Source of the DNA: Lachnospiraceae bacterium
GTDB lineage: Bacteria; Bacillota; Clostridia; Lachnospirales; Lachnospiraceae
NCBI GenBank assembly: GCA_017936785.1
Contig: JAGBEV010000009.1
Location: forward strand, 62,001-126,000
Direction of reading: 5' to 3'
DNA: 64,000 bases
Shown here: positions 1 to 64,000 of the stretch, piece after piece
Numbering within the stretch: position 1 is the first letter of the stretch
Layout of the letters: every line of letters begins with the position of its first letter
Translations under genes and position numbers: made by a program
Notes under the pieces: model-generated
What the model was told of the DNA's origin: nothing
Database searches by the model: none
The model's input: the letters and a program-made list of their open reading frames with translations, nothing else

Positions 1-984
1 TTCCGTACCCGCAGCTTTAAAGAATATGGAAAGCTTTCCCACAAAAATCTGGATGATCTTCAGGGAGGAAACCGATCCCTGTTAGTCAGCGGAGAAGACC
101 AGAAGGAAGATCCTTTGGACTTTGTTCTCTGGAAACCCAAAAAAGAAGGGGAACCTTATTGGGAAGCTCCATGGTGCAACGGTCGCCCCGGCTGGCATAT
201 TGAATGTTCCGTTATGAGCAAAAAATATCTGGGAGAGCAGATCGACATTCATGCAGGAGGAGAGGATCTGGTTTTCCCTCATCATGAAAATGAGATCGCA
301 CAGTCAGAGGCTGCTAATGGAAAAGAGTTTGCAAAATACTGGATGCATAATGCCTTTTTAAATATCGACAATAAGAAGATGAGCAAATCCCTGGGCAATT
401 TCTTTACAGTACGTGATATCAGCGAAAAATATGATCTTCAGGTACTTAGATTCTTTATGCTTTCTGCCCACTACAGAAGTCCCCTGAATTTCAGTGCAGA
501 CTTGATGGAAGCGGCAAAAAATGGTTTGGACCGTATTATTACGGGCGTGGAGAACCTTAAATATGCCATGAGCGTTTCCGGCAAAGAAGCTATGGATGAT
601 AATGAAAGGGCACTGTTAGAGGAAGCCAAGGCTTTTGGAGTTAAATTTGATGAAGCCATGGATGATGATTTTAATACGGCAGATGCCATTTCCGCTATTT
701 TTGAATTGATCAAATTTGCCAACACTAACGGAGATGGGGCAAAATCAAAGGAATTTTTACATGCCCTGCTGGATGAAGTGAAGATGCTCTGTGATATCTG
801 CGGTCTGGAAGTGGATAAAAAAGAAGAATTGCTGGATGCAGATATTGAAGCGCTTATTGAGGAGCGTACGGCAGCCAGAAAGGCAAAGAACTTTGCAAGA
901 GCCGATGAAATCCGTGATGAATTGTTAAATAAGGGCATTATCCTGGAAGATACCCGTGAGGGAGTAAAATGGAAGAGAGCTTAA
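1..984 (+). CDS. cysS: Cysteinyl-tRNA synthetase, C-terminal part (5' end outside window)
   Basis: Class I aminoacyl-tRNA synthetase that charges tRNA-Cys in the cytoplasm. The frame is open from the first base, so the N-terminal Rossmann part with the HIGH motif lies outside the window. Visible motifs are a GWHIECS segment, the HHENEIAQSEA motif near 290-320 and the KMSKS loop at 376-390, followed by the helical anticodon-binding domain. The last bases overlap the next gene (ATG at 969), so the two are translationally coupled. The family is certain; only completeness cannot be judged. Confidence 0.97.
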   Translation, partial: FRTRSFKEYGKLSHKNLDDLQGGNRSLLVSGEDQKEDPLDFVLWKPKKEGEPYWEAPWCNGRPGWHIECSVMSKKYLGEQIDIHAGGEDLVFPHHENEIAQSEAANGKEFAKYWMHNAFLNIDNKKMSKSLGNFFTVRDISEKYDLQVLRFFMLSAHYRSPLNFSADLMEAAKNGLDRIITGVENLKYAMSVSGKEAMDDNERALLEEAKAFGVKFDEAMDDDFNTADAISAIFELIKFANTNGDGAKSKEFLHALLDEVKMLCDICGLEVDKKEELLDADIEALIEERTAARKAKNFARADEIRDELLNKGIILEDTREGVKWKRA

Positions 985-1409
985 GTTTACTGGGGAAAAT
1001 TAAAGAAACTTTTCAGTGCGGGGAGATAGACGTAAAAACCTATTCTCCTCTTGCACTTGCGTTTATGGGTGACTGTATTTTTGAGATCATTATCAGAACC
1101 GTTGTAGTGGAGCGGGGAAACCGCAGGGCAGAAGGTTTACATAAAAGTAAAAGCGCAGTGGTAAATGCAAAGGTGCAGGCAAGGCTGGCAGAGGCGTTGC
1201 TGCCGGAGCTGACGGAAGAAGAATTGGCATGTTATAAGCGTGGCAGAAACGCAAAATCCCATACAGTTGCTAAAAATGCCTCGGTGGGAGAGTATCGGAA
1301 GGCAACAGGTCTGGAAGCCCTTTATGGATATTTATATCTTTGTGACCGGGAGGACAGGCTGTTGGAGCTGACAAAAACAGGATTAGATAAGATTGACATA
1401 AAATTATAA
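969..1409 (+). CDS. mrnC: Mini-ribonuclease III
   Basis: Mini-III is an RNase III catalytic domain without a dsRNA-binding domain; in Bacillota it matures 23S rRNA ends. The 146-aa length is typical. The N-terminal SPLALAFMGDCIFE segment matches the RNase III signature region (family usually LAYIGDAVYE, here FMGDCIFE), and HKSKSAVVNAKVQA follows. The start overlaps the cysS stop by 16 nt and rlmB follows at once. This cysS-mrnC-rlmB order is conserved in clostridia and supports a 23S rRNA processing and modification operon. Confidence 0.93.
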   Translation: MEESLSLLGKIKETFQCGEIDVKTYSPLALAFMGDCIFEIIIRTVVVERGNRRAEGLHKSKSAVVNAKVQARLAEALLPELTEEELACYKRGRNAKSHTVAKNASVGEYRKATGLEALYGYLYLCDREDRLLELTKTGLDKIDIKL

Positions 1410-1431
1410 TATGTAAACAATGGGAGATACT

Positions 1432-2172
1432 ATGGCATACGAAGAATTGATGATAGAAGGCAGAAATGCAGTGATCGAAGCATTCCGTTCGGGAAAGACA
1501 ATTGATAAGATTTACATTTTGGACGGATGTCAGGACGGACCTATGGCAACGATCCGCAGAGAAGCCAAAAAGCATGATACGATTATAAAATATGTGGATA
1601 AAGAGCGTCTTGACCAGATGTCCTCTACCGGAAAACATCAGGGAGTTATAGCCAGTGCGGCAGCCTATTCTTATGTGGAAGTGGAAGATATTCTGGAAAA
1701 TGCAAGAAAAAAGAATGAGGACCCTTTCATTTTTATTTTAGACGGTATTGAAGATCCCCATAATCTGGGGGCTATTATCCGTACAGCCAACCTGGCCGGA
1801 GCCCATGGGGTTGTCATTCCCAAAAACAGGGCAGTGGGACTGACTGCTACCGTTGCAAGGACCTCGGCGGGAGCTTTGAACTATACCCCTGTTGCAAAGG
1901 TGACCAATCTTTCCAAAACAATTGAAGAATTGAAAAAAGAAGGACTTTGGTTCGTCTGTGCTGATATGGATGGAACGAAAATGTATGATCTGAACCTGAA
2001 GGGGGCAATCGGATTGGTCATTGGTAATGAAGGGGAGGGAGTCAGCCGTCTGGTAAAGGAAAAATGTGATATGACTGCAGCCATTCCAATGAAGGGGGAT
2101 ATTGATTCCCTCAATGCTTCTGTGGCAGCAGGAGTTTTGGCATATGAAATTGTAAGACAGAGATTCAATTGA
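1432..2172 (+). CDS. rlmB: 23S rRNA 2'-O-methyltransferase of the RlmB/TrmH (SPOUT) family
   Basis: An SpoU/TrmH-type SAM-dependent enzyme that methylates a guanosine ribose in 23S rRNA. An N-terminal substrate-binding domain (IEGRNAVIEAFRSGKTIDKI) precedes the knotted catalytic domain with its three motifs: LDGIEDPHNLGAIIRTANLAGA, IGLVIGNEGEGVSRL and IPMKGDIDSLNASVAAGVLAYE. An ATG at 1420 is in frame, but GGAG at 1423-1426 sits five bases before the ATG at 1432, so the latter start is preferred. Co-transcription with mrnC is likely (23-nt gap). Confidence 0.94.
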   Translation: MAYEELMIEGRNAVIEAFRSGKTIDKIYILDGCQDGPMATIRREAKKHDTIIKYVDKERLDQMSSTGKHQGVIASAAAYSYVEVEDILENARKKNEDPFIFILDGIEDPHNLGAIIRTANLAGAHGVVIPKNRAVGLTATVARTSAGALNYTPVAKVTNLSKTIEELKKEGLWFVCADMDGTKMYDLNLKGAIGLVIGNEGEGVSRLVKEKCDMTAAIPMKGDIDSLNASVAAGVLAYEIVRQRFN

Positions 2173-2239
2173 TTAGCCAAACAGAATGTTCTGAGAGTTT
2201 CATGGGATTTTACGGTTTACATAATGTGGAGGGGATATA

Positions 2240-2848
2240 TTGAAACAATATCATGACTTTACAGATGAAGAACTGATCATCCGTGCCAGAGACGGAGAAG
2301 AAGAAATTATTGAATTCCTTATGGATAAATATAAGAATCTGGTGCGCAGCAAGGCATCTACCATGTTTATACTGGGAGCGGACAGGGAGGATCTGATCCA
2401 GGAAGGCATGATCGGTCTGTTTAAGGCAGTCAGGGATTATGACAGCGGCAGGGATGCCAGCTTTTATACCTTTGCGGAGCTTTGTATTTCCAGACAGATG
2501 TATACGGCATTACAGGCTTCGGGGCGAAAGAAGCACAGCCCTTTAAATACTTATGTGTCCATTTACCAGGGGCATGATGAGGAAGAGGGGACGGAGCTTA
2601 TAGAGGCATTGGAAAATCACAGGGAACGCAATCCGGAAGAAATTCTTATCGACAAGGAAAATGTAGCAGATATAGAGAAAATTATTGAAAATGACCTGAG
2701 CTCTTTTGAGAAACAGGTGCTGGAATTATCCATGACCGGAATGGGGTATGTGGAGATTGCAAAACTTTTGGGAAAGGATGTAAAGTCTACAGATAATGCC
2801 CTCAGCCGTGTTAAGACGAAAATCCGCAAGGCTTTAAACAAAAAATGA
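2240..2848 (+). CDS. sigH: Sigma factor of the SigH family
   Basis: A sigma-70 family factor of 202 aa. Region 2 is clear (DREDLIQEGMIGLFKAVRDYD, then FYTFAELCISRQMYTALQ), and the C-terminal region 4 helix-turn-helix is GYVEIAKLLGKDVKSTDNALSRVK. This domain pattern, the length and the position after rlmB match SigH of spore formers, which starts sporulation transcription. Translation begins at TTG, fixed by an excellent GGAGGGG site at 2228-2234. In many relatives rpmG-secE-nusG follow; here they do not. Confidence 0.92.
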   Translation: MKQYHDFTDEELIIRARDGEEEIIEFLMDKYKNLVRSKASTMFILGADREDLIQEGMIGLFKAVRDYDSGRDASFYTFAELCISRQMYTALQASGRKKHSPLNTYVSIYQGHDEEEGTELIEALENHRERNPEEILIDKENVADIEKIIENDLSSFEKQVLELSMTGMGYVEIAKLLGKDVKSTDNALSRVKTKIRKALNKK

Positions 2849-3012
2849 CAGAATAAGATTTTTTCTCTAGGCAGAAAAAGTCTCTTGTGATATACTGACC
2901 CTAGGCGGAATTGCATCGAATGAATATAGGTTGGTATAGCAGACGGTGTAAAAGCATATGAATTTATTACATATGTACTGCAAACTTATAGTCGGGGAAA
3001 AGGAGAAAAGCT

Positions 3013-3315
3013 ATGGAAAAAGAAAACAAAATGAAAAATGAGATTTATAAGGAATTAAAGGTTTCTTTTCAGTCTATGGAACAGCAGATCAAAGAGAGAA
3101 AAGAATACAAGGAACTGTTAAAGTTCAAGATTGATTTATATAATAAATGTCTGGATGACCACCTTTTGGAAAAGGGCAGCAAACTGATCAGGGAACATCT
3201 GGATGCTACCAAGAAGGAAGTCAAAGAAGTGGATCAGCAGATTGAAGATCTGACACTGGAAAAAGACGCATACCGCATCGAATTAGAAGTTTTTGAAGAT
3301 GCCTTCAGAGAGTAG
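3013..3315 (+). CDS. Small charged coiled-coil protein of unknown function
   Basis: A 100-aa soluble protein with no signal peptide or membrane segment. It is almost wholly helical, with alternating Lys/Glu heptads (VKEVDQQIEDLTLEKDAYRIELEVFEDAF), so a dimeric coiled coil is likely. GGGGAAAAGGAG at about 2995-3006 provides a ribosome site before the ATG; a second in-frame ATG lies seven codons in. The tRNA-Thr promoter begins one base after its stop codon. I do not recognise a named family. Its position between sigH and a tRNA gives little functional context. Confidence 0.7.
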   Translation: MEKENKMKNEIYKELKVSFQSMEQQIKERKEYKELLKFKIDLYNKCLDDHLLEKGSKLIREHLDATKKEVKEVDQQIEDLTLEKDAYRIELEVFEDAFRE

Positions 3316-3345
3316 TTGACAAACTAAATCCGCCTATGCTACAAT
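3316..3345 (+). promoter_or_regulatory. Promoter of tRNA-Thr
   Basis: TTGACA at 3316-3321 and TACAAT at 3340-3345, separated by 18 bp: a near-consensus vegetative promoter. It begins immediately after the upstream stop codon and lies 23 bp before the tRNA. Confidence 0.75.
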
Positions 3346-3368
3346 AGTCGTCGGTGGTTAAAAGCCAG

Positions 3369-3441
3369 GCTGATATAGCTCAGGTGGTAGAGCGTCGCAT
3401 TGGTAATGCGGAGGTCACGGGTCCGAGTCCCGTTATCAGCT
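3369..3441 (+). tRNA. tRNA-Thr (anticodon GGT)
   Basis: A complete cloverleaf can be drawn. The acceptor stem GCTGATA pairs with TATCAGC, the D arm is GCTC...GAGC, the anticodon stem is TCGCA/TGCGG with loop TTGGTAA (anticodon GGT), and the T arm is ACGGG/CCCGT. CCA is not encoded. It has its own promoter and terminator. A recombinase remnant directly downstream suggests the tRNA 3' end served as an integration site. Confidence 0.95.
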
Positions 3442-3447
3442 TATTTG

Positions 3448-3478
3448 GAGCCTTGAATTTTCAAGGCTCTTTATTTTC
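3448..3478 (+). terminator. Rho-independent terminator of tRNA-Thr
   Basis: A perfect 9-bp stem (GAGCCTTGA/TCAAGGCTC) with a 4-nt loop at 3448-3469, followed by a T-rich tract, TTTATTTTC. Confidence 0.85.
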
Positions 3479-3507
3479 GTGTTGCATGGTTTCAAAATGA
3501 TTATTGG

Positions 3508-3717
3508 TCATTTCAACAAATCAAATTCTTTATTTTTATTCATAACCAAAGCAGAACGTATATGAATTATGCTATTTTTAAAATCAATATCAGAGGAATC
3601 TAAAGCACATATTTCAGAACGTCGTAAAGTGCCATAAGCTGCAAGACAAACTGCTATTGACAGGTCTTTGTCAAGGATGCAGCTCAAAAGAATAGAATTG
3701 CAATATAAAACTGGCAT
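3508..3717 (-). pseudogene. Truncated tyrosine recombinase (integrase) remnant
   Basis: Translated on the minus strand, the piece contains LAAYGTLRRSEICALDSSDI. This is the hallmark start of the catalytic domain of phage or ICE tyrosine recombinases, including the first catalytic Arg. It then stops after about 70 residues. The region that should carry the HxxR box and the nucleophilic Tyr is missing, and no core-binding domain is readable upstream. The 3' truncation point lies about 30 bp from the tRNA-Thr terminator, consistent with decay or deletion of an element integrated at this tRNA. It cannot be catalytically active. Confidence 0.75.
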
Positions 3718-3876
3718 CTGATGCGGGGATGATACAGGGTTACATGAGTTATTACACGCTGGATCAATAAGCCATTATGATAGAGAGATTTATCAACAAT
3801 ATAATGGAAGAAGGATCGGTGGAACGGATTGATTGGCTAATAAAGAAGGGCATTTAAAAAATTATCAGAAGAAGAT

Positions 3877-4062
3877 TTGGAGAAATTTAGGGATAGAGGA
3901 TATGGTGAAATGTTGGAAATGTTACACTCAGGAGCTTTAGAGATGCAAAAAAAGGGTACTTGGGATGCATATGTTGAACAATGTAAAAGCCATAAGAAAA
4001 AGACACCAGAAGAGATCAAGAAGGAACTTAAAAAATATCTGATTCCGCATGAGGAAAATTAG
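3877..4062 (+). CDS. Short helical ORF, possibly a remnant
   Basis: An open frame of about 60 aa (stop TAG at 4060). It would have to start at TTG 3877 or an internal ATG at 3910, neither with a convincing ribosome site; the frame is open from 3844. Composition is protein-like (Glu/Lys-rich helices, a final KKKTPEEIKKELKKYLIPHEEN). Upstream, other frames carry similar coding texture, so it may be the tail of a larger gene broken by frameshifts. It lies in the AT-rich island next to the recombinase remnant. No family recognised. Confidence 0.35.
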   Translation: MEKFRDRGYGEMLEMLHSGALEMQKKGTWDAYVEQCKSHKKKTPEEIKKELKKYLIPHEEN

Positions 4063-4088
4063 AGAAGTTAATAGTACAGAAGCGCATC

Positions 4089-4117
4089 TTGCAATCAAAA
4101 TCTGCGTATGCTATAAT
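4089..4117 (+). promoter_or_regulatory. Promoter for a short antisense transcript
   Basis: TTGCAA at 4089-4094, exact 17-bp spacer, TATAAT at 4112-4117. Transcription would start near 4124 on the plus strand and run into the hairpin at 4161-4198, opposite the 3' end of the small minus-strand peptide gene. Confidence 0.65.
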
Positions 4118-4123
4118 GCCATT

Positions 4124-4211
4124 AGGCAAAAGGATATGAGTATCCATATGTACAAGGAACGAATCCCCCAACTGTACCCGAATACAGTTGAGGGATTCTT
4201 CTTTTCTTTTG
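4124..4211 (+). ncRNA. Predicted antisense RNA (type I antitoxin candidate)
   Basis: A short transcript of about 90 nt is predicted between the consensus promoter at 4089-4117 and the hairpin plus T-rich tract ending near 4211. It would be complementary to the 3' untranslated region of the 32-aa peptide mRNA encoded on the other strand. Convergent, 3'-overlapping antisense RNAs of this kind are the antitoxins in txpA/RatA- and bsrG/SR4-type systems. The boundaries are inferred from signals only. Confidence 0.5.
4161..4211. terminator. Strong hairpin terminator shared by the convergent transcripts
   Basis: The inverted repeat GAATCCC..AACTGTA / TACAGTT..GGGATTC spans 4161-4198 with a 6-nt loop. 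On the plus strand it is followed by CTTCTTTTCTTTT, a good terminator tail for the antisense RNA. The minus-strand message also passes through this stem, so both RNAs would contain complementary hairpins suited to kissing interactions. Confidence 0.7.
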
Positions 4212-4233
4212 TAGTGGCAAAGCACCCACTAGG

Positions 4234-4332
4234 CTATTTGCTGTCCTTGTCATTACTGTCAAGCCATTTGATGATGAGGTGGCAAACCACACCGCCCATA
4301 ACAGTAACAAAAAGTGATATGAGTATTTCCAT
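4234..4332 (-). CDS. 32-aa hydrophobic membrane peptide, putative type I toxin
   Basis: The ORF reads MEILISLFVTVMGGVVCHLI, then IKWLDSNDKDSK and stop: one transmembrane helix of about 20 residues followed by a short charged tail. A very strong ribosome site (GGAGGAGGTG, 4338-4347) precedes the ATG, far better than expected by chance. A TATAAT with the extended TG motif lies upstream at 4379-4384. Size, hydrophobicity, charged C-terminus, strong SD and a convergent antisense promoter all fit type I toxin peptides. From memory, similar short peptides ending in KWLD plus charged residues are common but poorly annotated in clostridia. Toxicity is inferred. Confidence 0.65.
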   Translation of the reverse strand: MEILISLFVTVMGGVVCHLIIKWLDSNDKDSK

Positions 4333-4378
4333 ATGTACACCTCCTCCCGTTGTCGGGTATCGGTTGGACAACAAGCCA

Positions 4379-4387
4379 ATTATATCA
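4379..4387 (-). promoter_or_regulatory. Extended -10 promoter of the 32-aa peptide gene
   Basis: Read on the minus strand: TG-A-TATAAT, with the -10 at 4379-4384. No good -35 at 17 bp is seen; the extended -10 would compensate. The predicted 5' UTR is about 40 nt. Confidence 0.5.
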
Positions 4388-4466
4388 CGCATTTCTGCAA
4401 TATTCTACAATTTTCCCATGGGTATGTATTATACTATTACTATATTTAGTATTACCATATTCGGTA

Positions 4467-4495
4467 TTTACAAAGCATTTTAATTATGATATAAA
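4467..4495 (+). promoter_or_regulatory. Promoter of the 4531 gene
   Basis: TTTACA at 4467-4472, 17-bp spacer, TATAAA at 4490-4495, placed 35 bp before the ATG at 4531. Confidence 0.5.
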
Positions 4496-4530
4496 AGGTC
4501 GAAATATGAAGATGATGGGAGCGGAGTAAT

Positions 4531-5265
4531 ATGAATTTTTTTAGTTTAATTGATAGTATATGTTCTATTGCAAGCCTGATTGTTTCACTATTTGTAGCAT
4601 CTAAAGTAATAAAATTATCAGATTCAAATAATAGTAATTTAGGTGGGATACAACAAGGAAAGGGGAATAAAATGGCAAAGGATCATGCAGTGATGGCTGA
4701 TAATAATTCCAGTGCAACATATAATGATTATAGCGGGGCAACAATTATGGGAGAGTTTGACGAACCACCTGTGCTGACAGAATCATATTATCCAATTTCA
4801 GCGACAGAGATGGATAAGTATCAAGAGGGAATATCTCCGAATACATGTAACATGACAGCACCTGAAAATTCCAATACATTATGTTTGTCAGCAGATTTTG
4901 AGAAGATCACTTCTAAACCAGATAAGAATAGATGGATTGGCTATAGCATAAAATCAATGCCAATGAGAGATTGGAGAAGTTTTGTAAATGAAAACTATTC
5001 TTTACAGTTTAGTTACATGGCAACAGAAAGTATAAAAGAAGTTTGGATTGAAATAACGAATTTGCAAGGGAACAAGAAAATACATAAAACAAGGCTTCAA
5101 TTATCTCAAACAGATTTAAAATTTTCTTTGCAACTAGGTAAATATAAAGACACTGTTGAAGATTGGAAGTTTGTCGATGAAATTTGTTTTGTATTTTTTC
5201 CGGAAAATTGTATTGGACAAAAAGGGTTAGTTTTTATTACTGATTTGTCAATAAATAGGGGATAA
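4531..5265 (+). CDS. Membrane-anchored protein with a C-terminal beta-sandwich-like domain, unknown function
   Basis: 244 aa. An N-terminal hydrophobic helix (residues about 8-27, SICSIASLIVSLFVASKVI) anchors a polar linker rich in Asn and Ser (30-75). The C-terminal half, about 110-244, ends WKFVDEICFVFFPENC...GLVFITDLSI. That alternating pattern resembles the last strands of galactose-binding or carbohydrate-binding jelly-roll domains, where 'D(E)ICFVF...G.FYIDDI' endings are typical. The region is visibly AT-rich, and the gene is single, with its own promoter, inside the island beside tRNA-Thr. This suggests recent acquisition. Function unknown; the domain assignment is tentative. Confidence 0.6.
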   Translation: MNFFSLIDSICSIASLIVSLFVASKVIKLSDSNNSNLGGIQQGKGNKMAKDHAVMADNNSSATYNDYSGATIMGEFDEPPVLTESYYPISATEMDKYQEGISPNTCNMTAPENSNTLCLSADFEKITSKPDKNRWIGYSIKSMPMRDWRSFVNENYSLQFSYMATESIKEVWIEITNLQGNKKIHKTRLQLSQTDLKFSLQLGKYKDTVEDWKFVDEICFVFFPENCIGQKGLVFITDLSINRG

Positions 5266-5373
5266 AAACCGGTATTTTCAACGGTTTCAGAGCTTCGTAA
5301 GTGGTATAAAGATTATAAAATGAAATAGGATAGTTAATAGTGCAGAAGTGCTTGCTGTACTTCCTATAATTGT
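5266..5373. other. Short intergenic stretch with a coding remnant and a repeat copy
   Basis: A frame ending at TAG 5326-5328 reads TVSELRKWYKDYKMK, plausibly the tail of a lost gene. Bases 5332-5351 repeat 4066-4085 with 18 of 20 identities, and a TATAAT follows in both places. The second copy has lost most of the promoter spacer. Confidence 0.4.
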
Positions 5374-5402
5374 TTGATAAACCCGCTTTCTTGTGGTAAA
5401 AT
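5374..5402 (+). promoter_or_regulatory. Promoter of the kinase-receiver/GT-C pair
   Basis: TTGATA at 5374-5379, 17-bp spacer, TAAAAT at 5397-5402 preceded by TGG (extended -10). It overlaps the in-frame ATG at 5374, which argues that translation starts downstream at GTG 5443. Confidence 0.6.
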
Positions 5403-5442
5403 TATCCTAACTGTAGTCATGTTTATTCGGGGGAGCGGCAAG

Positions 5443-7032
5443 GTGTCAAACGAAAAGATGAAAAGAGCAGCCGTAAGGGCAAACGGCATTTTATCAAAAT
5501 CGGTTCTATTGTTTCTGTTTCTTATACCGATCATATACATTTTGCAGGCAACAGGAGTTTCCCATAATTCTATGGAGGAATTGGTTGCCGTGACTGTATT
5601 GATCCTGGTCTTAAGTGTGGTTCCGGGGATATTTAATAAGCTGTCTTATAATGAAGAGTTGATTGCAAATATAACTTTGCTGTCAATGGAAATATTGCTT
5701 ATGATGCTTTCCATGAATCCTCATGCAGAGCTTTCCATTATTTATGTAGTGGTTCCGGTCGTCAGCCTTATCTATTGTAATCAGAAAATTACCCAGCGAA
5801 TCAGTCTTCTTAGTTATATGGGGATGATGGGCGTTTGCGCTTATCGGGCTTTTGTTATAGAAGAAAGCGGAACGGGACTTTATAGTGATGAAGTCATATA
5901 TCTGACTTTGTTAAAGTTTACCGTGGAATTTGGGGCAGTAGCAGTTATTGTCAGCTATGGAGCCGGATTCTTTGAAGGCATGATATTGGAAAAAGGGGAC
6001 ACAGCTGTTAGGGAAAGTGGTTTGGCAGTTTCAGATCAGGATCAGACAGGAAAACGGGAAAATTCCCTGCAGGAAAGTGTTTATGATGTCCAGGGCATGT
6101 TTTGCGGAATAGAAAAAGACATGCAGGCTATGATAAAAGGAAAGAATAAATTTTTTGAAATGGAGATCGATCCTCACCTTCCGGTTAAACTGGCGGGAGC
6201 AAAAGAGGAGATCAGAAAAGCGCTGGCAGGTATCTGTTCCGATCTTTTAATGTATCATTCAGAAGCAGCGGTAAAAATGTTTGTAACCTATGACAGTGGT
6301 ATCATTCCCAAAAAGAACCAGAATATTACCCTGATTATAAAAATCAGCGGTTATACGGATATTACGGCAGTAACAGCCAATAAAGCAGCTTTGGGCTACT
6401 ATTTGAGCCAGAAGGTTATTGAACAGTTAAAGGGCAGCTTTGAGGATTTGTCCAATTCAGAAGAGGCAGTTTTTAGGATTTGTCTGCTGCAGCGGGTAGA
6501 AGATGAGAGGACTATTGCCTACAGGAAAGAACAACAGTTACAGGAATTGCGGCAAATACAAAATGAAGCGGCAGGACAGGGCAGACATGCACTGTTTCAT
6601 CATCAGATTAAGGCTCTGGTAGTGGATGATAACAAGGAAAGTTGTAAACTTATTGATGCGATCTTAAGCTCCATGGGTGTGGAAGTTGTTTGTGCAGATA
6701 ATGGGGCAAGTGCCATAGAATTGTTGGAAACTCAGGAATACCAGCTTGTATTTATGGATCAGATGATGCCGGAAAAAAGCGGATTGGAAACGGTAAAGGA
6801 GCTTCGGTATCAGGAGGATGAATATTATCAGAAGCTTCCTATTATCCTGATGACCATCAATACCAAGGAAGAAGCAAAGAAGGAGTATGGGGAAGCGGGA
6901 TTTACAGATTGTATATCCAAGCCTATTAATGTAAATGAAGTAAAATCCAGTCTGCAAAAATGGATCAAAGATGATTATCCGTTGACCTATGCAGAATATA
7001 AAAAAATGCAGGAGATGGAAAATGAGCAGTAA
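5443..7032 (+). CDS. Membrane protein with degenerate histidine-kinase ATPase region and C-terminal receiver domain
   Basis: 529 aa from GTG 5443, which has GGGGGAG at 5429-5435. The N-terminal part (about 20-190) has five or six hydrophobic helices. About 230-370 resembles a HATPase domain (AGICSDLLMYHSEAAVKMFV in place of the N box) but lacks clear G boxes, and no phospho-accepting His box is visible. The C-terminal receiver domain (about 395-510) is intact: VVDDN acid pair, phospho-Asp in FMDQMMP, Thr in ILMT, Lys in SKPI. It is probably a signalling scaffold that receives phosphate from another kinase rather than an active kinase. It overlaps the next gene by 11 nt, so the two are coupled. 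Confidence 0.75.
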   Translation: MSNEKMKRAAVRANGILSKSVLLFLFLIPIIYILQATGVSHNSMEELVAVTVLILVLSVVPGIFNKLSYNEELIANITLLSMEILLMMLSMNPHAELSIIYVVVPVVSLIYCNQKITQRISLLSYMGMMGVCAYRAFVIEESGTGLYSDEVIYLTLLKFTVEFGAVAVIVSYGAGFFEGMILEKGDTAVRESGLAVSDQDQTGKRENSLQESVYDVQGMFCGIEKDMQAMIKGKNKFFEMEIDPHLPVKLAGAKEEIRKALAGICSDLLMYHSEAAVKMFVTYDSGIIPKKNQNITLIIKISGYTDITAVTANKAALGYYLSQKVIEQLKGSFEDLSNSEEAVFRICLLQRVEDERTIAYRKEQQLQELRQIQNEAAGQGRHALFHHQIKALVVDDNKESCKLIDAILSSMGVEVVCADNGASAIELLETQEYQLVFMDQMMPEKSGLETVKELRYQEDEYYQKLPIILMTINTKEEAKKEYGEAGFTDCISKPINVNEVKSSLQKWIKDDYPLTYAEYKKMQEMENEQ

Positions 7033-9766
7033 TTTTCGGAAACTGGCAGATAAATTGAGGATAGATCATGGGGCAGACGCTTTGGTTGCTGCCCTTTTTA
7101 GTTTGGCAGCAGCAGGCTTGAGCCTATGGGGGTTAAGTGGAATTTTATATGGCAAATGGCCTGTATATGAGGAACTGGTAGCAGGCGGAAATGTCTGGGA
7201 CGGCTATAATAAACAGGGAGATATGACATTGTTTTATCTGTTATATCTGTTGATTCCCCTGTATTTTTGTCTGTTTTTATATGTGAAACATACTGTTATG
7301 AAATCTTATAAAACAAACCAGGTAGATAAAGGCAGTATTTCCAAAGAATCATGGGAAGCATGGAAAATCCGGGGCTTGTATCCGGCAGCGGCTTTTCTGG
7401 GTGTGGAAGCTGTCCGTGCAGTGGAAACAGCGGCAGCAGGAATGTGGCCGGGACATCAGAATAAGCTGTCTTTGATTGGTCAGGCGGCAGCAGCGGTCTT
7501 AGTTGTGGGAATTTTGGGACTTGCCCTCTGGCAGAGAATAAAGCATAAAGAGAGCCGGAAAACTGCGGAATGGTTTCTTATGATATTTCAGCTGGTTCTG
7601 CCTTTCCAATTTTTGGGATATTACCGCTTTTTTTATGAATATGAATCTGAAGAAGGTTTGATACAACTGTTTTATTCCGCAAAATGGAAATGGTCCTGTC
7701 TGGTATTGCTGGGAATCTTTTTATTTTGCCAGATAAGGGGTGTATGGAAAAGGAAAAAGGGAATTTATCTGACTACCTTGATGCTGCTGGCAATAGGACG
7801 GGTGGCGGCAACACCGGAAGGAATCTTAAGTGTGGACTTTTTTCATAATGGAGAAATGGCATTTCCGATGCAGCAGTTATTGTCCTATGGAAAAATCCCT
7901 TACTTTGATTTAGACCCCATTCATGGATTATGTGATTATTTTTACAGCCTTGTCAATGTGATTTTCTTTGATGGCAGCTATTTTTGCCAGAATGTGGCAG
8001 TCATGGCAGCAGGGATGATCATGGCAGCTCTTTTGGCAGCTATCATGGGCAGGTGCATCAATAACAGGTATCTGTCATTGGTACTGATCTATCTGGTCAT
8101 GCCTTATCTGGTACAGAAGGCTGGCGTGAGATATCTGTTGTTCTTTGGAGCATTTTTCATTTTGTTTTGTGACAGGGTAAGAGGGGACAGCAGAAGATTT
8201 CTGTGGTGGTGGATATTACTTTGTATTGCAGGAATATCCTGGAATGTTTCTATTGGCAGTTCCATGGCTGTTGCTTTCCTGCCGGAAATTTTATATAGGA
8301 TCGTAAGGGATATTCTGCCGAAGCTGAAAAGCTGGAAAAACTGGGATAAAAGGGAAAGAAAGAGATTTTTGACAGCTTATGGAATCCTGTTTGTCATAGG
8401 AATCTGCTACATTCCATGGTTTTTACAGATTTTGCGGTTTTTAAGCGAAAATGCGGGCACTACCCTTTATGTAAATGGCACTCCTGTATTTGGGGATGAG
8501 TTTCAGCCGGTAAGAACCTTTGGATTTCTGCTTCCTTATATTGTAGCATTGACTTATGCCCTGGCGGGAAGCAAAAAGGGAAAATCCGCTTTTGTCAGCA
8601 TGTTTACCTGCTTCCTTGTGATCAGCAATTATGCCTGCGTCAGATATGATGAAGGAGCCAGACTGGCAGTGTTGGCAGTGTTTTTTATGGTACTTTATGC
8701 AGGAAACCTTTTGGCAGATAAGAAAATAACCAAAAGCATTCAGGTGGGAGCAGGAATCTTGTGCATGGGTCTTACGATCTGGCTGGTCCGGGGATACCTT
8801 CCTCATATGGGACAGTCTATGGCAGTGCAAAAGATTCCTTCTGTGGGAACAGTGAAAATCATGGATGAGGAAATAGAAGATCCCATTGTGTTTGTTTCGG
8901 GAGAAAGTGTGGATATGCCAAACCTGGGGACGGGATTTATTCAGGGAAGTACTTTTAACAGTCTTAAAAATGTTCAGACAGTTGTAAATACGGAAGCCTT
9001 GGGGGAAAGCTATCTGGATCTTACCAATAAAATTTCCCATTATGTGATCCTGGATAAGGAAAGTGTGCTTCCGTTTACCTCTGCTTATAACATCAGCAAT
9101 GAAAAAATGCAAAAGAAAGCGATCAGCCTGATAGAAGCTGAGAGACCCCGGCTTATTTTGATCTCCCCCTTGATCCGGTTTGATCTGGCGCCTTTGAGCC
9201 TGCGGTCCATGAAGCTTTACACAACTCTGGTGGAAATGGGATATGAGCCTTATGTTTACGAGGATGTGGTCTATCTTTTGGACAAAGAGCCAAATCTTTT
9301 GGAGGCGGCAGAAGGAAGAAGAGCCCTGGGGCTGATCTGTCATAAAGATTATATGGGAATGCTTCCTTATATCTGGGGAGCTTCCATGAAAGCGGATGCA
9401 GAAGACATGGGACTCCAATCTGTAGATGTGGATTATGAGCTTGTGCCTGCAGCAGGAGAGGAGAGCAGGGAATTTCAGATCCATATGCGGGAGGATAGGA
9501 GCGGAATGGAAATATCCTATATAGCAGTCAGTGTTCCGGCAGGAAAGGCAGATGAGCAATGGTCATTTTCCTTTAAAAGTGATGTGGATGGTCAGGATCA
9601 TAGATTCAGCCTGTTGTCAGGAGCGGCAGAAGATAAGGTATCAGAGAAGGGAGATATTGTCTATCTGATTCCGGTAGGATCTTCCCCCTTCTGGCAGTAC
9701 TCCAGGATTACCGGATTTGAAGTCAGCGGAGTCAGTGAGATCAGAGACATCAGATTTTATCATTAA
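7022..9766 (+). CDS. Large polytopic membrane protein, GT-C glycosyltransferase-like
   Basis: 914 aa from ATG 7022, which overlaps the previous stop and has AGGAGATGG upstream. About 12 or more hydrophobic segments cover residues 20-600, followed by a soluble C-terminal domain (about 620-914). An extracytoplasmic loop reads SVDFFHNGEMAFP, then GKIPYFDLDPIHGLCDYFYS. Acidic residues in the first large loop and a 'DxxPIHG' segment are typical of lipid-linked-sugar GT-C enzymes and their undescribed clostridial relatives. The likely role is cell-surface polysaccharide or glycolipid assembly, but donor and acceptor are unknown. Coupling to a receiver protein suggests regulated activity. Confidence 0.6.
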   Translation: MSSNFRKLADKLRIDHGADALVAALFSLAAAGLSLWGLSGILYGKWPVYEELVAGGNVWDGYNKQGDMTLFYLLYLLIPLYFCLFLYVKHTVMKSYKTNQVDKGSISKESWEAWKIRGLYPAAAFLGVEAVRAVETAAAGMWPGHQNKLSLIGQAAAAVLVVGILGLALWQRIKHKESRKTAEWFLMIFQLVLPFQFLGYYRFFYEYESEEGLIQLFYSAKWKWSCLVLLGIFLFCQIRGVWKRKKGIYLTTLMLLAIGRVAATPEGILSVDFFHNGEMAFPMQQLLSYGKIPYFDLDPIHGLCDYFYSLVNVIFFDGSYFCQNVAVMAAGMIMAALLAAIMGRCINNRYLSLVLIYLVMPYLVQKAGVRYLLFFGAFFILFCDRVRGDSRRFLWWWILLCIAGISWNVSIGSSMAVAFLPEILYRIVRDILPKLKSWKNWDKRERKRFLTAYGILFVIGICYIPWFLQILRFLSENAGTTLYVNGTPVFGDEFQPVRTFGFLLPYIVALTYALAGSKKGKSAFVSMFTCFLVISNYACVRYDEGARLAVLAVFFMVLYAGNLLADKKITKSIQVGAGILCMGLTIWLVRGYLPHMGQSMAVQKIPSVGTVKIMDEEIEDPIVFVSGESVDMPNLGTGFIQGSTFNSLKNVQTVVNTEALGESYLDLTNKISHYVILDKESVLPFTSAYNISNEKMQKKAISLIEAERPRLILISPLIRFDLAPLSLRSMKLYTTLVEMGYEPYVYEDVVYLLDKEPNLLEAAEGRRALGLICHKDYMGMLPYIWGASMKADAEDMGLQSVDVDYELVPAAGEESREFQIHMREDRSGMEISYIAVSVPAGKADEQWSFSFKSDVDGQDHRFSLLSGAAEDKVSEKGDIVYLIPVGSSPFWQYSRITGFEVSGVSEIRDIRFYH

Positions 9767-9795
9767 AAATAGCAAAGTTTTATTGTCTGTAAGAA

Positions 9796-9856
9796 GAAAA
9801 ACCATATATCTATCAGGAAAAAATGAATTTTCCGGAATAGATATATGGTTTTTTGT
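9796..9856. terminator. Bidirectional terminator between convergent genes
   Basis: A long inverted repeat pairs AAAAACCATATATCTAT with ATAGATATATGGTTTTTT around a smaller inner stem (GGAAAA/TTTTCC). T-runs on both strands let it end both the GT-C-like gene and the convergent PBP1A gene. Confidence 0.8.
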
Positions 9857-9888
9857 AATTTTGCTTTATCTGAACTTTATGAATTGTT

Positions 9889-12582
9889 CTATTGTGTCGG
9901 AACTGTAATTTCCGGATTGGTATCGGATGGTGTTGTAGTATCCGGCGCCGGCGTTTGCTGCTGCGCCTGCTGAGCCGCCTGTTGCGCCTGCAAAGCTGCA
10001 TTGGCTGCATTTTGCTGAGCTGCCTGGCTGTCCGTGATCATTGCTGCCGGATTGTTGATATAATACTCCGCTGTGTGAGGACAAAGGTTTGTAATACTTG
10101 ATGAACCATCGTCGTTTACAGGAAGGGTAATGACACCGGGTACTCTGTATGGACAGGTTTCGGTTGCCGGAAGTCCCGTTGCCATACATACATTGCCCTG
10201 ATAGTGTATATCGCAGTATTCTGTAGGAACTGTTCCTTCTGCAAATAATTCCGTAACAACACATCCGCTGGCATCGCACAGACCGGCAATGGGCAGCTTA
10301 CCTGACTGACTGCAGACTGAGGCGGAAACAATACCTTCAGGTCTTGTAAAGGATTCATTGGGAAGCTCCTCGTGAATCTGGCTCATAACTGCGCGCCAAA
10401 GTTTTTTGGATAAATTGCGTTCACCGTTATCTTTGTTCAAAATCTCGTTGTTGTCATATCCCGTCCAGGTTGTAGCTGTGTAATAAGGCGTATAGCCAGA
10501 AAACCATACATCCCGGTAGCTGGTGGTGGTTCCGGTCTTACCGGCAATTGCCATATCACCGAAATTAACGGATGTACCGGTTCCTTTGGTAACTACATCT
10601 ACCATGGCATCTGTCAAAAGGTATGCGGTTGTTTCTTTGATAACCCGTCTGGTTTCAGGCTGGGTACGGTCTAAGATTACTTTGCCGTTGTGATCCAGTA
10701 TCTGTGAGTACAAAGCAGGTTCAATATAGATTCCGCCATTTGCAATAGTAGCGTAGGAAGCATTCAGCTCCATATTGGTAACGCCGTCTGTAATACCGCC
10801 AAGGGCAAGAGACTGCTGAATATCGGAATAGATTTCCACTTCGCCGGTGGTGGAATTGGTCACTTCCTTACGTTCCACCAAAGTTGTAAAGCCAAAATTA
10901 TTCAGATAGTCAAAGCCCAGCTGTGGGGTGATCTTAGTCAGAAATTTAACGGTTACAATATTTAAAGACTGTTCAATACCATAACGCATGGAGCAGTTTA
11001 TATTTTTATAACCTGTATACCAGTTGTTGACTGGTCTTCCGTTGGCATAATTGTAAGGACCGTCATATTCCACTGAGGCAAGCGTCAAACCGGCGCTGTC
11101 TAAGGCAGGGGCATAAGTGGATACGATCTTAAAAGTAGAACCGGGCTGTCTGGTAACGTTTGTGGCTCTGTTTAAGGTACGGCTGGCAGATTTGGTACCT
11201 CTGCCCCCAACCATGGCAACCACATAACCGGTATGCTGGTCTTCCACAGTAATGGAAACCTGGGGCTGGGGAGTCAGTGTAATATTTTCTGCCTCCACTT
11301 CATCTCCATAGCCCAATACACTTGCTTTATATTCCTCTACAGCCGCATAAGCGTCATCCTGGGAAGAGTAGAGCAGATTAAATTTTGCATTGCTCTGCAG
11401 GAAATAGGACTTCAGCATTTCCGTGCTGTAATTTACATATTCATCATCAGCCGTGTGTACAGTCAGTTCATAATTTAAGTACCATTTGACATTGGAGGGA
11501 TAGTTTTCCTCATTCTGATAAACTTCATCACAGATTCTCTGGATCGCAGGGTCCTGTGTGGAATAAATCTGAAGACCGCCGCTGTAGACCAGGTTGTATG
11601 CCTGGGTTTCGTTATAATCGCCTGTTGCGATCAGATCCTCGATGACCTGGTCGATCAGGGCATCTACAAAATAGGAGTTGACGGAATCCTTGTCAAAGCT
11701 TTCATTTACTGTCTTGATGCGGGAATATACATCATCCGCCATGGCAGTTTCATATTCCGATTCCGTAATATAACCCTGGTCCAGCATGTCTTTTAAAACC
11801 TTGCCCCGGCGTTCCGCATTTTTATCAGGATTGGAAATAGGATTATATCTGGTAGGGTTCTGTGTAATAGCTGCAATGACTGCACATTCCGAAAGGTTCA
11901 GCTCCGATACAGGCTTATTGAAATAACGCATGGATGCAGCCTGAACGCCCAGAGTATTTTGACCTAAGTTGATGGAATTCATGTATAACTCCAGAATATC
12001 TTCCTTGGACATTCTTTTTTCAAGCTCCAGAGCCAGATATTGTTCCTGGAATTTACGTTTGAATTTGTTTACCATGTTCTTTTCAGTTACCCAGTCATCA
12101 AAAACATTGTTCTTTAATAACTGCTGGGTAATGGTAGAAGCGCCCTGGGAAAATTCAAATTTGTTTTTAACGCCTTCCACTGCGGCACGTACAATACCTT
12201 TGATGTCAATACCATTATGTTCGTAGAAACGGGCATCTTCAATTGCCACAAAAGCATCTGCCATATCCTGTGGTATGGATTCCATACCCACATAGCTTCG
12301 GTTGGAATTGGTGGATACCAGCTTGGTAATCTGATTTCCGTCCGCATCATACACGATAGTGGCATAGCCTGTTGGTGTTACGTCCAGATTGGAAATGTCC
12401 GGTGCTGAGGCAAGAATACCTTTGAACATGCCGATGCCCATGCATCCGGCTAAAATAACAACACTGAGACAGCATATTAAAAATGCTTTCAGAAAAGCCA
12501 ACAGGATCATCTTACCGAATTTGGTGGATTTGGAATTTAACTGCTGCTGTTTCTTACGAATGCCTTTTTTACTGTAATTCAT
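9889..12582 (-). CDS. pbpA1: Class A penicillin-binding protein (PBP1A type)
   Basis: A bifunctional peptidoglycan glycosyltransferase/transpeptidase of 897 aa. A cytoplasmic basic tail and one membrane helix (about 25-50) precede the GT51 domain, with catalytic IEDARFYEHNG near residue 115 and the GASTITQQLLKN motif. The transpeptidase domain has the SxxK serine in RQPGSTFKI (about 480), the SLN motif in IEQSLNIVTV, and KTGTT (about 680). The C-terminal tail has Cys-containing segments and then a Gln/Ala/Pro/Thr-rich low-complexity end. An extended -10 promoter is visible at 12609-12614 on the minus strand, and AGGGAGG precedes the ATG. It is monocistronic. The symbol is generic. Confidence 0.93.
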   Translation of the reverse strand: MNYSKKGIRKKQQQLNSKSTKFGKMILLAFLKAFLICCLSVVILAGCMGIGMFKGILASAPDISNLDVTPTGYATIVYDADGNQITKLVSTNSNRSYVGMESIPQDMADAFVAIEDARFYEHNGIDIKGIVRAAVEGVKNKFEFSQGASTITQQLLKNNVFDDWVTEKNMVNKFKRKFQEQYLALELEKRMSKEDILELYMNSINLGQNTLGVQAASMRYFNKPVSELNLSECAVIAAITQNPTRYNPISNPDKNAERRGKVLKDMLDQGYITESEYETAMADDVYSRIKTVNESFDKDSVNSYFVDALIDQVIEDLIATGDYNETQAYNLVYSGGLQIYSTQDPAIQRICDEVYQNEENYPSNVKWYLNYELTVHTADDEYVNYSTEMLKSYFLQSNAKFNLLYSSQDDAYAAVEEYKASVLGYGDEVEAENITLTPQPQVSITVEDQHTGYVVAMVGGRGTKSASRTLNRATNVTRQPGSTFKIVSTYAPALDSAGLTLASVEYDGPYNYANGRPVNNWYTGYKNINCSMRYGIEQSLNIVTVKFLTKITPQLGFDYLNNFGFTTLVERKEVTNSTTGEVEIYSDIQQSLALGGITDGVTNMELNASYATIANGGIYIEPALYSQILDHNGKVILDRTQPETRRVIKETTAYLLTDAMVDVVTKGTGTSVNFGDMAIAGKTGTTTSYRDVWFSGYTPYYTATTWTGYDNNEILNKDNGERNLSKKLWRAVMSQIHEELPNESFTRPEGIVSASVCSQSGKLPIAGLCDASGCVVTELFAEGTVPTEYCDIHYQGNVCMATGLPATETCPYRVPGVITLPVNDDGSSSITNLCPHTAEYYINNPAAMITDSQAAQQNAANAALQAQQAAQQAQQQTPAPDTTTPSDTNPEITVPTQ

Positions 12583-12608
12583 ATGTTAAAGCCTCCCTAA
12601 TATAGGTC

Positions 12609-12616
12609 ATTATACC
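12609..12616 (-). promoter_or_regulatory. Extended -10 promoter of the PBP1A gene
   Basis: On the minus strand TG-G-TATAAT (-10 at 12609-12614) lies 27 bp upstream of the start; the -35 region is weak. Confidence 0.45.
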
Positions 12617-12810
12617 AAAATGTGGGTTTAAAATAAAGTAAATTATTCCATAAGGATAATGTGCCAATCAATGGGCAATGAGAAAAAATTTTTCAAGATA
12701 ATTCCATATTTAGGATTGTTCACAATTGGATACACTTTTATTCCAACTTGTGCTAATATACTATAGGAAATAATTTTTATAAAAAACCAGGAAAAAGGAA
12801 GTGATGATAT

Positions 12811-13482
12811 ATGCCAGACATAGATAAGACCGTGTACCGTGGCGGTGCAGGAGAAGTGGTTGAAAAGAAATCACGTTTTATCGCCACGGTAGCGGCTGTT
12901 TCCAGTAAAGAAGAAGCGGAAGCCTTTATAGCTTCCTGCAAAAAAAAGTATTGGGACGCCAGACACAATTGTTCGGCATATATTATTGCCGATACAGTGG
13001 ATATATTGCATTCCTCTGATGACGGAGAACCTTCAGGAACTGCGGGAAAACCTATGTTGGAAGTGCTTATGAACGAAGGTATAAAAAATGTATGTGTTGT
13101 AGTGACCAGATATTTCGGCGGCACACTCCTTGGAACCGGCGGGCTGGTAAGAGCTTATCAGGCTGCTGTAAAGGAGGGAATTGCAAACAGCGTTCTCATT
13201 GAAAAACATAAGGGAATAAAGGCGGAAATAACCGCAGATTATAATGATGTGGGTAAACTGCAGTATCTTTTTGCTTCCAACCAGATCGAAATATTGGAAA
13301 GCATTTATGAGCAGCAGGTAAAAATGAAGATTTTGATTCCTATGGAGTTAAAAGACACCATGGAAGAAAAAGTGGTTGACATAACAAGCGGAAAAGGGTC
13401 ATTACAGTCTGTGGAAGAAGTTCTTTATGCTCCCGTTGAAGGTGAGGTCAAAATATGGAAGAAAGAATTGAAGAAGGATTAG
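12811..13482 (+). CDS. yigZ: YigZ/IMPACT family protein
   Basis: 223 aa of the UPF0029 (IMPACT) family. The N-terminal domain carries the family signatures KSRFIATVAAVSS, DARHNCSAYII, DDGEPSGTAGKPMLEVL and VVVTRYFGGTLLGTGGLVRAY. The C-terminal alpha/beta domain (about 135-205) has the ferredoxin-like fold seen in EF-G domain IV relatives. It is a cytosolic protein proposed to act around translation or proteolysis; the exact role is unsettled. GGAAGTGATG precedes the ATG. mgtE begins within its last 28 bases, so the two are co-transcribed. Confidence 0.9.
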   Translation: MPDIDKTVYRGGAGEVVEKKSRFIATVAAVSSKEEAEAFIASCKKKYWDARHNCSAYIIADTVDILHSSDDGEPSGTAGKPMLEVLMNEGIKNVCVVVTRYFGGTLLGTGGLVRAYQAAVKEGIANSVLIEKHKGIKAEITADYNDVGKLQYLFASNQIEILESIYEQQVKMKILIPMELKDTMEEKVVDITSGKGSLQSVEEVLYAPVEGEVKIWKKELKKD

Positions 13483-14810
13483 AAATTTTAAAGGATTATC
13501 TGAATAAAAAGCAATATGTAAAAATGCGGGAATGGATGGCAGAATTAAACGTTGCCGACATTGCTGCCATGATCGAAGAATTGGAAGAGGAGGAGAAATT
13601 AAAAGTATTCCGTATTCTGCCAAAGGATATGGCAGCGGACATTTTTTCCTATCTGCCCATTGAAGTGGAACAGTACATTATTACCTCTCTTTCTGATAAA
13701 GAGGCAGGAAACATTATCGATAACCTGATGGCGGATGATGCCACGGACCTTTTGGAGGAAATGCCTGCCAATATTGTCAAGAAGCTTTTGGCAAATGCCA
13801 GTCAGGAAACCAGAAGGGATATCAATCATCTGCTCCGTTATCCGGAAGATTCTGCAGGCAGTATCATGACAGTGGAATTTGTGGATCTAAAGGAAAGACA
13901 TACAGTTTCCCAGGCGATCGAGCGTATCCGCAAACTGGGAGTGGATTCTGAGACTATCAATATCTGTTATGTACTGGACAATCAGAGAAAATTAAAGGGA
14001 ACAGTTGCCCTTCGCTATCTGCTGCTTACGAACCCCGATGAAAGAATCGGGGATATCATGCATGAAAATGTCATCAGCATTCATACTCTGATGGACCAGG
14101 AAGAGGTGGCAAGGCAGTTCCAGAAATACGACTTTACGGCAATGCCTGTTGTGGATAATGAAGAACGTCTGGTTGGTATTATCACTGTAGATGACGTTGT
14201 GGATATCCTGCAGGAAGAGGCTACGGAGGATATGGAAAAGATGGCGGCTATCGTCCCCAGTGATAAGCCCTATATGAAAACGACTGTTTTTGAAATCTGG
14301 AAAAAGAGAATTCCCTGGCTTTTGCTTTTGATGATCTCAGCCACATTTACAGGAAAGATCATTGCATCCTTTGAAAATGCCCTGAGCGTTTATGTGGTAT
14401 TGACAACCTTTATTCCCATGCTGATGGATACGGGAGGAAATGCCGGAGGACAGGCAAGTGTTACTGTTATTCGTGGATTGTCTCTGAATGAAATTGAATT
14501 TTCGGATACGTTACGGGTGTTATGGAAAGAAATCCGGGTTTCTGTTTTATGCGGAGTTACCCTTGCTGCAGCCAACTTTGTGAAATTGATGCTGGTTGAC
14601 AGGGTGAGTCTTACCGTATCGGCAGTTGTATGCCTGACATTGATCGCAGCAGTATTTATCGCAAAGATCGTAGGAAGCATGCTTCCTCTTGCTGCCAAGA
14701 AAATAGGCTTTGACCCGGCAGTTATGGCAAGTCCTTTTATTACCACCATAGTAGATGCACTGTCTTTGCTGATCTATTTCCAGATTGCTACATGGCTTCT
14801 CGGTATATAG
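13455..14810 (+). CDS. mgtE: MgtE-type magnesium channel
   Basis: 451 aa with the full MgtE plan. The N-terminal acidic superhelical domain (about 20-130, including DDATDLLEEMPANIVKKLL) is followed by a CBS-domain pair (about 135-255, e.g. FTAMPVVDNEERLVGIITVDDVVDIL) and five C-terminal membrane helices (about 280-450). The pore signature is PMLMDTGGNAGGQASVTVIRGL. It forms a dimeric Mg2+ channel gated by Mg2+ binding to the N and CBS domains. It overlaps yigZ by 28 nt. Confidence 0.96.
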   Translation: MEERIEEGLEILKDYLNKKQYVKMREWMAELNVADIAAMIEELEEEEKLKVFRILPKDMAADIFSYLPIEVEQYIITSLSDKEAGNIIDNLMADDATDLLEEMPANIVKKLLANASQETRRDINHLLRYPEDSAGSIMTVEFVDLKERHTVSQAIERIRKLGVDSETINICYVLDNQRKLKGTVALRYLLLTNPDERIGDIMHENVISIHTLMDQEEVARQFQKYDFTAMPVVDNEERLVGIITVDDVVDILQEEATEDMEKMAAIVPSDKPYMKTTVFEIWKKRIPWLLLLMISATFTGKIIASFENALSVYVVLTTFIPMLMDTGGNAGGQASVTVIRGLSLNEIEFSDTLRVLWKEIRVSVLCGVTLAAANFVKLMLVDRVSLTVSAVVCLTLIAAVFIAKIVGSMLPLAAKKIGFDPAVMASPFITTIVDALSLLIYFQIATWLLGI

Positions 14811-14899
14811 ACAGACATGGCTGTTTGAATAAGTGAAGGGGCTGAAAATAAGTATAAAAAATAAGTTGACATAATGTAAAAGAAAGGCGGGGGATTATT

Positions 14900-15838
14900 A
14901 TGAAACCTGTAAATCCTAATGCAACAAGGGAAGCAGAAAAATTATTGAATTATCTGTATGAGGTGGCTGGAAACGGTATTATTACCGGGCAGCACACACA
15001 GACCAATCCTATGGAAGAAGTGGTTTACATAAAAGAGAAAACCGGATGGAAACCGAAGCTTCAGGGATTTGAATTGCTGGGGTATTCTCCCAATATAAAC
15101 TATGATGATGCTTCCGAGGCATGTCTGACAGAGGTGGAAGAAAATAAAGGTACCATGGCGACTGCTTTAAAGTGGGCAAAGGAAACAGATGGTATCGTGG
15201 CAATGTGTTTTCACTGGTTTTCCCCCATAGGCGGCAGGGATAAAGCGTTTTATACGGAACATACGGATTTTGATGCGTCAAAGGTATTAGAAGAAGGAAC
15301 AGAAGAAAGGAAAGCCTTTTATTCGGATATGGATGTGATTGCCGAAGAACTGAAAAAGTTTCAGGATGAGAATATTCCCATTTTGTTCAGACCCTTCCAT
15401 GAAGCTGATGGCAGATGGTTCTGGTGGGGAGCAAAAGGCGATGCAGTGGGCAGAGAGTTATATAAGCTGATGTTTGAGTATTATGTAAACCAAAAGCATC
15501 TGAATAACCTGCTCTGGGTATGGAATTCTCCGGCAAAGGAAGGCTATCCGGGAGATGAATATGTGGATGTGATTTCCCGTGATATATATTTGACGGAAAA
15601 GAAGCCTACAGATTATAAGGCAGAATATGAAGAACTGATTGCCAACACTACGGACAGGAAAGTGGCAGCATTGGGAGAGGTAGGTTATATTCCTGATGTG
15701 GACATGCTGAAAGAAAGCAGGGTTCCATGGGCATTTTATATGACCTGGTCCAAAGAATTCTGTATTGGAGAGCAGTACAATACAGTAGAAGAAACCAAAA
15801 AGATGTATGCAAGCGATTATGCCATTAAGATAAAATAA
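14900..15838 (+). CDS. Glycoside hydrolase family 26 (beta-mannanase-like), cytoplasmic
   Basis: 312 aa, a single (beta/alpha)8 GH26 domain starting almost at the N-terminus (NGIITGQHT, a GH26 opening motif). The proposed acid/base Glu is in FRPFHEADGRWFWWG (about residue 174) and the nucleophile Glu in ALGEVGY (about 257). There is no signal peptide, lipobox or carbohydrate-binding module, so unlike most mannanases it should act on imported oligosaccharides. It is monocistronic with AAAGGCGGGGG before the ATG, and no sugar transporter is adjacent. Specificity (mannan versus other beta-linked glycans) cannot be told from sequence. Confidence 0.88.
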   Translation: MKPVNPNATREAEKLLNYLYEVAGNGIITGQHTQTNPMEEVVYIKEKTGWKPKLQGFELLGYSPNINYDDASEACLTEVEENKGTMATALKWAKETDGIVAMCFHWFSPIGGRDKAFYTEHTDFDASKVLEEGTEERKAFYSDMDVIAEELKKFQDENIPILFRPFHEADGRWFWWGAKGDAVGRELYKLMFEYYVNQKHLNNLLWVWNSPAKEGYPGDEYVDVISRDIYLTEKKPTDYKAEYEELIANTTDRKVAALGEVGYIPDVDMLKESRVPWAFYMTWSKEFCIGEQYNTVEETKKMYASDYAIKIK

Positions 15839-15861
15839 ATCAAAAGGCAATTATGTGAAGG

Positions 15862-15904
15862 GGCTGTGACATTTATAAAATTTTATAAATGTCACAGCCT
15901 CTTT
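15862..15904 (+). terminator. Terminator after the GH26 gene
   Basis: A perfect 19-bp inverted repeat with no spacer, GGCTGTGACATTTATAAAA and its complement (15862-15899), followed by TCTTTC. Confidence 0.75.
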
Positions 15905-15940
15905 CGGGTACGGATAATGTGCCGGGCAAATGCAGCTTGC

Positions 15941-16000
15941 AGTTGAAAAAGTGCAACTTATGGAAATAAACTTGTATTCAGGCTGCAAAAATAATATAAA
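15941..16000 (+). promoter_or_regulatory. Promoter and candidate LytTR site before the LytTR operon
   Basis: A promoter is visible: TTGTAT 15972-15977, 17-bp spacer, TATAAA 15995-16000. Upstream, the inverted repeat AGTTG-N8-CAACT (15941-15958) is a plausible autoregulatory operator for the LytTR protein. The assignment of the site is inference. Confidence 0.45.
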
Positions 16001-16047
16001 GGTTTCAGATAGAAAAAAGTGAGCGGTTCGGAAATAGGAAGTGGAAA

Positions 16048-16491
16048 ATGAAGATTACATTACAGCAGATCGACCGGGGCAATGAGGAAGTCATCATTAA
16101 ATATAAACAGATGACCGAGCAGGTAGAAGGAATCATAAAGTATATAGAAGGACAGGGGAAAAAACTGTTTGGAACAAAGGATGGGCAGCAGTTCTTTCTT
16201 GATATTCATAAGGTGATCTATCTGGAAAGCGTGGACGGCACAACCTGGATGTATACGGAAAAAGAGGTTTATAAGTCAGATCTGACCCTTTCCCTTTGTG
16301 AAATACTGTATGGGGAAGAAGGATTTTTCAGGTGCAATAAATCCATGATCATCAATATTTACCGGATCGGCAATCTGAAAAGTATGTCCGGCAACCGTAT
16401 TGATGTAACTATGGATAATGGAGAGCACGTTGTGATCTCCAGACATTACGCCAAGGAATTGCGAAGTATATTAAGGGGGAATGAGCTATGA
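16048..16491 (+). CDS. LytTR-domain DNA-binding regulator
   Basis: 147 aa. A short N-terminal extension (1-50) precedes a LytTR domain (about 50-145; VIYLESVDGTTWMYT, FFRCNKSMIINI, ISRHYAKELRSIL). No receiver domain is present, so it belongs to the stand-alone type usually paired with a DUF3021 membrane protein that modulates it. The next gene is exactly such a partner, overlapping by 4 nt, and an ABC exporter follows. Autoregulation of the whole four-gene operon is the usual arrangement. Confidence 0.88.
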   Translation: MKITLQQIDRGNEEVIIKYKQMTEQVEGIIKYIEGQGKKLFGTKDGQQFFLDIHKVIYLESVDGTTWMYTEKEVYKSDLTLSLCEILYGEEGFFRCNKSMIINIYRIGNLKSMSGNRIDVTMDNGEHVVISRHYAKELRSILRGNEL

Positions 16492-16934
16492 AATGGCTGA
16501 AAAGATTTTTATATTCTGAAATCGGAATTGAGTTTAAGGCATGCTTATATTTTTGTGTTATTCTGTTTTTTTATTTTGTGTATCAGATTCTGCAGGGAAG
16601 TCTTACTGCAAGTATCATTATTATGACAGAAATGATCTTTACGGCTTATTTTATTGGATATATACAGGTATATCTTCTTCATAATTTTGATGAATTGGAG
16701 CATTTTGGCAAAAAAGAAGGGGCTTTTGCGTTTATTTGTTCAGTAGTGTACACGCTTGCAAGTTATCTTTTGAACTGGTATGACAAAAATTGGCTGGCAA
16801 CAGTTCTTTTCTTCTGTTATCTGCTGCTTGTCTATTTGTGTGTGTTCCTTATATATAAAATAAAACGGGATGCTGATACCATCCGTTTAAACAGGGAATT
16901 GGAGCAGTTTAAAAATCAGAAGGGAGAGGAATAG
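16488..16934 (+). CDS. DUF3021 family membrane protein
   Basis: 148 aa with four hydrophobic helices (about 15-35, 42-62, 75-95, 100-122) and a short basic C-terminal cytoplasmic tail. This length and topology, and its position overlapping a LytTR regulator, match DUF3021 proteins, thought to hold or inhibit the partner at the membrane. No catalytic motif is present. The ABC ATPase gene starts directly after its stop. Confidence 0.8.
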   Translation: MKWLKRFLYSEIGIEFKACLYFCVILFFYFVYQILQGSLTASIIIMTEMIFTAYFIGYIQVYLLHNFDELEHFGKKEGAFAFICSVVYTLASYLLNWYDKNWLATVLFFCYLLLVYLCVFLIYKIKRDADTIRLNRELEQFKNQKGEE

Positions 16935-17798
16935 ATGGAAAAAACCAGCCCAAGGCAGTCATATGCCATAAGGATTCAAAACATGACGAAAAGCTATGGA
17001 AAGCACAGGGGAGTCCAAAATCTGTCATTACAGGTGGAAGAAGGGGATATCTTTGGGTTTTTAGGACCCAACGGGGCAGGAAAATCAACCACCATCCGCA
17101 GTCTTTTGGGCTTGATCACATTTGGAGAGGGCAGTGCCCAAATCCTTGGAATGGATGTAAAAACCAATGGAAAAGAAATCTTGAGACAGGTTGGCTATAT
17201 GCCGTCGGAAGCGATGTTTTATCCTTCCATGAAGGCAGGAGATGTGATCCGCTTTGCCGCAGATATGAGGAATCTGGACTGCAGGGAGGAGGCGGATATG
17301 CTCTGTGAACGTCTCCTGGTAGACCGGAATAAAAAAATTGAAGAGCTTTCCCTGGGAAACCGGAAAAAGATCAGTATCATCTGTGCCATGCAGCATAAAC
17401 CCAGGCTGTTCATCTTTGATGAGCCTACCAGTGGATTAGACCCGTTGATGCAGGCGGAGTTTTTTAAACTGGTCACAGAGTATAACCGTCAGGGAACCAC
17501 CTGTTTTCTTTCTTCACACGTATTGTCGGAAATCAGGAAATATTGCCGGCATGCGGCTATTATTAAGGAAGGAAAGCTGATCTGCACCGATACGGTGGAA
17601 AATCTCACAAGGACCAACACAAAACGGGTCCGCATGGTAAAGGATGGAAAAGAAGAGGATTTTGTTTATAAAGGGAATCTGAATGACCTGTTTGCCGGAT
17701 TTGCAGGACACAACATAGAAGATATTACCATCGAGGAACCGGAGTTAGAAGAAATCTTTATGCACTATTATGAGGAGGAAACGGATGATACTGTATAG
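16935..17798 (+). CDS. ABC transporter ATP-binding protein
   Basis: 287 aa. Walker A is GPNGAGKST, the signature motif is degenerate (ELSLGNRKKISI), Walker B is LFIFDEPTSGLD, and the H-loop is FLSSHVLSE. It belongs to the drug/antibiotic exporter ATPase group (CcmA/NatA-like) with a C-terminal extension of about 70 aa. It pairs with the permease that overlaps its 3' end. The substrate is not evident; LytTR/DUF3021-linked exporters are often implicated in peptide or antibiotic tolerance. Confidence 0.92.
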   Translation: MEKTSPRQSYAIRIQNMTKSYGKHRGVQNLSLQVEEGDIFGFLGPNGAGKSTTIRSLLGLITFGEGSAQILGMDVKTNGKEILRQVGYMPSEAMFYPSMKAGDVIRFAADMRNLDCREEADMLCERLLVDRNKKIEELSLGNRKKISIICAMQHKPRLFIFDEPTSGLDPLMQAEFFKLVTEYNRQGTTCFLSSHVLSEIRKYCRHAAIIKEGKLICTDTVENLTRTNTKRVRMVKDGKEEDFVYKGNLNDLFAGFAGHNIEDITIEEPELEEIFMHYYEEETDDTV

Positions 17799-18573
17799 AC
17801 ATGAAATGAGAATGAATTTAAAAAGTTTTCTGATATGGACTCTTTGTGTGGGAGCCATGTGCTTTGGCTGTATACTTCTTTACACCAGCCTGGAAGATTC
17901 CATACAGGGAATGGCAGATATGTATTCCAATATGGGCGCTATGTCCGTAGCCCTTGGCATGGATAAAATGAGCCTTGCCACGTTAAGGGGCTTCTATGGG
18001 ACAGAAATCGCCATGATGCATGGTCTGGGCGGAGCCATGTTTGCCGCAATTTCAGGCATCAGCCTTTTATCCAAAGAAGAATCCGGACACACCTCCGAAT
18101 TTCTGAATGTTCTTCCCGTAGGAAGAACAAACATCCTTTTCCAGAAATATCTGGCACTTTTCTCCAACATCATCCTGTTTAACCTGGTCTGCGCAGCCAT
18201 TTATCTTCTGGGATTCTGTTTCATGGGAGAGCAGATAAGCCCTCAGGAATTCTGGCTGTACCACCTTGCCGCCACCCTCATGCACTTAGAGATCGCCACC
18301 ATCTGCTTCATGATTTCCGCCTTTACCCGAAAACCCCTGCCCGGAGCTGCATTAGGACTCACCATCTTCCTATTTGCCGCCGATATGATGTGCCGCATCA
18401 TCCCCGCCATCAAAAACCTGAAATACCTGACCCCCTTTTACTACGCTAACGCCGCCGACATCTTTACCACCACCAAAGTCAACCTCCCCTGTTGCATGAC
18501 AGCCATAGCAGTTACCTCAATAACCCTGTTTATAGCCCTGATCCGCTATAAAACCAAGGACCTGACCCCATAA
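17785..18573 (+). CDS. ABC transporter permease (ABC-2 type)
   Basis: 262 aa with six hydrophobic segments. ATG 17785 is chosen because GAGGAGG lies about seven bases upstream; an in-frame ATG at 17770 overlaps that site. The N-terminal RHEMRMNLKSFLIW motif (cytoplasmic amphipathic entry helix before TM1) is typical of ABC-2 exporter permeases, and the SGHTSEFLNVLPVGRTNILFQKYLA loop is conserved in them. It overlaps the ATPase gene by 14 nt. The 3' half is GC-richer in third positions than the 5' half. Confidence 0.87.
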   Translation: MILYRHEMRMNLKSFLIWTLCVGAMCFGCILLYTSLEDSIQGMADMYSNMGAMSVALGMDKMSLATLRGFYGTEIAMMHGLGGAMFAAISGISLLSKEESGHTSEFLNVLPVGRTNILFQKYLALFSNIILFNLVCAAIYLLGFCFMGEQISPQEFWLYHLAATLMHLEIATICFMISAFTRKPLPGAALGLTIFLFAADMMCRIIPAIKNLKYLTPFYYANAADIFTTTKVNLPCCMTAIAVTSITLFIALIRYKTKDLTP

Positions 18574-18713
18574 AAAACTATAGAATATGTAACCATAAAC
18601 TTCCCTTCAAAAGAAGCTCGGTAAAGCCGTCTCTACATCACAGCCTCTCCAGTGCCAACAATAACTCCCCGTCAAAGGGAAAGACGGCACATCCGTACTC
18701 TCGCCAACAAGCA

Positions 18714-18945
18714 GGAGAGCTGCAAAAAATAATCTGTAGGAATATGTTGTAAAATAAAATAGGATTTCTTAGTGTTTTGTCCAGCTCCCAGCAATTTGCA
18801 GGCAGGACGCCTGCAAAAGGCTTGTCTGAGCCATGGATGGCGAATACAAGCCGCTTGCGTCCGTCTTTCACAACCATCCTCAAAACACTTAGAAATCCTT
18901 TTTATTTTACTCCATATTCCTACAGATTATTTTTTGCAGCTCTCC
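18714..18945. repeat. Giant inverted repeat A (about 64-bp arms) between convergent genes
   Basis: Arm 18714-18778 and arm 18882-18945 are reverse complements with about six differences. They begin GGAGAGCTGCAAAAAATAAT and end near TAGTGTTTT. The 103-nt loop contains its own stem (TTGCAGGC..GCCTGCAA). The structure fills the gap between the ABC permease and convergent typA. No target-site duplication or ORF is convincing. It may be a very long bidirectional terminator, a structured RNA or a MITE-like element. The rest of 18574-18713 shows nothing recognisable. Confidence 0.8.
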
Positions 18946-18968
18946 GTCCGTTACCAGAACGCGCCCGT

Positions 18969-20801
18969 TCAACCTTTTTTAAACCCCGCCCTTTTCCTCA
19001 TGGTAGGGTCCAAAATCTTCTTCCTGATCCTCAGGCTCTCCGGTGTCACTTCCAGCAGCTCATCCGTATCAATAAAATCCAGCGCCTGCTCCAGGCTCAG
19101 CACCTTAGGCGGTGTCAGCTTCAAAGCATCATCCGCACTGGAAGAGCGCGTATTGGTCAGATGCTTGGTCTTACATACATTGATCTCAATATCCTCAGCC
19201 TTGCCCGTTTCGCCGATGACCATGCCTGCATATACCTTTTCACCCGGACTGATAAATAAAGTTCCCCGCTCCTGAGCGCTGAAAAGTCCGTAAGTAACTG
19301 CTTCTCCGGATTCAAAAGCGATGAGAGAGCCGTTGCTGCGGTAATTCAGATCTCCCTTATAAGGACCATAACCATCAAAAGTAGTATTTAAAATACCATT
19401 TCCCTTGGTATCTGTCATAAATTCTCCGCGGTAACCGATCAAGCCTCTGGAAGGAATGGAAAACTCCAGCCTTGTATAGCCGCCGGAGCCGGTTCCCATA
19501 TTGCGCAGTTCGCCTTTTCTGGCAGAAAGCTTCTGGATGACTGCACCGGAAAATTCATCGGGCACATCAATATAAGCCAATTCCATAGGCTCCAGTTTTT
19601 TGCCCTTTTCATCTGTCTTATATAATACCTCTGCCTTGGAAACAGCAAATTCATAACCTTCACGTCTCATATTTTCGATCAAAACTGACAAATGCAGCTC
19701 GCCTCGTCCGGAGACCTTGTAGGAGTCGGTATTTTCCGTTTCCTCTACACGCAGGGAAACATCCGTATTTAATTCCCTGAAAAGTCTGTCCCTTATATGG
19801 CGGGAGGTTACATACTTGCCTTCCGTACCTGCAAGAGGGGAGTCATTGACAATAAAGTGCATGGCAATGGTAGGCTCGGAAATCTTCTGGAAGGGAATGG
19901 GCTTTACGTCCTCAGGAGAGCAGAGGGTATCGCCGATGTGGATATCGGCGATACCGGAAATAGCCACGATGGAACCGATACCGGCTTCCTTTACCTCTAC
20001 CTTATTTAAACCGTCAAATTCATAAAGCTTGGACACCTTTACCTTACGCATCTTATCAGGTTCATGATGGTTTACCATGACAACATCCTGATTTACTCTG
20101 ATCACACCGTTGTCCACCTTGCCGACACCGATGCGTCCCACATATTCGTTGTAATCGATCGTGCTGATCAATACCTGGGTTCCTGCATCAGGATCTCCCT
20201 CAGGAGCAGGAATATAATCCAGGATCGTATCAAACAAAGGGATCATATTGGTTCCCGGCATATCCATATCCAGACTTGCCGTTCCTGTTCTGGCAGAAGC
20301 AAATACAAAAGGACAATCCAACTGGCTTTCATCAGCCTCCAGATCGATAAATAATTCCAGAACCTCATCCACTACCTCAGCAGGTCTTGCTTCGGGACGA
20401 TCGATCTTGTTGACGCATACAATAACGGGAAGATTTAATTCCAAAGCCTTGCGCAGCACAAATTTGGTCTGGGGCATAGCGCCTTCAAAGGCATCCACCA
20501 CCAGAATAACGCCGTTTACCATTTTTAAAACACGTTCTACCTCGCCGCCAAAGTCCGCATGACCGGGGGTATCGATAATATTGATCTTGGTATCTTTATA
20601 GGTGATTGCGGTATTTTTGGAAAGGATGGTAATGCCCCGTTCCCTTTCGATGTCATTGGAATCCATGACACGCTCCGCAACCTCCTGATTTTCACGAAAA
20701 ACGCCGCTTTGCTTCAGCAGCTCGTCCACCAAAGTGGTCTTGCCGTGATCTACATGGGCGATAATGGCAACGTTTCTCACATCTTCTCTTTTTGTTTTCA
20801 T
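18969..20801 (-). CDS. typA: Ribosome-associated GTPase TypA/BipA
   Basis: 610 aa translational GTPase. G1 is AHVDHGKTT (residues about 15-23), G2 lies in ERERGITI, G3 is DTPGHADF, and G4 is NKIDRPEARP. Beta-barrel, domain III and V modules and the BipA-specific C-terminal domain follow (RGLIGYRGEFMTDTKGNGI; IRKKILDPTMRKRAG). It acts in 50S assembly and stress or cold adaptation. GAGGAG precedes the ATG; the gene stands alone. Its 3' end faces giant inverted repeat A. Confidence 0.96.
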   Translation of the reverse strand: MKTKREDVRNVAIIAHVDHGKTTLVDELLKQSGVFRENQEVAERVMDSNDIERERGITILSKNTAITYKDTKINIIDTPGHADFGGEVERVLKMVNGVILVVDAFEGAMPQTKFVLRKALELNLPVIVCVNKIDRPEARPAEVVDEVLELFIDLEADESQLDCPFVFASARTGTASLDMDMPGTNMIPLFDTILDYIPAPEGDPDAGTQVLISTIDYNEYVGRIGVGKVDNGVIRVNQDVVMVNHHEPDKMRKVKVSKLYEFDGLNKVEVKEAGIGSIVAISGIADIHIGDTLCSPEDVKPIPFQKISEPTIAMHFIVNDSPLAGTEGKYVTSRHIRDRLFRELNTDVSLRVEETENTDSYKVSGRGELHLSVLIENMRREGYEFAVSKAEVLYKTDEKGKKLEPMELAYIDVPDEFSGAVIQKLSARKGELRNMGTGSGGYTRLEFSIPSRGLIGYRGEFMTDTKGNGILNTTFDGYGPYKGDLNYRSNGSLIAFESGEAVTYGLFSAQERGTLFISPGEKVYAGMVIGETGKAEDIEINVCKTKHLTNTRSSSADDALKLTPPKVLSLEQALDFIDTDELLEVTPESLRIRKKILDPTMRKRAGFKKG

Positions 20802-21078
20802 AAATAATTCTCCTCAACAATTTTCTCCAAAGTATGTCTTTGAACCTGCACATATGCAAATGATCCCAAATACTTTAGAATGATTGATATTACAAACGTT
20901 TTTAGTCTACCACATCCTCTGCAAAAATCAAGTAAATATGAAATGAAATGACTTTAAAATGGAGAAATTTGACGGAATTTGACGATGAGAATTTTACATT
21001 TTTACTCCAAAATGAAATATGATAGTAGTACATGACAGGAAAAAATTCTTTATTTGTGTAAGAAGGGAGAACTAGGAA

Positions 21079-21714
21079 ATGGATAAGATGAATGAAAACA
21101 ACAAAGTGACGGTCATGGGAGAAATCGTTGGAGAATTTTCTTTTAGTCACGAGATTTACGGAGAGGGATTCTATATGATAGATATCCTTGTTCCGAGGCT
21201 TTCGGAAAGTGCGGACCGGATTCCCCTGATGGTATCGGAAAGGCTTCTGGATATTAAAAAGGATTACAGGGGTATGAATGTAAAGGTATCGGGACAGTTC
21301 CGCTCCTATAACCGCCATGAAGAGAGAAAAAATAAACTGGTATTATCTGTATTTGTCAGGGATTGGGAGTTTATTGATGAGGTAGAGCGCAGTGAGATGA
21401 CCAATCATATTGAATTAGATGGATTTATCTGCAAGGAACCGGTTTACCGCAAGACACCTTTGGGAAGGGAAATTGCGGATATCCTGCTGGCAGTGAACCG
21501 CCCTTACGGAAAAAGCGATTACATACCCTGTATCAGCTGGGGCAGAAATGCCAGATTTGCCAATGAATTTGAGGTGGGAAGCCGCTGCAGGGTGATCGGA
21601 AGGATTCAGAGCAGGGAGTATATGAAAAAGATCACGGAAGAACAGGTCGAAAAGAGAATCGCTTATGAGGTCTCTGTCAGCAAATTGGAAGTTCCTGTAG
21701 AGGAAATGGTGTAG
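21079..21714 (+). CDS. Single-stranded DNA-binding protein with two OB folds
   Basis: 211 aa. Residues about 105-205 match an SSB OB fold (GREIADILLAVNRPYGKSDYIPCISWGRNA, then VIGRIQSREY). Residues 5-100 form a second, more divergent OB-like unit (NKVTVMGEIVGEF, MNVKVSGQFRSYN). The acidic C-terminal tip of replicative SSB (DDDIPF type) is absent, so this is a second SSB-like protein rather than the main one. It is monocistronic, with GAAGGGAG upstream. It may act in repair or competence; the role is inferred. Confidence 0.8.
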   Translation: MDKMNENNKVTVMGEIVGEFSFSHEIYGEGFYMIDILVPRLSESADRIPLMVSERLLDIKKDYRGMNVKVSGQFRSYNRHEERKNKLVLSVFVRDWEFIDEVERSEMTNHIELDGFICKEPVYRKTPLGREIADILLAVNRPYGKSDYIPCISWGRNARFANEFEVGSRCRVIGRIQSREYMKKITEEQVEKRIAYEVSVSKLEVPVEEMV

Positions 21715-21811
21715 GTTACAGGCAAAATGTGGAAGCCTTAAGCGGTATAAAAGTTGCCAGAATTGGAAAAATGTGCTATGATACATCAATCTTATAACTG
21801 GTAGGTGCATA

Positions 21812-22303
21812 ATGGAAAAAGGAAAAATTCATATTTATACCGGTGACGGTCACGGCAAAACTCCTGCTGCTTTAGGGGAAGCCTTATATGCGGCTGCAGA
21901 AGGCAGACAGGTAATTATCATTCAGTTTATGAAGGGCAGAGGTCTTTCGGAAAACGAATTTACCAGAAGGCTGGAGCCTGAGATTAAATTTTTCTGTTTT
22001 GAGAAAACTGATGCGGAATATGCTGATCTGACCAGCAGACAACAGGAAGAAGAAACCATGAACATCCGCAACGGCATAAATTTTGCCAAGAAAGTCCTGT
22101 CAACAGGCGGTTGTGATTTGCTGATCCTGGATGAGGTATTGGGACTCCTGGATGTGGGTATCATTACAGTAGAGGATTTAAAAACTTTGCTTTCTGCAAA
22201 GGATGAAGAAACTACGATCATAATGACCGGCATTCAGCTAAAAGAAGAAGTCATATCCTTAGCCGATGAGATTTCAAAAATTGAGTCAATGCCTATTGCA
22301 TAA
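21812..22303 (+). CDS. CobO/BtuR-type corrinoid adenosyltransferase family protein
   Basis: 163 aa P-loop ATPase-like protein. The N-terminal HIYTGDGHGKTPAALGEALYAA is the CobO/CobA signature, followed by VIIIQFMKGRG and Walker-B-like DLLILDEVLGLLDVG. The family transfers adenosyl from ATP to corrinoids. The final part is shorter than in cobalamin-operon CobO, and no cobalamin genes are near, so a divergent role is possible. The stand-alone gene lies upstream of the lysine riboswitch. Confidence 0.8.
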   Translation: MEKGKIHIYTGDGHGKTPAALGEALYAAAEGRQVIIIQFMKGRGLSENEFTRRLEPEIKFFCFEKTDAEYADLTSRQQEEETMNIRNGINFAKKVLSTGGCDLLILDEVLGLLDVGIITVEDLKTLLSAKDEETTIIMTGIQLKEEVISLADEISKIESMPIA

Positions 22304-22362
22304 TGAAGTTAATAGTGATATTCTGTATTTAAGGATGCGCAGAACGCATTCATTAATATGAA

Positions 22363-22530
22363 AAGATAGAGGTTGCGTTTTTTATCAGTACCTGTCCTGA
22401 TGTCAAGGAGCAGAGGAAGGATAGCGAAAGGAAAAGACGCCGAAAGAAAATATTACCTGAAGATATTTTCTTGGGCATGCAGTTAAGAGCTGTATGACTG
22501 TCATCTACTAAGATGGGGAGCTATCGGAAA
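22363..22530 (+). promoter_or_regulatory. Lysine riboswitch (L box) controlling dapA
   Basis: The leader has the conserved L-box elements in order: AGATAGAGGTTGCG (22364-), an AGTACC segment, GACGCCGAAAG near 22435-22445, TGGGCATGCAGTT, and the closing GGGGAGCTATC (22515-22525), which pairs back with GATAGAGG. Lysine binding would favour the terminator at 22541-22564 and switch off dapA, the first committed step of lysine synthesis. Confidence 0.9.
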
Positions 22531-22540
22531 TGATTTTTAA

Positions 22541-22564
22541 GCCGTTCCCGCCAGAACGGCTTTT
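22541..22564 (+). terminator. Riboswitch-controlled terminator before dapA
   Basis: A 7-bp GC-rich stem, GCCGTTC/GAACGGC, with a 6-nt loop followed by TTTT. It lies directly after the L-box aptamer and 55 bp before the dapA ATG, so it is the expression platform. Confidence 0.8.
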
Positions 22565-22618
22565 ATGATGTCAATAATGACCGCAAAGCAGACCCACAGG
22601 GCATAAGGAGGAAAAAAG

Positions 22619-23506
22619 ATGTCAATTTTTAAAGGAGCAGGTGTTGCTATCGTTACACCATTTCATGAAGACGGAAGTGTGAACTATGAGGCTTTTGAAA
22701 AGCAGATCGAGCGTCAGATCGCAGGGGGTACAGATGCCATTATCGTGTGCGGTACAACAGGAGAGGCTTCCACACTGACCCATGAGGAGCATTTGGATGT
22801 GATCCGCTACTGTGTGGAAAAGGTAAATAAGAGAATCCCTGTTATTGCAGGAACAGGTTCCAATTGCACGGAAACAGCCATTTATCTTTCTAAAGAAGCA
22901 GAAAAAGCAGGAGTTGACGGATTGCTTCTGGTAACTCCTTATTACAATAAATGTACCCAGAAAGGTCTGTTGGAGCATTTTAAAATGATAGCGGAAAGCG
23001 TCAGCGTGCCGGTCATTCTTTACAACATTCCCGGCAGGACCGGCGGCGTGCTCATTGCACCGGAAACTATCTGCACCCTTTGCAGGGAAGTGCCCAATAT
23101 TGTGGGTGTTAAGGATGCAACAGGCAATATTTCCGGCGTGGCAAAACTGATGCACATGGCAGCAGGAGATGTGGATGTTTACTCCGGCAATGACGACCAG
23201 ATCGTACCGATCCTTTCTTTAGGCGGCAAGGGCGTTATTTCCGTTCTTTCTAATGTGGCACCAAAGCAGACCCACGATATCTGCCAGATGTATTTTGAGG
23301 GCAACGTAGAAGGCAGCAGGGATCTGCAGTTAAAGGCACTTCCTGTAATCGATGGCTTATTCTGTGAGGTAAATCCCATTCCCGTAAAAAAAGCCATGAA
23401 CCTGATGGGTCTGGAGGCAGGTCCTCTCCGCCGTCCTTTGACAGAAATGGAAGATGCCCATGCGGCAGTTTTGGAAAAGGCTATGAAGGAATTTGGCATT
23501 TTATAG
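22619..23506 (+). CDS. dapA: 4-hydroxy-tetrahydrodipicolinate synthase
   Basis: 295 aa, DapA/NAL superfamily TIM barrel. It condenses pyruvate with aspartate semialdehyde in lysine/DAP synthesis. Motifs: TPFHEDGSVNYEAF at the N-terminus, GTTGEASTLTHEEH, YYNKCTQKGLLEHF, YNIPGRTGG (catalytic Tyr) and VGVKDATGN with the Schiff-base Lys (about 161). The start has AAGGAGG upstream. The lysine riboswitch leader gives direct evidence for the pathway. dapB follows after its own leader and a terminator. Confidence 0.97.
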   Translation: MSIFKGAGVAIVTPFHEDGSVNYEAFEKQIERQIAGGTDAIIVCGTTGEASTLTHEEHLDVIRYCVEKVNKRIPVIAGTGSNCTETAIYLSKEAEKAGVDGLLLVTPYYNKCTQKGLLEHFKMIAESVSVPVILYNIPGRTGGVLIAPETICTLCREVPNIVGVKDATGNISGVAKLMHMAAGDVDVYSGNDDQIVPILSLGGKGVISVLSNVAPKQTHDICQMYFEGNVEGSRDLQLKALPVIDGLFCEVNPIPVKKAMNLMGLEAGPLRRPLTEMEDAHAAVLEKAMKEFGIL

Positions 23507-23526
23507 GATAGAAATTGAAGTCGTTG

Positions 23527-23574
23527 AATGGAATATTCCGGTGTATGCTTTTTGCATATGCCGGAATGTTTTAA
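23527..23574 (+). terminator. Terminator after dapA
   Basis: The stem AATATTCCGG.GTATGC / GCATAT.CCGGAATGTT around a short T-rich loop is followed by TTTTAAATT. It separates dapA from dapB. Confidence 0.65.
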
Positions 23575-23761
23575 ATTATAAAGGGAGAACGCAGCGCTTG
23601 TTTATATGAGCAGATCATAAGAATTTTATAGGAGATTTTTTGTAATTGTGTTAAAATAAAAGCGGTTTCAGTTAGAAGAGAATTGTATTAAGAGACTTTA
23701 CAAATCAGAAAATCAAAAAGATCAAAGAAAAAATGAAATAAAGCATAAGGAGACAAGGAAA

Positions 23762-24523
23762 ATGACAAGAATTATCATGCATGGCTGTAACGGAGTAATG
23801 GGACAGATGATCTGCAATCTGGTTGCGGCAGATGAAGAGGCGGAAATCGTAGCAGGTGTGGATATTAGTGAAAAAGAAGGAAATTCTTTTCCGGTTTTTA
23901 CTTCCATTGACAAATGTGATGTGGAAGCGGATGCAGTCATAGACTTTTCACACTTCAGCTGTGTGGACGGGCTTTTAGACTGGTGTGCGGCAAAGAAAAT
24001 GCCTGTGGTTCTGTGCACCACGGGATTATCTGAAGAACAGCTTGCAAAGGTGGAGGAAACCGCTAAAGAAACAGCAGTATTAAAATCAGCAAATATGTCT
24101 TTGGGTATCAATATGCTCTTAAAGTTGTTAAAAGAAGCAACTGCCATTCTGGCTCCCGCAGGCTTCGATATTGAAGTGGTGGAAAAGCATCACAGAAGAA
24201 AAGTGGATGCGCCCAGCGGAACTGCACTTGCTCTGGCTGATTCCGTTAATGAAGAGCTGAATCATGAATATGAATATGTTTATGACAGAAGCGAAAGAAG
24301 ACAGCCACGTCCTAAAAAGGAAATCGGTATATCCGCAGTCAGAGGCGGAACGATTGTTGGAGAACATGATGTGATCTTTGCAGGCGAGGATGAAGTCATT
24401 ACTTTCAGCCATACGGCATATTCCAGGGCAGTATTCGGAAAAGGTGCCATTCAGGCAGCAAAATTCTTAAAGGGCAAAGGTGCAGGGCTTTACAATATGA
24501 GCCATGTCATAGATGCCCAGTAA
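23762..24523 (+). CDS. dapB: 4-hydroxy-tetrahydrodipicolinate reductase
   Basis: 253 aa. N-terminal Rossmann domain (HGCNGVMGQMICNLV for dinucleotide binding; DAVIDFSHFSC) and C-terminal catalytic/tetramerisation domain with the DapB signature EKHHRRKVDAPSGTALALAD (about 140-160; catalytic His and Lys). It reduces HTPA with NAD(P)H, the step after DapA in lysine/DAP synthesis. The GATGTVPF-type motif is replaced by VLCTTGLS, a common clostridial variant. AAGGAGACAAGG precedes the ATG. Confidence 0.96.
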   Translation: MTRIIMHGCNGVMGQMICNLVAADEEAEIVAGVDISEKEGNSFPVFTSIDKCDVEADAVIDFSHFSCVDGLLDWCAAKKMPVVLCTTGLSEEQLAKVEETAKETAVLKSANMSLGINMLLKLLKEATAILAPAGFDIEVVEKHHRRKVDAPSGTALALADSVNEELNHEYEYVYDRSERRQPRPKKEIGISAVRGGTIVGEHDVIFAGEDEVITFSHTAYSRAVFGKGAIQAAKFLKGKGAGLYNMSHVIDAQ

Positions 24524-24595
24524 AAATACACAATACAAACGGGTAAGAAAACAGACAGCAGCAAAAAGATTATGATCAGTCATCGGGGGATTAAA

Positions 24596-26557
24596 ATGGA
24601 CAACACATTAGAATTAAAATATTTAAAAAGTCTGGCAAAGCAGTATCCGACCATTGCGGCAGCAAGTACGGAGATCATCAACTTATCATCCATATTGAAC
24701 CTGCCAAAGGGCACAGAGCACTTTTTGACGGATATTCACGGAGAATATGAGCAGTTTAATCATGTGCTGAAAAACGGCTCCGGTTCCGTGCGCAGGAAAA
24801 TTGATGAAGAATTCGGCAATACCTTGAGCAACAAGGATAAAAAGAGCCTTGCCACTCTGATCTATTATCCAAGGGAAAAGCTGGAGATCGTGCTAAAGGA
24901 GGAAGATAACATTGAGGACTGGTATAAGATTACCTTATACCGTCTGGTACAGATCACCAAGCATGTTTCTTCCAAATATACCAGATCCAAGGTCAGAAAG
25001 GCACTCCCCAGGGATTTTGCTTATATTATTGAAGAACTGATCACGGAAAAAGCAGAGGTCCAGGATAAGGAAGCCTATTATAATGAGATCGTTCATACCA
25101 TTATCCGTATCGGACGTGCTCCGGAATTTATCATTGCCCTTTGTGAGCTGGTACAGAGACTGGTCATCGATCATCTGCATATTGTGGGAGATGTTTATGA
25201 CAGAGGACCGGGGCCCCATATTATCTTAGATACCCTGCGCCATTATCATTCTGTGGATGTGCAGTGGGGCAATCATGATGTGGTATGGATGGGAGCAGCA
25301 AGCGGACAGCTTGCCTGCATCGCTACAGTTATCCGTATGTCAGCCAGATACGGCAATCTGGATACGCTGGAAGAGGGATACGGCATCAATCTGATCCCCC
25401 TTGCCACCTTTGCCATGGAACAATATAAGGATGTAAACTGTGATGCCTTTTTTATAAAATATAATACCAATTACAATACCAAGGATTTAAGCCTTGATAT
25501 GAAAATGCATAAGGCGATCACCATTATCCAGATGAAGCTGGAAGGTCAGATCATTATGAGAAGACCGGAATTTGAAATGGAAAACAGGCTTTTGCTGGAT
25601 AAGATCGACTATGAAAACCATACCATCAACATTGAAGGAAAGATTTATCCCATAAAGGATACGGATTTTCCTACGGTGGACCCCAAAGACCCTTACAGGC
25701 TCACAAAAGAGGAAGAAGAAGTGATGGAAAGGCTTCGTCAGGCGTTTACCCGCTGTGACAAGCTTCAGAAGGATATCCGATTCCTGTTCTCCAAGGGCAG
25801 TATGTATAAGGTATATAACTCCAATCTGCTGTTTCATGGCTGTGTGCCTATGGATGAGGAGGGCAATTTCTTAAAGGTCAATCTGTTTGGCAGGGAATAT
25901 GAGGGAAAAGCACTTTATGATGCTTTGGATAATTATGCCAGAAAGGGCTATTATGGCACCAGGGAATCCGGTGAGAAATTAAAGGGTCAGGATATCATCT
26001 GGTATATCTGGGCAGGACCTAAGTCTCCCGTATTCGGAAAAGATAAGATGACCACCTTTGAACGTTATTTTGTGGAAGATAAAGAAACCCATGTGGAAAA
26101 GAAAAATGCTTATTACAGACTTTATGACAGAGAGGACATCATCAACAAAATTCTGGAAGAATTCGGTCTTTCTGCTGATAAATCCCATATTGTCAACGGT
26201 CACGTACCGGTAGAACTGAAAAACGGAGAATCCCCCATCAAATGCGGCGGCAAGCTTCTTGTCATTGACGGAGGCTTCAGCAAGGCATATCAGGGTAAAA
26301 CAGGAATCGCAGGATATACTCTTGTATCCAATTCCTACGGAATGCGGTTGGTTTCCCATGAACCATTTGAATCTGCCGATGCGGCGATCCGCAATGAATC
26401 GGATATTTTCTCGGATTCTATTATCGTGGAAACAGCAATTCGGAGGCAAAGAGTTGCAGATACGGATATTGGTGATGAATTGAGAGAATCTATCCACCAG
26501 TTAGAAGAACTTCTGGAAGCCTACAGAGAGGGTATCATTGTGGAAAAAGACGTTTGA
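24596..26557 (+). CDS. fbp: Fructose-1,6-bisphosphatase, class III
   Basis: 653 aa from ATG 24596 (GGGGGA six bases upstream; an in-frame ATG at 24572 has no site). The metallophosphatase core is visible: [39 protein letters not shown] and a late [14 protein letters not shown]. Length and motifs match the Bacillus YydE/Fbp class III enzymes, the gluconeogenic FBPase of low-GC Gram-positives. It is cytosolic, expected Mn2+-dependent and PEP-modulated. It stands alone. Confidence 0.96.
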
Positions 26558-26593
26558 TCCCACGCCGATACCCAGTCCTTTGGCACAGAGGGG

Positions 26594-27004
26594 TTATTGA
26601 TTGTTTACAGCGTTGTCAACACCGTTTGTTACGTCATTTGTGACGTTGCTGACTGCGTCGCCGGTATCTTTGATAATATCACCGGCTGCGTTTCCAACAT
26701 CATCTACAGCATCCGTAACACCGTCAACGACTCCGCCGTTGTTGTCATTGCCGTTTGTGGCATTGCTGGCAGTTGAATTGCCATTGGCAGCATCATTTGC
26801 CTGGCTGCCGTTGTTGGTATTGTTGGCATTTGCGTTATCGGTGTTGTTTGTGTCGGAATTCTGGTCCTGATTTGTATCAGTATCAGAATCCTGTGCTAAA
26901 TCGGCATTATCGCTGGTATTATTGTTGCCGTTACTGCCACAGCCTGTAAAGCTAAAGAGCATCAGGATCAAAAGGGCAGTAAATAAAAATCGAGTTTTTT
27001 TCAT
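26594..27004 (-). CDS. Asn/Asp-rich low-complexity lipoprotein
   Basis: 136 aa. A lipoprotein signal peptide with lipobox FTGC (Cys about 22) precedes a region (about 25-90) made almost only of Asn, Asp, Thr, Ser, Ala and Gln. A final segment of short repeats follows, of the type D-x-V-x-D-x-V-x (GVTDAVDDVGNAAGDIIKD..), predicted amphipathic. It is exported and lipid-anchored. Low-complexity sequence prevents family assignment; it could be a cell-wall spacer or adhesion protein. It has AAAGGAGAAT before the ATG and converges on fbp. Confidence 0.75.
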   Translation of the reverse strand: MKKTRFLFTALLILMLFSFTGCGSNGNNNTSDNADLAQDSDTDTNQDQNSDTNNTDNANANNTNNGSQANDAANGNSTASNATNGNDNNGGVVDGVTDAVDDVGNAAGDIIKDTGDAVSNVTNDVTNGVDNAVNNQ

Positions 27005-27183
27005 AATTTCATTCTCCTTTCAATGCCTGTGAATACTATGTGCATTTTTAAAAGAAAATATTCAGGTATTCTAAAAAAAATTGAATAATAAATTTGTCGG
27101 CTTTGTTTGTGCATGAAGAATGGAAAAATAAAAAAGAATAAATAGGAAAGAATAAATTTGTAAAACAGATCAGGAGAAAAAAG

Positions 27184-27960
27184 ATGGAATTCCGTCCCTG
27201 TATTGATATTCATAACGGAAAAGTGAAACAGATCGTAGGCAGCAGCCTGTCTGATGAAAAAGATGCCGCAAAAGAAAATTTTGTTTCAAACAAAAATGCA
27301 GCATACTATGCCAGACTATATCAAAGTCACGGTTTAAAAGGCGGACATATTATTTTATTAAATGCTGCCGACAGCCCGTATTATGAAAAAACAAAAGCAG
27401 AAGCATTGTCTGCACTGGCAGCATTTCCGGGGGGAATGCAGGTGGGAGGCGGTGTTACTGCAGAAAATGCTTCAGAATACCTGAAAGCAGGCGCATCCCA
27501 TGTCATCGTCACTTCCTATGTATTTCAAAATGGAGAAATCCTCTTGGAGCGCCTTGAAAAACTGAAAAAAGCCGTAGGAAAAGAACATATCGTTTTAGAT
27601 CTGAGCGCCAGAAAATATGAAGATGCCTATTACGTCATGACTGACCGCTGGCAAAAGAAAAGCAGTGTAAAAGTCAACTTAAATCTTCTGGACCAGCTGT
27701 CCTCCTATTGTGATGAATATCTGATCCATGCTGTAGATGTAGAGGGAAAAAATAATGGAATAGAAGAGCCGTTAGTAGAAATGCTTTCAGCCTGTGAAGA
27801 TATTCCCATTACTTATGCCGGCGGCATCCATAGTTATGATGATCTTGAAATCCTCAGAAAACTGGGAAAAAACAAAATCCACGCCACCATCGGCAGCTCT
27901 TTGGATCTCTTTGGCGGTCCCCTAAGCTTTGAAACAATCTGCACCCTATTAAAAACCTAG
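27184..27960 (+). CDS. hisA: ProFAR isomerase, eukaryotic-type HisA
   Basis: 258-aa TIM barrel, phosphoribosylformimino-AICAR-ribotide isomerase of histidine synthesis. FRPCIDIHNGKVKQIVG with the first catalytic Asp, QVGGGVTAENA, VLDLSARKYEDAYYVMTDRW and the second phosphate loop AGGIHSYDDLE are visible. The RPCIDIHNGKVKQIVG opening and the ATIGSSLDLFGG end fit the fungal/eukaryotic-type subfamily rather than canonical bacterial HisA. It is outside any his operon. CAGGAGAAAAAAG precedes the ATG. Confidence 0.85.
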   Translation: MEFRPCIDIHNGKVKQIVGSSLSDEKDAAKENFVSNKNAAYYARLYQSHGLKGGHIILLNAADSPYYEKTKAEALSALAAFPGGMQVGGGVTAENASEYLKAGASHVIVTSYVFQNGEILLERLEKLKKAVGKEHIVLDLSARKYEDAYYVMTDRWQKKSSVKVNLNLLDQLSSYCDEYLIHAVDVEGKNNGIEEPLVEMLSACEDIPITYAGGIHSYDDLEILRKLGKNKIHATIGSSLDLFGGPLSFETICTLLKT

Positions 27961-27991
27961 CCGCTGTCTTTTGTAGTGGTTGAGAAAACGC

Positions 27992-28187
27992 CGATATTTG
28001 AGGCAATAGTACAGGGCAGGAGGAATGGGTTTTATATATATCAAAGGAAACCGTATAAAAATGTCGGTACTTAGATTGCGTCTTTTGCAATCTTATGTAC
28101 CGCTACATTTTTATCCGAGCGGGAGCGCGTTTCCGTGATATATATAAAACCCATTCCTCCTGCCCTGTGCTATTGCCTCAAATATCG
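27992..28187. repeat. Giant inverted repeat B (52-bp arms, 51 of 52 matching)
   Basis: Arm 27992-28043 and arm 28136-28187 are reverse complements with one mismatch. The 92-nt centre pairs with itself too: GGAAAC/GTTTCC, ATAAAAATGT/ACATTTTTAT, CGGTAC/GTACCG and AGATTGC/GCAATCT. The whole 196 nt is thus one almost continuous hairpin. It lies between convergent hisA and csp. No ORF is plausible inside. Nothing else is evident in 28230-28339. Confidence 0.88.
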
Positions 28188-28198
28188 TCCCCTCACAA

Positions 28199-28227
28199 CA
28201 AAAAAGAAACGGCTGACCACCGTTCCT
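28199..28227 (-). terminator. Probable terminator of the cold-shock gene
   Basis: On the minus strand GGAACGG and CCGTTTC form a stem with a 6-nt loop followed by TTTTTTG. It lies 110 bp past the csp stop codon. Confidence 0.5.
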
Positions 28228-28339
28228 TTTCTTCCTTTTAATCCGTTAAAACAATACTGCTAATTCAAATCAAATTTCTATAGAAATTTATATTTAAAAA
28301 GGCACATCGAAAAACTGATTAATTGTTATAATCTTTCAA

Positions 28340-28540
28340 TTATAACTTGGTTACGTTAACTGCCTGAGGTCCTTTTTCGCCCTGAACTACTTCGAATTCA
28401 ACAGCAGCGCCTTCTTCTAAAGACTTGAAGCCTTCCATGTTTAATCCTGAGTAGTGAACGAATACGTCATTACCTGCTTCGTCAGAGATAAATCCGTAAC
28501 CTTTCTGGTTGTTAAACCATTTAACTGTACCTTTGTTCAT
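28340..28540 (-). CDS. cspA: Cold-shock protein of the CspA family
   Basis: 66-aa OB-fold RNA chaperone. RNP1 KGYGFISDE and RNP2 DVFVHYS are intact; [17 protein letters not shown] is the canonical start. It binds single-stranded nucleic acid and melts RNA structure at low temperature. A GGAGGTATC ribosome site precedes the ATG, and the 5' leader contains a small stem (TTGTTG/CAACAA, about 28563-28581). It is monocistronic and convergent with hisA across inverted repeat B. Confidence 0.97.
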
Positions 28541-28632
28541 TTTGATACCTCCGAAAATAATAACTTGTTGTTTCTTACAACAAAGTCAGAATAGCATAGT
28601 AAACGGAAAAAGTAAAGAAAATAAATAAATAT

Positions 28633-28660
28633 TTGATGGAAATATTTTTTATGCTATACT
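28633..28660 (+). promoter_or_regulatory. Promoter of niaR
   Basis: TTGATG 28633-28638, 16-bp spacer, TATACT 28655-28660, followed by a tandem 11-bp duplication (TTTCAGATAGG) in the leader and the ATG at 28702. Confidence 0.5.
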
Positions 28661-28701
28661 TGTTTCAGATAGGTTTCAGATAGAGGAAAAGTGGTGGAAA
28701 A

Positions 28702-29226
28702 ATGAACGCTGAAGAAAGAAGAAAACGGATTTTGGATATCTTAAAAGAGGAACATGCCCCTCTGTCGGGAACGGAGCTGGCAAAGCGGCTGAAGGTAAGC
28801 AGACAGGTTGTGGTACAGGATATTGCCCTCCTTCGGGCAGTCAATAAAAATATTCTGTCTACCAATAAGGGCTATCTGCTCTTTGATGACGGAAGCGCCG
28901 GCAAGGTCAGAAGGAGCGTCTGTGTCTGTCATAAGGATGAAGATATTCTGGATGAATTTTATGCCATTGTGGACTGCGGCGGCAGGGTGCTGGATGTGGT
29001 GGTGGAACATGAAATATATGGTCAGATCACGGTGGACCTGATCATCAATAACCGCCAGGATGCCATAGCCTATGTGGAAAAGACCAGGGATAAAAATACC
29101 AAGCCTTTAAACATTCTGACAGATGGAGTTCATTATCATACCATTGAAGCGGAGAATGAGGAAACCCTTGATAAGATAGAAGAAAAATTAAAACACCTTG
29201 GAATCTGGCTTAGAAGCGGTAAATAA
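28702..29226 (+). CDS. niaR: Niacin-responsive repressor NiaR (3H domain)
   Basis: 174 aa. N-terminal winged helix (RKRILDILKEEHAPLSGTELAKRLKVSRQVVVQDIALLR) and C-terminal 3H domain with its three His positions (VCHKDE, VVVEHEIYGQITVDL, GVHYHTIEAENEETL), a metal- and nicotinate-binding module. In Bacillota NiaR represses NAD synthesis and niacin uptake genes. The next gene is a membrane transporter-like protein with four tandem 12-bp repeats just upstream, a probable target. Confidence 0.9.
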   Translation: MNAEERRKRILDILKEEHAPLSGTELAKRLKVSRQVVVQDIALLRAVNKNILSTNKGYLLFDDGSAGKVRRSVCVCHKDEDILDEFYAIVDCGGRVLDVVVEHEIYGQITVDLIINNRQDAIAYVEKTRDKNTKPLNILTDGVHYHTIEAENEETLDKIEEKLKHLGIWLRSGK

Positions 29227-29237
29227 AAAAGGCAAAA

Positions 29238-29269
29238 GCAGGCGAATAGTAAAATTCGCTTGCTTTTTT
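29238..29269 (+). terminator. Terminator of niaR
   Basis: The stem GCAGGCGAAT/ATTCGCTTGC (9 of 10 pairs) is followed by TTTTTTA. Confidence 0.75.
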
Positions 29270-29299
29270 ATTGCTGCTGTGCTAATGTACAAGTTGTGC

Positions 29300-29347
29300 C
29301 AGGACAACTGACAAGACAGCTGTCAAGATAACTGTCAAGACAACTGT
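29300..29347. promoter_or_regulatory. Four tandem 12-bp repeats, candidate NiaR operator array
   Basis: Four contiguous units on the plus strand: CAGGACAACTGA, CAAGACAGCTGT, CAAGATAACTGT and CAAGACAACTGT. Read on the minus strand they alternate ACAG-TGTCTTG, a TGTC/GACA dyad pattern that from memory resembles NiaR half-sites. The array is between niaR and the gene at 29389, about 40 bp before its start codon. Confidence 0.6.
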
Positions 29348-29388
29348 GAGGCAACACATAAAAATAGAAAATCAAGAGGAAAGCACAG

Positions 29389-30453
29389 ATGGAAAAAGTA
29401 AAAAAGCTATTAAATGAGATTTTTATTGACGGCTTGAGCGGAATGGCAACAGGTCTGTTTGCTACTTTGATCGTGGGAACCATCATCCAGCAGATCGGTA
29501 ATCTGATTCCCGGAGCAATAGGAGATTACTTATTTTTTATCGGAAAGGTTGCGGCAGCAGCCACAGGAGCCGGTATCGGTGTGGGAACAGCCCAGCGGCT
29601 GAAATCAAGCCCTTTGGTAGTTGTTTCGGCGGCAGTCAGCGGCATGACAGGAGCTTTTGCATCCAAGATCATTGCAGGAACTTTTCTGATCGAAGGTGTG
29701 GTAAATCTGGCAGGACCGGGAGAACCTTTGGGAGCATTTATTGCCGCTATCGTGACGATCTATTTCGGCAGACTGGTTTCCGGCAAGACGAAGGTTGATA
29801 TTTTGATCACACCCCTTGTCTGCATCTTAACAGGCTCTGCAGTAGGTTTGATCTTAGGACCGCCTATTTCTGCATTTATGACATTCTTAGGCAGTCTGAT
29901 CAATGCAGGAACCCAGCAGGCACCTTTCTTAATGGGCATTATCGTATCTGTTTTAATGGGAATTATTTTGACACTGCCTATCAGTTCCGCAGCTTTGGGC
30001 GTTATCCTAAATCTGTCCGGCCTTGCAGCAGGAGCGGCAACAGTAGGCTGCTGTGCCAATATGGTAGGATTTGCTGTTGCAAGCTATCGTGAAAATAAAG
30101 TCAACGGACTGCTGGCACAGGGACTGGGCACCAGTATGCTGCAGATCGGCAACATTGTGAAAAAGCCTGTTATCTGGCTTCCGGCAATTATATCCAGTGC
30201 GATTTTAGGACCGGTCTCTACTTTGGTATTCCATATGACCAATAATGCAACAGGTTCCGGTATGGGAACGGCAGGACTGGTGGGACAGATCACTACATAT
30301 CAGACCATGACGGCAGAAGCGTCCGCGGGAATCGTATTATTGAAGATTGTATTGCTTCATTTTGTATTCCCGGCGATCCTTTCTCTTGGTATCAGTGAAT
30401 TTATGCGTAAAAAGGGATGGATCAAAGAAGGGGATATGAAGCTGGAAGTATAA
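29389..30453 (+). CDS. PTS EIIC-like membrane transporter (PTS_EIIC_2 type)
   Basis: 354 aa, about nine or ten hydrophobic helices. Gly/Ala-rich motifs GLSGMATGLFATLIVGTI, GPPISAFMTFLGSLINAGT and NNATGSGMGTAGLVGQI are characteristic of the stand-alone EIIC_2 family. There are no EIIA/EIIB phosphorylation domains, and no PTS partners are nearby, so it may not be a true phosphotransferase. The operator-like repeats and adjacent niaR suggest a link to niacin or NAD precursor uptake; this is inference. GAGGAAAG precedes the ATG. Confidence 0.8.
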   Translation: MEKVKKLLNEIFIDGLSGMATGLFATLIVGTIIQQIGNLIPGAIGDYLFFIGKVAAAATGAGIGVGTAQRLKSSPLVVVSAAVSGMTGAFASKIIAGTFLIEGVVNLAGPGEPLGAFIAAIVTIYFGRLVSGKTKVDILITPLVCILTGSAVGLILGPPISAFMTFLGSLINAGTQQAPFLMGIIVSVLMGIILTLPISSAALGVILNLSGLAAGAATVGCCANMVGFAVASYRENKVNGLLAQGLGTSMLQIGNIVKKPVIWLPAIISSAILGPVSTLVFHMTNNATGSGMGTAGLVGQITTYQTMTAEASAGIVLLKIVLLHFVFPAILSLGISEFMRKKGWIKEGDMKLEV

Positions 30454-30502
30454 TATTGATAGCTGTGATAATTGAAAAATAGAAGAATAAAATAAATATG
30501 AA

Positions 30503-30546
30503 AAGCCGGATATGTCTTAGGAAACAGCATATCCGGCTTATGTTTT
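30503..30546. terminator. Bidirectional terminator between the EIIC-like gene and yerC
   Basis: AAGCCGGATATG pairs with CATATCCGGCTT across a short loop (30503-30539). An A-run precedes it and a TTATGTTTT tract follows. Confidence 0.8.
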
Positions 30547-30572
30547 ACTTAAATTTCATGGCAAAAGTATGT

Positions 30573-30866
30573 TTAGTCTGATTCTTTCATCCGGTTGAAC
30601 ACCAGCTCATAACCATCACTGCCATAATTCAAAGAACGGTTTACCCGGCTGATGGTAGCGGTGGAAGCGCCTGTTTTTTCCGCAATTTCCAAATAGGTTT
30701 TCTTGTCCCGCAGCATACTTGCCACTTCAAAACGCTGGGATAAAGAAAGCAGTTCGTTTACAGTACACAGATCCTCAAAAAAGGAATAGCATTCTTCCTT
30801 GGTTTCCAGTGTTAAAATCGCATCAAAAAGGGAATCTACGGCTTCATTTTTTATTTTCTTGATCAT
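30573..30866 (-). CDS. yerC: YerC/YecD family TrpR-like DNA-binding protein
   Basis: 97 aa from ATG 30866, which has GGAGAAA six bases upstream; a TTG four codons earlier is less likely. It is all-helical with a TrpR-type helix-turn-helix: LSLSQRFEVASMLRDKKTYLEIAEKTGASTATISRVNRSL. The family is widespread in Bacillota with poorly known targets. It is followed on the same strand (upstream side) by the PHP gene, with a separate leader. Family confidence is high; biological role unknown. Confidence 0.88.
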   Translation of the reverse strand: MIKKIKNEAVDSLFDAILTLETKEECYSFFEDLCTVNELLSLSQRFEVASMLRDKKTYLEIAEKTGASTATISRVNRSLNYGSDGYELVFNRMKESD

Positions 30867-30979
30867 GCTTTTCTCCAATCACTTTAACGCTGTAAAATTT
30901 TAACGTCTTAACTTTCTTCATTCTATCACAGTAAAGTGGAAAGGTAAAGCAAAATTTGGAAAAGAATCAATGAGAAGAA

Positions 30980-31729
30980 TCAGTTAGGAAAAGCGTTATC
31001 AGGGAAATAATTCCTGACCTCCGGTTTCAAATAGGTAAAATAGTGGGAAACGCTGTCGTTTACGATCTTTTCCAAAGGAAATCCGGCTTCTGTGATCAGA
31101 GGTTCGGAATACTGATGGGCGCCTACCAGGGTGTCCGCATGGGCATCACTGTTTAAAATAATTTCCACATCATGCTTTTCACACGCTTCCAACAGGCGCA
31201 GATAGTTCCGATGTGCACCGGGACGATAGCTGGTGGGAGCCAGTGAGGAGTTATTGATCTCAAAGAGCTTATGATTGGCAGCAGCGGCACGGGCAGCTTC
31301 ATCATAATCTACAGGAAAACGGTCATCATCCAGATGTCCGATGATCTGGATCAGCGGATTTTCCAAAATGCGGATAATGCTGTTTGTTACATCCTTTTTG
31401 CTCATAAAAGGAACACATGGGGGATGAAGGCTTGCCACAGCCACGTCCATGGTGGAGAGAAGCTCCGAGGACATGTCCACAGAACCTTTTTCATCCAATA
31501 TATTCAGCTCTACACCGAACAGGGTGGGAATATCATAGGCATTCCTGTCCAGTATCCGGTAATTCTGAAAGTAAAATTCATGACAGGTGCCGGGCATATT
31601 GACACAATGCTCGGTAATTGCCAGCAGGTTTAACCCTTTCCGGGAAGCGGCACGGGTCATTTCACGTATGGTATTAAATGCGTGTCCGCTTACAAGAGTA
31701 TGGGTATGGGAATCTAAAACATATTTCAT
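30980..31729 (-). CDS. PHP-domain phosphoesterase (YcdX-like)
   Basis: 249 aa. Metal-binding motifs of the polymerase and histidinol phosphatase fold are in order: DSHTHTLVSGHAF, AITEHCVNMPG, FGVELNI, VASLHPP, IGHLDDDRFPVDY and NSDAHADTLVG. It is the YcdX/YciV-like stand-alone type, with expected trinuclear metal hydrolysis of a phosphoester. The substrate is not identifiable; the family is distinct from HisK. No obvious operon partners. Confidence 0.9.
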   Translation of the reverse strand: MKYVLDSHTHTLVSGHAFNTIREMTRAASRKGLNLLAITEHCVNMPGTCHEFYFQNYRILDRNAYDIPTLFGVELNILDEKGSVDMSSELLSTMDVAVASLHPPCVPFMSKKDVTNSIIRILENPLIQIIGHLDDDRFPVDYDEAARAAAANHKLFEINNSSLAPTSYRPGAHRNYLRLLEACEKHDVEIILNSDAHADTLVGAHQYSEPLITEAGFPLEKIVNDSVSHYFTYLKPEVRNYFPDNAFPN

Positions 31730-31899
31730 TGTTTAATTCAAATCCGGGCAGAACCGGTCCGGATCGTATCCTTTCTGTTATATTCATATCCTGTGTATTT
31801 ACAGCAGTATTTCAGCAATATGTATTTTAATACGTTTACAAATAGTTTTCAATACTATATAATAAAGAAGTAATAGGCGAATGCCTTTGGAGGCGGAAG

Positions 31900-32571
31900 A
31901 TGACAATATCTACAGATGATTTATTAAACAGTATTTTAACCAGTTTTGACAGGATCGGACACATCCAGTCAGAAGATATTCCCAATATCGATCTGTACAT
32001 GGATCAGGTCACGACCTTTATGGAGCAGCATATGCGGGCAACTACCCGCAATCCTGAAGAGGATAAGATTCTCACAAAGACGATGATCAACAACTATGCC
32101 AAAAATGATCTGCTGCCACCACCTGTTAAGAAGAAGTATTCCAAAGAACATGTGCTGGTGCTGATCTTTATTTACTATTTTAAAGGAATTTTATCCATAG
32201 GGGATATTCAGGAATTGCTCAATCCTTTGACAGAAAAGTTTTTCCATGCTGGATCAGGACTGAAAATGGAAGATATTTATGATGAAGTGTTCAGTCTGGA
32301 AAAGGACAAGGTGGAAGCCTTAAAAGAAGATGTGAAAAAAATGTATGCGGCATCAGTAGATACCTTTCAGGATGCTGCAAAGGAAGACAGGGAGTTTTTG
32401 CAGCGGTTTTCTTTTATCTGTATGCTCAGCTATGATGTTTATGTAAAAAAACTGCTCATTGAAAAGCTGATCGACAGCATGAAGGAAGAAAAAGGAAGGG
32501 AAAACAGCCAGCAGGCTAAAAAGCCGGTGCCTAAGAAGGCAGAGGCGAAAAAAGCTGAGGAAAAAGATTGA
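31900..32571 (+). CDS. DUF1836 domain protein
   Basis: 223 aa. The central region, ILTKTMINNYAKNDLLPPPVKKKYSKEHVLVLIFIYYFKG (about 65-105), is the DUF1836 signature, which resembles a MerR-like winged helix. The end is a Lys/Glu/Ala-rich low-complexity tail. It is a soluble cytoplasmic protein common in Lachnospiraceae, with unknown function; DNA binding is plausible. GGAGGCGG precedes the ATG. Confidence 0.85.
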   Translation: MTISTDDLLNSILTSFDRIGHIQSEDIPNIDLYMDQVTTFMEQHMRATTRNPEEDKILTKTMINNYAKNDLLPPPVKKKYSKEHVLVLIFIYYFKGILSIGDIQELLNPLTEKFFHAGSGLKMEDIYDEVFSLEKDKVEALKEDVKKMYAASVDTFQDAAKEDREFLQRFSFICMLSYDVYVKKLLIEKLIDSMKEEKGRENSQQAKKPVPKKAEAKKAEEKD

Positions 32572-32597
32572 GGAAGTCTGGCTTTTTGTATGTAGTA

Positions 32598-32658
32598 AGG
32601 GACTTTTGCGCTGACCTTTGAGGATGATCCCCGGTCAGGGCAAAAGTCCCCTTTTTAT
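32598..32658. terminator. Bidirectional terminator between the DUF1836 gene and the binding-protein gene
   Basis: AGGGACTTTTGC pairs with GCAAAAGTCCCT, and an inner GCTGACC/GGTCAG stem continues it; CTTTTTAT follows. It is another long convergent-junction hairpin, about 54 nt. Confidence 0.85.
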
Positions 32659-32687
32659 CTGTCATGAGCAGTAGAGGAGTCTGAAGC

Positions 32688-33683
32688 TTATTTTGCAGCT
32701 TCTTTGGCAAAAGTGGTATCTACCAGTTCCTCATAAGGAACCCGTTCTGACAATTCTCCAGCTTCTTCCAGGATATTCTGGAGAAGGGTAAAGCTGTCTT
32801 CTTCAAAGATCAGATTTTCTTTCCAGGTGTCCTGATTGTAGTAGCGTTCCACAATGGTGGTAATGGTTTCCAAGTCGGTTTCTTCAAACTGGGGTGCAAT
32901 GACTTCTGCAATTTCAGCGGGAGTATGTGAGTTTACATAATCCATACCTTTTTGCAGTGCATTGGTAAAGCCCTGGATGGTTTCGGGATTATCTTTGATA
33001 TAGCTGGATTTGGCGCTGAAGGCAGTATAAGGTACATAGCCGGAATCCTCGCCCAGAGAAGCTACTACATAGCCGTCGCCTTTTGCTTCCAGAGAGGTGG
33101 CATGAGGTTCGAATTCAACTGTGTAATCCCCCTGACCGCCGGAAAACGCGGCAGCAGTGGACCCGAAGTCGATGCTCTGGTCAATGGTCAGGTCTGCGGC
33201 AGGATCAATGCCGTTCATTTTCAGGATATACTCAAATACCATTTCCGGCATACCGCCTTTTCTGCCCCCTAAAACCGTTGTTCCTTTCAGGTCTTCCCAT
33301 TTAAAATCATCCACAGGAGTGCGGGAAACAAGGAAGTTGCCGGCTCTCTGGGTAAGCTGTGCAAAGTTGACAACATAATCATTGGTATCGCCCAGATAAG
33401 TGTAAATAGTAGATTCACTTCCCATAAATCCGATATCTGCCTCGCCGGACAATACTGCGGTCATGGTCTTATCGGCTCCAAATCCCGTAACCAGAGTCAG
33501 GTCAATGCCTTCTTCCTCAAAATAGCCTTCCTCAATGGCAACGTACATAGGTGCATAAAAAATAGAGTGTGCGACTTCGTTTAACACCACCTCTTTGCTG
33601 CCGGATTCCTTAGCACCGCATCCGGTTAAAAGAAGGGATAACAGAAGTGTCATCACAAGTGTAAGAGAAACAATTTTTTTCAT
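32688..33683 (-). CDS. ABC transporter substrate-binding lipoprotein (SsuA/ThiY/NMT1 family), orphan
   Basis: 331 aa. Lipoprotein signal with lipobox LLTGC (Cys about 22). The mature domain has the NMT1/SsuA pattern: HSIFYAPMYVAIEEGYFEEEGIDLTLVTG and a KTMTAVLSGEADIGFMGSES loop, then late EVIAPQFEETDLE. Members bind thiamine precursors, sulfonates or nitrate-like ligands. No permease or ATPase lies beside it, so partners must be elsewhere. GGGAGG precedes the ATG. Confidence 0.9.
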   Translation of the reverse strand: MKKIVSLTLVMTLLLSLLLTGCGAKESGSKEVVLNEVAHSIFYAPMYVAIEEGYFEEEGIDLTLVTGFGADKTMTAVLSGEADIGFMGSESTIYTYLGDTNDYVVNFAQLTQRAGNFLVSRTPVDDFKWEDLKGTTVLGGRKGGMPEMVFEYILKMNGIDPAADLTIDQSIDFGSTAAAFSGGQGDYTVEFEPHATSLEAKGDGYVVASLGEDSGYVPYTAFSAKSSYIKDNPETIQGFTNALQKGMDYVNSHTPAEIAEVIAPQFEETDLETITTIVERYYNQDTWKENLIFEEDSFTLLQNILEEAGELSERVPYEELVDTTFAKEAAK

Positions 33684-33810
33684 AATATACCTCCCTAAGG
33701 TTGTAATATATGATATTGCAAAAGATTGTAAAAGGTTCTTATTTGTGTTATTCTCCCTATGGCAAATGTAAAAAATATGTAAAATCAGCGCCTGCCGGGA
33801 GATGAGTAAG

Positions 33811-34656
33811 ATGTGGATGGCATTGGTATTAGTATATGGATTGTTAAAAGGTACAAGGGAGATCGTTAAGAAAAAATCCCTGCAATACAGCTCTGTTATG
33901 GAGGTGTTGTTTTTTTATACTCTGTTTGCTTTTCTGATGGTCGTTCCGGATGGAAAGCGGGCAATGGGAGTTCCTTTGGAAAAAATGTTCTGGATTTTTG
34001 GGAAATCCTTTGTGATCTTCTGCGCATGGATTTTGAGCTTTAAGGCAATTAAGAAAATGCCCATCAGCCTTTACGGAGTACTGGATCTGTCCAGAGTCCT
34101 TTTTGCCACCTTGCTTGGCAGCCTGGTATTGCATGAAGTTATGTCAACTAATCAGATCATTGGGCTTTTCATGGTAGCAGGAGGCTTATTATTGTTGAAA
34201 TTCCATAAAAAAAGCCATGAAGATGAGGAAAAAGTGGAACCGGTCATTGTCCTGTTCTCACTGTCATCCTGTATGCTCAATGCCGTATCGGGGCTTATGG
34301 ACAAGCTGCTGATGCGTGACTTAAACAGCTCCCAGCTTCAATTCTGGTATATGCTGTTTCTGGTGCTTTTATATGGAGGATATCTTTTATTCAGTAAAGA
34401 AGAAGTCCATTTAAAGAAGGCAGCATTGAATCCGTGGATCTGGCTTCTGGCACTTCTTTTTGTCATTGCTGACAGGGCTTTGTTTGTGGCAAATGCTTCA
34501 CCGGACAGCAGGATCACTGTTATGACGCTGATCAAGCAGGCAGGATGCGTGGTCACTCTGGCGGCAGGGAAGTGGATTTATCATGAGAAGCATATATTAC
34601 ACAGAATGTTCTGTACCATACTGGTGGTGGCAGGAATCGTAACTGCAGTTATGTAA
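33811..34656 (+). CDS. EamA/DMT superfamily transporter
   Basis: 281 aa with about ten hydrophobic helices in two EamA repeats. The first repeat ends near VMSTNQIIGLFMVAGGLLLLKFHKK and the second starts at VIVLFSLSSCMLNAVSGLMDK. ATG 33811 is preferred because GGGAG lies nine bases upstream; the in-frame ATG at 33802 would have no spacer. It is predicted to export metabolites, but the substrate is unknown. It is divergent from the binding-protein gene. Confidence 0.85.
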   Translation: MWMALVLVYGLLKGTREIVKKKSLQYSSVMEVLFFYTLFAFLMVVPDGKRAMGVPLEKMFWIFGKSFVIFCAWILSFKAIKKMPISLYGVLDLSRVLFATLLGSLVLHEVMSTNQIIGLFMVAGGLLLLKFHKKSHEDEEKVEPVIVLFSLSSCMLNAVSGLMDKLLMRDLNSSQLQFWYMLFLVLLYGGYLLFSKEEVHLKKAALNPWIWLLALLFVIADRALFVANASPDSRITVMTLIKQAGCVVTLAAGKWIYHEKHILHRMFCTILVVAGIVTAVM

Positions 34657-34843
34657 AGATGGCATATGAACAGCTTTTCGCAACTTGTAGTTGACGGAAG
34701 CATGGGAGACAGCAAAATAAAGTTCCATATCGACAGTATTTGGAAAATATAATATAATGATAACAGCGGAGCGGGTGTAAATATCCAATGCGCATTGACA
34801 AAAAACTATCATAAAGTTGCCAAAGGGGCAGAGGAGGATTTTA

Positions 34844-35524
34844 ATGGGTATTATTACAAGATTTAAGGACATTATGTCAGCAAACTTCAACGCATTACTG
34901 GACAAATGTGAAGATCCGGAAAAAATGATCGACCAGTATCTTCGCAATCTGGAAAGCGATCTTGGAAAGGTAAAAAGCGAGACCGCATCTGTAATCGCAG
35001 ATGAGAAGGCTGCCAAGAGAAAACTGGATGAATGTGACGAAGAGATCGCCAAGATGGATAAATATGCAAGAAAGGCTGTCACAGCAGGAAATGACAATGA
35101 AGCACGTCAGTTCCTGGGCAGAAAGTCCGAATTATCACAGGAAAGAACAGCTTTGGAAGAAAATTACAGGATCTGTGTAGATAATTCTGCAAAGATGCGT
35201 GAAATGACCAAAAAGCTGGAATCCGATATTCAGCAGTTAAAAGGAAAACAGGCTACCTTAAAGGCAAAACTTACTGTAGCTGAGACTAAGAAGAAAATGA
35301 ACAGTGTAGGTGAATCCGGCAAGGGGGCTGGCTCTACTTTGGAGGCATTCGGCAGAATGGAAGATAAAGTAAACCGCATGATGGATGAGGCTGATGCTCT
35401 GGCAGAGTTAAATGAAAAGCCTTCTGACAGCATTGATGCCCTGGCTGCAAAATATGAAGACAGTGAAACAGAGTCCAATGTGGATGATGAGCTTGCAGCA
35501 TTAAAAGCTGAAATGGGAATCTAA
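34844..35524 (+). CDS. pspA: PspA/IM30 (ESCRT-III-like) family protein
   Basis: 226 aa from ATG 34844 (GAGGAGG seven bases upstream; an earlier ATG at 34817 has no site). The N-terminal amphipathic helix (MGIITRFKDIMSANFNALLDK) is typical for PspA membrane binding, and long coiled-coil helices follow (about 25-190). The protein coats and stabilises stressed membranes. The next gene, an SPFH/zinc-ribbon protein, lies 21 bp downstream, as in the B. subtilis pspA-ydjGHI operon. Confidence 0.9.
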   Translation: MGIITRFKDIMSANFNALLDKCEDPEKMIDQYLRNLESDLGKVKSETASVIADEKAAKRKLDECDEEIAKMDKYARKAVTAGNDNEARQFLGRKSELSQERTALEENYRICVDNSAKMREMTKKLESDIQQLKGKQATLKAKLTVAETKKKMNSVGESGKGAGSTLEAFGRMEDKVNRMMDEADALAELNEKPSDSIDALAAKYEDSETESNVDDELAALKAEMGI

Positions 35525-35545
35525 TCAAGAAGGAGATATAAGAAA

Positions 35546-36541
35546 ATGGGACTTTTTTCTAATCAGTTATCCAACGTTGTAGAATGGGACGAATCCAGAG
35601 AAGGAGTTATTTTCTGGAAATGGCCCAATGATGAGATCAAGAAAGGTTCTAAGCTTTTCATCCGTCCGGGACAGGATGCGATCTTTATGTATAACGGCAA
35701 GATCGAAGGTGTTTTTGAGGATGACGGCAGTTATGATATTGAGACACAGATCATTCCTTTCTTATCTTCTTTGAAGGGGTTTAAGTTTGGATTTAATTCC
35801 GGTATGAGAGCCGAAGTGGTATTTATTAATACCAAAGAGCTTCTTTGTAAATGGGGCACCAAAAATGCCATTAACCTGCCGGCACCGGGACTTCCCGGAG
35901 GAATGCCCATCCGTGCCTTCGGTACATTTAACTGTAAGGTACAGGATTTTGCGGTTATGCTGGAAAAACTTTCAGGTACTATGCAGACCTACAGCGTAGA
36001 TGATGTTAAGACCCGTATTACTGCAAGCCTGGATCAGCTTTTGATGAGCTGGATCGGTAAAGAAGGCAGGGACATGTTCAATCTTCAGATGGATGCCCGC
36101 AATATTGCAAAAGGTATCGAAGAAGATCTGGATATGGAAATGCGCAAGATCGGTATCGGCATTACAGGCTTTACCATTGAAAGCTTTAATTATCCTGAAG
36201 AAGTTAAGAAGATGCAGGAGAAGGCGGCTGCACAGTCCATGGTAGGTGATATGAATAAATACAGCCAGATGGCTATGGCAAATTCCATTGAAAAAGGAAA
36301 CGGCGGCAGCAGCGGTGCCAATCTTGCCGGTCAGATGATGGGCGTACAGATGGGCATGATGATGGGGCAGCAGATGATGAACAATGTCAATATGACTCAG
36401 GGAATGAACCCCAATATGCAGGGCGCAAATAATGCAGGAACTCAGCCGGCAGGCGGTCAGGGACCTAAATTCTGTCCGAACTGCGGAACACCTACAAACG
36501 GAGCAAAATTCTGCAGCAACTGTGGTCAAAAATTGATTTAG
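35546..36541 (+). CDS. SPFH-domain protein with C-terminal zinc ribbon (YdjI-like)
   Basis: 331 aa. The N-terminal SPFH/virion-core-like domain (about 1-220) is followed by a Met/Gly/Asn/Gln-rich linker (about 240-300) and a double CxxC zinc ribbon, FCPNCGTP...FCSNCGQK (309-329). B. subtilis YdjI, the homologue, recruits PspA to the membrane. Here it directly follows pspA with AAGGAG before the ATG, so the pair forms a membrane-stress unit; the YdjG/YdjH partners are absent. Confidence 0.88.
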   Translation: MGLFSNQLSNVVEWDESREGVIFWKWPNDEIKKGSKLFIRPGQDAIFMYNGKIEGVFEDDGSYDIETQIIPFLSSLKGFKFGFNSGMRAEVVFINTKELLCKWGTKNAINLPAPGLPGGMPIRAFGTFNCKVQDFAVMLEKLSGTMQTYSVDDVKTRITASLDQLLMSWIGKEGRDMFNLQMDARNIAKGIEEDLDMEMRKIGIGITGFTIESFNYPEEVKKMQEKAAAQSMVGDMNKYSQMAMANSIEKGNGGSSGANLAGQMMGVQMGMMMGQQMMNNVNMTQGMNPNMQGANNAGTQPAGGQGPKFCPNCGTPTNGAKFCSNCGQKLI

Positions 36542-36600
36542 TTTACATAAATATAAAAAGAATTTCCCTATAAAGAGTATTTAACAGAGATAAAATCACA

Positions 36601-36636
36601 AAAGTATCGGATCATAACTGGTCCGATACTTTTTGT
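36601..36636 (+). terminator. Terminator of the pspA-SPFH operon
   Basis: AAAGTATCGGA pairs with TCCGATACTTT around a 10-nt loop and is followed by TTG; the stem ends in a T-run. Confidence 0.8.
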
Positions 36637-36780
36637 AGTAAAATAGTCCGAAATGTGTTAAAGTTAAACTTGCGCAGGGAGACTTGCCAAAAGCTATGTA
36701 AGTGAAAAGCCTGCTGAGGAAAGACTTGTTGAAATAAAAAGAACAGGGCTGTCCGGATTAGGGTAATGAGGAGAAAGAAA

Positions 36781-39192
36781 ATGGGTCGTTTGGATATGTT
36801 AAATGATATGCAGAAGGAAGCGGTGCTTGCTACGGAAGGACCGGTGCTGATCTTAGCGGGAGCAGGTTCGGGAAAAACCCGTGTGCTGACACACAGGATT
36901 GCATATCTCATAGAAGAATGCGGGGTAAATCCATGGAATATCATGGCTATTACCTTTACCAATAAGGCTGCAGGAGAAATGCGGGAAAGAGTAAACGATA
37001 TGGTAGGCTTTGGAGCGGAAAGTATCTGGGTTTCCACTTTTCATTCCAGTTGTGTCCGTATTCTGCGCAGGTTTGCAGACCGTATTGGCTATGACAATGC
37101 TTTTACCATATATGATACGGATGATTCCAAATCCGTGATGAAGGATATTTGCAAGAAGCTCCAGATCGATACCAAACAATTAAAGGAGAGAACCATACTG
37201 GGAGCAATTTCTTCTGCCAAGAATGAGGGAATCCTTCCTGATGAATATGAAATGAATGCCATGGGCGATTTTAATAGAACCAGGATTGCCAAGGCATATA
37301 GAGAATATCAGAAGACTCTGTTAAAAAATAATGCCATGGATTTTGATGATCTGCTGGTCAATGCGGTGGAACTGTTTAAATCCAATCCGGATGTGCTGGC
37401 GGATTATCAAAAACGTCTGAAATATATCATGGTGGACGAGTACCAGGATACCAACAGCATTCAGTTTGAATTTATCAGATTGTTAGCAAGTGCTGACCAT
37501 AATCTCTGTGTGGTAGGTGATGATGACCAGTCCATTTACAAATTCCGGGGAGCAAATATCCGCAATATCCTGGATTTTGAAAAGGTCTTTCCCGAAGCGA
37601 AGGTCATTAAGCTGGAACAGAATTACCGCTCCACACAAAATGTACTGGATGCGGCAAATGCCGTGATCAGACATAATGCAGGAAGAAAGGAAAAGGCTCT
37701 CTGGACTGATAAGGGAAGCGGCAGCAGGCTGCATTTCAGACAGTTTGACCATGCCATGGAAGAGGCGGAATATATTGCCTATGATGTTGCGGCAAAGAAG
37801 CGGGAAGGCATCTGTGACTATAAAGATTGTGCAGTTCTTTATCGGACTAATGCCCAGGCGCGCGTGCTGGAAGAGCAGTTTGTCAGGGCCGGGATTCCCT
37901 ATGACATTGTAGGCGGGGTTAATTTCTACGGAAGAAAAGAAATCAAGGATCTGCTGGCTTATCTGAAGACGATCGACAATGGTGCGGATGATCTGGCAGT
38001 TAAGCGGATCATCAATGTTCCCAAAAGAGGAATCGGAGCCACTACCATTGTCCGGGTCCAGGAATATGCAGATGGAAGGGGCATCAGCTTTTATGAAGCC
38101 CTTGAGGAAGCGCAAAATATTATGACTATCGGTCGGAGCGCAGTAAAATTGCAGCCTTTTGTGACTATGATCCAGGTATTCCGTGCCAAGGCAAAAACAT
38201 ATTCTTTAAGTGAATTGTTAAAGGATGTTATTGAAACAACGGGTTATGTAAACCAGTTGGAGGCGGATACTGATGAAGAAGCAAATGCCAGAATCGAAAA
38301 TATCGATGAGTTGATTTCCAAGGTGGTTTCTTTTGAAGATGAGCATGAGGATGCTACTTTATCTGAATTTCTTGCCGAGGTGGCATTGGTTGCGGACATT
38401 GATAATGTGGACAATGACAGAAATAAAGTACTGCTCATGACTTTACATAGTGCCAAGGGTCTGGAATTTCCTCATGTTTATCTGGCAGGAATGGAAGACG
38501 GGGTATTCCCAAGCTATATGACCATTACGGCAGATGATCCGGAGGAAGTGGAAGAGGAACGAAGGCTTGCCTATGTAGGAATCACCAGGGCAAAGGATGA
38601 TCTGACCTTGACGGCAGCGAAAGCCAGAATGATACGGGGGGAAACCCAGTATAATCCGGTTTCCAGATTCCTCAGGGAAATTCCAGGCGAACTGCTGGAT
38701 AATAAAGTGCCGGATAGCAGGGCAAAGGATTATGTGGAATATGATGATGATTCCTATGAGAGGAATATTTTTAAGAAAAAACCTTATGATATGGTAAGTG
38801 CTTACAGCGGCAGGAAAACTTATGGACAGGGCAGCGGACAGACAGGCTATGTGAGCCGGAGCGGAACGGGAAATGGGGAGGCAGCAGGCGGCTACCGTGC
38901 TGTTACGAAGCCTAAGGCTGTTGTAAAACCCAAGGAAACCAGAGCGGAGGTAAAACCCTTTATTGCAAAAGGCACTGCCATGTTTGGAGCCAAAGGAATC
39001 ACAAAAGGCGTGCAGGCTCCGGGAGAAAAGCCGGATTATGAAGTGGGGGACCGGGTTTCCCATATCAAGTTCGGTCAGGGAACTGTAAAAGCGCTGGAAA
39101 AGGGAGCCAAAGATTATCAGGTTACGGTGGAATTTGACGAATATGGTCAGAAGATCCTCTTTGCGGCTTTTGCAAAACTACAAAAGATCTGA
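36781..39192 (+). CDS. pcrA: ATP-dependent DNA helicase PcrA/UvrD
   Basis: 803 aa from ATG 36781 (GAGGAGAAAG upstream; the in-frame ATG 36766 overlaps this site). SF1A motifs: Walker A AGAGSGKTRVLTHR, motif II VDEYQDTNSIQFEF, motif III GDDDQSIYKFRGA, motif V MTLHSAKGLEFPHV and motif VI RRLAYVGITRAKDDL. The C-terminal tail is Gly/Lys-rich, ending in a PcrA-type tudor-like domain (GDRVSHIKFGQGTVKAL). It acts in repair, replication restart and RNAP interaction. It stands alone. Confidence 0.96.
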   Translation: MGRLDMLNDMQKEAVLATEGPVLILAGAGSGKTRVLTHRIAYLIEECGVNPWNIMAITFTNKAAGEMRERVNDMVGFGAESIWVSTFHSSCVRILRRFADRIGYDNAFTIYDTDDSKSVMKDICKKLQIDTKQLKERTILGAISSAKNEGILPDEYEMNAMGDFNRTRIAKAYREYQKTLLKNNAMDFDDLLVNAVELFKSNPDVLADYQKRLKYIMVDEYQDTNSIQFEFIRLLASADHNLCVVGDDDQSIYKFRGANIRNILDFEKVFPEAKVIKLEQNYRSTQNVLDAANAVIRHNAGRKEKALWTDKGSGSRLHFRQFDHAMEEAEYIAYDVAAKKREGICDYKDCAVLYRTNAQARVLEEQFVRAGIPYDIVGGVNFYGRKEIKDLLAYLKTIDNGADDLAVKRIINVPKRGIGATTIVRVQEYADGRGISFYEALEEAQNIMTIGRSAVKLQPFVTMIQVFRAKAKTYSLSELLKDVIETTGYVNQLEADTDEEANARIENIDELISKVVSFEDEHEDATLSEFLAEVALVADIDNVDNDRNKVLLMTLHSAKGLEFPHVYLAGMEDGVFPSYMTITADDPEEVEEERRLAYVGITRAKDDLTLTAAKARMIRGETQYNPVSRFLREIPGELLDNKVPDSRAKDYVEYDDDSYERNIFKKKPYDMVSAYSGRKTYGQGSGQTGYVSRSGTGNGEAAGGYRAVTKPKAVVKPKETRAEVKPFIAKGTAMFGAKGITKGVQAPGEKPDYEVGDRVSHIKFGQGTVKALEKGAKDYQVTVEFDEYGQKILFAAFAKLQKI

Positions 39193-39327
39193 TATACAAT
39201 GGGTTTTCATCATTTGCATATTTTTGTGAAAAATGAAAAAAAGTCATAGTAAAATACAGGAAAAAGTGATACACTATTTACAATGAATCGGGTTATAACA
39301 AGTAATATATGGAAAGGTGGTTTATTT

Positions 39328-39630
39328 ATGAATAAATCTAGAATTGAGGAATTGGCAGCAACATTAAGTGATTTATTGAAGAAACAGGAAGAAGTTAAGG
39401 AAGAGAAGAAGAGCCATACACTTCTCTGGATATTTGCTATTATCGGTGCCATTGCTGCAATGGCAGGAATCGCTTATGCAGTATATCGTTATTTTACACC
39501 TGATTATCTGGAAGATTTTGACGACGATTTTGACGATGATTTTGATGATGATTTCTTTGCAGAAGATGATGAAGACTTAAAGAATGCTGCAGGTGATAAA
39601 GCAGAAGATACAACTGCTTCCGAAGAATAA
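39328..39630 (+). CDS. Small single-pass membrane protein with acidic DFDDD repeats
   Basis: 100 aa from ATG 39328 (AAAGGTGG seven bases upstream). A charged N-terminal helix (1-35) precedes one membrane span (about 36-58, LLWIFAIIGAIAAMAGIAYAVY). An extreme acidic stretch (about 65-85) follows: DFDDD repeated three times then FFAEDDEDL. The basic-helix/TM/acidic-tail layout resembles clostridial DUF4366-like small proteins. Function unknown; the acidic tail may bind cations. Codon choice (GAC/GAT alternation) suggests repeat slippage. Confidence 0.75.
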   Translation: MNKSRIEELAATLSDLLKKQEEVKEEKKSHTLLWIFAIIGAIAAMAGIAYAVYRYFTPDYLEDFDDDFDDDFDDDFFAEDDEDLKNAAGDKAEDTTASEE

Positions 39631-39769
39631 TTCAGATTGAAAAAGTAAGGAGCTGTCGTAGCCTGAAATTGTTATATTCAAACAAACTGTTGTTTCAGTA
39701 TGTTTTGTTTGTGTATGAGATTTCCGGTATGGCAGCCCCTTTTGTTTTGTGCTTAGGAGTAAGAAAGAC

Positions 39770-41290
39770 ATGATGAAAAAAGGTCAGTGTTATGAAGGTT
39801 ATGTGGAAAATGTAAAGTTTCCTGCAAAGGGTGTTGTCAGAGTAGATGAGGAAGATACCAAAGCCATGGTCAAAAATGTGATTCCCGGACAGAAGATTTC
39901 TTTCCGCGTCAGCAAGAAGCGGAAAGGAAAGGCGGAAGGTACCCTGCTGGAGGTTTTGGAACCTGCGGTAAATGAAATTGCGGCACAATGCCCTCACTTT
40001 GGTAAATGCGGCGGCTGTAATTATCTGAATCTGTCCTACAAGGATCAGCTTTCCTTAAAGGCAGGGCAGGTAAAGGAATTGCTGGATGAAGTTTACATAA
40101 AAATGAACCGGGAGCCGGATTATGAGTTTCAGGGCATTAAAGAGAGCCCCAGACAGTTTGGCTATCGCAATAAAATGGAGTTTTCCTTTGGAGATGAATA
40201 TAAAGACGGTCCTTTGTCTCTTGGTTTACATAAAAGAGGCGGCTTTTATGATATCGTCACCGTAGAGGACTGCATGATCGTAGACGGAGATTACAGGCTG
40301 ATCTTAAAAACAGTTTTGGATTATTTTGCCAGGAAACAGACCAGTTTTTATCACAGGATGCGGCAGGAGGGTTATCTGCGGCATTTGCTGGTGAGAAAAG
40401 CCGTAAAGACCGGAGAGATTCTGATCGCCCTGGTAACCAGTGCAGAATATAGTACAAGTAAGCTGACTGAAGAAGAAATGCCGGAAGAGAAGGGAAATTT
40501 CGTTGTCGGTTCGTTGGATAACAATACCGGGGAAGACGGCAGTGAAAGGGCAGAGAAAGAAGCACAGGTCTTAGAGGGCTTTAAAGAGGCTCTTTTATCC
40601 CTGGAGCGGGAAGGAAAATTAGAAGGAAGCATTGCGGGAATCCTTCATACCATCAATAACTCTGTTGCGGATGTGGTAAGGGCGGATCATAATGAACTGT
40701 TATATGGCAGGGATTATTTCTTTGAGGAGCTTATGGGATTGAAATTTAAAATATCCCAATTTTCTTTCTTCCAGACTAATTCTTTGGGAGCAGAAGTGCT
40801 TTATGATACAGCAAGACAATATATAGGAGAGATTTCCCGGGGAGAACCTGATAAGGTGGTTTTTGATCTGTACAGCGGAACCGGAACTATTGCCCAGATG
40901 ATGGCACCGGTATCCAAAAAAGTGATCGGTGTGGAGATTGTAGAGGAAGCTGTGGAAGCTGCGAAAGAAAATGCTCACTTGAATGGTTTACATAATTGCG
41001 AATTTATTGCAGGGGATGTACTGAAGGTGATCGATACCATTGAGGAAAAGCCGGATCTGATCATTCTGGACCCGCCCAGAGACGGGATTCATCCCAAGGC
41101 TTTGGATAAGATCATTGCTTATGGGGTGGACAGGATCGTTTATATTTCCTGTAAGCCTACCAGCCTTGCAAGGGATCTGGAAGTATTTTTTGAAAATGGG
41201 TATGAGATGGAGAAGGCTTGTGCGGTGGATATGTTTCCGGGGACGGGGAATGTGGAGACGGCAGTATTGATGTCAAGGGTCGAGAAATAA
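39770..41290 (+). CDS. rlmD: 23S rRNA (uracil-C5)-methyltransferase, RlmD/RumA family
   Basis: 506 aa from ATG 39770 (AGGAGT nine bases upstream). N-terminal TRAM domain (1-60), a 4Fe-4S Cys cluster (CPHFGKCGGCNYLNL, about 79-90) and a SAM-dependent methyltransferase domain: FDLYSGTGTIAQ, DPPRDGIHPKALDKI and catalytic Cys in YISCKPTSLARDLE. The DMFPGTGNVETAVLMSR end is diagnostic. It modifies m5U in 23S rRNA. An insertion (about 230-280) is rich in Glu and Gly. Confidence 0.93.
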   Translation: MMKKGQCYEGYVENVKFPAKGVVRVDEEDTKAMVKNVIPGQKISFRVSKKRKGKAEGTLLEVLEPAVNEIAAQCPHFGKCGGCNYLNLSYKDQLSLKAGQVKELLDEVYIKMNREPDYEFQGIKESPRQFGYRNKMEFSFGDEYKDGPLSLGLHKRGGFYDIVTVEDCMIVDGDYRLILKTVLDYFARKQTSFYHRMRQEGYLRHLLVRKAVKTGEILIALVTSAEYSTSKLTEEEMPEEKGNFVVGSLDNNTGEDGSERAEKEAQVLEGFKEALLSLEREGKLEGSIAGILHTINNSVADVVRADHNELLYGRDYFFEELMGLKFKISQFSFFQTNSLGAEVLYDTARQYIGEISRGEPDKVVFDLYSGTGTIAQMMAPVSKKVIGVEIVEEAVEAAKENAHLNGLHNCEFIAGDVLKVIDTIEEKPDLIILDPPRDGIHPKALDKIIAYGVDRIVYISCKPTSLARDLEVFFENGYEMEKACAVDMFPGTGNVETAVLMSRVEK

Positions 41291-41321
41291 GGATAGGAAA
41301 AAGTGCTGAAATAAAAGGATT

Positions 41322-41374
41322 TCCGAGAGGTTGGACTGTTTGGACAGCAGTTCCGCCGCTCGGATTTTTTTATT
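41322..41374 (+). terminator. Probable terminator after rlmD
   Basis: ATTTCCGAG and CTCGGATTTTTTT flank a loop with smaller pairing (GGACTG/CAGTTCC), 30-80 bp after the stop. The stem is 6-7 bp and the T-run is strong. Confidence 0.5.
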
Positions 41375-41530
41375 TTCCGCAGTATGCGGAAACAAATCCA
41401 CGGTTCAAAATGCAGGAGGGTTGAGTTGGCGAGATAGATAATGGGCAGGTTGTGTAGATGGGATTGTTAAAACGGGGTCAAGTGGACAGGATTGATACAG
41501 GTAAAGATATATATTGAGAGAAAATGACTT

Positions 41531-41580
41531 GCAATCATTTTTTAATTAGATTAATATGCTACTACCTTGGGGAAGGTACG
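41531..41580 (+). promoter_or_regulatory. Second promoter-like signal with a palindrome at its start site
   Basis: TTGCAA 41531-41536, 17-bp spacer, TAATAT 41554-41559, then a perfect palindrome TACCTT-GGGG-AAGGTA (41565-41580). CCTTGGGG/AAGG sequences are typical of MerR-family dyads, so this may be the relic of another MerR promoter or a second operator for the regulator at 41658. Confidence 0.4.
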
Positions 41581-41604
41581 CTTATTAGTGTGCCAAAAGG
41601 GTCG

Positions 41605-41635
41605 TTGACTTTTCCCTAAGGGTAAAGTTTATACT
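41605..41635 (+). promoter_or_regulatory. MerR-type promoter with 19-bp spacer and central dyad
   Basis: TTGACT 41605-41610, spacer 41611-41629 (19 bp), TATACT 41630-41635. The spacer holds the near-palindrome ACTTTTCCCTAAGGGTAAAGT. An overlong spacer with a dyad is diagnostic for MerR activation by DNA distortion, and the MerR gene starts 22 bp later, implying autoregulation. Confidence 0.85.
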
Positions 41636-41657
41636 GGAATTGGAAGGAGGTAAATGA

Positions 41658-42482
41658 ATGCTGACAATCGGAGAGTTCTCGAATATATGCAAGGTATCAA
41701 CAAAAACACTGCGTTATTACGCTGAAATAGGTTTGCTTGAGCCAAGTGAAGTGAATCCTGAAAACGGATATCGCTACTATGCGATTGAACAACTTGAAAG
41801 GATGTTGTTTATTAATCGTTTAAAGGAATACTCCTTTTCCTTAGATGAGATTAAGGCAATTTTGCAATCGGAAGAAGTACAAGACGATAGTCTTTATCTT
41901 GCATTAGTTCAGAAAAAGAAAAAAATTGAAAAACAAGTACATAATTACAGACAAATTCTAACACAGTTGGAAGATGATATAACGGCTGTTAGGCAGGGGA
42001 AATCCATTATGGCTTATATGGAGGATATTGATGTTCAGCTTGTAGAATTGCCAAAGATGTATCTTCTATCTATCAGAAAAAGCGTACAAGTTGAAGATTA
42101 TCCTACAGAATATAGAAATTGCTTTGGAAAGCTATTTAAAAGAATTGCGGTTGATAAACTGACAATAGCTGGTGCACCAATGGCACTTTTTCACAGTTCG
42201 GAGTTTTCGCCGTCTGGTTTAGACACAGAGTTTGCTATACCTGTGAAAGAGTATGCTACAGGTACACGAGATTTTTGCCCAGGTTTATGCTTGAAAACAG
42301 TTGTACAGGGATATACGCAACTTTCTTCTATTTACGCTAAGCAGATAAAATGGGCAGAAAAAGAAGGATACCAAGGCACAAACGCGCTGTTTGAAGCCTA
42401 TGTGACTGATCCATCACAGGTTACAGACGAAATGGATCATATCACAGAAGTATACTATCCTGTAAAAAAGATTTCACTATAG
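41658..42482 (+). CDS. MerR family regulator with GyrI-like effector domain
   Basis: 274 aa. N-terminal MerR HTH (LTIGEFSNICKVSTKTLRYYAEIGLLEPSEVNPENGYRYY), dimerisation coiled coil (about 80-115) and a C-terminal GyrI/AraC effector-binding-like domain (about 125-270). It is a BmrR-style drug- or metabolite-sensing activator. Start ATG with GGAAGGAGG. It lies 37 bp upstream of a serine hydrolase gene, likely its target, in one operon driven by the 19-bp-spacer promoter. The region is more AT-rich than its neighbours. Confidence 0.9.
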   Translation: MLTIGEFSNICKVSTKTLRYYAEIGLLEPSEVNPENGYRYYAIEQLERMLFINRLKEYSFSLDEIKAILQSEEVQDDSLYLALVQKKKKIEKQVHNYRQILTQLEDDITAVRQGKSIMAYMEDIDVQLVELPKMYLLSIRKSVQVEDYPTEYRNCFGKLFKRIAVDKLTIAGAPMALFHSSEFSPSGLDTEFAIPVKEYATGTRDFCPGLCLKTVVQGYTQLSSIYAKQIKWAEKEGYQGTNALFEAYVTDPSQVTDEMDHITEVYYPVKKISL

Positions 42483-42519
42483 TTTATGCTGTGAGCCACA
42501 TTAAGAAAGGAAAAAATGG

Positions 42520-43500
42520 ATGAAGCAAGAAGAAATAGCAAAAATGGAAGATCTAATCAAAACAAATTACTCCAATATTGTGGGAATGGTTGTCTTGAAA
42601 GACGATAAGACGGTCTATGAAAATTATTTTAATGGTTGCACAGAAGCCAACCGTATTCATGTCTTTTCAGTAACCAAAAGCATTTTATCTATACTATTCG
42701 GAATTGCATTGGATAAGGGCTATATAGAAAGCATTAACCAAAAAGTGTTAGAGTTTTATCCGGAATACACCGTTAAAAAAGGAGAAAAAACGATCCAGAA
42801 TATCACACTTAGAGATATGCTGACCATGACTGCCCCTTATAAATATAAGTTCAATCCTTATACAAAATATTTTTCAAGTATGGATTGGGTAAAGTTTTCT
42901 CTTGATTTATTAGGTGGCAGAGGTCATATTGGAGAATTTAGATATGCTCCAATTGTCGGTCCAGACATTTTGTCGGGTGTTCTTGTGAAAGCAACAGGAC
43001 AATCAGTATTTGATTTTGCAAAGGAAAACCTGTTTGCTCCATTAGGAATTACAGTTGAAAAAAATATTACTTTTCATAGTAAAGAAGAACAGATGGCATT
43101 TTATAAAGCAACAGATGTCAGCGGCTGGGTTGCGAGTCCAACGGGAGTAAATGCAGCGGGTTGGGGACTTACCCTATCGCCTATGGATATGGCTAAAATC
43201 GGTCAGTTGTTTCTAAACGGTGGTACATGGAACGGAAGCCGTATTGTATCTGAGAAATGGATTGCTGAAAGTACATCGGAAAAGAGCCGATGGAAACAGC
43301 GTAATTTGCCTTACGGATATTTGTGGTGGCTTGGAGAAGATAAAGGTTATGCGGCTATGGGCGACGGCGGAAATATTATTTACGTCGATCCAAAGGAGAG
43401 AATGGTAGTTGCGATCACTTCTCTTTTTCGACCAAGAGCAAAGGATAGGATTGAATTCATAAAAAAATATATTGATCCGATTTTTAAGAAAGCAATATGA
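42520..43500 (+). CDS. Serine hydrolase, beta-lactamase class C/EstB-like
   Basis: 326 aa. The catalytic SxxK motif is in FSVTKSILSILFG (Ser about 51, Lys about 54); a Tyr-containing YAPIVGPDILSGVLVKATG segment (about 142-160) and a GDGGNIIYVDP loop (about 285) match the class C fold. No signal peptide is present, so it should be cytoplasmic and act as an esterase or peptidase rather than a classical exported beta-lactamase. It is probably controlled by the upstream MerR protein; the substrate is unknown. Confidence 0.85.
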   Translation: MKQEEIAKMEDLIKTNYSNIVGMVVLKDDKTVYENYFNGCTEANRIHVFSVTKSILSILFGIALDKGYIESINQKVLEFYPEYTVKKGEKTIQNITLRDMLTMTAPYKYKFNPYTKYFSSMDWVKFSLDLLGGRGHIGEFRYAPIVGPDILSGVLVKATGQSVFDFAKENLFAPLGITVEKNITFHSKEEQMAFYKATDVSGWVASPTGVNAAGWGLTLSPMDMAKIGQLFLNGGTWNGSRIVSEKWIAESTSEKSRWKQRNLPYGYLWWLGEDKGYAAMGDGGNIIYVDPKERMVVAITSLFRPRAKDRIEFIKKYIDPIFKKAI

Positions 43501-43640
43501 AATGAATAAATCTTTATGTCTGTTGAATAACAACATTGCTTTGGTAAAGATGATTAAGAAATGGATATAGCTAGTACATCGGCTCTGTTTTTAGCAGAAA
43601 AGCATATTTAGTTTTTGTTATCTGTGCTTATTCCGCCCAT

Positions 43641-44112
43641 TTGTCTCTGCATTTCATTCAATTTTATCACGTAGTTACAGATAGACCAATGCAGATAGGA
43701 CAGCACATAGTTTTTGATGATGAAAACCATAGTGGTGTTTACGACAGAGTTATGAGTAAACTTTCCATCGTAAATGATATTTATAAATACCCAGATAAAT
43801 ATGATATCAAAAAATTAGAACATCATACACAGGTAGCATTAAGAGAATTGGCTCTAGAAAAAATAAGAAAAAGGGAGTATCCTGAGTATCCATCAAGAAT
43901 GAGTAGTTTATATGTTTCAGAAAGTATTGAGGAATCGGAGAAATGGGCAGAATGATTTATTGCTTGGGGTAGGTCAACATATTCTATTGTTTGCTGAACG
44001 CTATTGAAAAAAACTTCCCAATTTGCAAGGTGATCCACCTATAAAAGAAATATTGGTTAACGGTGATATCGAGGTGAAAGAGATTATAAAAGAGATAAAT
44101 AAAAACATATAA
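43641..44112 (+). pseudogene. Decayed DUF2441 family gene
   Basis: The first 104 codons read FYHVVTDRPMQIGQHIVFDDENHSGVYDRVM, the DUF2441 opening, and stop at TGA after EESEKWAE. The same frame continues FIAWGRSTYSIVC, then breaks. A further piece, AERY(stop)KKLPNLQGDPPIKEILVNG...INKNI, follows in another frame and ends at TAA 44112. So at least two nonsense changes plus an internal deletion or frameshift have broken the gene. An upstream start is also unclear. DUF2441 genes are typically mobile accessory genes. Confidence 0.75.
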
Positions 44113-44257
44113 ACAAGTTCCAGTTTTTCAAAGAAACCTTGATTTTCTGCAGTTTGTGGGATATTAAGGAACGAAAATGGATGTGTGTTTTGTAGCCTTA
44201 TGAATGAACTATTTGAATATCGTAGCAGTGGGGTGTTTTGAAACTCTGCTGAATAAT

Positions 44258-44321
44258 AGGCTTTTGCTAAAAAGTATCGCTTTTGCGAAAATGTATGATA
44301 CTTTCCGGCAGAAGCCTTTTT
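44258..44321 (+). terminator. Terminator upstream of the mecA-like operon
   Basis: AGGCTTTTGC pairs with GCAGAAGCCT, with an inner AAAGTATC/GATACTTT stem (44258-44316), and TTTTTAT follows. It isolates the operon from the decayed DUF2441 gene. 44113-44257 shows nothing recognisable. Confidence 0.75.
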
Positions 44322-44334
44322 ATATAAAGATAAC

Positions 44335-44425
44335 TTGACTTCTAAATCTTACTGATGTAATATTTACAAAAGTGCAGTAAGTTTTCGAATAAATTTTTTT
44401 GTTCCAAAATCTTACAAATGTAATA
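44335..44425 (+). promoter_or_regulatory. Promoter of the mecA-like operon with two BlaI boxes
   Basis: TTGACT 44335-44340, 17-bp spacer, TAATAT 44358-44363. Box 1, TCTTACTGATGTAATA (44347-44362), lies across the spacer and -10. Box 2, TCTTACAAATGTAATA (44410-44425), lies in the leader. Both contain the TACnnATGTA dyad typical of BlaI/MecI operators, and the same box recurs at the blaI promoter (52685-52700). BlaI bound here would block transcription of 44496-50200. Confidence 0.8.
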
Positions 44426-44495
44426 CCTGGAGAGATAACGTACGTTGAAAATAGAACATGACCATATCAACAAAGCAAAATGAATGGAGGTCAAT

Positions 44496-46613
44496 ATGAA
44501 AAAAGGAAAAAACAGAAACAAGCGAAAGAAAACAAGAAGCAGGCTCCTATGGATTGCTGTTATAGGAATAGCTGCGGTAACTGCTGCAGTATGCGTGGCA
44601 GGAATGTTGGCAACAAAAGAAAATACGTGTAAGACACCGGAAGAACTTCTGGTGGAGTACATGGATCATATTCCAAAACAGGAATATGAAGAAATGTATG
44701 CAATGCTGCACATTGAAGCATCGGGAAATGTCAGCCAGGAGGATTTTGTAACTCGAAATTCAGCTATTTATGAAGGCATTGAGGTGCGGAATATGACAGT
44801 TGAAATTCTGGCATATGATGAGGAGCAAATGACGGTAACCTATCAGACCTCCTTCGATACAGTTGCAGGAAATATCAGCTTTGAGAATGAAGCACTCTTC
44901 CTAAAGGGCGAAGAAGGATATAAGCTGGTTTGGGATGATTCCATGATTTTTCCGAATCTGACTTCTTCTGATAAAGTAAGAGTTTCCACTACACAGGCAG
45001 AACGAGGAGAAATTCTGGATAGGAATGGACGTGTTCTTGCAGGAAAAGGTACAGCATCTTCGGTTGGAATCGTTCCGGGCAAGTTGGAAAACCGAGAGGA
45101 AGCAATCGCACAGATTGCAGAACTGTTGGAAACGACACCGGAAGAGATAGAAAAAAAGCTGTCAGCACAGTGGGTAAAGGATGATTCCTTTGTACCGATT
45201 AAAACAATTCTGAGAGTTGAAGAAATCGAACTCATGAAGATTGAACTGGACGAAGAGGTACTGAAAGAAAAGGAAAGACACGAAAAGTTGCTGGCGATTC
45301 CCGGAGTGATGATATCTGATGTTGAAGTGCGTGAATATCCATTAGGGGAAGCAGCTGCACATTTGGTCGGATATGTTCAAAGTGTTACTGCGGAAGATTT
45401 AGAGGAACATGCAGGAGAAGGTTATACAGCCAATAGTGTAATAGGTAGAAGCGGAATGGAGGGCTTGTTCGAGAGTGAACTGAAAGGTCAGAACGGTTGC
45501 AGGATTTACATTGTAAACCCGGAAGGCAAAGAGAAGGATGAACTCGCTTGTATCATGGTGCAGCATGGGCAGGACATCCAGCTTACGATAGATGCCGATT
45601 TGCAGGTTTCCCTGTACGAACAGTTTAAAGAAGATAAAAGCTGCTCGGTAGCTATGAATCCTTATACCGGAGAGGTATTGGCTTTGGTCAGCACTCCATC
45701 CTATGATAATAACGATTTTATTATGGGATTGTCCAGTGAGAAGTGGACTGCACTGAACGAGGATGAGGATAAGCCTATGTATAATCGGTTCCGGCAAGTG
45801 TGGTGTCCGGGGTCTACATTTAAGCCAATTACTGCTGCGGTCGGTTTGGAATCAGGAGCAATCGATCCAATGGAAGATTACGGGAACGTAGGCTTAAGTT
45901 GGCAAAAGGACGCATCGTGGGGGTCCTATCATGTAACAACACTCCATGCATATGAACCAGTCATTTTAGAGAATGCCCTGATATATTCCGACAATATTTA
46001 TTTCGCAAAGGCAGCATTAAAGATTGGTTCAGAAGAGATGGAGAGTTCTTTGACTGGACTTGGTTTTAATGAGGAACTGCCATTTGAGATTAAGATGGCA
46101 GAGTCGCAGTATTCCAATACAGAAGGCATTGAAACTGAAATACAGTTAGCTGACAGCGGCTACGGACAAGGACAGGTTTTAGTGAATCCGTTACATATGG
46201 CTTGTATCTATTCTGCTTTCTGTAATGGCGGTAACATTATAAAACCTTATCTGGTCTATCAAAAAGAGGTAACAGCTGAATACTGGATTGCAGAAGCGTT
46301 TTCAGAAGAAACTGCCAATCATGTATTGGAAGGAACAAAGAAGGTTGTGAATGATTCTAATGGAACTGGATATGCAGCCCATCGGGATGACGTTCTTTTA
46401 GCAGGAAAAACAGGTACAGCAGAAATTAAGGAATCGAAGGATGATACTTCTGGTACGGAATTAGGATGGTTTGCTATTTACACAGCAGAGAAAGACGTAG
46501 AACGTCCTATATTGATTATAAGCATGGTAGAAGATGTAAAAGGAAGAGGAGGAAGCGGATATGTTGTTAAGAAAGACAACCTGGTTCTGGAAGAGTGGTT
46601 TGGCAGCAATTAG
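44496..46613 (+). CDS. MecA/PBP2a-like penicillin-binding transpeptidase (class B)
   Basis: 705 aa from ATG 44496 (GGAGG five bases upstream). A basic cytoplasmic tail and one membrane helix (about 18-40) precede an NTF2-like MecA_N domain (about 45-150, ending YKLVWDDSMIFPN). A linker/dimerisation domain follows (SERGEILDRNG-type start, here AERGEILDRNGRVLA). The transpeptidase domain has SxxK in CPGSTFKPITA (about 430), SDN in LIYSDNIYF, and KTGTAE (about 625). The MecA_N domain distinguishes it from cell-cycle PBPs. PBP2a-like enzymes keep crosslinking peptidoglycan when other PBPs are acylated. The BlaI boxes and BlaR1/BlaI genes support induction by beta-lactams; actual resistance is untested. 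Confidence 0.9.
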   Translation: MKKGKNRNKRKKTRSRLLWIAVIGIAAVTAAVCVAGMLATKENTCKTPEELLVEYMDHIPKQEYEEMYAMLHIEASGNVSQEDFVTRNSAIYEGIEVRNMTVEILAYDEEQMTVTYQTSFDTVAGNISFENEALFLKGEEGYKLVWDDSMIFPNLTSSDKVRVSTTQAERGEILDRNGRVLAGKGTASSVGIVPGKLENREEAIAQIAELLETTPEEIEKKLSAQWVKDDSFVPIKTILRVEEIELMKIELDEEVLKEKERHEKLLAIPGVMISDVEVREYPLGEAAAHLVGYVQSVTAEDLEEHAGEGYTANSVIGRSGMEGLFESELKGQNGCRIYIVNPEGKEKDELACIMVQHGQDIQLTIDADLQVSLYEQFKEDKSCSVAMNPYTGEVLALVSTPSYDNNDFIMGLSSEKWTALNEDEDKPMYNRFRQVWCPGSTFKPITAAVGLESGAIDPMEDYGNVGLSWQKDASWGSYHVTTLHAYEPVILENALIYSDNIYFAKAALKIGSEEMESSLTGLGFNEELPFEIKMAESQYSNTEGIETEIQLADSGYGQGQVLVNPLHMACIYSAFCNGGNIIKPYLVYQKEVTAEYWIAEAFSEETANHVLEGTKKVVNDSNGTGYAAHRDDVLLAGKTGTAEIKESKDDTSGTELGWFAIYTAEKDVERPILIISMVEDVKGRGGSGYVVKKDNLVLEEWFGSN

Positions 46614-47802
46614 TTTTGCACGGATGCTTAGTATTTCGGGGTGCAATGATGTACCCCTGAAAGAAGATACAGTTTCGAAAACAATAATTGATGTTCAGAC
46701 TATTCCAGAAGAATCACAGGAGGATACAGACGAGATTATAAGCATATGCATTGATCTTTATGAGAAAGCGGAAGAAGAAAATAAGTTAGCTGATTTGGAA
46801 ACAATCCGCAGTATTGTAAATCGCCTTGGAGAAAATGGTTATTCAGCAGTTGACAGTAAAAACCAGATTGATATGACTGAGGCAGAGCAGGTGGTGGGGT
46901 TCTGCGAAATGGTGGATGCGAAGAATGAGGCAGAAATAACCATAATTGAGGTTAGTTATCTGCCCGGTTTTGTAAAATATGATTTGCAGACAAAAGATGG
47001 AAATGTAGATGTGGTCAGAAGCTATTACAAGTATGAAAACGGAATTATACAGAGAAACACAACAGAAAGTTATCAGGCAGAATACTGGAACTATACAGAA
47101 GAAGGATACCTGATGTTTTCTGGAGTCTGGTATTCGGAAGAATTATATATTCTTACATTAAGTGGAGTGGAGGAGAACACTACATTACGAGTGCAGCCTT
47201 TGGATGAGACGTGCAGAGAACTGACTCGGAAGTATCTTACTCCAATCAGCTTTGAACAGAATAATATGTTTATCGTGGATTGGAGTGAGGATGATTTTGG
47301 AGAACTGAATTTTTATGATATGTATGACATTCTCTATCAAAAAGAAAATGGAGAGTATGTTCCTTATGTCGCAGATGACAACTTAGGAGTCGGTGCGGTT
47401 TACCGGATTCCGAAGGAGAAATTTGAAAGCGTTATTATGACATATTTCAATATCGATAGTGAAACGCTGCAATCCAAAACGGTCTATTATTCAGAGGATT
47501 CGACCTATGAATATAAGCCGAGAGGGTTTGAAGAAGTGGAGTACCCGGAATATCCATATTCAGAAGTAATCGGGTTCACAGAGAACAGCGATGGAACAAT
47601 TACACTTACAGTTAATGTGGTATTTCCGCATTCAGGTAATTCCAAGGTATATGCCCATGAGGTTGTGGTCCGTCCTTTGAAGGATGGCGGGGGACAATAT
47701 GTATCTAATCGAATCATACCTTCCGAGGATAATGGTGAGGAAACATGGCATACACCTCGTTTGACAGCAGAGGAATGGGAAGAACTGTATGGAGGTAAAT
47801 AA
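46561..47802 (+). CDS. Predicted lipoprotein, first of three tandem paralogues (DUF6070-like)
   Basis: 413 aa. GGAGGAAGCGGAT precedes the ATG, which lies inside the end of the transpeptidase gene (53-nt overlap). The N-terminus is a signal peptide with lipobox ISGC (Cys about 28). The mature part shares with the next two genes a set of ordered motifs: 'RVQPLDETCRELTRKY', 'VDWSEDDFGELNFYDM', 'YRIPKEKFESVIMTYF' and, near the end, 'ENSDGTITLTVNVVFP...VVVRPL'. From memory it matches the family called DUF6070. Exported envelope protein of unknown role, co-expressed with a MecA-like PBP. Confidence 0.8.
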   Translation: MLLRKTTWFWKSGLAAISFARMLSISGCNDVPLKEDTVSKTIIDVQTIPEESQEDTDEIISICIDLYEKAEEENKLADLETIRSIVNRLGENGYSAVDSKNQIDMTEAEQVVGFCEMVDAKNEAEITIIEVSYLPGFVKYDLQTKDGNVDVVRSYYKYENGIIQRNTTESYQAEYWNYTEEGYLMFSGVWYSEELYILTLSGVEENTTLRVQPLDETCRELTRKYLTPISFEQNNMFIVDWSEDDFGELNFYDMYDILYQKENGEYVPYVADDNLGVGAVYRIPKEKFESVIMTYFNIDSETLQSKTVYYSEDSTYEYKPRGFEEVEYPEYPYSEVIGFTENSDGTITLTVNVVFPHSGNSKVYAHEVVVRPLKDGGGQYVSNRIIPSEDNGEETWHTPRLTAEEWEELYGGK

Positions 47803-48908
47803 TGGAAGATGTAAAATGGCTGTTGAAGAAATGGGGCTTCTCAATGTTGATATTGCTAATTGCGGTAATAGCAGGAGTGATTTGTTGGGGGAAGCTGCAT
47901 ACGGAAGAAAAGAAAGTGGCAGAGGAAGTATGGGAGCCTTTGGTGGAAATTGAGGACAGTGAAACGGTAACGAAAGAAGAAAACGATACAGAAACTTCCA
48001 CAGAGTCAGCATATTGGTTTATTCCGCAATCCAGTGATTGCCTTATTACAGAAGAGGAAAAGGCACAACTGCAGGACATGGCATTAGAGGCAGCAGGGCA
48101 GGCAAAAGAAGTATATGAGATGGAAAAGCAGGATGCAATGGTTACGATTTTTGAGGTGAATGGGGATGGTATGATCGGTGCCGTCACATTTATATACAGG
48201 GAAGATAAACTGCAGACCTATTATGTGGGAATCGGATGGCAGGAAGGAGGTATTCCTGAAATAAGAGACACTTTAGTAAGTGATGTGGAGGAAATCAATC
48301 TGACAGAAAAGGGATACTTCATCTATGCTTATAAAGAAATGATTGCCCATGGGAGTATGCGTCAGTACTGGAGAATAAAGCCTCTTTCAGATGAATGCAG
48401 GAAATTGACAGAAAAATACATAGCGGGATTAAGTTATGTAAACTATAATGTGCTTGTGACAAATTGGGACAGCAGCAACGTGGAAGATATTTTGATGCCC
48501 TGTATGTTTGAAGATATATATAGTATTGACAGAGGAGAAAATCTAATAACAGAAAATAGAATGATTCCCGCAGAAATATATGAGAATATCATGACCACTT
48601 ATTTTCCGGTGTCGGTGGAGCAGTTACGGAAAAAGTGTGGATATGATGAGAACAGTGACAGTTATCCATACGAAATGATCTATGCAAGTCCATATCCGCC
48701 TTTTGGAGAAGTCATTGATTATAAATATAACAAAGATGGAACGATTACGCTGATCGTAGATGGAGTATGGCCGGATTACAATTCCGACTTTGCCTTTAGA
48801 AATAAGATTGTAGTACAGCCCTTTGAGGATGGAACCTTCAAATATCTTTCCAATTCTATAGAACAAAAAGAATTGGAGCTGCCACCAATAGCAAGAACGA
48901 AAGGTTGA
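47802..48908 (+). CDS. Membrane-anchored paralogue 2 of the tandem family
   Basis: 368 aa. Its ATG overlaps the previous stop (TAATGG), with GGAGG upstream. Instead of a lipobox it has an uncleaved-type N-terminal anchor (about 13-30, FSMLILLIAVIAGVICW), then an acidic linker. The shared motifs are present: RIKPLSDECRKLTEKYIAGLSY, TNWDSSNVEDI, MIPAEIYENIMTTYFPVSVEQL and NKDGTITLIVDGVWP...VVQPFEDGTFKYLSNSI. The extracytoplasmic domain is therefore homologous to its neighbours. Different anchoring suggests paralogues working side by side. Confidence 0.8.
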   Translation: MEDVKWLLKKWGFSMLILLIAVIAGVICWGKLHTEEKKVAEEVWEPLVEIEDSETVTKEENDTETSTESAYWFIPQSSDCLITEEEKAQLQDMALEAAGQAKEVYEMEKQDAMVTIFEVNGDGMIGAVTFIYREDKLQTYYVGIGWQEGGIPEIRDTLVSDVEEINLTEKGYFIYAYKEMIAHGSMRQYWRIKPLSDECRKLTEKYIAGLSYVNYNVLVTNWDSSNVEDILMPCMFEDIYSIDRGENLITENRMIPAEIYENIMTTYFPVSVEQLRKKCGYDENSDSYPYEMIYASPYPPFGEVIDYKYNKDGTITLIVDGVWPDYNSDFAFRNKIVVQPFEDGTFKYLSNSIEQKELELPPIARTKG

Positions 48909-48913
48909 TGCTA

Positions 48914-50200
48914 ATGGCAAAAACAAAACTTATGGTTTTATTTAAGAGAAAAAGCATTCTACTGATTATGGCATTGATGATCCCATGCTTCTTATGGGCT
49001 TGTGGGAAAGAAGATAAAATTTCAAGTGAATCACTTGTGGAAGATACAGAAGAAATAATTTCTACAGAGGAAGCAAAGGGTGATGGGGAAGAAGCAGAAC
49101 AATGGGTAAAGGGGTATGACCTTCCGGTAAATCAGCGGGAAAGAGAAGAAGCTGAGAATGACTGCAGAAAGATGATGGAGCTTATATCAGATATTTATAG
49201 AGATGCAGATAAAGGAACGGCATCTAATGTTGTTTTGAAGGATGAAACAATTCTTGAGATGCAGAAAAAGGTAATGAAAACAGGGTGTCCGGTTGCTGCA
49301 TCGGTAGTGTATTCTAATTTGGGAAATTATGAAAGTGTTGATGATTTTCTTGAGGAATGTATGGATGGAAAAAGCGGTTCTGTAGTAGTCTACAAGATAC
49401 ATAATGATGGCGGCATAGGGAGAATGAAATTTGTTTTTGACGGAACAGATATGTATGTTGTAAGTACAACGGGCGTATGGAACGATAATAACAAGCCGGG
49501 AATATTATATATTTCCCACACCAGGGTCAAAGAGTGGAAATATACAGATAAAGGGGGGTTTTGTTATGAACTATGTGTTCCGGAGTATCCTGAAGTAACG
49601 GAGATGGTTGATGGGAGCTGTCTGATTAGAGTAAAGCCAATGACAGAAGAACAGCGGGAAATGTCTGAAAGATGTGTGCTTGGTCTGGGATATCAGGGGA
49701 ATAACCTTTTATGCTCCAATTGGGATATAGACCATATGGAAGCGTTGGATTATAATGGGATGTATGAATATCTGTATGCAATGAAATATCAGGAAAAGTT
49801 CAATTCTGAGGATTACCCAAATGGAATACCGAAAGAGGAATTCGAAAAACTGATCATGGAATATCTGCCGGTAACAGCAGAGCAGATACAGAAATATGCA
49901 GTATTTGATGAGAAAAACCGGACTTATGTATGGGTGCGGCTTGGCTGCTCTAATTATGCACCGACTTTCTTTGGAACCTCTTTGCCGGAGGTTACAGATA
50001 TAAAAGAAAATGAAGATGGGACAGTTACTTTAACGGTGGATGCCGTATGCGATATGGTCATCTGTGATGATGCAGTCATAACCCACGAACTTACAGTGCG
50101 TTTTGCAGAGGACGGCAGTTTCCGATATTTGGGCAATGAAATCCTTGATAATGGAATAAAAGACATTCCTGATTATCAGTATCGTATTGGTAATAAATAG
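48914..50200 (+). CDS. Predicted lipoprotein, paralogue 3 of the tandem family
   Basis: 428 aa from ATG 48914 (AAGG nine bases upstream; TTG 48905 and ATG 48908 are alternatives, overlapping the previous stop). Signal peptide with lipobox LWAC (Cys about 30). Shared motifs: IRVKPMTEEQREMSERCVLGLGYQ, SNWDIDHMEALDYNGMYEYLY, IPKEEFEKLIMEYLPVTAEQIQ and ENEDGTVTLTVDAVCD...VRFAEDGSFRYLGNEIL. The last gene of the operon on the plus strand; it converges on blaR1 with no clear terminator. Confidence 0.8.
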   Translation: MAKTKLMVLFKRKSILLIMALMIPCFLWACGKEDKISSESLVEDTEEIISTEEAKGDGEEAEQWVKGYDLPVNQREREEAENDCRKMMELISDIYRDADKGTASNVVLKDETILEMQKKVMKTGCPVAASVVYSNLGNYESVDDFLEECMDGKSGSVVVYKIHNDGGIGRMKFVFDGTDMYVVSTTGVWNDNNKPGILYISHTRVKEWKYTDKGGFCYELCVPEYPEVTEMVDGSCLIRVKPMTEEQREMSERCVLGLGYQGNNLLCSNWDIDHMEALDYNGMYEYLYAMKYQEKFNSEDYPNGIPKEEFEKLIMEYLPVTAEQIQKYAVFDEKNRTYVWVRLGCSNYAPTFFGTSLPEVTDIKENEDGTVTLTVDAVCDMVICDDAVITHELTVRFAEDGSFRYLGNEILDNGIKDIPDYQYRIGNK

Positions 50201-50255
50201 CTGTGGAGTTGTTAGCGGTTGCCCGGGTGTCTGAAGGAGGGAAAATAAAAAACTG

Positions 50256-50435
50256 GTGCTTATCACTGTTGATCCCATAGAATGGCAGTATTGTGTGAGG
50301 GCAAGCCACGCTCAGGCACAGAAATTATTTGAACAGAATAAAAAGGAAAGCCCATTCCTGATTTTCAGCCGGGATGTTTTCTGTTATGACAAAAGTACGA
50401 AACAGCTTAAAATCAGTAAAAAATATAGTTTGTAA
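50256..50435 (+). CDS. Short ORF or gene tail of unknown origin
   Basis: 59 codons open from GTG 50256 (the frame is open from about 50237): ITVDPIEWQYCVRASHAQAQ, then KLFEQNKKESPFLIFSRDVFCYDKSTKQLKISKKYSL. Composition is protein-like, but the GGAGGG at 50236-50241 is too far (about 15 nt) for a normal start, so it may be the decayed end of a lost gene. It fills most of the 282-bp gap between the lipoprotein operon and blaR1. No family recognised. Confidence 0.35.
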   Translation: MLITVDPIEWQYCVRASHAQAQKLFEQNKKESPFLIFSRDVFCYDKSTKQLKISKKYSL

Positions 50436-50482
50436 CAACCGATCGGAGGAATAAAGAAAAGGAGCAATAAGGCATTCAGCAA

Positions 50483-52279
50483 TTATTCCCAGATATTCAT
50501 GTCGGATAAAACGGACAAAGAGATATCCGCTGCGGTGCTTCCGGCGGCATTTCTATCGGCTTTAATATTTGTGGCAAAAAAGTATGTATGATCTTGGGTT
50601 TCCACAAAGCCAACAAACCATCCATTAACATCCTGACCATTTACACGTCCGGTCCCGGTTTTTCCGTAGAGTGTTCCGGCATCAGAAGAGGAAAGGCGGA
50701 GGGAATCTTTTACGGCATTGATATTTTCAGAAGAAAAATCAAAGCTGTTATTATATAGTTTTGTTAAAAGCTCCACCTGCTCTATTGGAGAAATTTTTAA
50801 AGAAGATTCCATCCAATAAGTGGCGAGATCGCCACCCATGTTTTCGTTGCCATACCCGATTTTTTGAACATAGTTGTAAAGGTCAGTGGCTCCAAGCTGT
50901 TTGTCTATTGACTGAAAATACCAGTTCACGGAGTTGCTCATAGCGGACTGCAAGGTCTGATCAGCGTTCCATGCTTCAAAGGGATAATTTTCCCCATCCC
51001 ATGCAATAAAGGAATCTGACAGTGTAATGACACCCTCTTCTAAACCGAACAGGGCATCATATATTTTATAGGTGGAGTCTGGTGCAACGCGCAGAGCAGC
51101 ATGCTCCATATCATATATGCTCCAGGTATCATTTTCCAAATCATATAAAACAAAACTTCCTTCATAATTTCCAAAGTATGCAGAAAGGTCTACATAGGAA
51201 ATACTTTCTGAGGAGGAGTTCCATTGGTAGTGACTTCCGTCTGCTGCGTATGTAGAAATAAATGGGGCAAGTCCTAAAAGGAGAACGGAAGTCAGTATAA
51301 ATGCAGTCATACCCTTTAATCTTTTCCAAATTGTGGGTTTCTCATAAGAGGCAATATTGATAATGCGCCGTTTCATCTGCTTCATGTTTCCGCTGAGTCC
51401 GGCGGCAAACGGAAAGGGAGACAGAGAAATTTTTTCTGCAAAGTTGATCAGCGTATTGCCATAATCCTCATAGGCATCTTCTTTCAGCATTTTCAAAACA
51501 GAAGTGTCACAGGCGACCTCTCTGTCATTACGCATTTCCTTTAATGCGTACCAGACAAGGGGATTGAACCAATAGATCACTCCGGCAAAGTTCATCAGGA
51601 AGCCTGCAAGGGCATCTTTGTGTTTGTAATGCTGTAGTTCGTGCAGCAGCATATACCGTATATCCGATTCTTTATAGTCCGAGATTAAATGTATCGGCAG
51701 GTAAATGCCTGGTTTGAACAGTCCTACGATGATAGGGGATTGCAAAAATGCGGTACTGTAGATAGGTATATTTCTGTGAATCCCCATTTCATTTAAACAG
51801 CGAAAATACAGGCTGCGGGCTTTCGGGTTCTGAAGAGGAAGTGCAGATATTTTTAAAGCGCGCAGACGGAGAGCGGATTTTATTGCGAATATGATCATTG
51901 CAATAATACCCACAATCCAGATTCCGAATAATATGTATCCGGCAATGGGTGGGATTCCACGATTTACGGAAAGAGTAAAATCATTCATCCAATCTGCATT
52001 TATGGTCAGATCTGTCCCCATAGTTTTGCCCATAGCAGTTTCAGTATTGGAAACAGGGGGATTTTGCAGGCTGCCGAGCCATGAGAAAATTTGAGGAAAC
52101 CCGATGAAAGGGAACGGTACAAAAGGAACTGCCAGCAATCCCAGCAGCAGGAACCACAGGTTATACTGCATCCGGCTGGACAGACTGTTTTTGAATATCC
52201 ACCTGGCTATCAGAAGTATTCCGATGATACCGCTGATAAAAACATTGCATATTAAAAAGCGTATCATAAAATCAGCCAC
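50483..52279 (-). CDS. blaR1: BlaR1/MecR1-type beta-lactam sensor protease
   Basis: 598 aa starting at GTG, one base after the blaI stop. The N-terminal part has several membrane helices around an M56 zinc protease domain: HELQHYKHKD (HExxH, about 213-222) and EMRNDREVACD. A membrane helix near 330 leads to an extracellular class D beta-lactamase-like sensor with STYK (active Ser, about 400), SNS in MSNSVNWYF (about 450) and KTGTGRVNGQDVNGWFVG (about 540). Acylation of the sensor Ser by beta-lactam triggers the protease, which ends BlaI repression. Confidence 0.93.
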   Translation of the reverse strand: MADFMIRFLICNVFISGIIGILLIARWIFKNSLSSRMQYNLWFLLLGLLAVPFVPFPFIGFPQIFSWLGSLQNPPVSNTETAMGKTMGTDLTINADWMNDFTLSVNRGIPPIAGYILFGIWIVGIIAMIIFAIKSALRLRALKISALPLQNPKARSLYFRCLNEMGIHRNIPIYSTAFLQSPIIVGLFKPGIYLPIHLISDYKESDIRYMLLHELQHYKHKDALAGFLMNFAGVIYWFNPLVWYALKEMRNDREVACDTSVLKMLKEDAYEDYGNTLINFAEKISLSPFPFAAGLSGNMKQMKRRIINIASYEKPTIWKRLKGMTAFILTSVLLLGLAPFISTYAADGSHYQWNSSSESISYVDLSAYFGNYEGSFVLYDLENDTWSIYDMEHAALRVAPDSTYKIYDALFGLEEGVITLSDSFIAWDGENYPFEAWNADQTLQSAMSNSVNWYFQSIDKQLGATDLYNYVQKIGYGNENMGGDLATYWMESSLKISPIEQVELLTKLYNNSFDFSSENINAVKDSLRLSSSDAGTLYGKTGTGRVNGQDVNGWFVGFVETQDHTYFFATNIKADRNAAGSTAADISLSVLSDMNIWE

Positions 52280-52280
52280 G

Positions 52281-52667
52281 TTAATTGTCTCCTTTGTGGT
52301 GCTGCTGTGAAAGAAGGGAACGGAGAGTATCTATTTCTGTCTCGGACAGTCTGTCGTTTTCTATGTACGCAGACAGCATGGCAGTAATATCCCCGTCATA
52401 AAAACGTTTCAAAAAAGAATTGCTTTCATGACCGATATATTCGCTTTCTTTCACCACCGGAGTATAAACAAATACACGGCTCTGCTTTTCATAAGTGAGA
52501 GCACCTTTGGTTACAAGACGTTTAATCAGTGTCTGTATGGTTTTAGGACTCCAGCGTGTAGTCTGTAATAATTTTTCCGTTATTTCATTGGTACTGATCG
52601 GAGCATGTTTCCATACGATTTTCATAACTTCAAATTCAGCTTCAGAAATCTGCGGCAAATTGCCCAT
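52281..52667 (-). CDS. blaI: BlaI/MecI-family repressor
   Basis: 128 aa. N-terminal winged helix with the family opening ISEAEFEVMKIVWKHAPISTNEITEKL, recognition part WSPKTIQTLIKRLVTKGAL, and a C-terminal dimerisation helix pair (LKRFYDGDITAMLSAYIEN). It represses its own operon and, through identical boxes, the mecA-like operon at 44335. It overlaps blaR1 translationally. AGGAGG precedes the ATG. Confidence 0.95.
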   Translation of the reverse strand: MGNLPQISEAEFEVMKIVWKHAPISTNEITEKLLQTTRWSPKTIQTLIKRLVTKGALTYEKQSRVFVYTPVVKESEYIGHESNSFLKRFYDGDITAMLSAYIENDRLSETEIDTLRSLLSQQHHKGDN

Positions 52668-52684
52668 TTCAAATCCTCCTTAAT

Positions 52685-52734
52685 TCTTACGGATGTAATA
52701 AATATATTTTAGATGTTATTTGTGTAATTGTCAA
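52685..52734 (-). promoter_or_regulatory. blaI-blaR1 promoter with BlaI box
   Basis: Read on the minus strand: TTGACA (52729-52734), 17-bp spacer, TAAAAT (52706-52711). TCTTACGGATGTAATA, read on the plus strand at 52685-52700, overlaps the transcription start region and matches the two boxes at 44347 and 44410. Confidence 0.85.
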
Positions 52735-52756
52735 TTATTGATCAAAAAAGAAAAAA

Positions 52757-53638
52757 TCAGTTTTCCGTATTTTTCTGCTGTACAGTGGATATAAACTTTG
52801 AGATCAGGGGGCTGTTAGGATTTTTTTTATAGAAAACCCCATGTGATATAGGACTGCTGCCGGATAGTGGAACATATGTAATATCAGAATCAACAGAAGT
52901 GCCTTCCGGCAACACGGCAAATCCATATCCGGCTTTAATAAATGAAAGCACTACCTGCAGATTTTCACAGTAGTAAATAGATTCTGGCAGAAACTGATAC
53001 TCCAGACGGTTTTGGATATTAGCCACTTTAGACGGAATCTCATAGGAATTACAGATGATCATATTTTCCGAATATAGTTCCTTCTCGGTAATCTCTTTTT
53101 TCTGTGAAAACGGATGATCCGTTGGAACAGCACAACAGATTCTTATTTTATTGAGTTCTTTAAAGCAAATCCCATTGCGAATAGGAATATCATCTTTAAA
53201 ACCAAAGAGTACATCAATTTCACCATGGATAAAAAGATTAACAATGGATCTGTGAGGAATGATCCTGAAAAAAGGATGCAGTTCAGGCATTAGTATCCTG
53301 CATCGGGAAAGAGTTTTGGATAAATAAATCAGATTGGACTCATTGCTGCATGCAATAGAAATTATCTGGATATTGGATTTCCCGTGATTGTGTACCTTCA
53401 GAGAAGCCGTTTGTAATTTGGTGAGAACATCCTTTGCATCATCCAAAAAACTGATTCCTGCCGGGGTTAAGGAAACATTTCGGGTTGAACGGTTAAATAA
53501 TTTGGTTCCCAATTCCGTTTCAAGGGAATTGATCTGACGGGAAACCGCTGATTGTGTAATGTTTAAAACTTCGGCAGCTCTTGCAAAATTAAGATTTTCT
53601 GCCACCTGAACAAAGCTTTCTAACTGCTGTGTATTCAT
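52757..53638 (-). CDS. LysR family transcriptional regulator
   Basis: 293 aa. N-terminal HTH (LESFVQVAENLNFARAAEVLNITQSAVSRQINSLETELGTKLFNRSTRNVSLTPAG) and a type-2 periplasmic-binding-like effector domain (about 90-290). A likely target is the divergently placed MFS transporter/kinase-like gene pair at 54198 or the small ORF at 53919. Effector unknown. Confidence 0.92.
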   Translation of the reverse strand: MNTQQLESFVQVAENLNFARAAEVLNITQSAVSRQINSLETELGTKLFNRSTRNVSLTPAGISFLDDAKDVLTKLQTASLKVHNHGKSNIQIISIACSNESNLIYLSKTLSRCRILMPELHPFFRIIPHRSIVNLFIHGEIDVLFGFKDDIPIRNGICFKELNKIRICCAVPTDHPFSQKKEITEKELYSENMIICNSYEIPSKVANIQNRLEYQFLPESIYYCENLQVVLSFIKAGYGFAVLPEGTSVDSDITYVPLSGSSPISHGVFYKKNPNSPLISKFISTVQQKNTEN

Positions 53639-53918
53639 ATCTTCATCCCCTATTGATGCGTTTATGTCATCAATAATACTATTTTTTCAATTCACTTTCA
53701 AGGTTATTCGTGTTTTAATATTATTCGCAAACAAACATTTTGAAAACTGGTTGGCTGGTGCGGTTGTTAATAGTCAAAAGACTATATATAGACCGGAAGT
53801 AAAAAGTGAACGGGATTCCACATACGAAATGAAAGAAACCACAGACAGTGGTATTTTTTTGGTGCACCGGTGACGGATGCACTGGTAATACGATTTAAAA
53901 AAAGAAAGGATATGGAAA

Positions 53919-54047
53919 ATGGAAACGAAAGCAAAAATTGAATTACTTGAAAGAAGATTGCAGATATTATCTGCCAGGGAAAAGGAGAATCAGGGCGTGT
54001 GCAGGAGGATACAACGGGATATTAGAAATTTAAAGAAAAAAATATAA
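53919..54047 (+). CDS. 42-aa basic coiled-coil small protein
   Basis: METKAKIELLERRLQILSAR begins it, then EKENQGVCRRIQRDIRNLKKKI and stop. It is helical and highly charged with Leu/Ile heptads. AAAGGATATGGAAA precedes the ATG. It lies in the 559-bp gap between the LysR gene and the MFS gene. It resembles short clostridial coiled-coil proteins seen beside LysR genes (from memory, unconfirmed). 53639-53918 holds weak promoter-like AT-rich sequence and no gene I can support. Confidence 0.5.
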   Translation: METKAKIELLERRLQILSAREKENQGVCRRIQRDIRNLKKKI

Positions 54048-54197
54048 AGGAACAGGTATTTGCCGGAAAAATATCCAGGGAGGCAGAATAAGGATAGAAA
54101 ATCTGAATATTATCATTGACCGTCAATTATAGAAGCGTCGCAGATCAGTGGTTTGTCAATGAGAAAAATGCAGTTACAGACATGACGGAGGAAACAT

Positions 54198-55400
54198 ATG
54201 GGAAAAGAAAAGATATGGAATAAAAAATTTGTTTTACTATTTATAACGAACTTGCTGATGATGGCAACATTTTATGCTTCGGTTCCCATTTTGCCCATTT
54301 ATTGTCAGCAGAATGGGATCACAGGTTCTAAGATCGGCATTGTTTTAACAGCTATGTCGGTAACAACTGTATTATTCAGACCTTTTGCAGGATATATTCT
54401 GGATAACTTTAACCGCTATCATGTGTATATGCTGTTTCTGGCTCTGTTCTGCCTGCCCTTTTTGGGATTTGCGGCTTTTCCTATTTATGGAGTGCTGGTA
54501 CTGATCCGTCTCTATATGGGTGTTGTATATTCCGTATGCGGTTCTGCTACTACCACCCTTGCCGGAGATGTTCTTCCCCAGAGTAAGGTAAGAGAGGGCG
54601 TTAATCGTTTCGCACTGACGATTTCTCTTGGCATGGCAGCCGGTCCCTTCATCGGCATCCAGGTTCAGAATCATATGAGCAGTAAGGCATCTTTCCTTGT
54701 ATTGTTTGCTTTGACAGTAATAGCTTTGATCTGTGTATCTTTTTGCCGGATAAAATATCCGAAAGCAGAAAAGAAAAAGTTTGTTTTAGCAGATGCTTTT
54801 TATAAACCGGCGCTGCCCTTTATGTTCAATATGATGTTTATCATGGTGCCTTTTGGGGCAGTGATCGCATATTCATCCATATTTGCCCAGGAAAAAGGAT
54901 TGTCGGCAGTCATTCCTTATTTTTATATCTTCCTGGTGGCAGGAATGCTGATCTCAAAATTTTCCACACAAAAGATGATCGATGCCGGAAAGCACAGGAT
55001 CTTAGTGGGGCTTTGCCTGATCGTTTTAATGATCACAATGGGAAGTTATTTCTTTATGACCACGGCAGTCCATCTGCTGTTGGCAGGATTTTTATTGGGA
55101 CTTGGTTATGGTATTTTACAGCCGTTGTTTCAGTCATTTGTAACCGGAACAACTCCGGCACCGAAGCGTGGAACTGCCAATGCTACATATTTGTTATCCT
55201 ATGATATTGGAATCGGTATCGGTTCTTTCCTAATGGGAATGTTTCAGGAAAGCATCGGTCTTGCTGCCGGTTTTGCAGTTACGGCTGTGACTTATATCAT
55301 TGGAGCAATCATTTATGCTGTTTATGTTGATGGGTATTATTCAAAGCTGATAAAACAAAAACAGCAGGGAGGAGATATATGGGACAAAAAACTATTATAA
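54198..55400 (+). CDS. MFS transporter (drug-efflux type)
   Basis: 400 aa with 12 hydrophobic helices. The first loop motif A is relaxed (FRPFAGYILDNFNRYHVYM) and motif C-like GMAAGPFIGI follows. GGAGGAAACAT precedes the ATG. Upstream, ATTGAC-C-GTCAAT (near 54115) is a small palindrome that could be an operator. It shares an operon with the cytidylate-kinase-like gene, which begins inside its last codons. Substrate unknown; regulation by the divergent LysR protein is plausible. Confidence 0.88.
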   Translation: MGKEKIWNKKFVLLFITNLLMMATFYASVPILPIYCQQNGITGSKIGIVLTAMSVTTVLFRPFAGYILDNFNRYHVYMLFLALFCLPFLGFAAFPIYGVLVLIRLYMGVVYSVCGSATTTLAGDVLPQSKVREGVNRFALTISLGMAAGPFIGIQVQNHMSSKASFLVLFALTVIALICVSFCRIKYPKAEKKKFVLADAFYKPALPFMFNMMFIMVPFGAVIAYSSIFAQEKGLSAVIPYFYIFLVAGMLISKFSTQKMIDAGKHRILVGLCLIVLMITMGSYFFMTTAVHLLLAGFLLGLGYGILQPLFQSFVTGTTPAPKRGTANATYLLSYDIGIGIGSFLMGMFQESIGLAAGFAVTAVTYIIGAIIYAVYVDGYYSKLIKQKQQGGDIWDKKLL

Positions 55401-55981
55401 CCATAGGATGTCAATATGGCAGTGGAGGGCATGAAGTAGGAAAGCTGCTGGCACAACGACTGAACATTGCATTTTATGATAAAGAAATATTGATGGAGGC
55501 ATCAAAAAATAGTGATATTGATGAAACTTTATTAAAGTCCTATGATGAAAGCCCTGTAGATGTTGCTGCGTATTCTATGAATACCGGTGCAGGAGCCAAT
55601 TATAATCAGCCAATGTCAGAAAAGATCTACTTGGCAGAATTTCATACTATCAGGCAGCTGGCAAATGAGAAATCCTGTGTTTTTGTTGGCAGATGTGCGG
55701 ATTATGTTTTAAAAGGAGTTGATAACTGCATCAATATATTTATTCATGCGCCGCTGAAGGAAAGAATTAAAAGAGTATGTAAAAGAGACAGGCTGGAACA
55801 GAGAGAGGCAGAAATTATAATACGGAAAATGGATAAGGAAAGAGAGAAATATTATAATTTTTACACAAACAGGAAATGGGGAGATGCAAGTAATTATAAC
55901 ATGGCTATTGATACGGAGAGAATTGGACCGCAGGGAGCTGTGGATTTAATTGAACGGTTTTTGAATATTGCAAATGGTTGA
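55379..55981 (+). CDS. Cytidylate kinase-like family protein
   Basis: 200 aa P-loop kinase. Walker A is the modified IGCQYGSGGHEVGKLLAQRL (residues about 7-26); FVGRCADYVL and the lid region RVCKRDRLEQREAEIIIRKMDKEREKYYNFYTNRKW follow. It is the Cytidylate_kin2 group, distinct from housekeeping Cmk, with unknown physiological substrate. It overlaps the MFS gene by 22 nt, which fits a detoxification or nucleoside-analogue function; that link is inference. Confidence 0.88.
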   Translation: MGQKTIITIGCQYGSGGHEVGKLLAQRLNIAFYDKEILMEASKNSDIDETLLKSYDESPVDVAAYSMNTGAGANYNQPMSEKIYLAEFHTIRQLANEKSCVFVGRCADYVLKGVDNCINIFIHAPLKERIKRVCKRDRLEQREAEIIIRKMDKEREKYYNFYTNRKWGDASNYNMAIDTERIGPQGAVDLIERFLNIANG

Positions 55982-55986
55982 ACAAA

Positions 55987-56024
55987 GCCCGAAGATGAAA
56001 TAAATTTCGTCTTCGGGCATTTTG
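55987..56024 (+). terminator. Terminator of the MFS/kinase-like operon
   Basis: GCCCGAAGATGAAAT pairs with ATTTCGTCTTCGGGC (55987-56018), followed by ATTTTGTTTT. Confidence 0.85.
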
Positions 56025-56063
56025 TTTTCAATTATCATGATATCAGTATAGAAAAAAAGTTTT

Positions 56064-56135
56064 GATGTAACTATTGACATTACATCTGCGAGGTGATATA
56101 GTGGCGCTATCAGATGTAATAACAATGATTACATC
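56064..56135 (+). promoter_or_regulatory. Rrf2-type operator pair and promoter of the sirtuin-macrodomain operon
   Basis: GATGTAA-N9-TTACATC occurs at 56064-56086 and again at 56113-56135. The first overlaps the promoter TTGACA (56074-56079), 17-bp spacer, TATAGT (56097-56102). The same dyad, with one change, precedes the Rrf2 gene (59497-59519). The three copies share exact spacing, which points to one dimeric regulator, most simply the local Rrf2 protein. Confidence 0.8.
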
Positions 56136-56168
56136 AAATATGTTAAAACAAAAATGGAGGTAGTTATT

Positions 56169-56942
56169 ATGACAAACAAAGAAAAAGCATTGGAACTTAT
56201 CAACACATTCGCAACCGGTGACACAGAGAAAGCGGCATCCCTTCTGGCAGAAGGCTATATTCAGCATAACCTTGCATATGGTACAGGAAGGGATGCTTTT
56301 GTAGGAAGTGTTCAGTATCTGGCGTCTACTCCGGTTAAGACTACAGTGGACAACATTCGTGCTTATGAAGACGGAGATAAGGTGTTTTTACAGACTGTAT
56401 ACAATTTTGCCGGAGCCGGAAAGCAGGTGGCATTTGACATTTTCCGTTTTGACAGTGAAGGCAGAATTGTGGAGCACTGGGATAATCTGGCAGCAATAGC
56501 AGAACCCAATCCATCCGGTCATACGCAGATTGACAACGTTTCTCCTCTTAAGGATTTGGAGAAAACAGAAGAAAACCGACAGCTTGTGAAAGAATTTCTC
56601 TATGATGTATTGCAGGGCAACAACCCTTCAAAGACACCGGAATACTTTGATGGGGATGTGTATATCCAGCACAATACGGGAATTGCAGATGGTCTGTCCG
56701 GGCTGGGAGCTGCTTTAGATGCCCTTGCTGAGCAGGGAATCCGGATGATCTATGACAAGGTACATCAGGTTTTGGCACAGGGAAATTATGTATTAGCAGT
56801 CAGCGAGGGAACCTTTGGAGGTGCGCCTACAAGCTATTATGATCTCTGGAGAGTAGAAAACGGCAGGATCGCAGAACATTGGGATGTAATGGAAACCATT
56901 GCTGAAAAATCCACATGGCAGAATGACAACGGCAAATTTTAG
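56169..56942 (+). CDS. Tandem SnoaL-like (NTF2-fold) protein
   Basis: 257 aa from ATG 56169 (GGAGG about nine bases upstream). Two repeats of the SnoaL/NTF2 fold: the first (5-115) has YIQHNLAYGTGRDAFVGSV and VAFDIFRFDSEGRIVEHWDNL; the second (about 135-250) has YIQHNTGIADG and YYDLWRVENGRIAEHWDVMET. Both carry the HW..A active-site-like pattern of small isomerase/cyclase-like proteins. First gene of the Rrf2-controlled cluster. Substrate unknown; in redox operons these proteins are often of unknown stress function. Confidence 0.85.
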   Translation: MTNKEKALELINTFATGDTEKAASLLAEGYIQHNLAYGTGRDAFVGSVQYLASTPVKTTVDNIRAYEDGDKVFLQTVYNFAGAGKQVAFDIFRFDSEGRIVEHWDNLAAIAEPNPSGHTQIDNVSPLKDLEKTEENRQLVKEFLYDVLQGNNPSKTPEYFDGDVYIQHNTGIADGLSGLGAALDALAEQGIRMIYDKVHQVLAQGNYVLAVSEGTFGGAPTSYYDLWRVENGRIAEHWDVMETIAEKSTWQNDNGKF

Positions 56943-56996
56943 TGACAGATCATAAATAAGAGGAAAGTGTTTTTCATGAAATGATTTGAGGTGCAT

Positions 56997-57662
56997 ATGA
57001 AAACAGAAGACTTTTTAAAAATTATAAAAAATGATATTCATACAACAGTCATGGCAACAGTTGATGAGATGGGGCATCCGGTCACGAGAATCATTGATGT
57101 GATGCTGGCAGATGATAAAACACTATATTTTATTACGGCAAAGGGAAAGGAATTTTACAGACAGCTTATGGCACAGGCATATGTTTCCATAAGCGGGGCA
57201 TACGGCGGAGAAGGAATGGACAAAAAGGAAGCATCCATTCATATGAAGGCAGTTTCTATCCGAGGTACAGTTCAAATTTTGGGCAGTCAGAAGCTAAATG
57301 AGGTTTTTGAGAAAAATCACTATATGAAAGAGATTTACCCGGATGCAGCGTCCCAAAAAGCCTTGGAAGTGTTTTGTATTAAGGAAGGAACGGGAGAATA
57401 CTTTGATCTTTCCGTAAAGCCCATTAAACGGGAGTCTTTTTTTGTAGGAACCCGGGAAGAAAATGCCCCCAAAAGATCAAAGGGGTATTGTATTACAGAG
57501 GCATGTACAGGCTGTCAGGCATGTGTGGCGGTATGCCCTCAGAAAAGTATTGTTACAGATAAAATTCCTTTTCAGATCCGTCAGGAAAATTGTCTGCATT
57601 GCGGCAATTGTATGAGGGTATGTCCTGCAGGTGCAGTAAATAATGAATATTTGGAAGGTTAA
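56997..57662 (+). CDS. Pyridoxamine-phosphate-oxidase-like flavin domain fused to a 2[4Fe-4S] ferredoxin
   Basis: 221 aa from ATG 56997 (GAGGTG upstream; GTG 56991 is an alternative). The N-terminal split-barrel flavin domain (about 1-130, TVMATVDEMGHPVTRIIDVM) is followed by a dicluster ferredoxin (about 165-215): CTGCQACVAVCPQ and CLHCGNCMRVCPA. The fusion could shuttle electrons from Fe-S to FMN. Second gene of the Rrf2-regulated cluster, 54 bp after the first. Function unproven. Confidence 0.85.
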   Translation: MKTEDFLKIIKNDIHTTVMATVDEMGHPVTRIIDVMLADDKTLYFITAKGKEFYRQLMAQAYVSISGAYGGEGMDKKEASIHMKAVSIRGTVQILGSQKLNEVFEKNHYMKEIYPDAASQKALEVFCIKEGTGEYFDLSVKPIKRESFFVGTREENAPKRSKGYCITEACTGCQACVAVCPQKSIVTDKIPFQIRQENCLHCGNCMRVCPAGAVNNEYLEG

Positions 57663-57678
57663 GAATGGAGGGAGCATA

Positions 57679-58644
57679 ATGGCACAGCGTATTTTGGAAG
57701 GAAGAAAAACACGGACTACATTTCAATCTTTTTTAAGCGGAGCTCCCGCAAAGGATTATGTGTTTCAAAAGATGCCTTACAGAGAGCAGATCCATAAAGG
57801 GGCAAAGCTTATAAAAGAAGCTGATTATCTTTTGATCGGGGCAGGAGCAGGGCTGTCTGCGGCAGCAGGACTGACTATGGGAGGCGCACGCTTTACGGAT
57901 AATTTTAAAGAGTTCATAGAAAAATATGGCGGTCCCTTTATGAAGGATATGTACAGCGCCGGCTTTTATCCTTTTCCCTCAGAAGAAGCAAAATGGGGAT
58001 ACTGGTCAAAAAGCGCTATGGTCAACCGTATTCTTCCGGGAACTTTACCGCTGTATCAGAAAGTGCGCAGGATGGCAGAAAATAAGCGTCATTTTGTTCT
58101 GACAACCAATGTGGACCATCAGTTTTTACTTTCCGGCTTTGATGAAAATAATGTATTTGCAACCCAGGGAGATTATGGATTGATCCAGTGCCAAAAGGGC
58201 TGCCATCCCAAAACCTATGATGGGATTAAAATGTTTCGGCAGATGGATCAGGCAAGAAAGGATTGTCTTGTGCCCTCGTACATGGTTCCCGTATGTCCGG
58301 TGTGTGGAGGTCCTATGGAAATGAATCTGCGCAGTGATCAGTATTTTGTGGAAGATGAAAAGTGGTATGAAGCGGAGGAGCGTTTTGGGCAATTTTTAGA
58401 GGAATGTGAAGAGAAAAAAACGGTATTGCTGGAGCTGGGAGTAGGATTTAACACCCCTGCCATTATTCGTTTTCCTTTTGAAAAGCTGATGCGTGAGCAT
58501 GAAAATATGTCATTGGTCCGTTTAAATCTGGATGAGGCAGTTGTACCGGAAGAATTTGGAGAGCGGGCTGTAGGAATCAATGAAGACATGGAAAAAAGCA
58601 TAGAAGATCTGCAAATGGAGGTGCAGGGAAATGATGGAAAATAA
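57679..58644 (+). CDS. Class M-like sirtuin (SirTM candidate)
   Basis: 321 aa from ATG 57679 (GGAGGGAG upstream). Sirtuin fold: NAD-binding LLIGAGAGLSAAAGLTMGG, VLTTNVDHQFLLSGF (TTNVD for the NID-type motif) and late LELGVGFNTPAIIRFPFEKL. Zinc-ligand-like Cys: CQKGC and CPVCGG. Sirtuins of class M (SirTM) in S. aureus and S. pyogenes ADP-ribosylate lipoylated GcvH-L and are encoded beside macrodomain hydrolases, as here. No GcvH-L or LplA2 gene is in the window. Catalytic His cannot be fixed without alignment. Confidence 0.85.
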   Translation: MAQRILEGRKTRTTFQSFLSGAPAKDYVFQKMPYREQIHKGAKLIKEADYLLIGAGAGLSAAAGLTMGGARFTDNFKEFIEKYGGPFMKDMYSAGFYPFPSEEAKWGYWSKSAMVNRILPGTLPLYQKVRRMAENKRHFVLTTNVDHQFLLSGFDENNVFATQGDYGLIQCQKGCHPKTYDGIKMFRQMDQARKDCLVPSYMVPVCPVCGGPMEMNLRSDQYFVEDEKWYEAEERFGQFLEECEEKKTVLLELGVGFNTPAIIRFPFEKLMREHENMSLVRLNLDEAVVPEEFGERAVGINEDMEKSIEDLQMEVQGNDGK

Positions 58645-59467
58645 GGAACAGGAAAGCAGACTGGATTATCTGTTGGAAAAATTTAAGGAAGATTCCGTGC
58701 AATACAGGAACTTGGAAGCAGAAGGCAGCTACCGGGAAAAAAGAATGACCCTCCGTGCTCTTATGAATATCCGAATGCCCGGAATTATGGAAAAGGATGT
58801 AATACAGATACAGGATGAGTTTCTGATGGAGGAAGCAAAAGAAAAAGGCATTGTTTCCCTTTATGATATTCCTACAGTAAAAGAGCAGTATGGAAGCAGC
58901 CATCCTTTTGCCCATCAGATATCTGTTTGGCAGGGAGATATTACAAGGCTTCAGGCAGGAGCTATTGTAAATGCAGCAAATTCCCAAATGCTGGGATGTT
59001 TTGTACCCTGTCACCAGTGTATTGATAATGCGATCCATAGTGCAGCGGGGATTCAGCTCAGGGCTGAGTGTGATCATTATATGAAAAGCAGGAGAATACA
59101 GTATGGTCCACGGTATGAGGAACCAACAGGGCAGGCGGTACTGACCAAAGGCTATAATCTGCCTGCGGAGTATGTGATCCATACAGTGGGACCTATTGTG
59201 GGAAATGGTTTAAATCATGAGCTTAGGCAGGACCTGCGCCACTGTTATGAAAATGTGTTAAAGTGCTGTGTGGAAAACGGAATCCGTTCAGTTGCCTTTT
59301 GCTGTATCAGCACAGGAGAATTTCATTTCCCAAATGATGAAGCAGCCGGGATCGCAGTAGAAACAGTGACCGCTTTTCTGAAAAAAAGTGAATTGGACTT
59401 TGACAGGATCATTTTTAATGTGTTTAAAGATGTGGATATGGAGTTGTATCGGAAAGAATTAAAATAG
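58631..59467 (+). CDS. Zinc-type macrodomain protein-ADP-ribose hydrolase
   Basis: 278 aa. A helical N-terminal part (1-85) precedes a macrodomain (about 95-275). GDITRLQAGAIVNAANSQMLG is the ADP-ribose pocket start, CFVPCHQCIDNAIHSAAG contains Cys/His ligands typical of Zn-macros, and CISTGEFHFPNDEAAGIAVETV forms the second loop. It is expected to remove ADP-ribose from proteins, reversing the sirtuin partner it overlaps by 14 nt. The target is not visible in the window. Confidence 0.9.
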   Translation: MMENKEQESRLDYLLEKFKEDSVQYRNLEAEGSYREKRMTLRALMNIRMPGIMEKDVIQIQDEFLMEEAKEKGIVSLYDIPTVKEQYGSSHPFAHQISVWQGDITRLQAGAIVNAANSQMLGCFVPCHQCIDNAIHSAAGIQLRAECDHYMKSRRIQYGPRYEEPTGQAVLTKGYNLPAEYVIHTVGPIVGNGLNHELRQDLRHCYENVLKCCVENGIRSVAFCCISTGEFHFPNDEAAGIAVETVTAFLKKSELDFDRIIFNVFKDVDMELYRKELK

Positions 59468-59496
59468 ATGCAGGAAGGATTTAAGCGGCTGCAGCC

Positions 59497-59535
59497 GATG
59501 TAATCCTTGACATTACATTACGGTGTTTATAAAAT
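59497..59535 (+). promoter_or_regulatory. Promoter and operator of the Rrf2 gene
   Basis: GATGTAA-N9-TTACATT at 59497-59519 overlaps TTGACA (59507-59512), with a 17-bp spacer to TAAAAT (59530-59535). It matches the two operators at 56064 and 56113, implying autoregulation. Confidence 0.8.
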
Positions 59536-59601
59536 GAAATCTGGAAACCCGCTGATGAAAGTCAGGGGATAAGATAAAGAATTTTCAAAAGAGAGGAAAT
59601 A

Positions 59602-60039
59602 ATGATGCAGATTTCAAGCAGATTTACCATTGCCATGCATATGCTGGCATGTATGGACGTATTTAAAGATGATTACAAGATCACCAGTGAGTTTCTGGCA
59701 TCCAGCATCAATGTCAATCCAGTCATCATCCGTAAGCTTTTATCACAATTAAAGGATGCAGGATTGATCGAAGTAAAAAGAGGACCGGGTGGAGCCGCCA
59801 TTGCAAAGCCTTTGGATGAAATAACCTTTCTGGATGTTTATCGGGCGGTAGACTGCATAGAGGAGAATACCTTATTTCATTTTCACGAAAATCCCAATAT
59901 GAATTGTCCGGTTGGAAAGAATATCCATAATATTCTGGATGATAAGCTGATCCGGGTGCAGGATGCAATGGAGACGGAATTAAAATCCATAACGCTGGCT
60001 GATATGAAGGCGGATCTGGATCAGTATTTAAAGATTTAA
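59602..60039 (+). CDS. Rrf2-family transcriptional regulator
   Basis: 145 aa. Winged helix: ISSRFTIAMHMLACM, ITSEFLASSINVNPVIIRKLLSQLKDAGLIEVKRGPGGAAIAKP. The IscR-type three-Cys cluster is not evident; only scattered Cys (VDCIEEN, MNCPVG) are present, more like YwnA/CymR-type members that sense other signals. GAGAGGAAATA precedes ATG 59602 (ATG 59605 is possible). It follows the sirtuin-macrodomain operon with its own promoter and likely controls it. Confidence 0.9.
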   Translation: MMQISSRFTIAMHMLACMDVFKDDYKITSEFLASSINVNPVIIRKLLSQLKDAGLIEVKRGPGGAAIAKPLDEITFLDVYRAVDCIEENTLFHFHENPNMNCPVGKNIHNILDDKLIRVQDAMETELKSITLADMKADLDQYLKI

Positions 60040-60642
60040 TACCGGATTAAATTTGAAAGCCTGCAACCTTTTATGCCATAAAAAAGTGATCATGGCAGAG
60101 TGTTTGCTGATGGCAATCCTTTTGCACGCTCTTACGGGACAGCCTGTATCATAACTATCTTGTCGACCTCAGACATAACTACAGACTTTGGCAATTCAAA
60201 ATTTTTATAAGCCAAAGGATTTTTTCAAGTTTGCAGACTCCTGAGAATGTGCAACCCCCTTTAAAACTTCATTTCGACTTATTCCGCCTGCAAGCTAATT
60301 TAAATGAAAGATGAAAATGATATAAATTTATTTCATTGACAGAAACAGCCAGATACAAAAGTAATGATCCAACAGCAGTTATACAGAATCGGATGAGAAA
60401 TAGAGCTGTGATAGAATTTTTTGGATTGTGGGGAAATTTGAATAACTAATATCGGCTCACAAGCAGCAGCCCATCGAAGCGGGCTGATTCCTTACTGGAC
60501 CAGTACATATTAAGTATCTTGGAATAATTTCCGCAACCTTATACGCCATAGCAAAGTGTTAATAAAAAGAGAGTTCAAAAATCTTATCATAGGCGGCAAT
60601 ACAAATAAAGAGTCAAAAAATATAAGGAAACGGAGAAAAATC
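60040..60642. other. Gene-poor stretch with a degenerate 26-bp direct repeat
   Basis: No gene is supported in these 600 bases. 60063-60088 and 60533-60558 are 22 of 26 identical (GCAACCTT..ATGCCATA/ACGCCATA..AAAGTG), flanking about 440 bp of decayed-looking sequence. CAGCCC/GGGCTG near 60467-60486 is a small hairpin. It could be the remnant of an inserted element. Confidence 0.5.
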
Positions 60643-61200
60643 ATGAAAGTCTCAATGAAAAAAGCCGGATCACTTTTCAGTATTATTCTGATAAGCATGA
60701 CACTTCTTATGAGCGGCTGTCAAAGCCAAGATGATTCAATGGATGGATTCGCTATTTTTCCCAAGTCAAATACGGAAAAGGGAAAGGAATATGTTGATAT
60801 CGTTTTCAATGCAGTAAGTGAAGGCGATGAGGATGCAGTATTTGACTTATTTTCTGACAAAGTAAAAGAAGAGGTGGGCGAGGAAGAATTAAGAAGCCAG
60901 ATAGAAGAACTGATCCGTTTTTATCAGGGTACGGAGATACTAAGCAAGGCAGGTGCTGTTGAAGAAAATACCCATAATGAATATGGTGTAAAAAGAATCA
61001 AAATGAAGGTTCTGTATGGAATTGAAACGGATAACGGTGATTATGAAATTGCGCTTACGTATGTTGCAAGAGCGGATGAAGATCCGGAGGAAGAAGGATT
61101 TGAATGTATCCAGATAGCAGAAAAAGAAACTGTCGAAGAAACAGAGGGATTTTTGTGGGCAGATTATGAAATATATCATGGAGTTATCATTTTTGAATAG
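60643..61200 (+). CDS. DUF5104-like lipoprotein
   Basis: 185 aa from ATG 60643 (GGAG upstream; the frame is open to an earlier ATG at 60556 without a ribosome site). Signal peptide with lipobox MSGC (Cys about 24). The mature domain is alpha/beta with a stretch EYVDIVFNAVSEGDEDAVFDLFSDKVKEEVGEEELRSQIEELIRF, the DUF5104 signature as I recall it; this fold resembles NTF2-like domains. It is exported and lipid-anchored, of unknown function. Confidence 0.75.
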   Translation: MKVSMKKAGSLFSIILISMTLLMSGCQSQDDSMDGFAIFPKSNTEKGKEYVDIVFNAVSEGDEDAVFDLFSDKVKEEVGEEELRSQIEELIRFYQGTEILSKAGAVEENTHNEYGVKRIKMKVLYGIETDNGDYEIALTYVARADEDPEEEGFECIQIAEKETVEETEGFLWADYEIYHGVIIFE

Positions 61201-61263
61201 TTGTTCTTGAATCCGGCATATGACAATATCTTGATATAAGCTGTACTGAGGAGGGAGAAAAAT

Positions 61264-62298
61264 ATGGGAAGAAAAAAGGGAAAACTAATGATGGCTGTGT
61301 GTTTGCTGTTGATGATCACAGGGTGTAGCTCTTATAGCTCTGGCAGTAAAAATTCTACAGCAGGAGAGCTGCAGATAAACAGAATAGAGGTATGTTCTGC
61401 AGTGAAAAATGATGACCGGATATATCATGTAGAATATCCGTATTATTATTATGCTTTCAGTACTGATAAATGCAGTATGTATGATCTGGATCAGCATATA
61501 GAGTGTGAAGATCTGTCCCGGGAGCAGGTTCAATATTTTATTGATTATATTTTATCTTTGCCGGATTTTTCTGATCAGGAGAACGGAGAGAATATATCCT
61601 TTTATATTTTTCTAACCTATGAAGACGAAAATGGAGAAAGTATCAATATATACAGAAGAGGATATGATACTTTTCCTGATGGGTGGGAAGATTTTATTGA
61701 TAGATATAACGAAATCCTCGGCGAGGAACTTTTGACGGGAAACGGTGAAGTACAGATAGTCACACCGGAATTTCTTACGGATGTGTTTGGTGTTACGGAT
61801 GAAGATGTAAGGGAAGGCACCCTGCAGGATGTTATTGATGTGATGGAACTGGATATAAAGAAAATAACAGATCTGTTTTACATGGATGATGCCCTTGATG
61901 GGTATTATGCAGCTATAAAGGAAGATGAAATAGAGCCCTATCGTCCTAAAGAACTTGTTTCCGTTGAAAGTACACAGGAAGAATATGATGAGTTTATTGA
62001 AAAATATCTGGATGCAGTGGGGTTGGATTTATCGGCAGAAATAAAAAGTGATCAGGATTATTTCAGACGATTTTATGTTCCTGATACGAACCAGTATTTT
62101 TATACAGCAAGGACCAGTGACATGGACAAATTACCGGTTGTGGAAATGGATGGGGAATATTATGTTATGGATCTGGATGCCCATATGGAGGATATGACAT
62201 GCAGAGTGGATTTTGTATATAGTGCAGATAAAAAATACATCCTGATACCTGCCTATAATGATCCGGATATGATCTTACCTTTTTTGGAATTAAAATGA
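61264..62298 (+). CDS. Lipoprotein of unknown family
   Basis: 344 aa. GGAGGGAG precedes the ATG. Lipobox ITGC (Cys about 21). The mature region is acidic, with many Tyr and Asp, and has two similar-looking halves without clear motifs. It lies 63 bp after the DUF5104-like gene; a shared operon is possible. No family recognised; exported and membrane-anchored. Confidence 0.7.
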   Translation: MGRKKGKLMMAVCLLLMITGCSSYSSGSKNSTAGELQINRIEVCSAVKNDDRIYHVEYPYYYYAFSTDKCSMYDLDQHIECEDLSREQVQYFIDYILSLPDFSDQENGENISFYIFLTYEDENGESINIYRRGYDTFPDGWEDFIDRYNEILGEELLTGNGEVQIVTPEFLTDVFGVTDEDVREGTLQDVIDVMELDIKKITDLFYMDDALDGYYAAIKEDEIEPYRPKELVSVESTQEEYDEFIEKYLDAVGLDLSAEIKSDQDYFRRFYVPDTNQYFYTARTSDMDKLPVVEMDGEYYVMDLDAHMEDMTCRVDFVYSADKKYILIPAYNDPDMILPFLELK

Positions 62299-62355
62299 TC
62301 CTCTGCCGGGTGTAAATCCGGACATAAAGATTCAGATGCAATGTTTGATAAAAAG

Positions 62356-62418
62356 TTGCATTATAAATAAAGCAGTGCTATAATCGGGTTTGGTAAACGG
62401 TGTTTACCAAACCCGATT
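62356..62418 (+). promoter_or_regulatory. TetR promoter with long perfect palindromic operator
   Basis: TTGCAT 62356-62361, 17-bp spacer, TATAAT 62379-62384. A perfect palindrome with 17-bp arms and a 3-nt centre (AATCGGGTTTGGTAAAC and its complement) occupies 62382-62418, over the -10 and start site. No T-run follows, so it is an operator rather than a terminator. It would autorepress the TetR gene at 62482. Confidence 0.85.
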
Positions 62419-62481
62419 TGACTGTAGAGATAAGCATATAAAAAAAGAAACATTGGCAGGTAAAAAGAGGGAATAGGGCAG

Positions 62482-63123
62482 GTGAAAAGGATGAGAGAGT
62501 CAACAGAATTAACCAGAAAACGAATACTGGAAGCGGCCACAGCCGAGATGCTCCGCGTAGGATATCCCAAAGCTTCCATGCGGAAGATCGCCACAGATGC
62601 GGGCATTACGGCAGGGGCGCTTTACAAACATTTTCAGGGAAAAGAGGAAATATTTGAAAGCATCTGTGATGATATCATCAATCAATTATTTGCCATGCAG
62701 AAACAGCTTCTTCCTGATGATCTTGAGCATAAGACAGATGAGGAACTGCTGCAGATATTCAGACAGAAGGCATCAGTACAAATGCTGTCAGGGTTTAAAG
62801 ATCATTTTGGGATTCTGCAGATGATCGTATTGCATGGCAATTCGGAGTATTATGCCCGCAAAAAGGCGGAGTATGTTCAGTTTTGTTCGGCATATGCCAT
62901 CCGTTATTATGATGAACTGTATAAGCGGGGGCTGACAAAAAAGACTTATTCCATGAATGAGGTTTCCATGCTCTGCCAGGCGGAATTTCTTGCTTTGTGC
63001 ACTCTATTAGAGAATACGGAACATCAGGGAAGTATGGATGAAGAAAGCGTGCAGGCTTATGAGACGCTGCTTCGTATTATTCAGAACGGGATACAAATGG
63101 ATTGCGGCATCGGTTTGGAATAA
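62482..63123 (+). CDS. TetR/AcrR family regulator
   Basis: 213 aa. N-terminal TetR HTH: RILEAATAEMLRVGYPKASMRKIATDAGITAGALYKHFQGKEEIFESI. The C-terminal ligand-binding helices are unlike characterised groups. It is 20 bp upstream of a methyltransferase gene, which it probably controls with itself through the palindrome at 62382. An internal ATG in frame exists, but the first one (62482 is after GCAGGTGAAAAGG, a weak site) gives the full HTH. Confidence 0.9.
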   Translation: MKRMRESTELTRKRILEAATAEMLRVGYPKASMRKIATDAGITAGALYKHFQGKEEIFESICDDIINQLFAMQKQLLPDDLEHKTDEELLQIFRQKASVQMLSGFKDHFGILQMIVLHGNSEYYARKKAEYVQFCSAYAIRYYDELYKRGLTKKTYSMNEVSMLCQAEFLALCTLLENTEHQGSMDEESVQAYETLLRIIQNGIQMDCGIGLE

Positions 63124-63143
63124 AGAGAAAAGGAGAAAGCGTT

Positions 63144-63968
63144 ATGGAGAAATATAAGATTCAAAAGGATTCAGTGCAGGAAACCCTGATCATCCCGTTA
63201 TATGGGCGAAAACTGGCAATGGATATGTACCCGGGAAATTTTGAAGACCGGCATTGCCAGCAGTTGTTTGAAAGGATTGATTATGATTTTCCCAAACAGG
63301 GAAAGTTGATGACTAAGGCTGGTGCCATCATGGCAGCAACGAGACAATATGACCTTGCATCGGTTTGTAAGGAATATCTGGTAAAGCACCCCAAGGCATG
63401 TGTTGTAAATCTGGGCTGTGGTCTTGATACCACTTTCCGTCAGGTGGATAACGGTACTGCCAAGGGATATAACATCGATTTTCCGGATGTTATCACAGCA
63501 AGAAATGAATTGCTGCCGGAAACAGAGCGGGAAAGAAATATTCCGGGGAATTTAAACGATACTTCCTGGTTTGAGCAGATTGATTTTAATCCGGAGGATG
63601 GTGCAGTCTTTTTTGCATCAGGCGTTTTTTACTATTTTAAGCGGGAGGATGTAAAAAAGCTGTTTTGCAGCATGGCAGAACATTTTCCCGGTGGAAAACT
63701 GGTATTTGATGCAACCAATAAAAGAGGATTAAAGAGTATGTTAAAAACCTGGCTGGAGCCTTCAGAAATGGGAAATGTGGGCGTATATTTCAGCATGGAA
63801 GATGAAAAGGAATTGATGGACTGGAGCGATAGATTTTCCGGTGTAGTCAGAAAAGGCTATTTGACAGGCTATCGCCCTTTGGATAAGAGATATGGTGCAA
63901 TTACAAATATGGTGTTCCGGTATGTGGACAAACATAAAATGTGCCAGATCATAGAACTGGAATTTTGA
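63144..63968 (+). CDS. LCMT-like class I SAM-dependent methyltransferase
   Basis: 274 aa from ATG 63144 (AAAAGGAG upstream). Family start ...LIIPLYGRKLAMDMYPGNFEDRHCQQLFE, SAM motif VVNLGCGLDTTFRQVDNG, then FVDFPDVI-type loop (YNIDFPDVITARNELLP) and FFASGVFYYFKREDVKKLF. It is the bacterial leucine carboxyl methyltransferase-like group, members of which O-methylate small molecules or polyketides. It overlaps no gene; the TetR palindrome suggests induction by a ligand. The last 32 bases of the window are non-coding. Confidence 0.88.
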   Translation: MEKYKIQKDSVQETLIIPLYGRKLAMDMYPGNFEDRHCQQLFERIDYDFPKQGKLMTKAGAIMAATRQYDLASVCKEYLVKHPKACVVNLGCGLDTTFRQVDNGTAKGYNIDFPDVITARNELLPETERERNIPGNLNDTSWFEQIDFNPEDGAVFFASGVFYYFKREDVKKLFCSMAEHFPGGKLVFDATNKRGLKSMLKTWLEPSEMGNVGVYFSMEDEKELMDWSDRFSGVVRKGYLTGYRPLDKRYGAITNMVFRYVDKHKMCQIIELEF

Positions 63969-64000
63969 CAGAGGATAGAAAAAAATCCGGGCTAAAAATA

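Follow-up and report, generated by a model that had tools for sequence, protein, structure and literature searches.

Beta-lactams are in frequent use and act on gut commensals. The described systems closest to the locus reported here are the mec complexes (mecA-mecR1-mecI and the macrococcal mecD-mecR1m-mecIm) and the bla systems (blaP/blaZ-blaR1-blaI and class D beta-lactamase with BlaR1). The former share with it a MecA_N transpeptidase, a BlaR1/MecR1-type sensor and a BlaI/MecI-type repressor, the latter BlaR1 and BlaI, and both share the operator core. The published operator consensus, as given in a figure legend of PMC5341023, is [A/G]NATTACA[A/T]NTGTA[A/G][T/G]NT. The BlaI_0696 and BlaI_1845 regulons of Clostridium thermocellum include hypothetical proteins among their targets, according to a portion of PMC8457756.

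We analyzed a 64,000-nucleotide stretch of a Lachnospiraceae bacterium contig (JAGBEV010000009.1; hereafter the window) and found at 44335-52734 a penicillin-binding protein (PBP) gene, three tandem DUF6070 genes and convergent blaR1 and blaI (Table 1). This is probably a horizontally acquired BlaR1-BlaI module that combines an inducible class-B3 PBP with a dedicated set of exported DUF6070 proteins and has moved between genera. The genes named in the initial annotation are open frames at the coordinates in Table 1, and their strands place the PBP-DUF6070 operon (+) and blaI-blaR1 (-) in convergent arms, as it had described. The region 3' of rumA differs among members of the genus, in agreement with the accessory setting proposed there, and the DUF2441 gene at 43641-43955, which had been called decayed, is truncated (42-91 of 141 profile positions). 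Domain and NCBIfam profiles revealed no beta-lactamase gene within the module, and an Rfam scan of 41000-54500 gave no match at E ≤ 0.5. The gene at 61264 had no match in eight congeners, G033 and G253, but a blank result carries no weight in a search that included no positive genome.

Table 1 Features of the module and its leader, in window coordinates.
Feature	Position	Strand	Evidence or remark
Conserved non-coding leader	44126..44334	+	blastn, fold, alignment of 9 loci
Promoter-like site 1, PBP-DUF6070 operon	44335..44363	+	TTGACT-17-TAATAT, consensus match only, 9/12
Operator 1 (putative)	44347-44362	+	within spacer of promoter-like site 1
Operator 2 (putative), TCTTACAAATGTAATA	44410..44425	+	dyad scans
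Class-B3-type penicillin-binding protein, 705 aa	44496..46613	+	MecA_N, PBP_dimer, Transpeptidase
DUF6070 clade a	46561..47802	+	lipobox-like (ISGC) N-terminus; overlaps 3' end of PBP gene
DUF6070 clade b	47802..48908	+	hydrophobic N-terminus read as membrane anchor, no lipobox seen
DUF6070 clade c	48914..50200	+	hydrophobic N-terminus, atypical lipobox (LWAC), possibly lipoprotein
BlaR1 beta-lactam sensor and metalloprotease, 598 aa	50483..52279	-	HELQH, STYK, SVN, KTGT
BlaI repressor, 128 aa	52281..52667	-	Penicillinase_R
Operator 3 (putative), blaI-blaR1 promoter	52685..52700	.	dyad scans
blaI-blaR1 promoter-like site	52706..52734	-	TTGACA-17-TAAAAT, 11/12

The MecA_N domain expected from the initial annotation was detected in the PBP at 3.7e-16, together with PBP_dimer (3.6e-39), Transpeptidase (1.8e-57) and the catalytic motifs STFK (440), SDN (498) and KTGT (638). 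This is the domain and motif set of MecA (MecA_N, PBP_dimer and Transpeptidase with SxxK/SxN/KTG). A second in-frame ATG lies at 44484. Across 53 aligned sequences, including that of the window, SxxK and KTG are present in 53/53 and SDN in 52/53. The label PBP2a-like holds for a MecA_N-type transpeptidase but not for MecA by the NCBIfam cut-off, as MECA_PBP2A scored 425.8 bits against a curated cut-off of 750. The top NCBIfam model was Enterococcus PBP4(5) (NF051842) at 600.2 bits, below its cut-off of 700, and we therefore place the protein in a separate class-B3-type branch. Because it falls below both curated cut-offs, the module would go unnamed by the MecA and PBP4(5) models. The best solved relatives were 7bn9, PBP5 and PBP2a entries. 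By analogy with known systems, the PBP is expected to have low beta-lactam affinity.

BlaR1 has Peptidase_M56 and Transpeptidase matches and an OXA-like sensor domain, and scores 696.2 bits with NCBIfam blaR1_generic (NF000326), above the cut-off of 400; HExxH, SxxK and KTGT are kept in 74/74 aligned sequences, including that of the window. BlaI matches Penicillinase_R over positions 1-115 of 115 (7.3e-35, 120.2 bits), and its gene is paired with blaR1. S. aureus BlaI is cleaved at Asn101-Phe102, with Phe at P1'. By alignment, the window protein has Ala100-Tyr101 where staphylococcal BlaI is cut, and the P1' residue among 69 BlaI sequences including this one is Tyr in 62, Phe in five, and Cys and Leu in one each. 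Since Phe at P1' is a trait described for solved and related systems rather than a cut-off, Tyr alone does not exclude BlaI/MecI membership. Separately, we observed an OXA-like ORF between BlaR1 and the PBP in locus L099 and opposite BlaR1 in L122.

The mec/bla operator dyad TTAC(A)NN(T)GTAA is present at both promoters of the module, which bears out the boxes reported initially. Its 16-base form occurs at five sites in the 3.41 Mb genome (two for a backwards control), three of them in the module, with two at the PBP promoter and one at the blaI promoter, and the remaining two inside ORFs. The short operator TACANNTGTA, with one mismatch allowed, is in modest excess in the window (32 versus 20.8 expected). 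The limits originally drawn for the module, 44335 and 52734, coincide with the -35 boxes of the two promoter-like sites. Promoter scans gave three sites versus 1.7 by chance on the PBP side and three versus 1.2 on the blaI side, so that only the blaI-side site (11/12) is strong alone.

In related loci, the core TTACN4GTAA lies within about 250 bases upstream of 43/51 PBP genes, 69/76 blaI genes and 32/56 DUF6070 genes not directly preceded by a PBP gene or another DUF6070 gene, versus 4/725 other ORFs in the same loci (some genomes are represented twice, with identical promoters entering the count a single time). It is absent from 8/51 PBP, 7/76 blaI and 24/56 first DUF6070 genes. A second count divided the first DUF6070 genes by the presence of BlaR1 or BlaI within 12 kb: eight of the 34 with such a neighbor lack the operator, and eight of the 22 without one still carry it.

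The leader contains a hairpin followed by a T run at about 44253-44323 (fold z = -2.54). Similarity in blastn starts at 44125/44126 in 17 of the 27 related loci chosen for inspection, and in relative L169 a recombinase-like gene has at its 3' end a match to the first 17 bases of the leader (44126-44142); its product has the C-terminus HVETVCLLSRKP. For the left half of this recombinase-end motif, the window had one three-mismatch match, about chance level, and a relaxase-like protein of L277 had no match in the 80 loci. At the right, the DNA common to relatives stops at 52736; because this end lies at a -35 box, it may mark a functional limit and not the limit of transfer.

Each of the three genes in 46561-50200 (+) matches DUF6070 (PF19546; 1.8e-58 to 2e-137). 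The three extra envelope proteins of the initial annotation are thus present, and we recast them as one uncharacterised family that also occurs without an adjacent PBP. No paper naming DUF6070 was found in the literature searched. In the DUF6070 tree, clades a, b and c are each set apart by a branch, with support of 100, 100 and 99. All three are separate genes in 33/80 loci (31 in the order a-b-c, two as a-b-c-b); 11 fused ORFs of 740-1240 aa were found in the 80 loci, and some relatives have broken copies (e.g., clade b is two ORFs in L165). A structure model of copy c (residues 65-428) had a mean pLDDT of 89.4, and of 93.8 over the first 162 residues of the modelled part. DUF6070 models matched neither PDB structures nor viral models at E ≤ 0.001, and the best match of the sequence to PDB sequences was only E 0.2. 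We make no claim of an NTF2/SnoaL/ketosteroid-isomerase or cystatin-like fold (many weak PDB matches, TM-scores mostly < 0.3, large rmsd), and we rejected derivation from MecA_N (0.3% probability when the DUF6070 profile was compared with one of the PBPs' MecA_N region).

Among 397 sampled Lachnospiraceae genomes, the PBP was detected in 78 and DUF6070 in 72 (about a fifth each). The gene order recurs: 30 of the 31 PBP+BlaR1 clusters are convergent, 17 have DUF6070 between and 12 lack it in the chain. The chain contains no PBP in thirteen clusters where DUF6070 and BlaR1 converge (contig-end cases included; in G190 and G381 the PBP is on another contig), and DUF6070 and BlaR1 occur without a PBP in the stretch examined in 28/80 loci. 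The cluster numbers are raw genome counts that ignore kinship and use 77 BlaR1 rows kept by eye, at least one of them weak (G420, 28% identity), with apparent class D beta-lactamases, M56-only proteins and some fragments (e.g., two in G135) dropped; for the PBP and DUF6070, no listed row was removed. Three congeners carry the PBP-less DUF6070 form with operators and have no close PBP anywhere in the genome. Because DUF6070 recurs with BlaR1-BlaI and operators in this way, the PBP is one cargo gene and not the constant part. This association of DUF6070 with BlaR1-BlaI, irrespective of the PBP, is new and was absent from the initial annotation.

The computed features (domains, catalytic motifs, operators at the promoters, conserved convergent order and DUF6070-BlaR1-BlaI linkage) suggest how the module could work. 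By analogy with known systems, BlaI on the dyads in or beside both promoters would repress the PBP-DUF6070 operon as well as blaI-blaR1. A beta-lactam would acylate the OXA-like BlaR1 sensor domain outside the cell, and the BlaR1 metalloprotease would cut BlaI inside the cell, turning both arms on. The prevailing Tyr at P1' of these BlaI proteins and the PBP, blaI and first DUF6070 genes that lack the operator weigh against this scheme. The class-B3 PBP, with its MecA_N domain, would take over transpeptidation while the beta-lactam blocks the native PBPs. Three exported DUF6070 proteins would be made alongside, a and perhaps c as lipoproteins and b membrane-anchored. We speculate that they form a fixed assembly on the outer face of the membrane, supporting wall synthesis or protecting the stressed wall.

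It is somewhat unlikely that BlaR1-BlaI serves a general wall-stress response, reading natural beta-lactam-like or peptidoglycan-fragment signals of the gut, with the PBP and DUF6070 repairing the wall. Such a role would fit the finding that peptidoglycan dipeptides displace BlaI of B. licheniformis and MecI of staphylococci from their operator DNA (PMC3305447), as well as the hypothetical proteins in the C. thermocellum regulons and the PBP-less DUF6070-BlaR1 clusters, a count that leaves out beta-lactamases. However, the BlaR1 sensor domain is OXA-like and keeps its acylation motifs.

We also consider it unlikely that the locus is a plain mec-like resistance module, whose function rests on the PBP alone, with the DUF6070 genes carried along passively and kept by their place in the operon. 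A PBP with MecA_N beside a full BlaR1-BlaI pair would suit that explanation, as would the 12/31 clusters lacking DUF6070 and the broken copies. However, the order of the three clades is kept, and DUF6070 accompanies BlaR1 without a PBP in the 13 clusters and 28 loci counted above and in the three congeners, where operators are retained.

Movement of the module between genera is supported by the comparison with G033, a member of another genus: the PBPs are 92% identical, versus 59% for the flanking PcrA and 55-56% for RumA, which points to transfer. The window PcrA is 73-85% identical to those of seven congeners. The distribution in Lachnospiraceae is patchy, in line with the horizontal spread first suggested; none of eight congeners has a close PBP relative, and in G253, G218 and G293, PBPs with 88-93% identity lie on a different contig from rumA. 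Recombinase or phage genes lie near the module in 14/80 loci. Against this evidence, it is very improbable that an old module of the whole family was inherited vertically and lost in many species without recent transfer, even though three genera (window, G033, G295) have it within a few kb downstream of pcrA-rumA, a position that could be ancestral, and a sample of 291 from the class yielded DUF6070 only in the window's own genome. DUF6070 was absent from 72,556 plasmid records and present in one phage-collection record, consisting of just this module, and in one IMG/VR contig; patterns from the window protein alone retrieved no PBP relative from IMG/VR.

If this reading of the module is right, about a fifth of the sampled Lachnospiraceae would carry a transferable inducible module. 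DUF6070 also gains a concrete regulatory context, as the same operator precedes DUF6070 genes without an adjacent PBP. More tentatively, DUF6070 could be a third class of BlaR1-BlaI output besides beta-lactamases and low-affinity PBPs: exported a/b/c envelope assemblies, mobile among gut Lachnospiraceae, that might shield or restore the wall during beta-lactam attack, alone or with a class-B3 PBP.

The mec/bla divergon shares one divergent intergenic operator, whereas the arms in the window converge and have separate promoters and operators. Unlike staphylococcal and macrococcal mec, the operon has three DUF6070 genes, and its PBP is well under the MecA cut-off. The PBP has the architecture of enterococcal PBP4(5)/PBP5 and Listeria PBPs, with PBP4(5) as its best NCBIfam model, but scores below the cut-off of that model. 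Plasmid-collection copies are 36-42% identical to it among the 15 of 41 matches listed, which include Enterococcus, Listeria, Priestia and one record named Arthrobacter. The window PBP has operator boxes and nearby blaR1-blaI. In contrast to the bla systems, the module genes include no beta-lactamase. The C. thermocellum BlaI regulons likewise combine BlaR1-BlaI with uncharacterised hypothetical proteins as targets, but have different operator motifs, GTCTAT and GACTAT (PMC8457756).

Open reading frames and Pfam domains confirmed the gene set proposed in the initial annotation: a penicillin-binding protein (PBP) gene, three further genes and blaR1-blaI on the opposite strand, beside a decayed DUF2441 gene that is a truncated copy. 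To the left of the module, gene order matches that of congeners (same-genus genomes) at 66-92% protein identity, so the contig (C51, with the window at 62001-126000) belongs to G000, the draft genome containing the window (3.41 Mb; contamination score 8.77%). The leader hairpin, perhaps a terminator ahead of the module, shows paired changes (AGTATC/GATACT vs GGTATC/GATACC) seen by eye in aligned related leaders. Further right is what looks like a linked sirtuin-macrodomain pair; the sirtuin-like gene was named by reading and had no Pfam match at 1e-4.

Features of the module, its surroundings and related loci (L-numbers)
Feature	Sequence	Position	Remark
Truncated DUF2441 gene	window	43641-43955	left of two operators
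Hairpin, then T run	window	44253-44323	also kept in related leaders
Operators 1 and 2	window	44347-44362, 44410-44425	BlaI-type dyads
PBP gene	window	44496-46613	right of two operators
Three DUF6070 genes	window	46561-47802, 47802-48908, 48914-50200	ends overlapping or almost touching
blaR1	window	50483-52279	strand opposite to PBP/DUF6070
blaI	window	52281-52667	strand opposite to PBP/DUF6070
Operator 3	window	52685-52700	BlaI-type dyad
Sirtuin-like gene, Macro-domain gene, Rrf2 regulator	window	57643-60039	in a row
Extra ORFs between DUF6070 c and BlaR1	L166	11347-13523	
	L225	8283-10835	
	L171	7250-8761	
	L242	11193-12782	
	others		
OXA-like ORFs adjoining BlaR1	L099	4366-5502	between BlaR1 and PBP
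	L122	3820-4803	
One or two additional operators past blaI	L165	14600-14640	
	L170, L171, L202, L209		

The PBP matched MecA_N, PBP_dimer and Transpeptidase in Pfam, in line with the MecA_N domain noted earlier. The top NCBIfam models were enterococcal PBP4(5) (600 bits, cut-off 700) and MECA_PBP2A (426 bits, cut-off 750), and the closest solved relatives were 7bn9 (named penicillin-binding protein 3) and PBP5/PBP2a entries. Catalytic motifs are kept across 53 aligned sequences including that of the window, one having N in place of D in SDN. Judged from its sequence, the PBP is of class-B3 type and falls below the cut-off of both named equivalogs. Low affinity would be expected from its family.

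The three extra envelope proteins described between the PBP and the sensor are indeed there; all belong to DUF6070 (PF19546), which also occurs beside BlaR1 without a PBP. The window's copies fall in three clades, a, b and c (81-row tree; support 100, 100 and 99). We took 80 DUF6070 loci from 315 relatives reported by a genome-contig scan. Carriers by record name include Coprococcus catus, Clostridium fessum, Roseburia inulinivorans, Blautia glucerasea and Hungatella hathewayi, and a few titles, such as a Bacilli MAG, fall outside the family Lachnospiraceae. Separate a, b and c genes stand together in 33 of the 80 loci (a-b-c in 31, a-b-c-b in 2). A simple pattern detected lipobox-like N-termini in 39/46 clade a, 3/32 clade b and 32/70 clade c proteins. 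Since 11 ORFs in these loci are DUF6070 fusions (740-1240 aa), the data suggest that the parts work together. The AlphaFold2 model is confident (mean pLDDT 89.4) and matched no solved or viral structure at E <= 0.001. Further exported- or membrane-looking ORFs lie between DUF6070 c and BlaR1 in many relatives, some directly downstream of an operator, and one recurring type starts like MKKFLKIMLCIMGS...DTSVSPDKKYE. None of 10 scanned reached the Pfam cut-off; the nearest model, FG-GAP repeat, was slightly under.

Two readings were set against each other: either the DUF6070 genes are passengers in a PBP operon, or they are an independent output. Among 397 family genomes, DUF6070 is present in 72, a close PBP (E <= 1e-50) in 78, and BlaR1 in 73 retained by eye from 100 matched at E <= 1e-25; per-genome co-occurrence is high (Fisher p 9e-19 to 1e-31, ignoring relatedness and the hand choice of BlaR1 rows). 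Linking neighbours separated by less than 6 kb produced 31 PBP+BlaR1 clusters, and the converging order first noted in the window recurred in 30, with one divergent (G214). One to three DUF6070 genes lie between PBP and BlaR1 in 17 of these clusters, and 12 have no DUF6070 in the chain. DUF6070 and BlaR1 were chained without a PBP in 13 other convergent clusters and in one differently arranged cluster (G312), some of which may be cut short by a contig end. Unclustered places numbered 45 for PBP, 35 for DUF6070 and 31 for BlaR1, part of them at contig ends. The 80-locus set has a PBP in 30 and BlaR1 in 51, including 28 with BlaR1 and no PBP in the available stretch. In three congeners (G002, G005, G006), the DUF6070-BlaR1-BlaI module has operators and lacks a PBP, and the fused DUF6070 ORFs measure 1240, 783 and 1195 aa. 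In a class sample of 291 genomes, DUF6070 was found in G000 only, though at least nine other family members were included. OXA-like ORFs, known only by partial similarity to the BlaR1 sensor, adjoin BlaR1 at two loci; class D beta-lactamases of other Lachnospiraceae may be under this switch as well.

Operator 1 lies within a TTGACT-17-TAATAT promoter-like site, and operator 3 directly past the -10 of a TTGACA-17-TAAAAT one. At related loci, the core TTACN4GTAA is upstream of 43/51 PBP genes, 69/76 blaI genes and 32/56 DUF6070 genes with no PBP or DUF6070 gene just before, against 4/725 other ORFs; the best permuted half-site gave 1, 3, 1 and 7, respectively. Where BlaR1 or BlaI lies no more than 12 kb away in the available stretch, 26/34 first DUF6070 genes have the operator, compared with 8/22 of the rest (Fisher p 0.005; some contigs end early). 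The extended form TMTTACN4GTAAKA occurs five times in the whole of G000, three times in the module, and the reversed control pattern twice; the two remaining sites may be chance, because they lie inside ORFs and the control also gives two. This form alone does not mark the module across 17 genomes, as single sites occur in G004, G007 and G008 and controls reach 5. Several PBP-bearing relatives have a longer leader than the window, holding one more operator (nine-locus alignment). Some operators past blaI in relatives sit in a rightward promoter-like stretch, which the window does not have; at L202 the next gene encodes a Trans_reg_C DNA-binding domain.

Horizontal spread, proposed initially, is supported by the PBP. 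The sequences that match it best come from other genera (G033 and G253, 92-93%); G033 shares 92% identity in PBP vs 59% in PcrA and 56% in RumA, PcrA identity to seven congeners being 73-85%. No close PBP was found in any of eight congeners (matches only 1e-19 to 1e-22), nor any match at 1e-30 to the MFS gene at 54198. Genes through rumA are colinear in seven congeners, and later gene content differs in the six with a continuing contig (ORF starts read). In G033 and G295, the PBP likewise lies a few kb past pcrA-rumA.

In 17 of 27 loci selected for inspection, DNA similarity starts at 44125/44126 (between 44168 and 44391 in the others); in 20 of the 27 it stops at 52736, and in another two at 52739 and 52744. 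The right edge may be a limit of function because it coincides with a -35 box. In relatives a GARACYGTNTGTCTGC-like motif precedes the left edge, and the window retains just the portion after it. At L169 this motif forms the C-terminus of a 559-aa ORF starting like a serine recombinase; in the other loci compared, the frame ending there is short. In the available stretch, 12 loci hold a serine recombinase and 3 hold phage terminase and portal genes, 14/80 loci in all, counted without a control set; Pfam confirmed examples. On the IMG/VR contig L277, phage structural genes and two DUF6070 ORFs accompany one relaxase-like and one recombinase-like gene (names by reading); L186 and L176 have similar terminase and portal genes, which were Pfam-matched. 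We take the module to be carried by site-specific elements and prophage-like DNA, with a presumed crossover; recombinase or phage genes of that kind were not found in the window or the next 9.2 kb.

Two database records also carry related modules. MT836875.1 (8392 bp, "UNVERIFIED: Bacteriophage sp.", human faeces) is this module, with PBP (64%), DUF6070 a and c, BlaR1 (51%), BlaI (80%) and four operator cores; the record is a bacterial contig under the wrong label or else bacterial DNA that was packaged. A Sporofaciens musculi record titled plasmid unnamed holds DUF6070 a-b-c, BlaR1 (split into two ORFs) and BlaI, followed by two more DUF6070 genes.

MecA_N PBPs under inducible control, the BlaR1-BlaI pair and the operator were known before, and the extended operator is close to the published mec/bla consensus (PMC5341023). 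In open-licence literature, we found the name DUF6070 in no paper and, from titles and abstract openings, no publication linking it to BlaR1-BlaI or a PBP. In C. thermocellum, hypothetical proteins are already on record among the targets of BlaI (PMC8457756). The window's BlaR1 exceeds the generic NCBIfam cut-off, its residues 9-596 align with solved S. aureus BlaR1, and all 74 aligned sequences share HExxH, SxxK and KTGT; BlaI can be aligned with the solved MecI and BlaI. In S. aureus, BlaI is cleaved at Asn101/Phe102, the Phe being "almost invariant" (PMC9834060), whereas the window's BlaI has Ala-Tyr there. The Phe102 position is Tyr in 62/69 and Phe in 5/69 aligned BlaI proteins, a family-wide residue shift at the predicted cleavage site. 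The shift argues mildly against transferring the staphylococcal details to this module.
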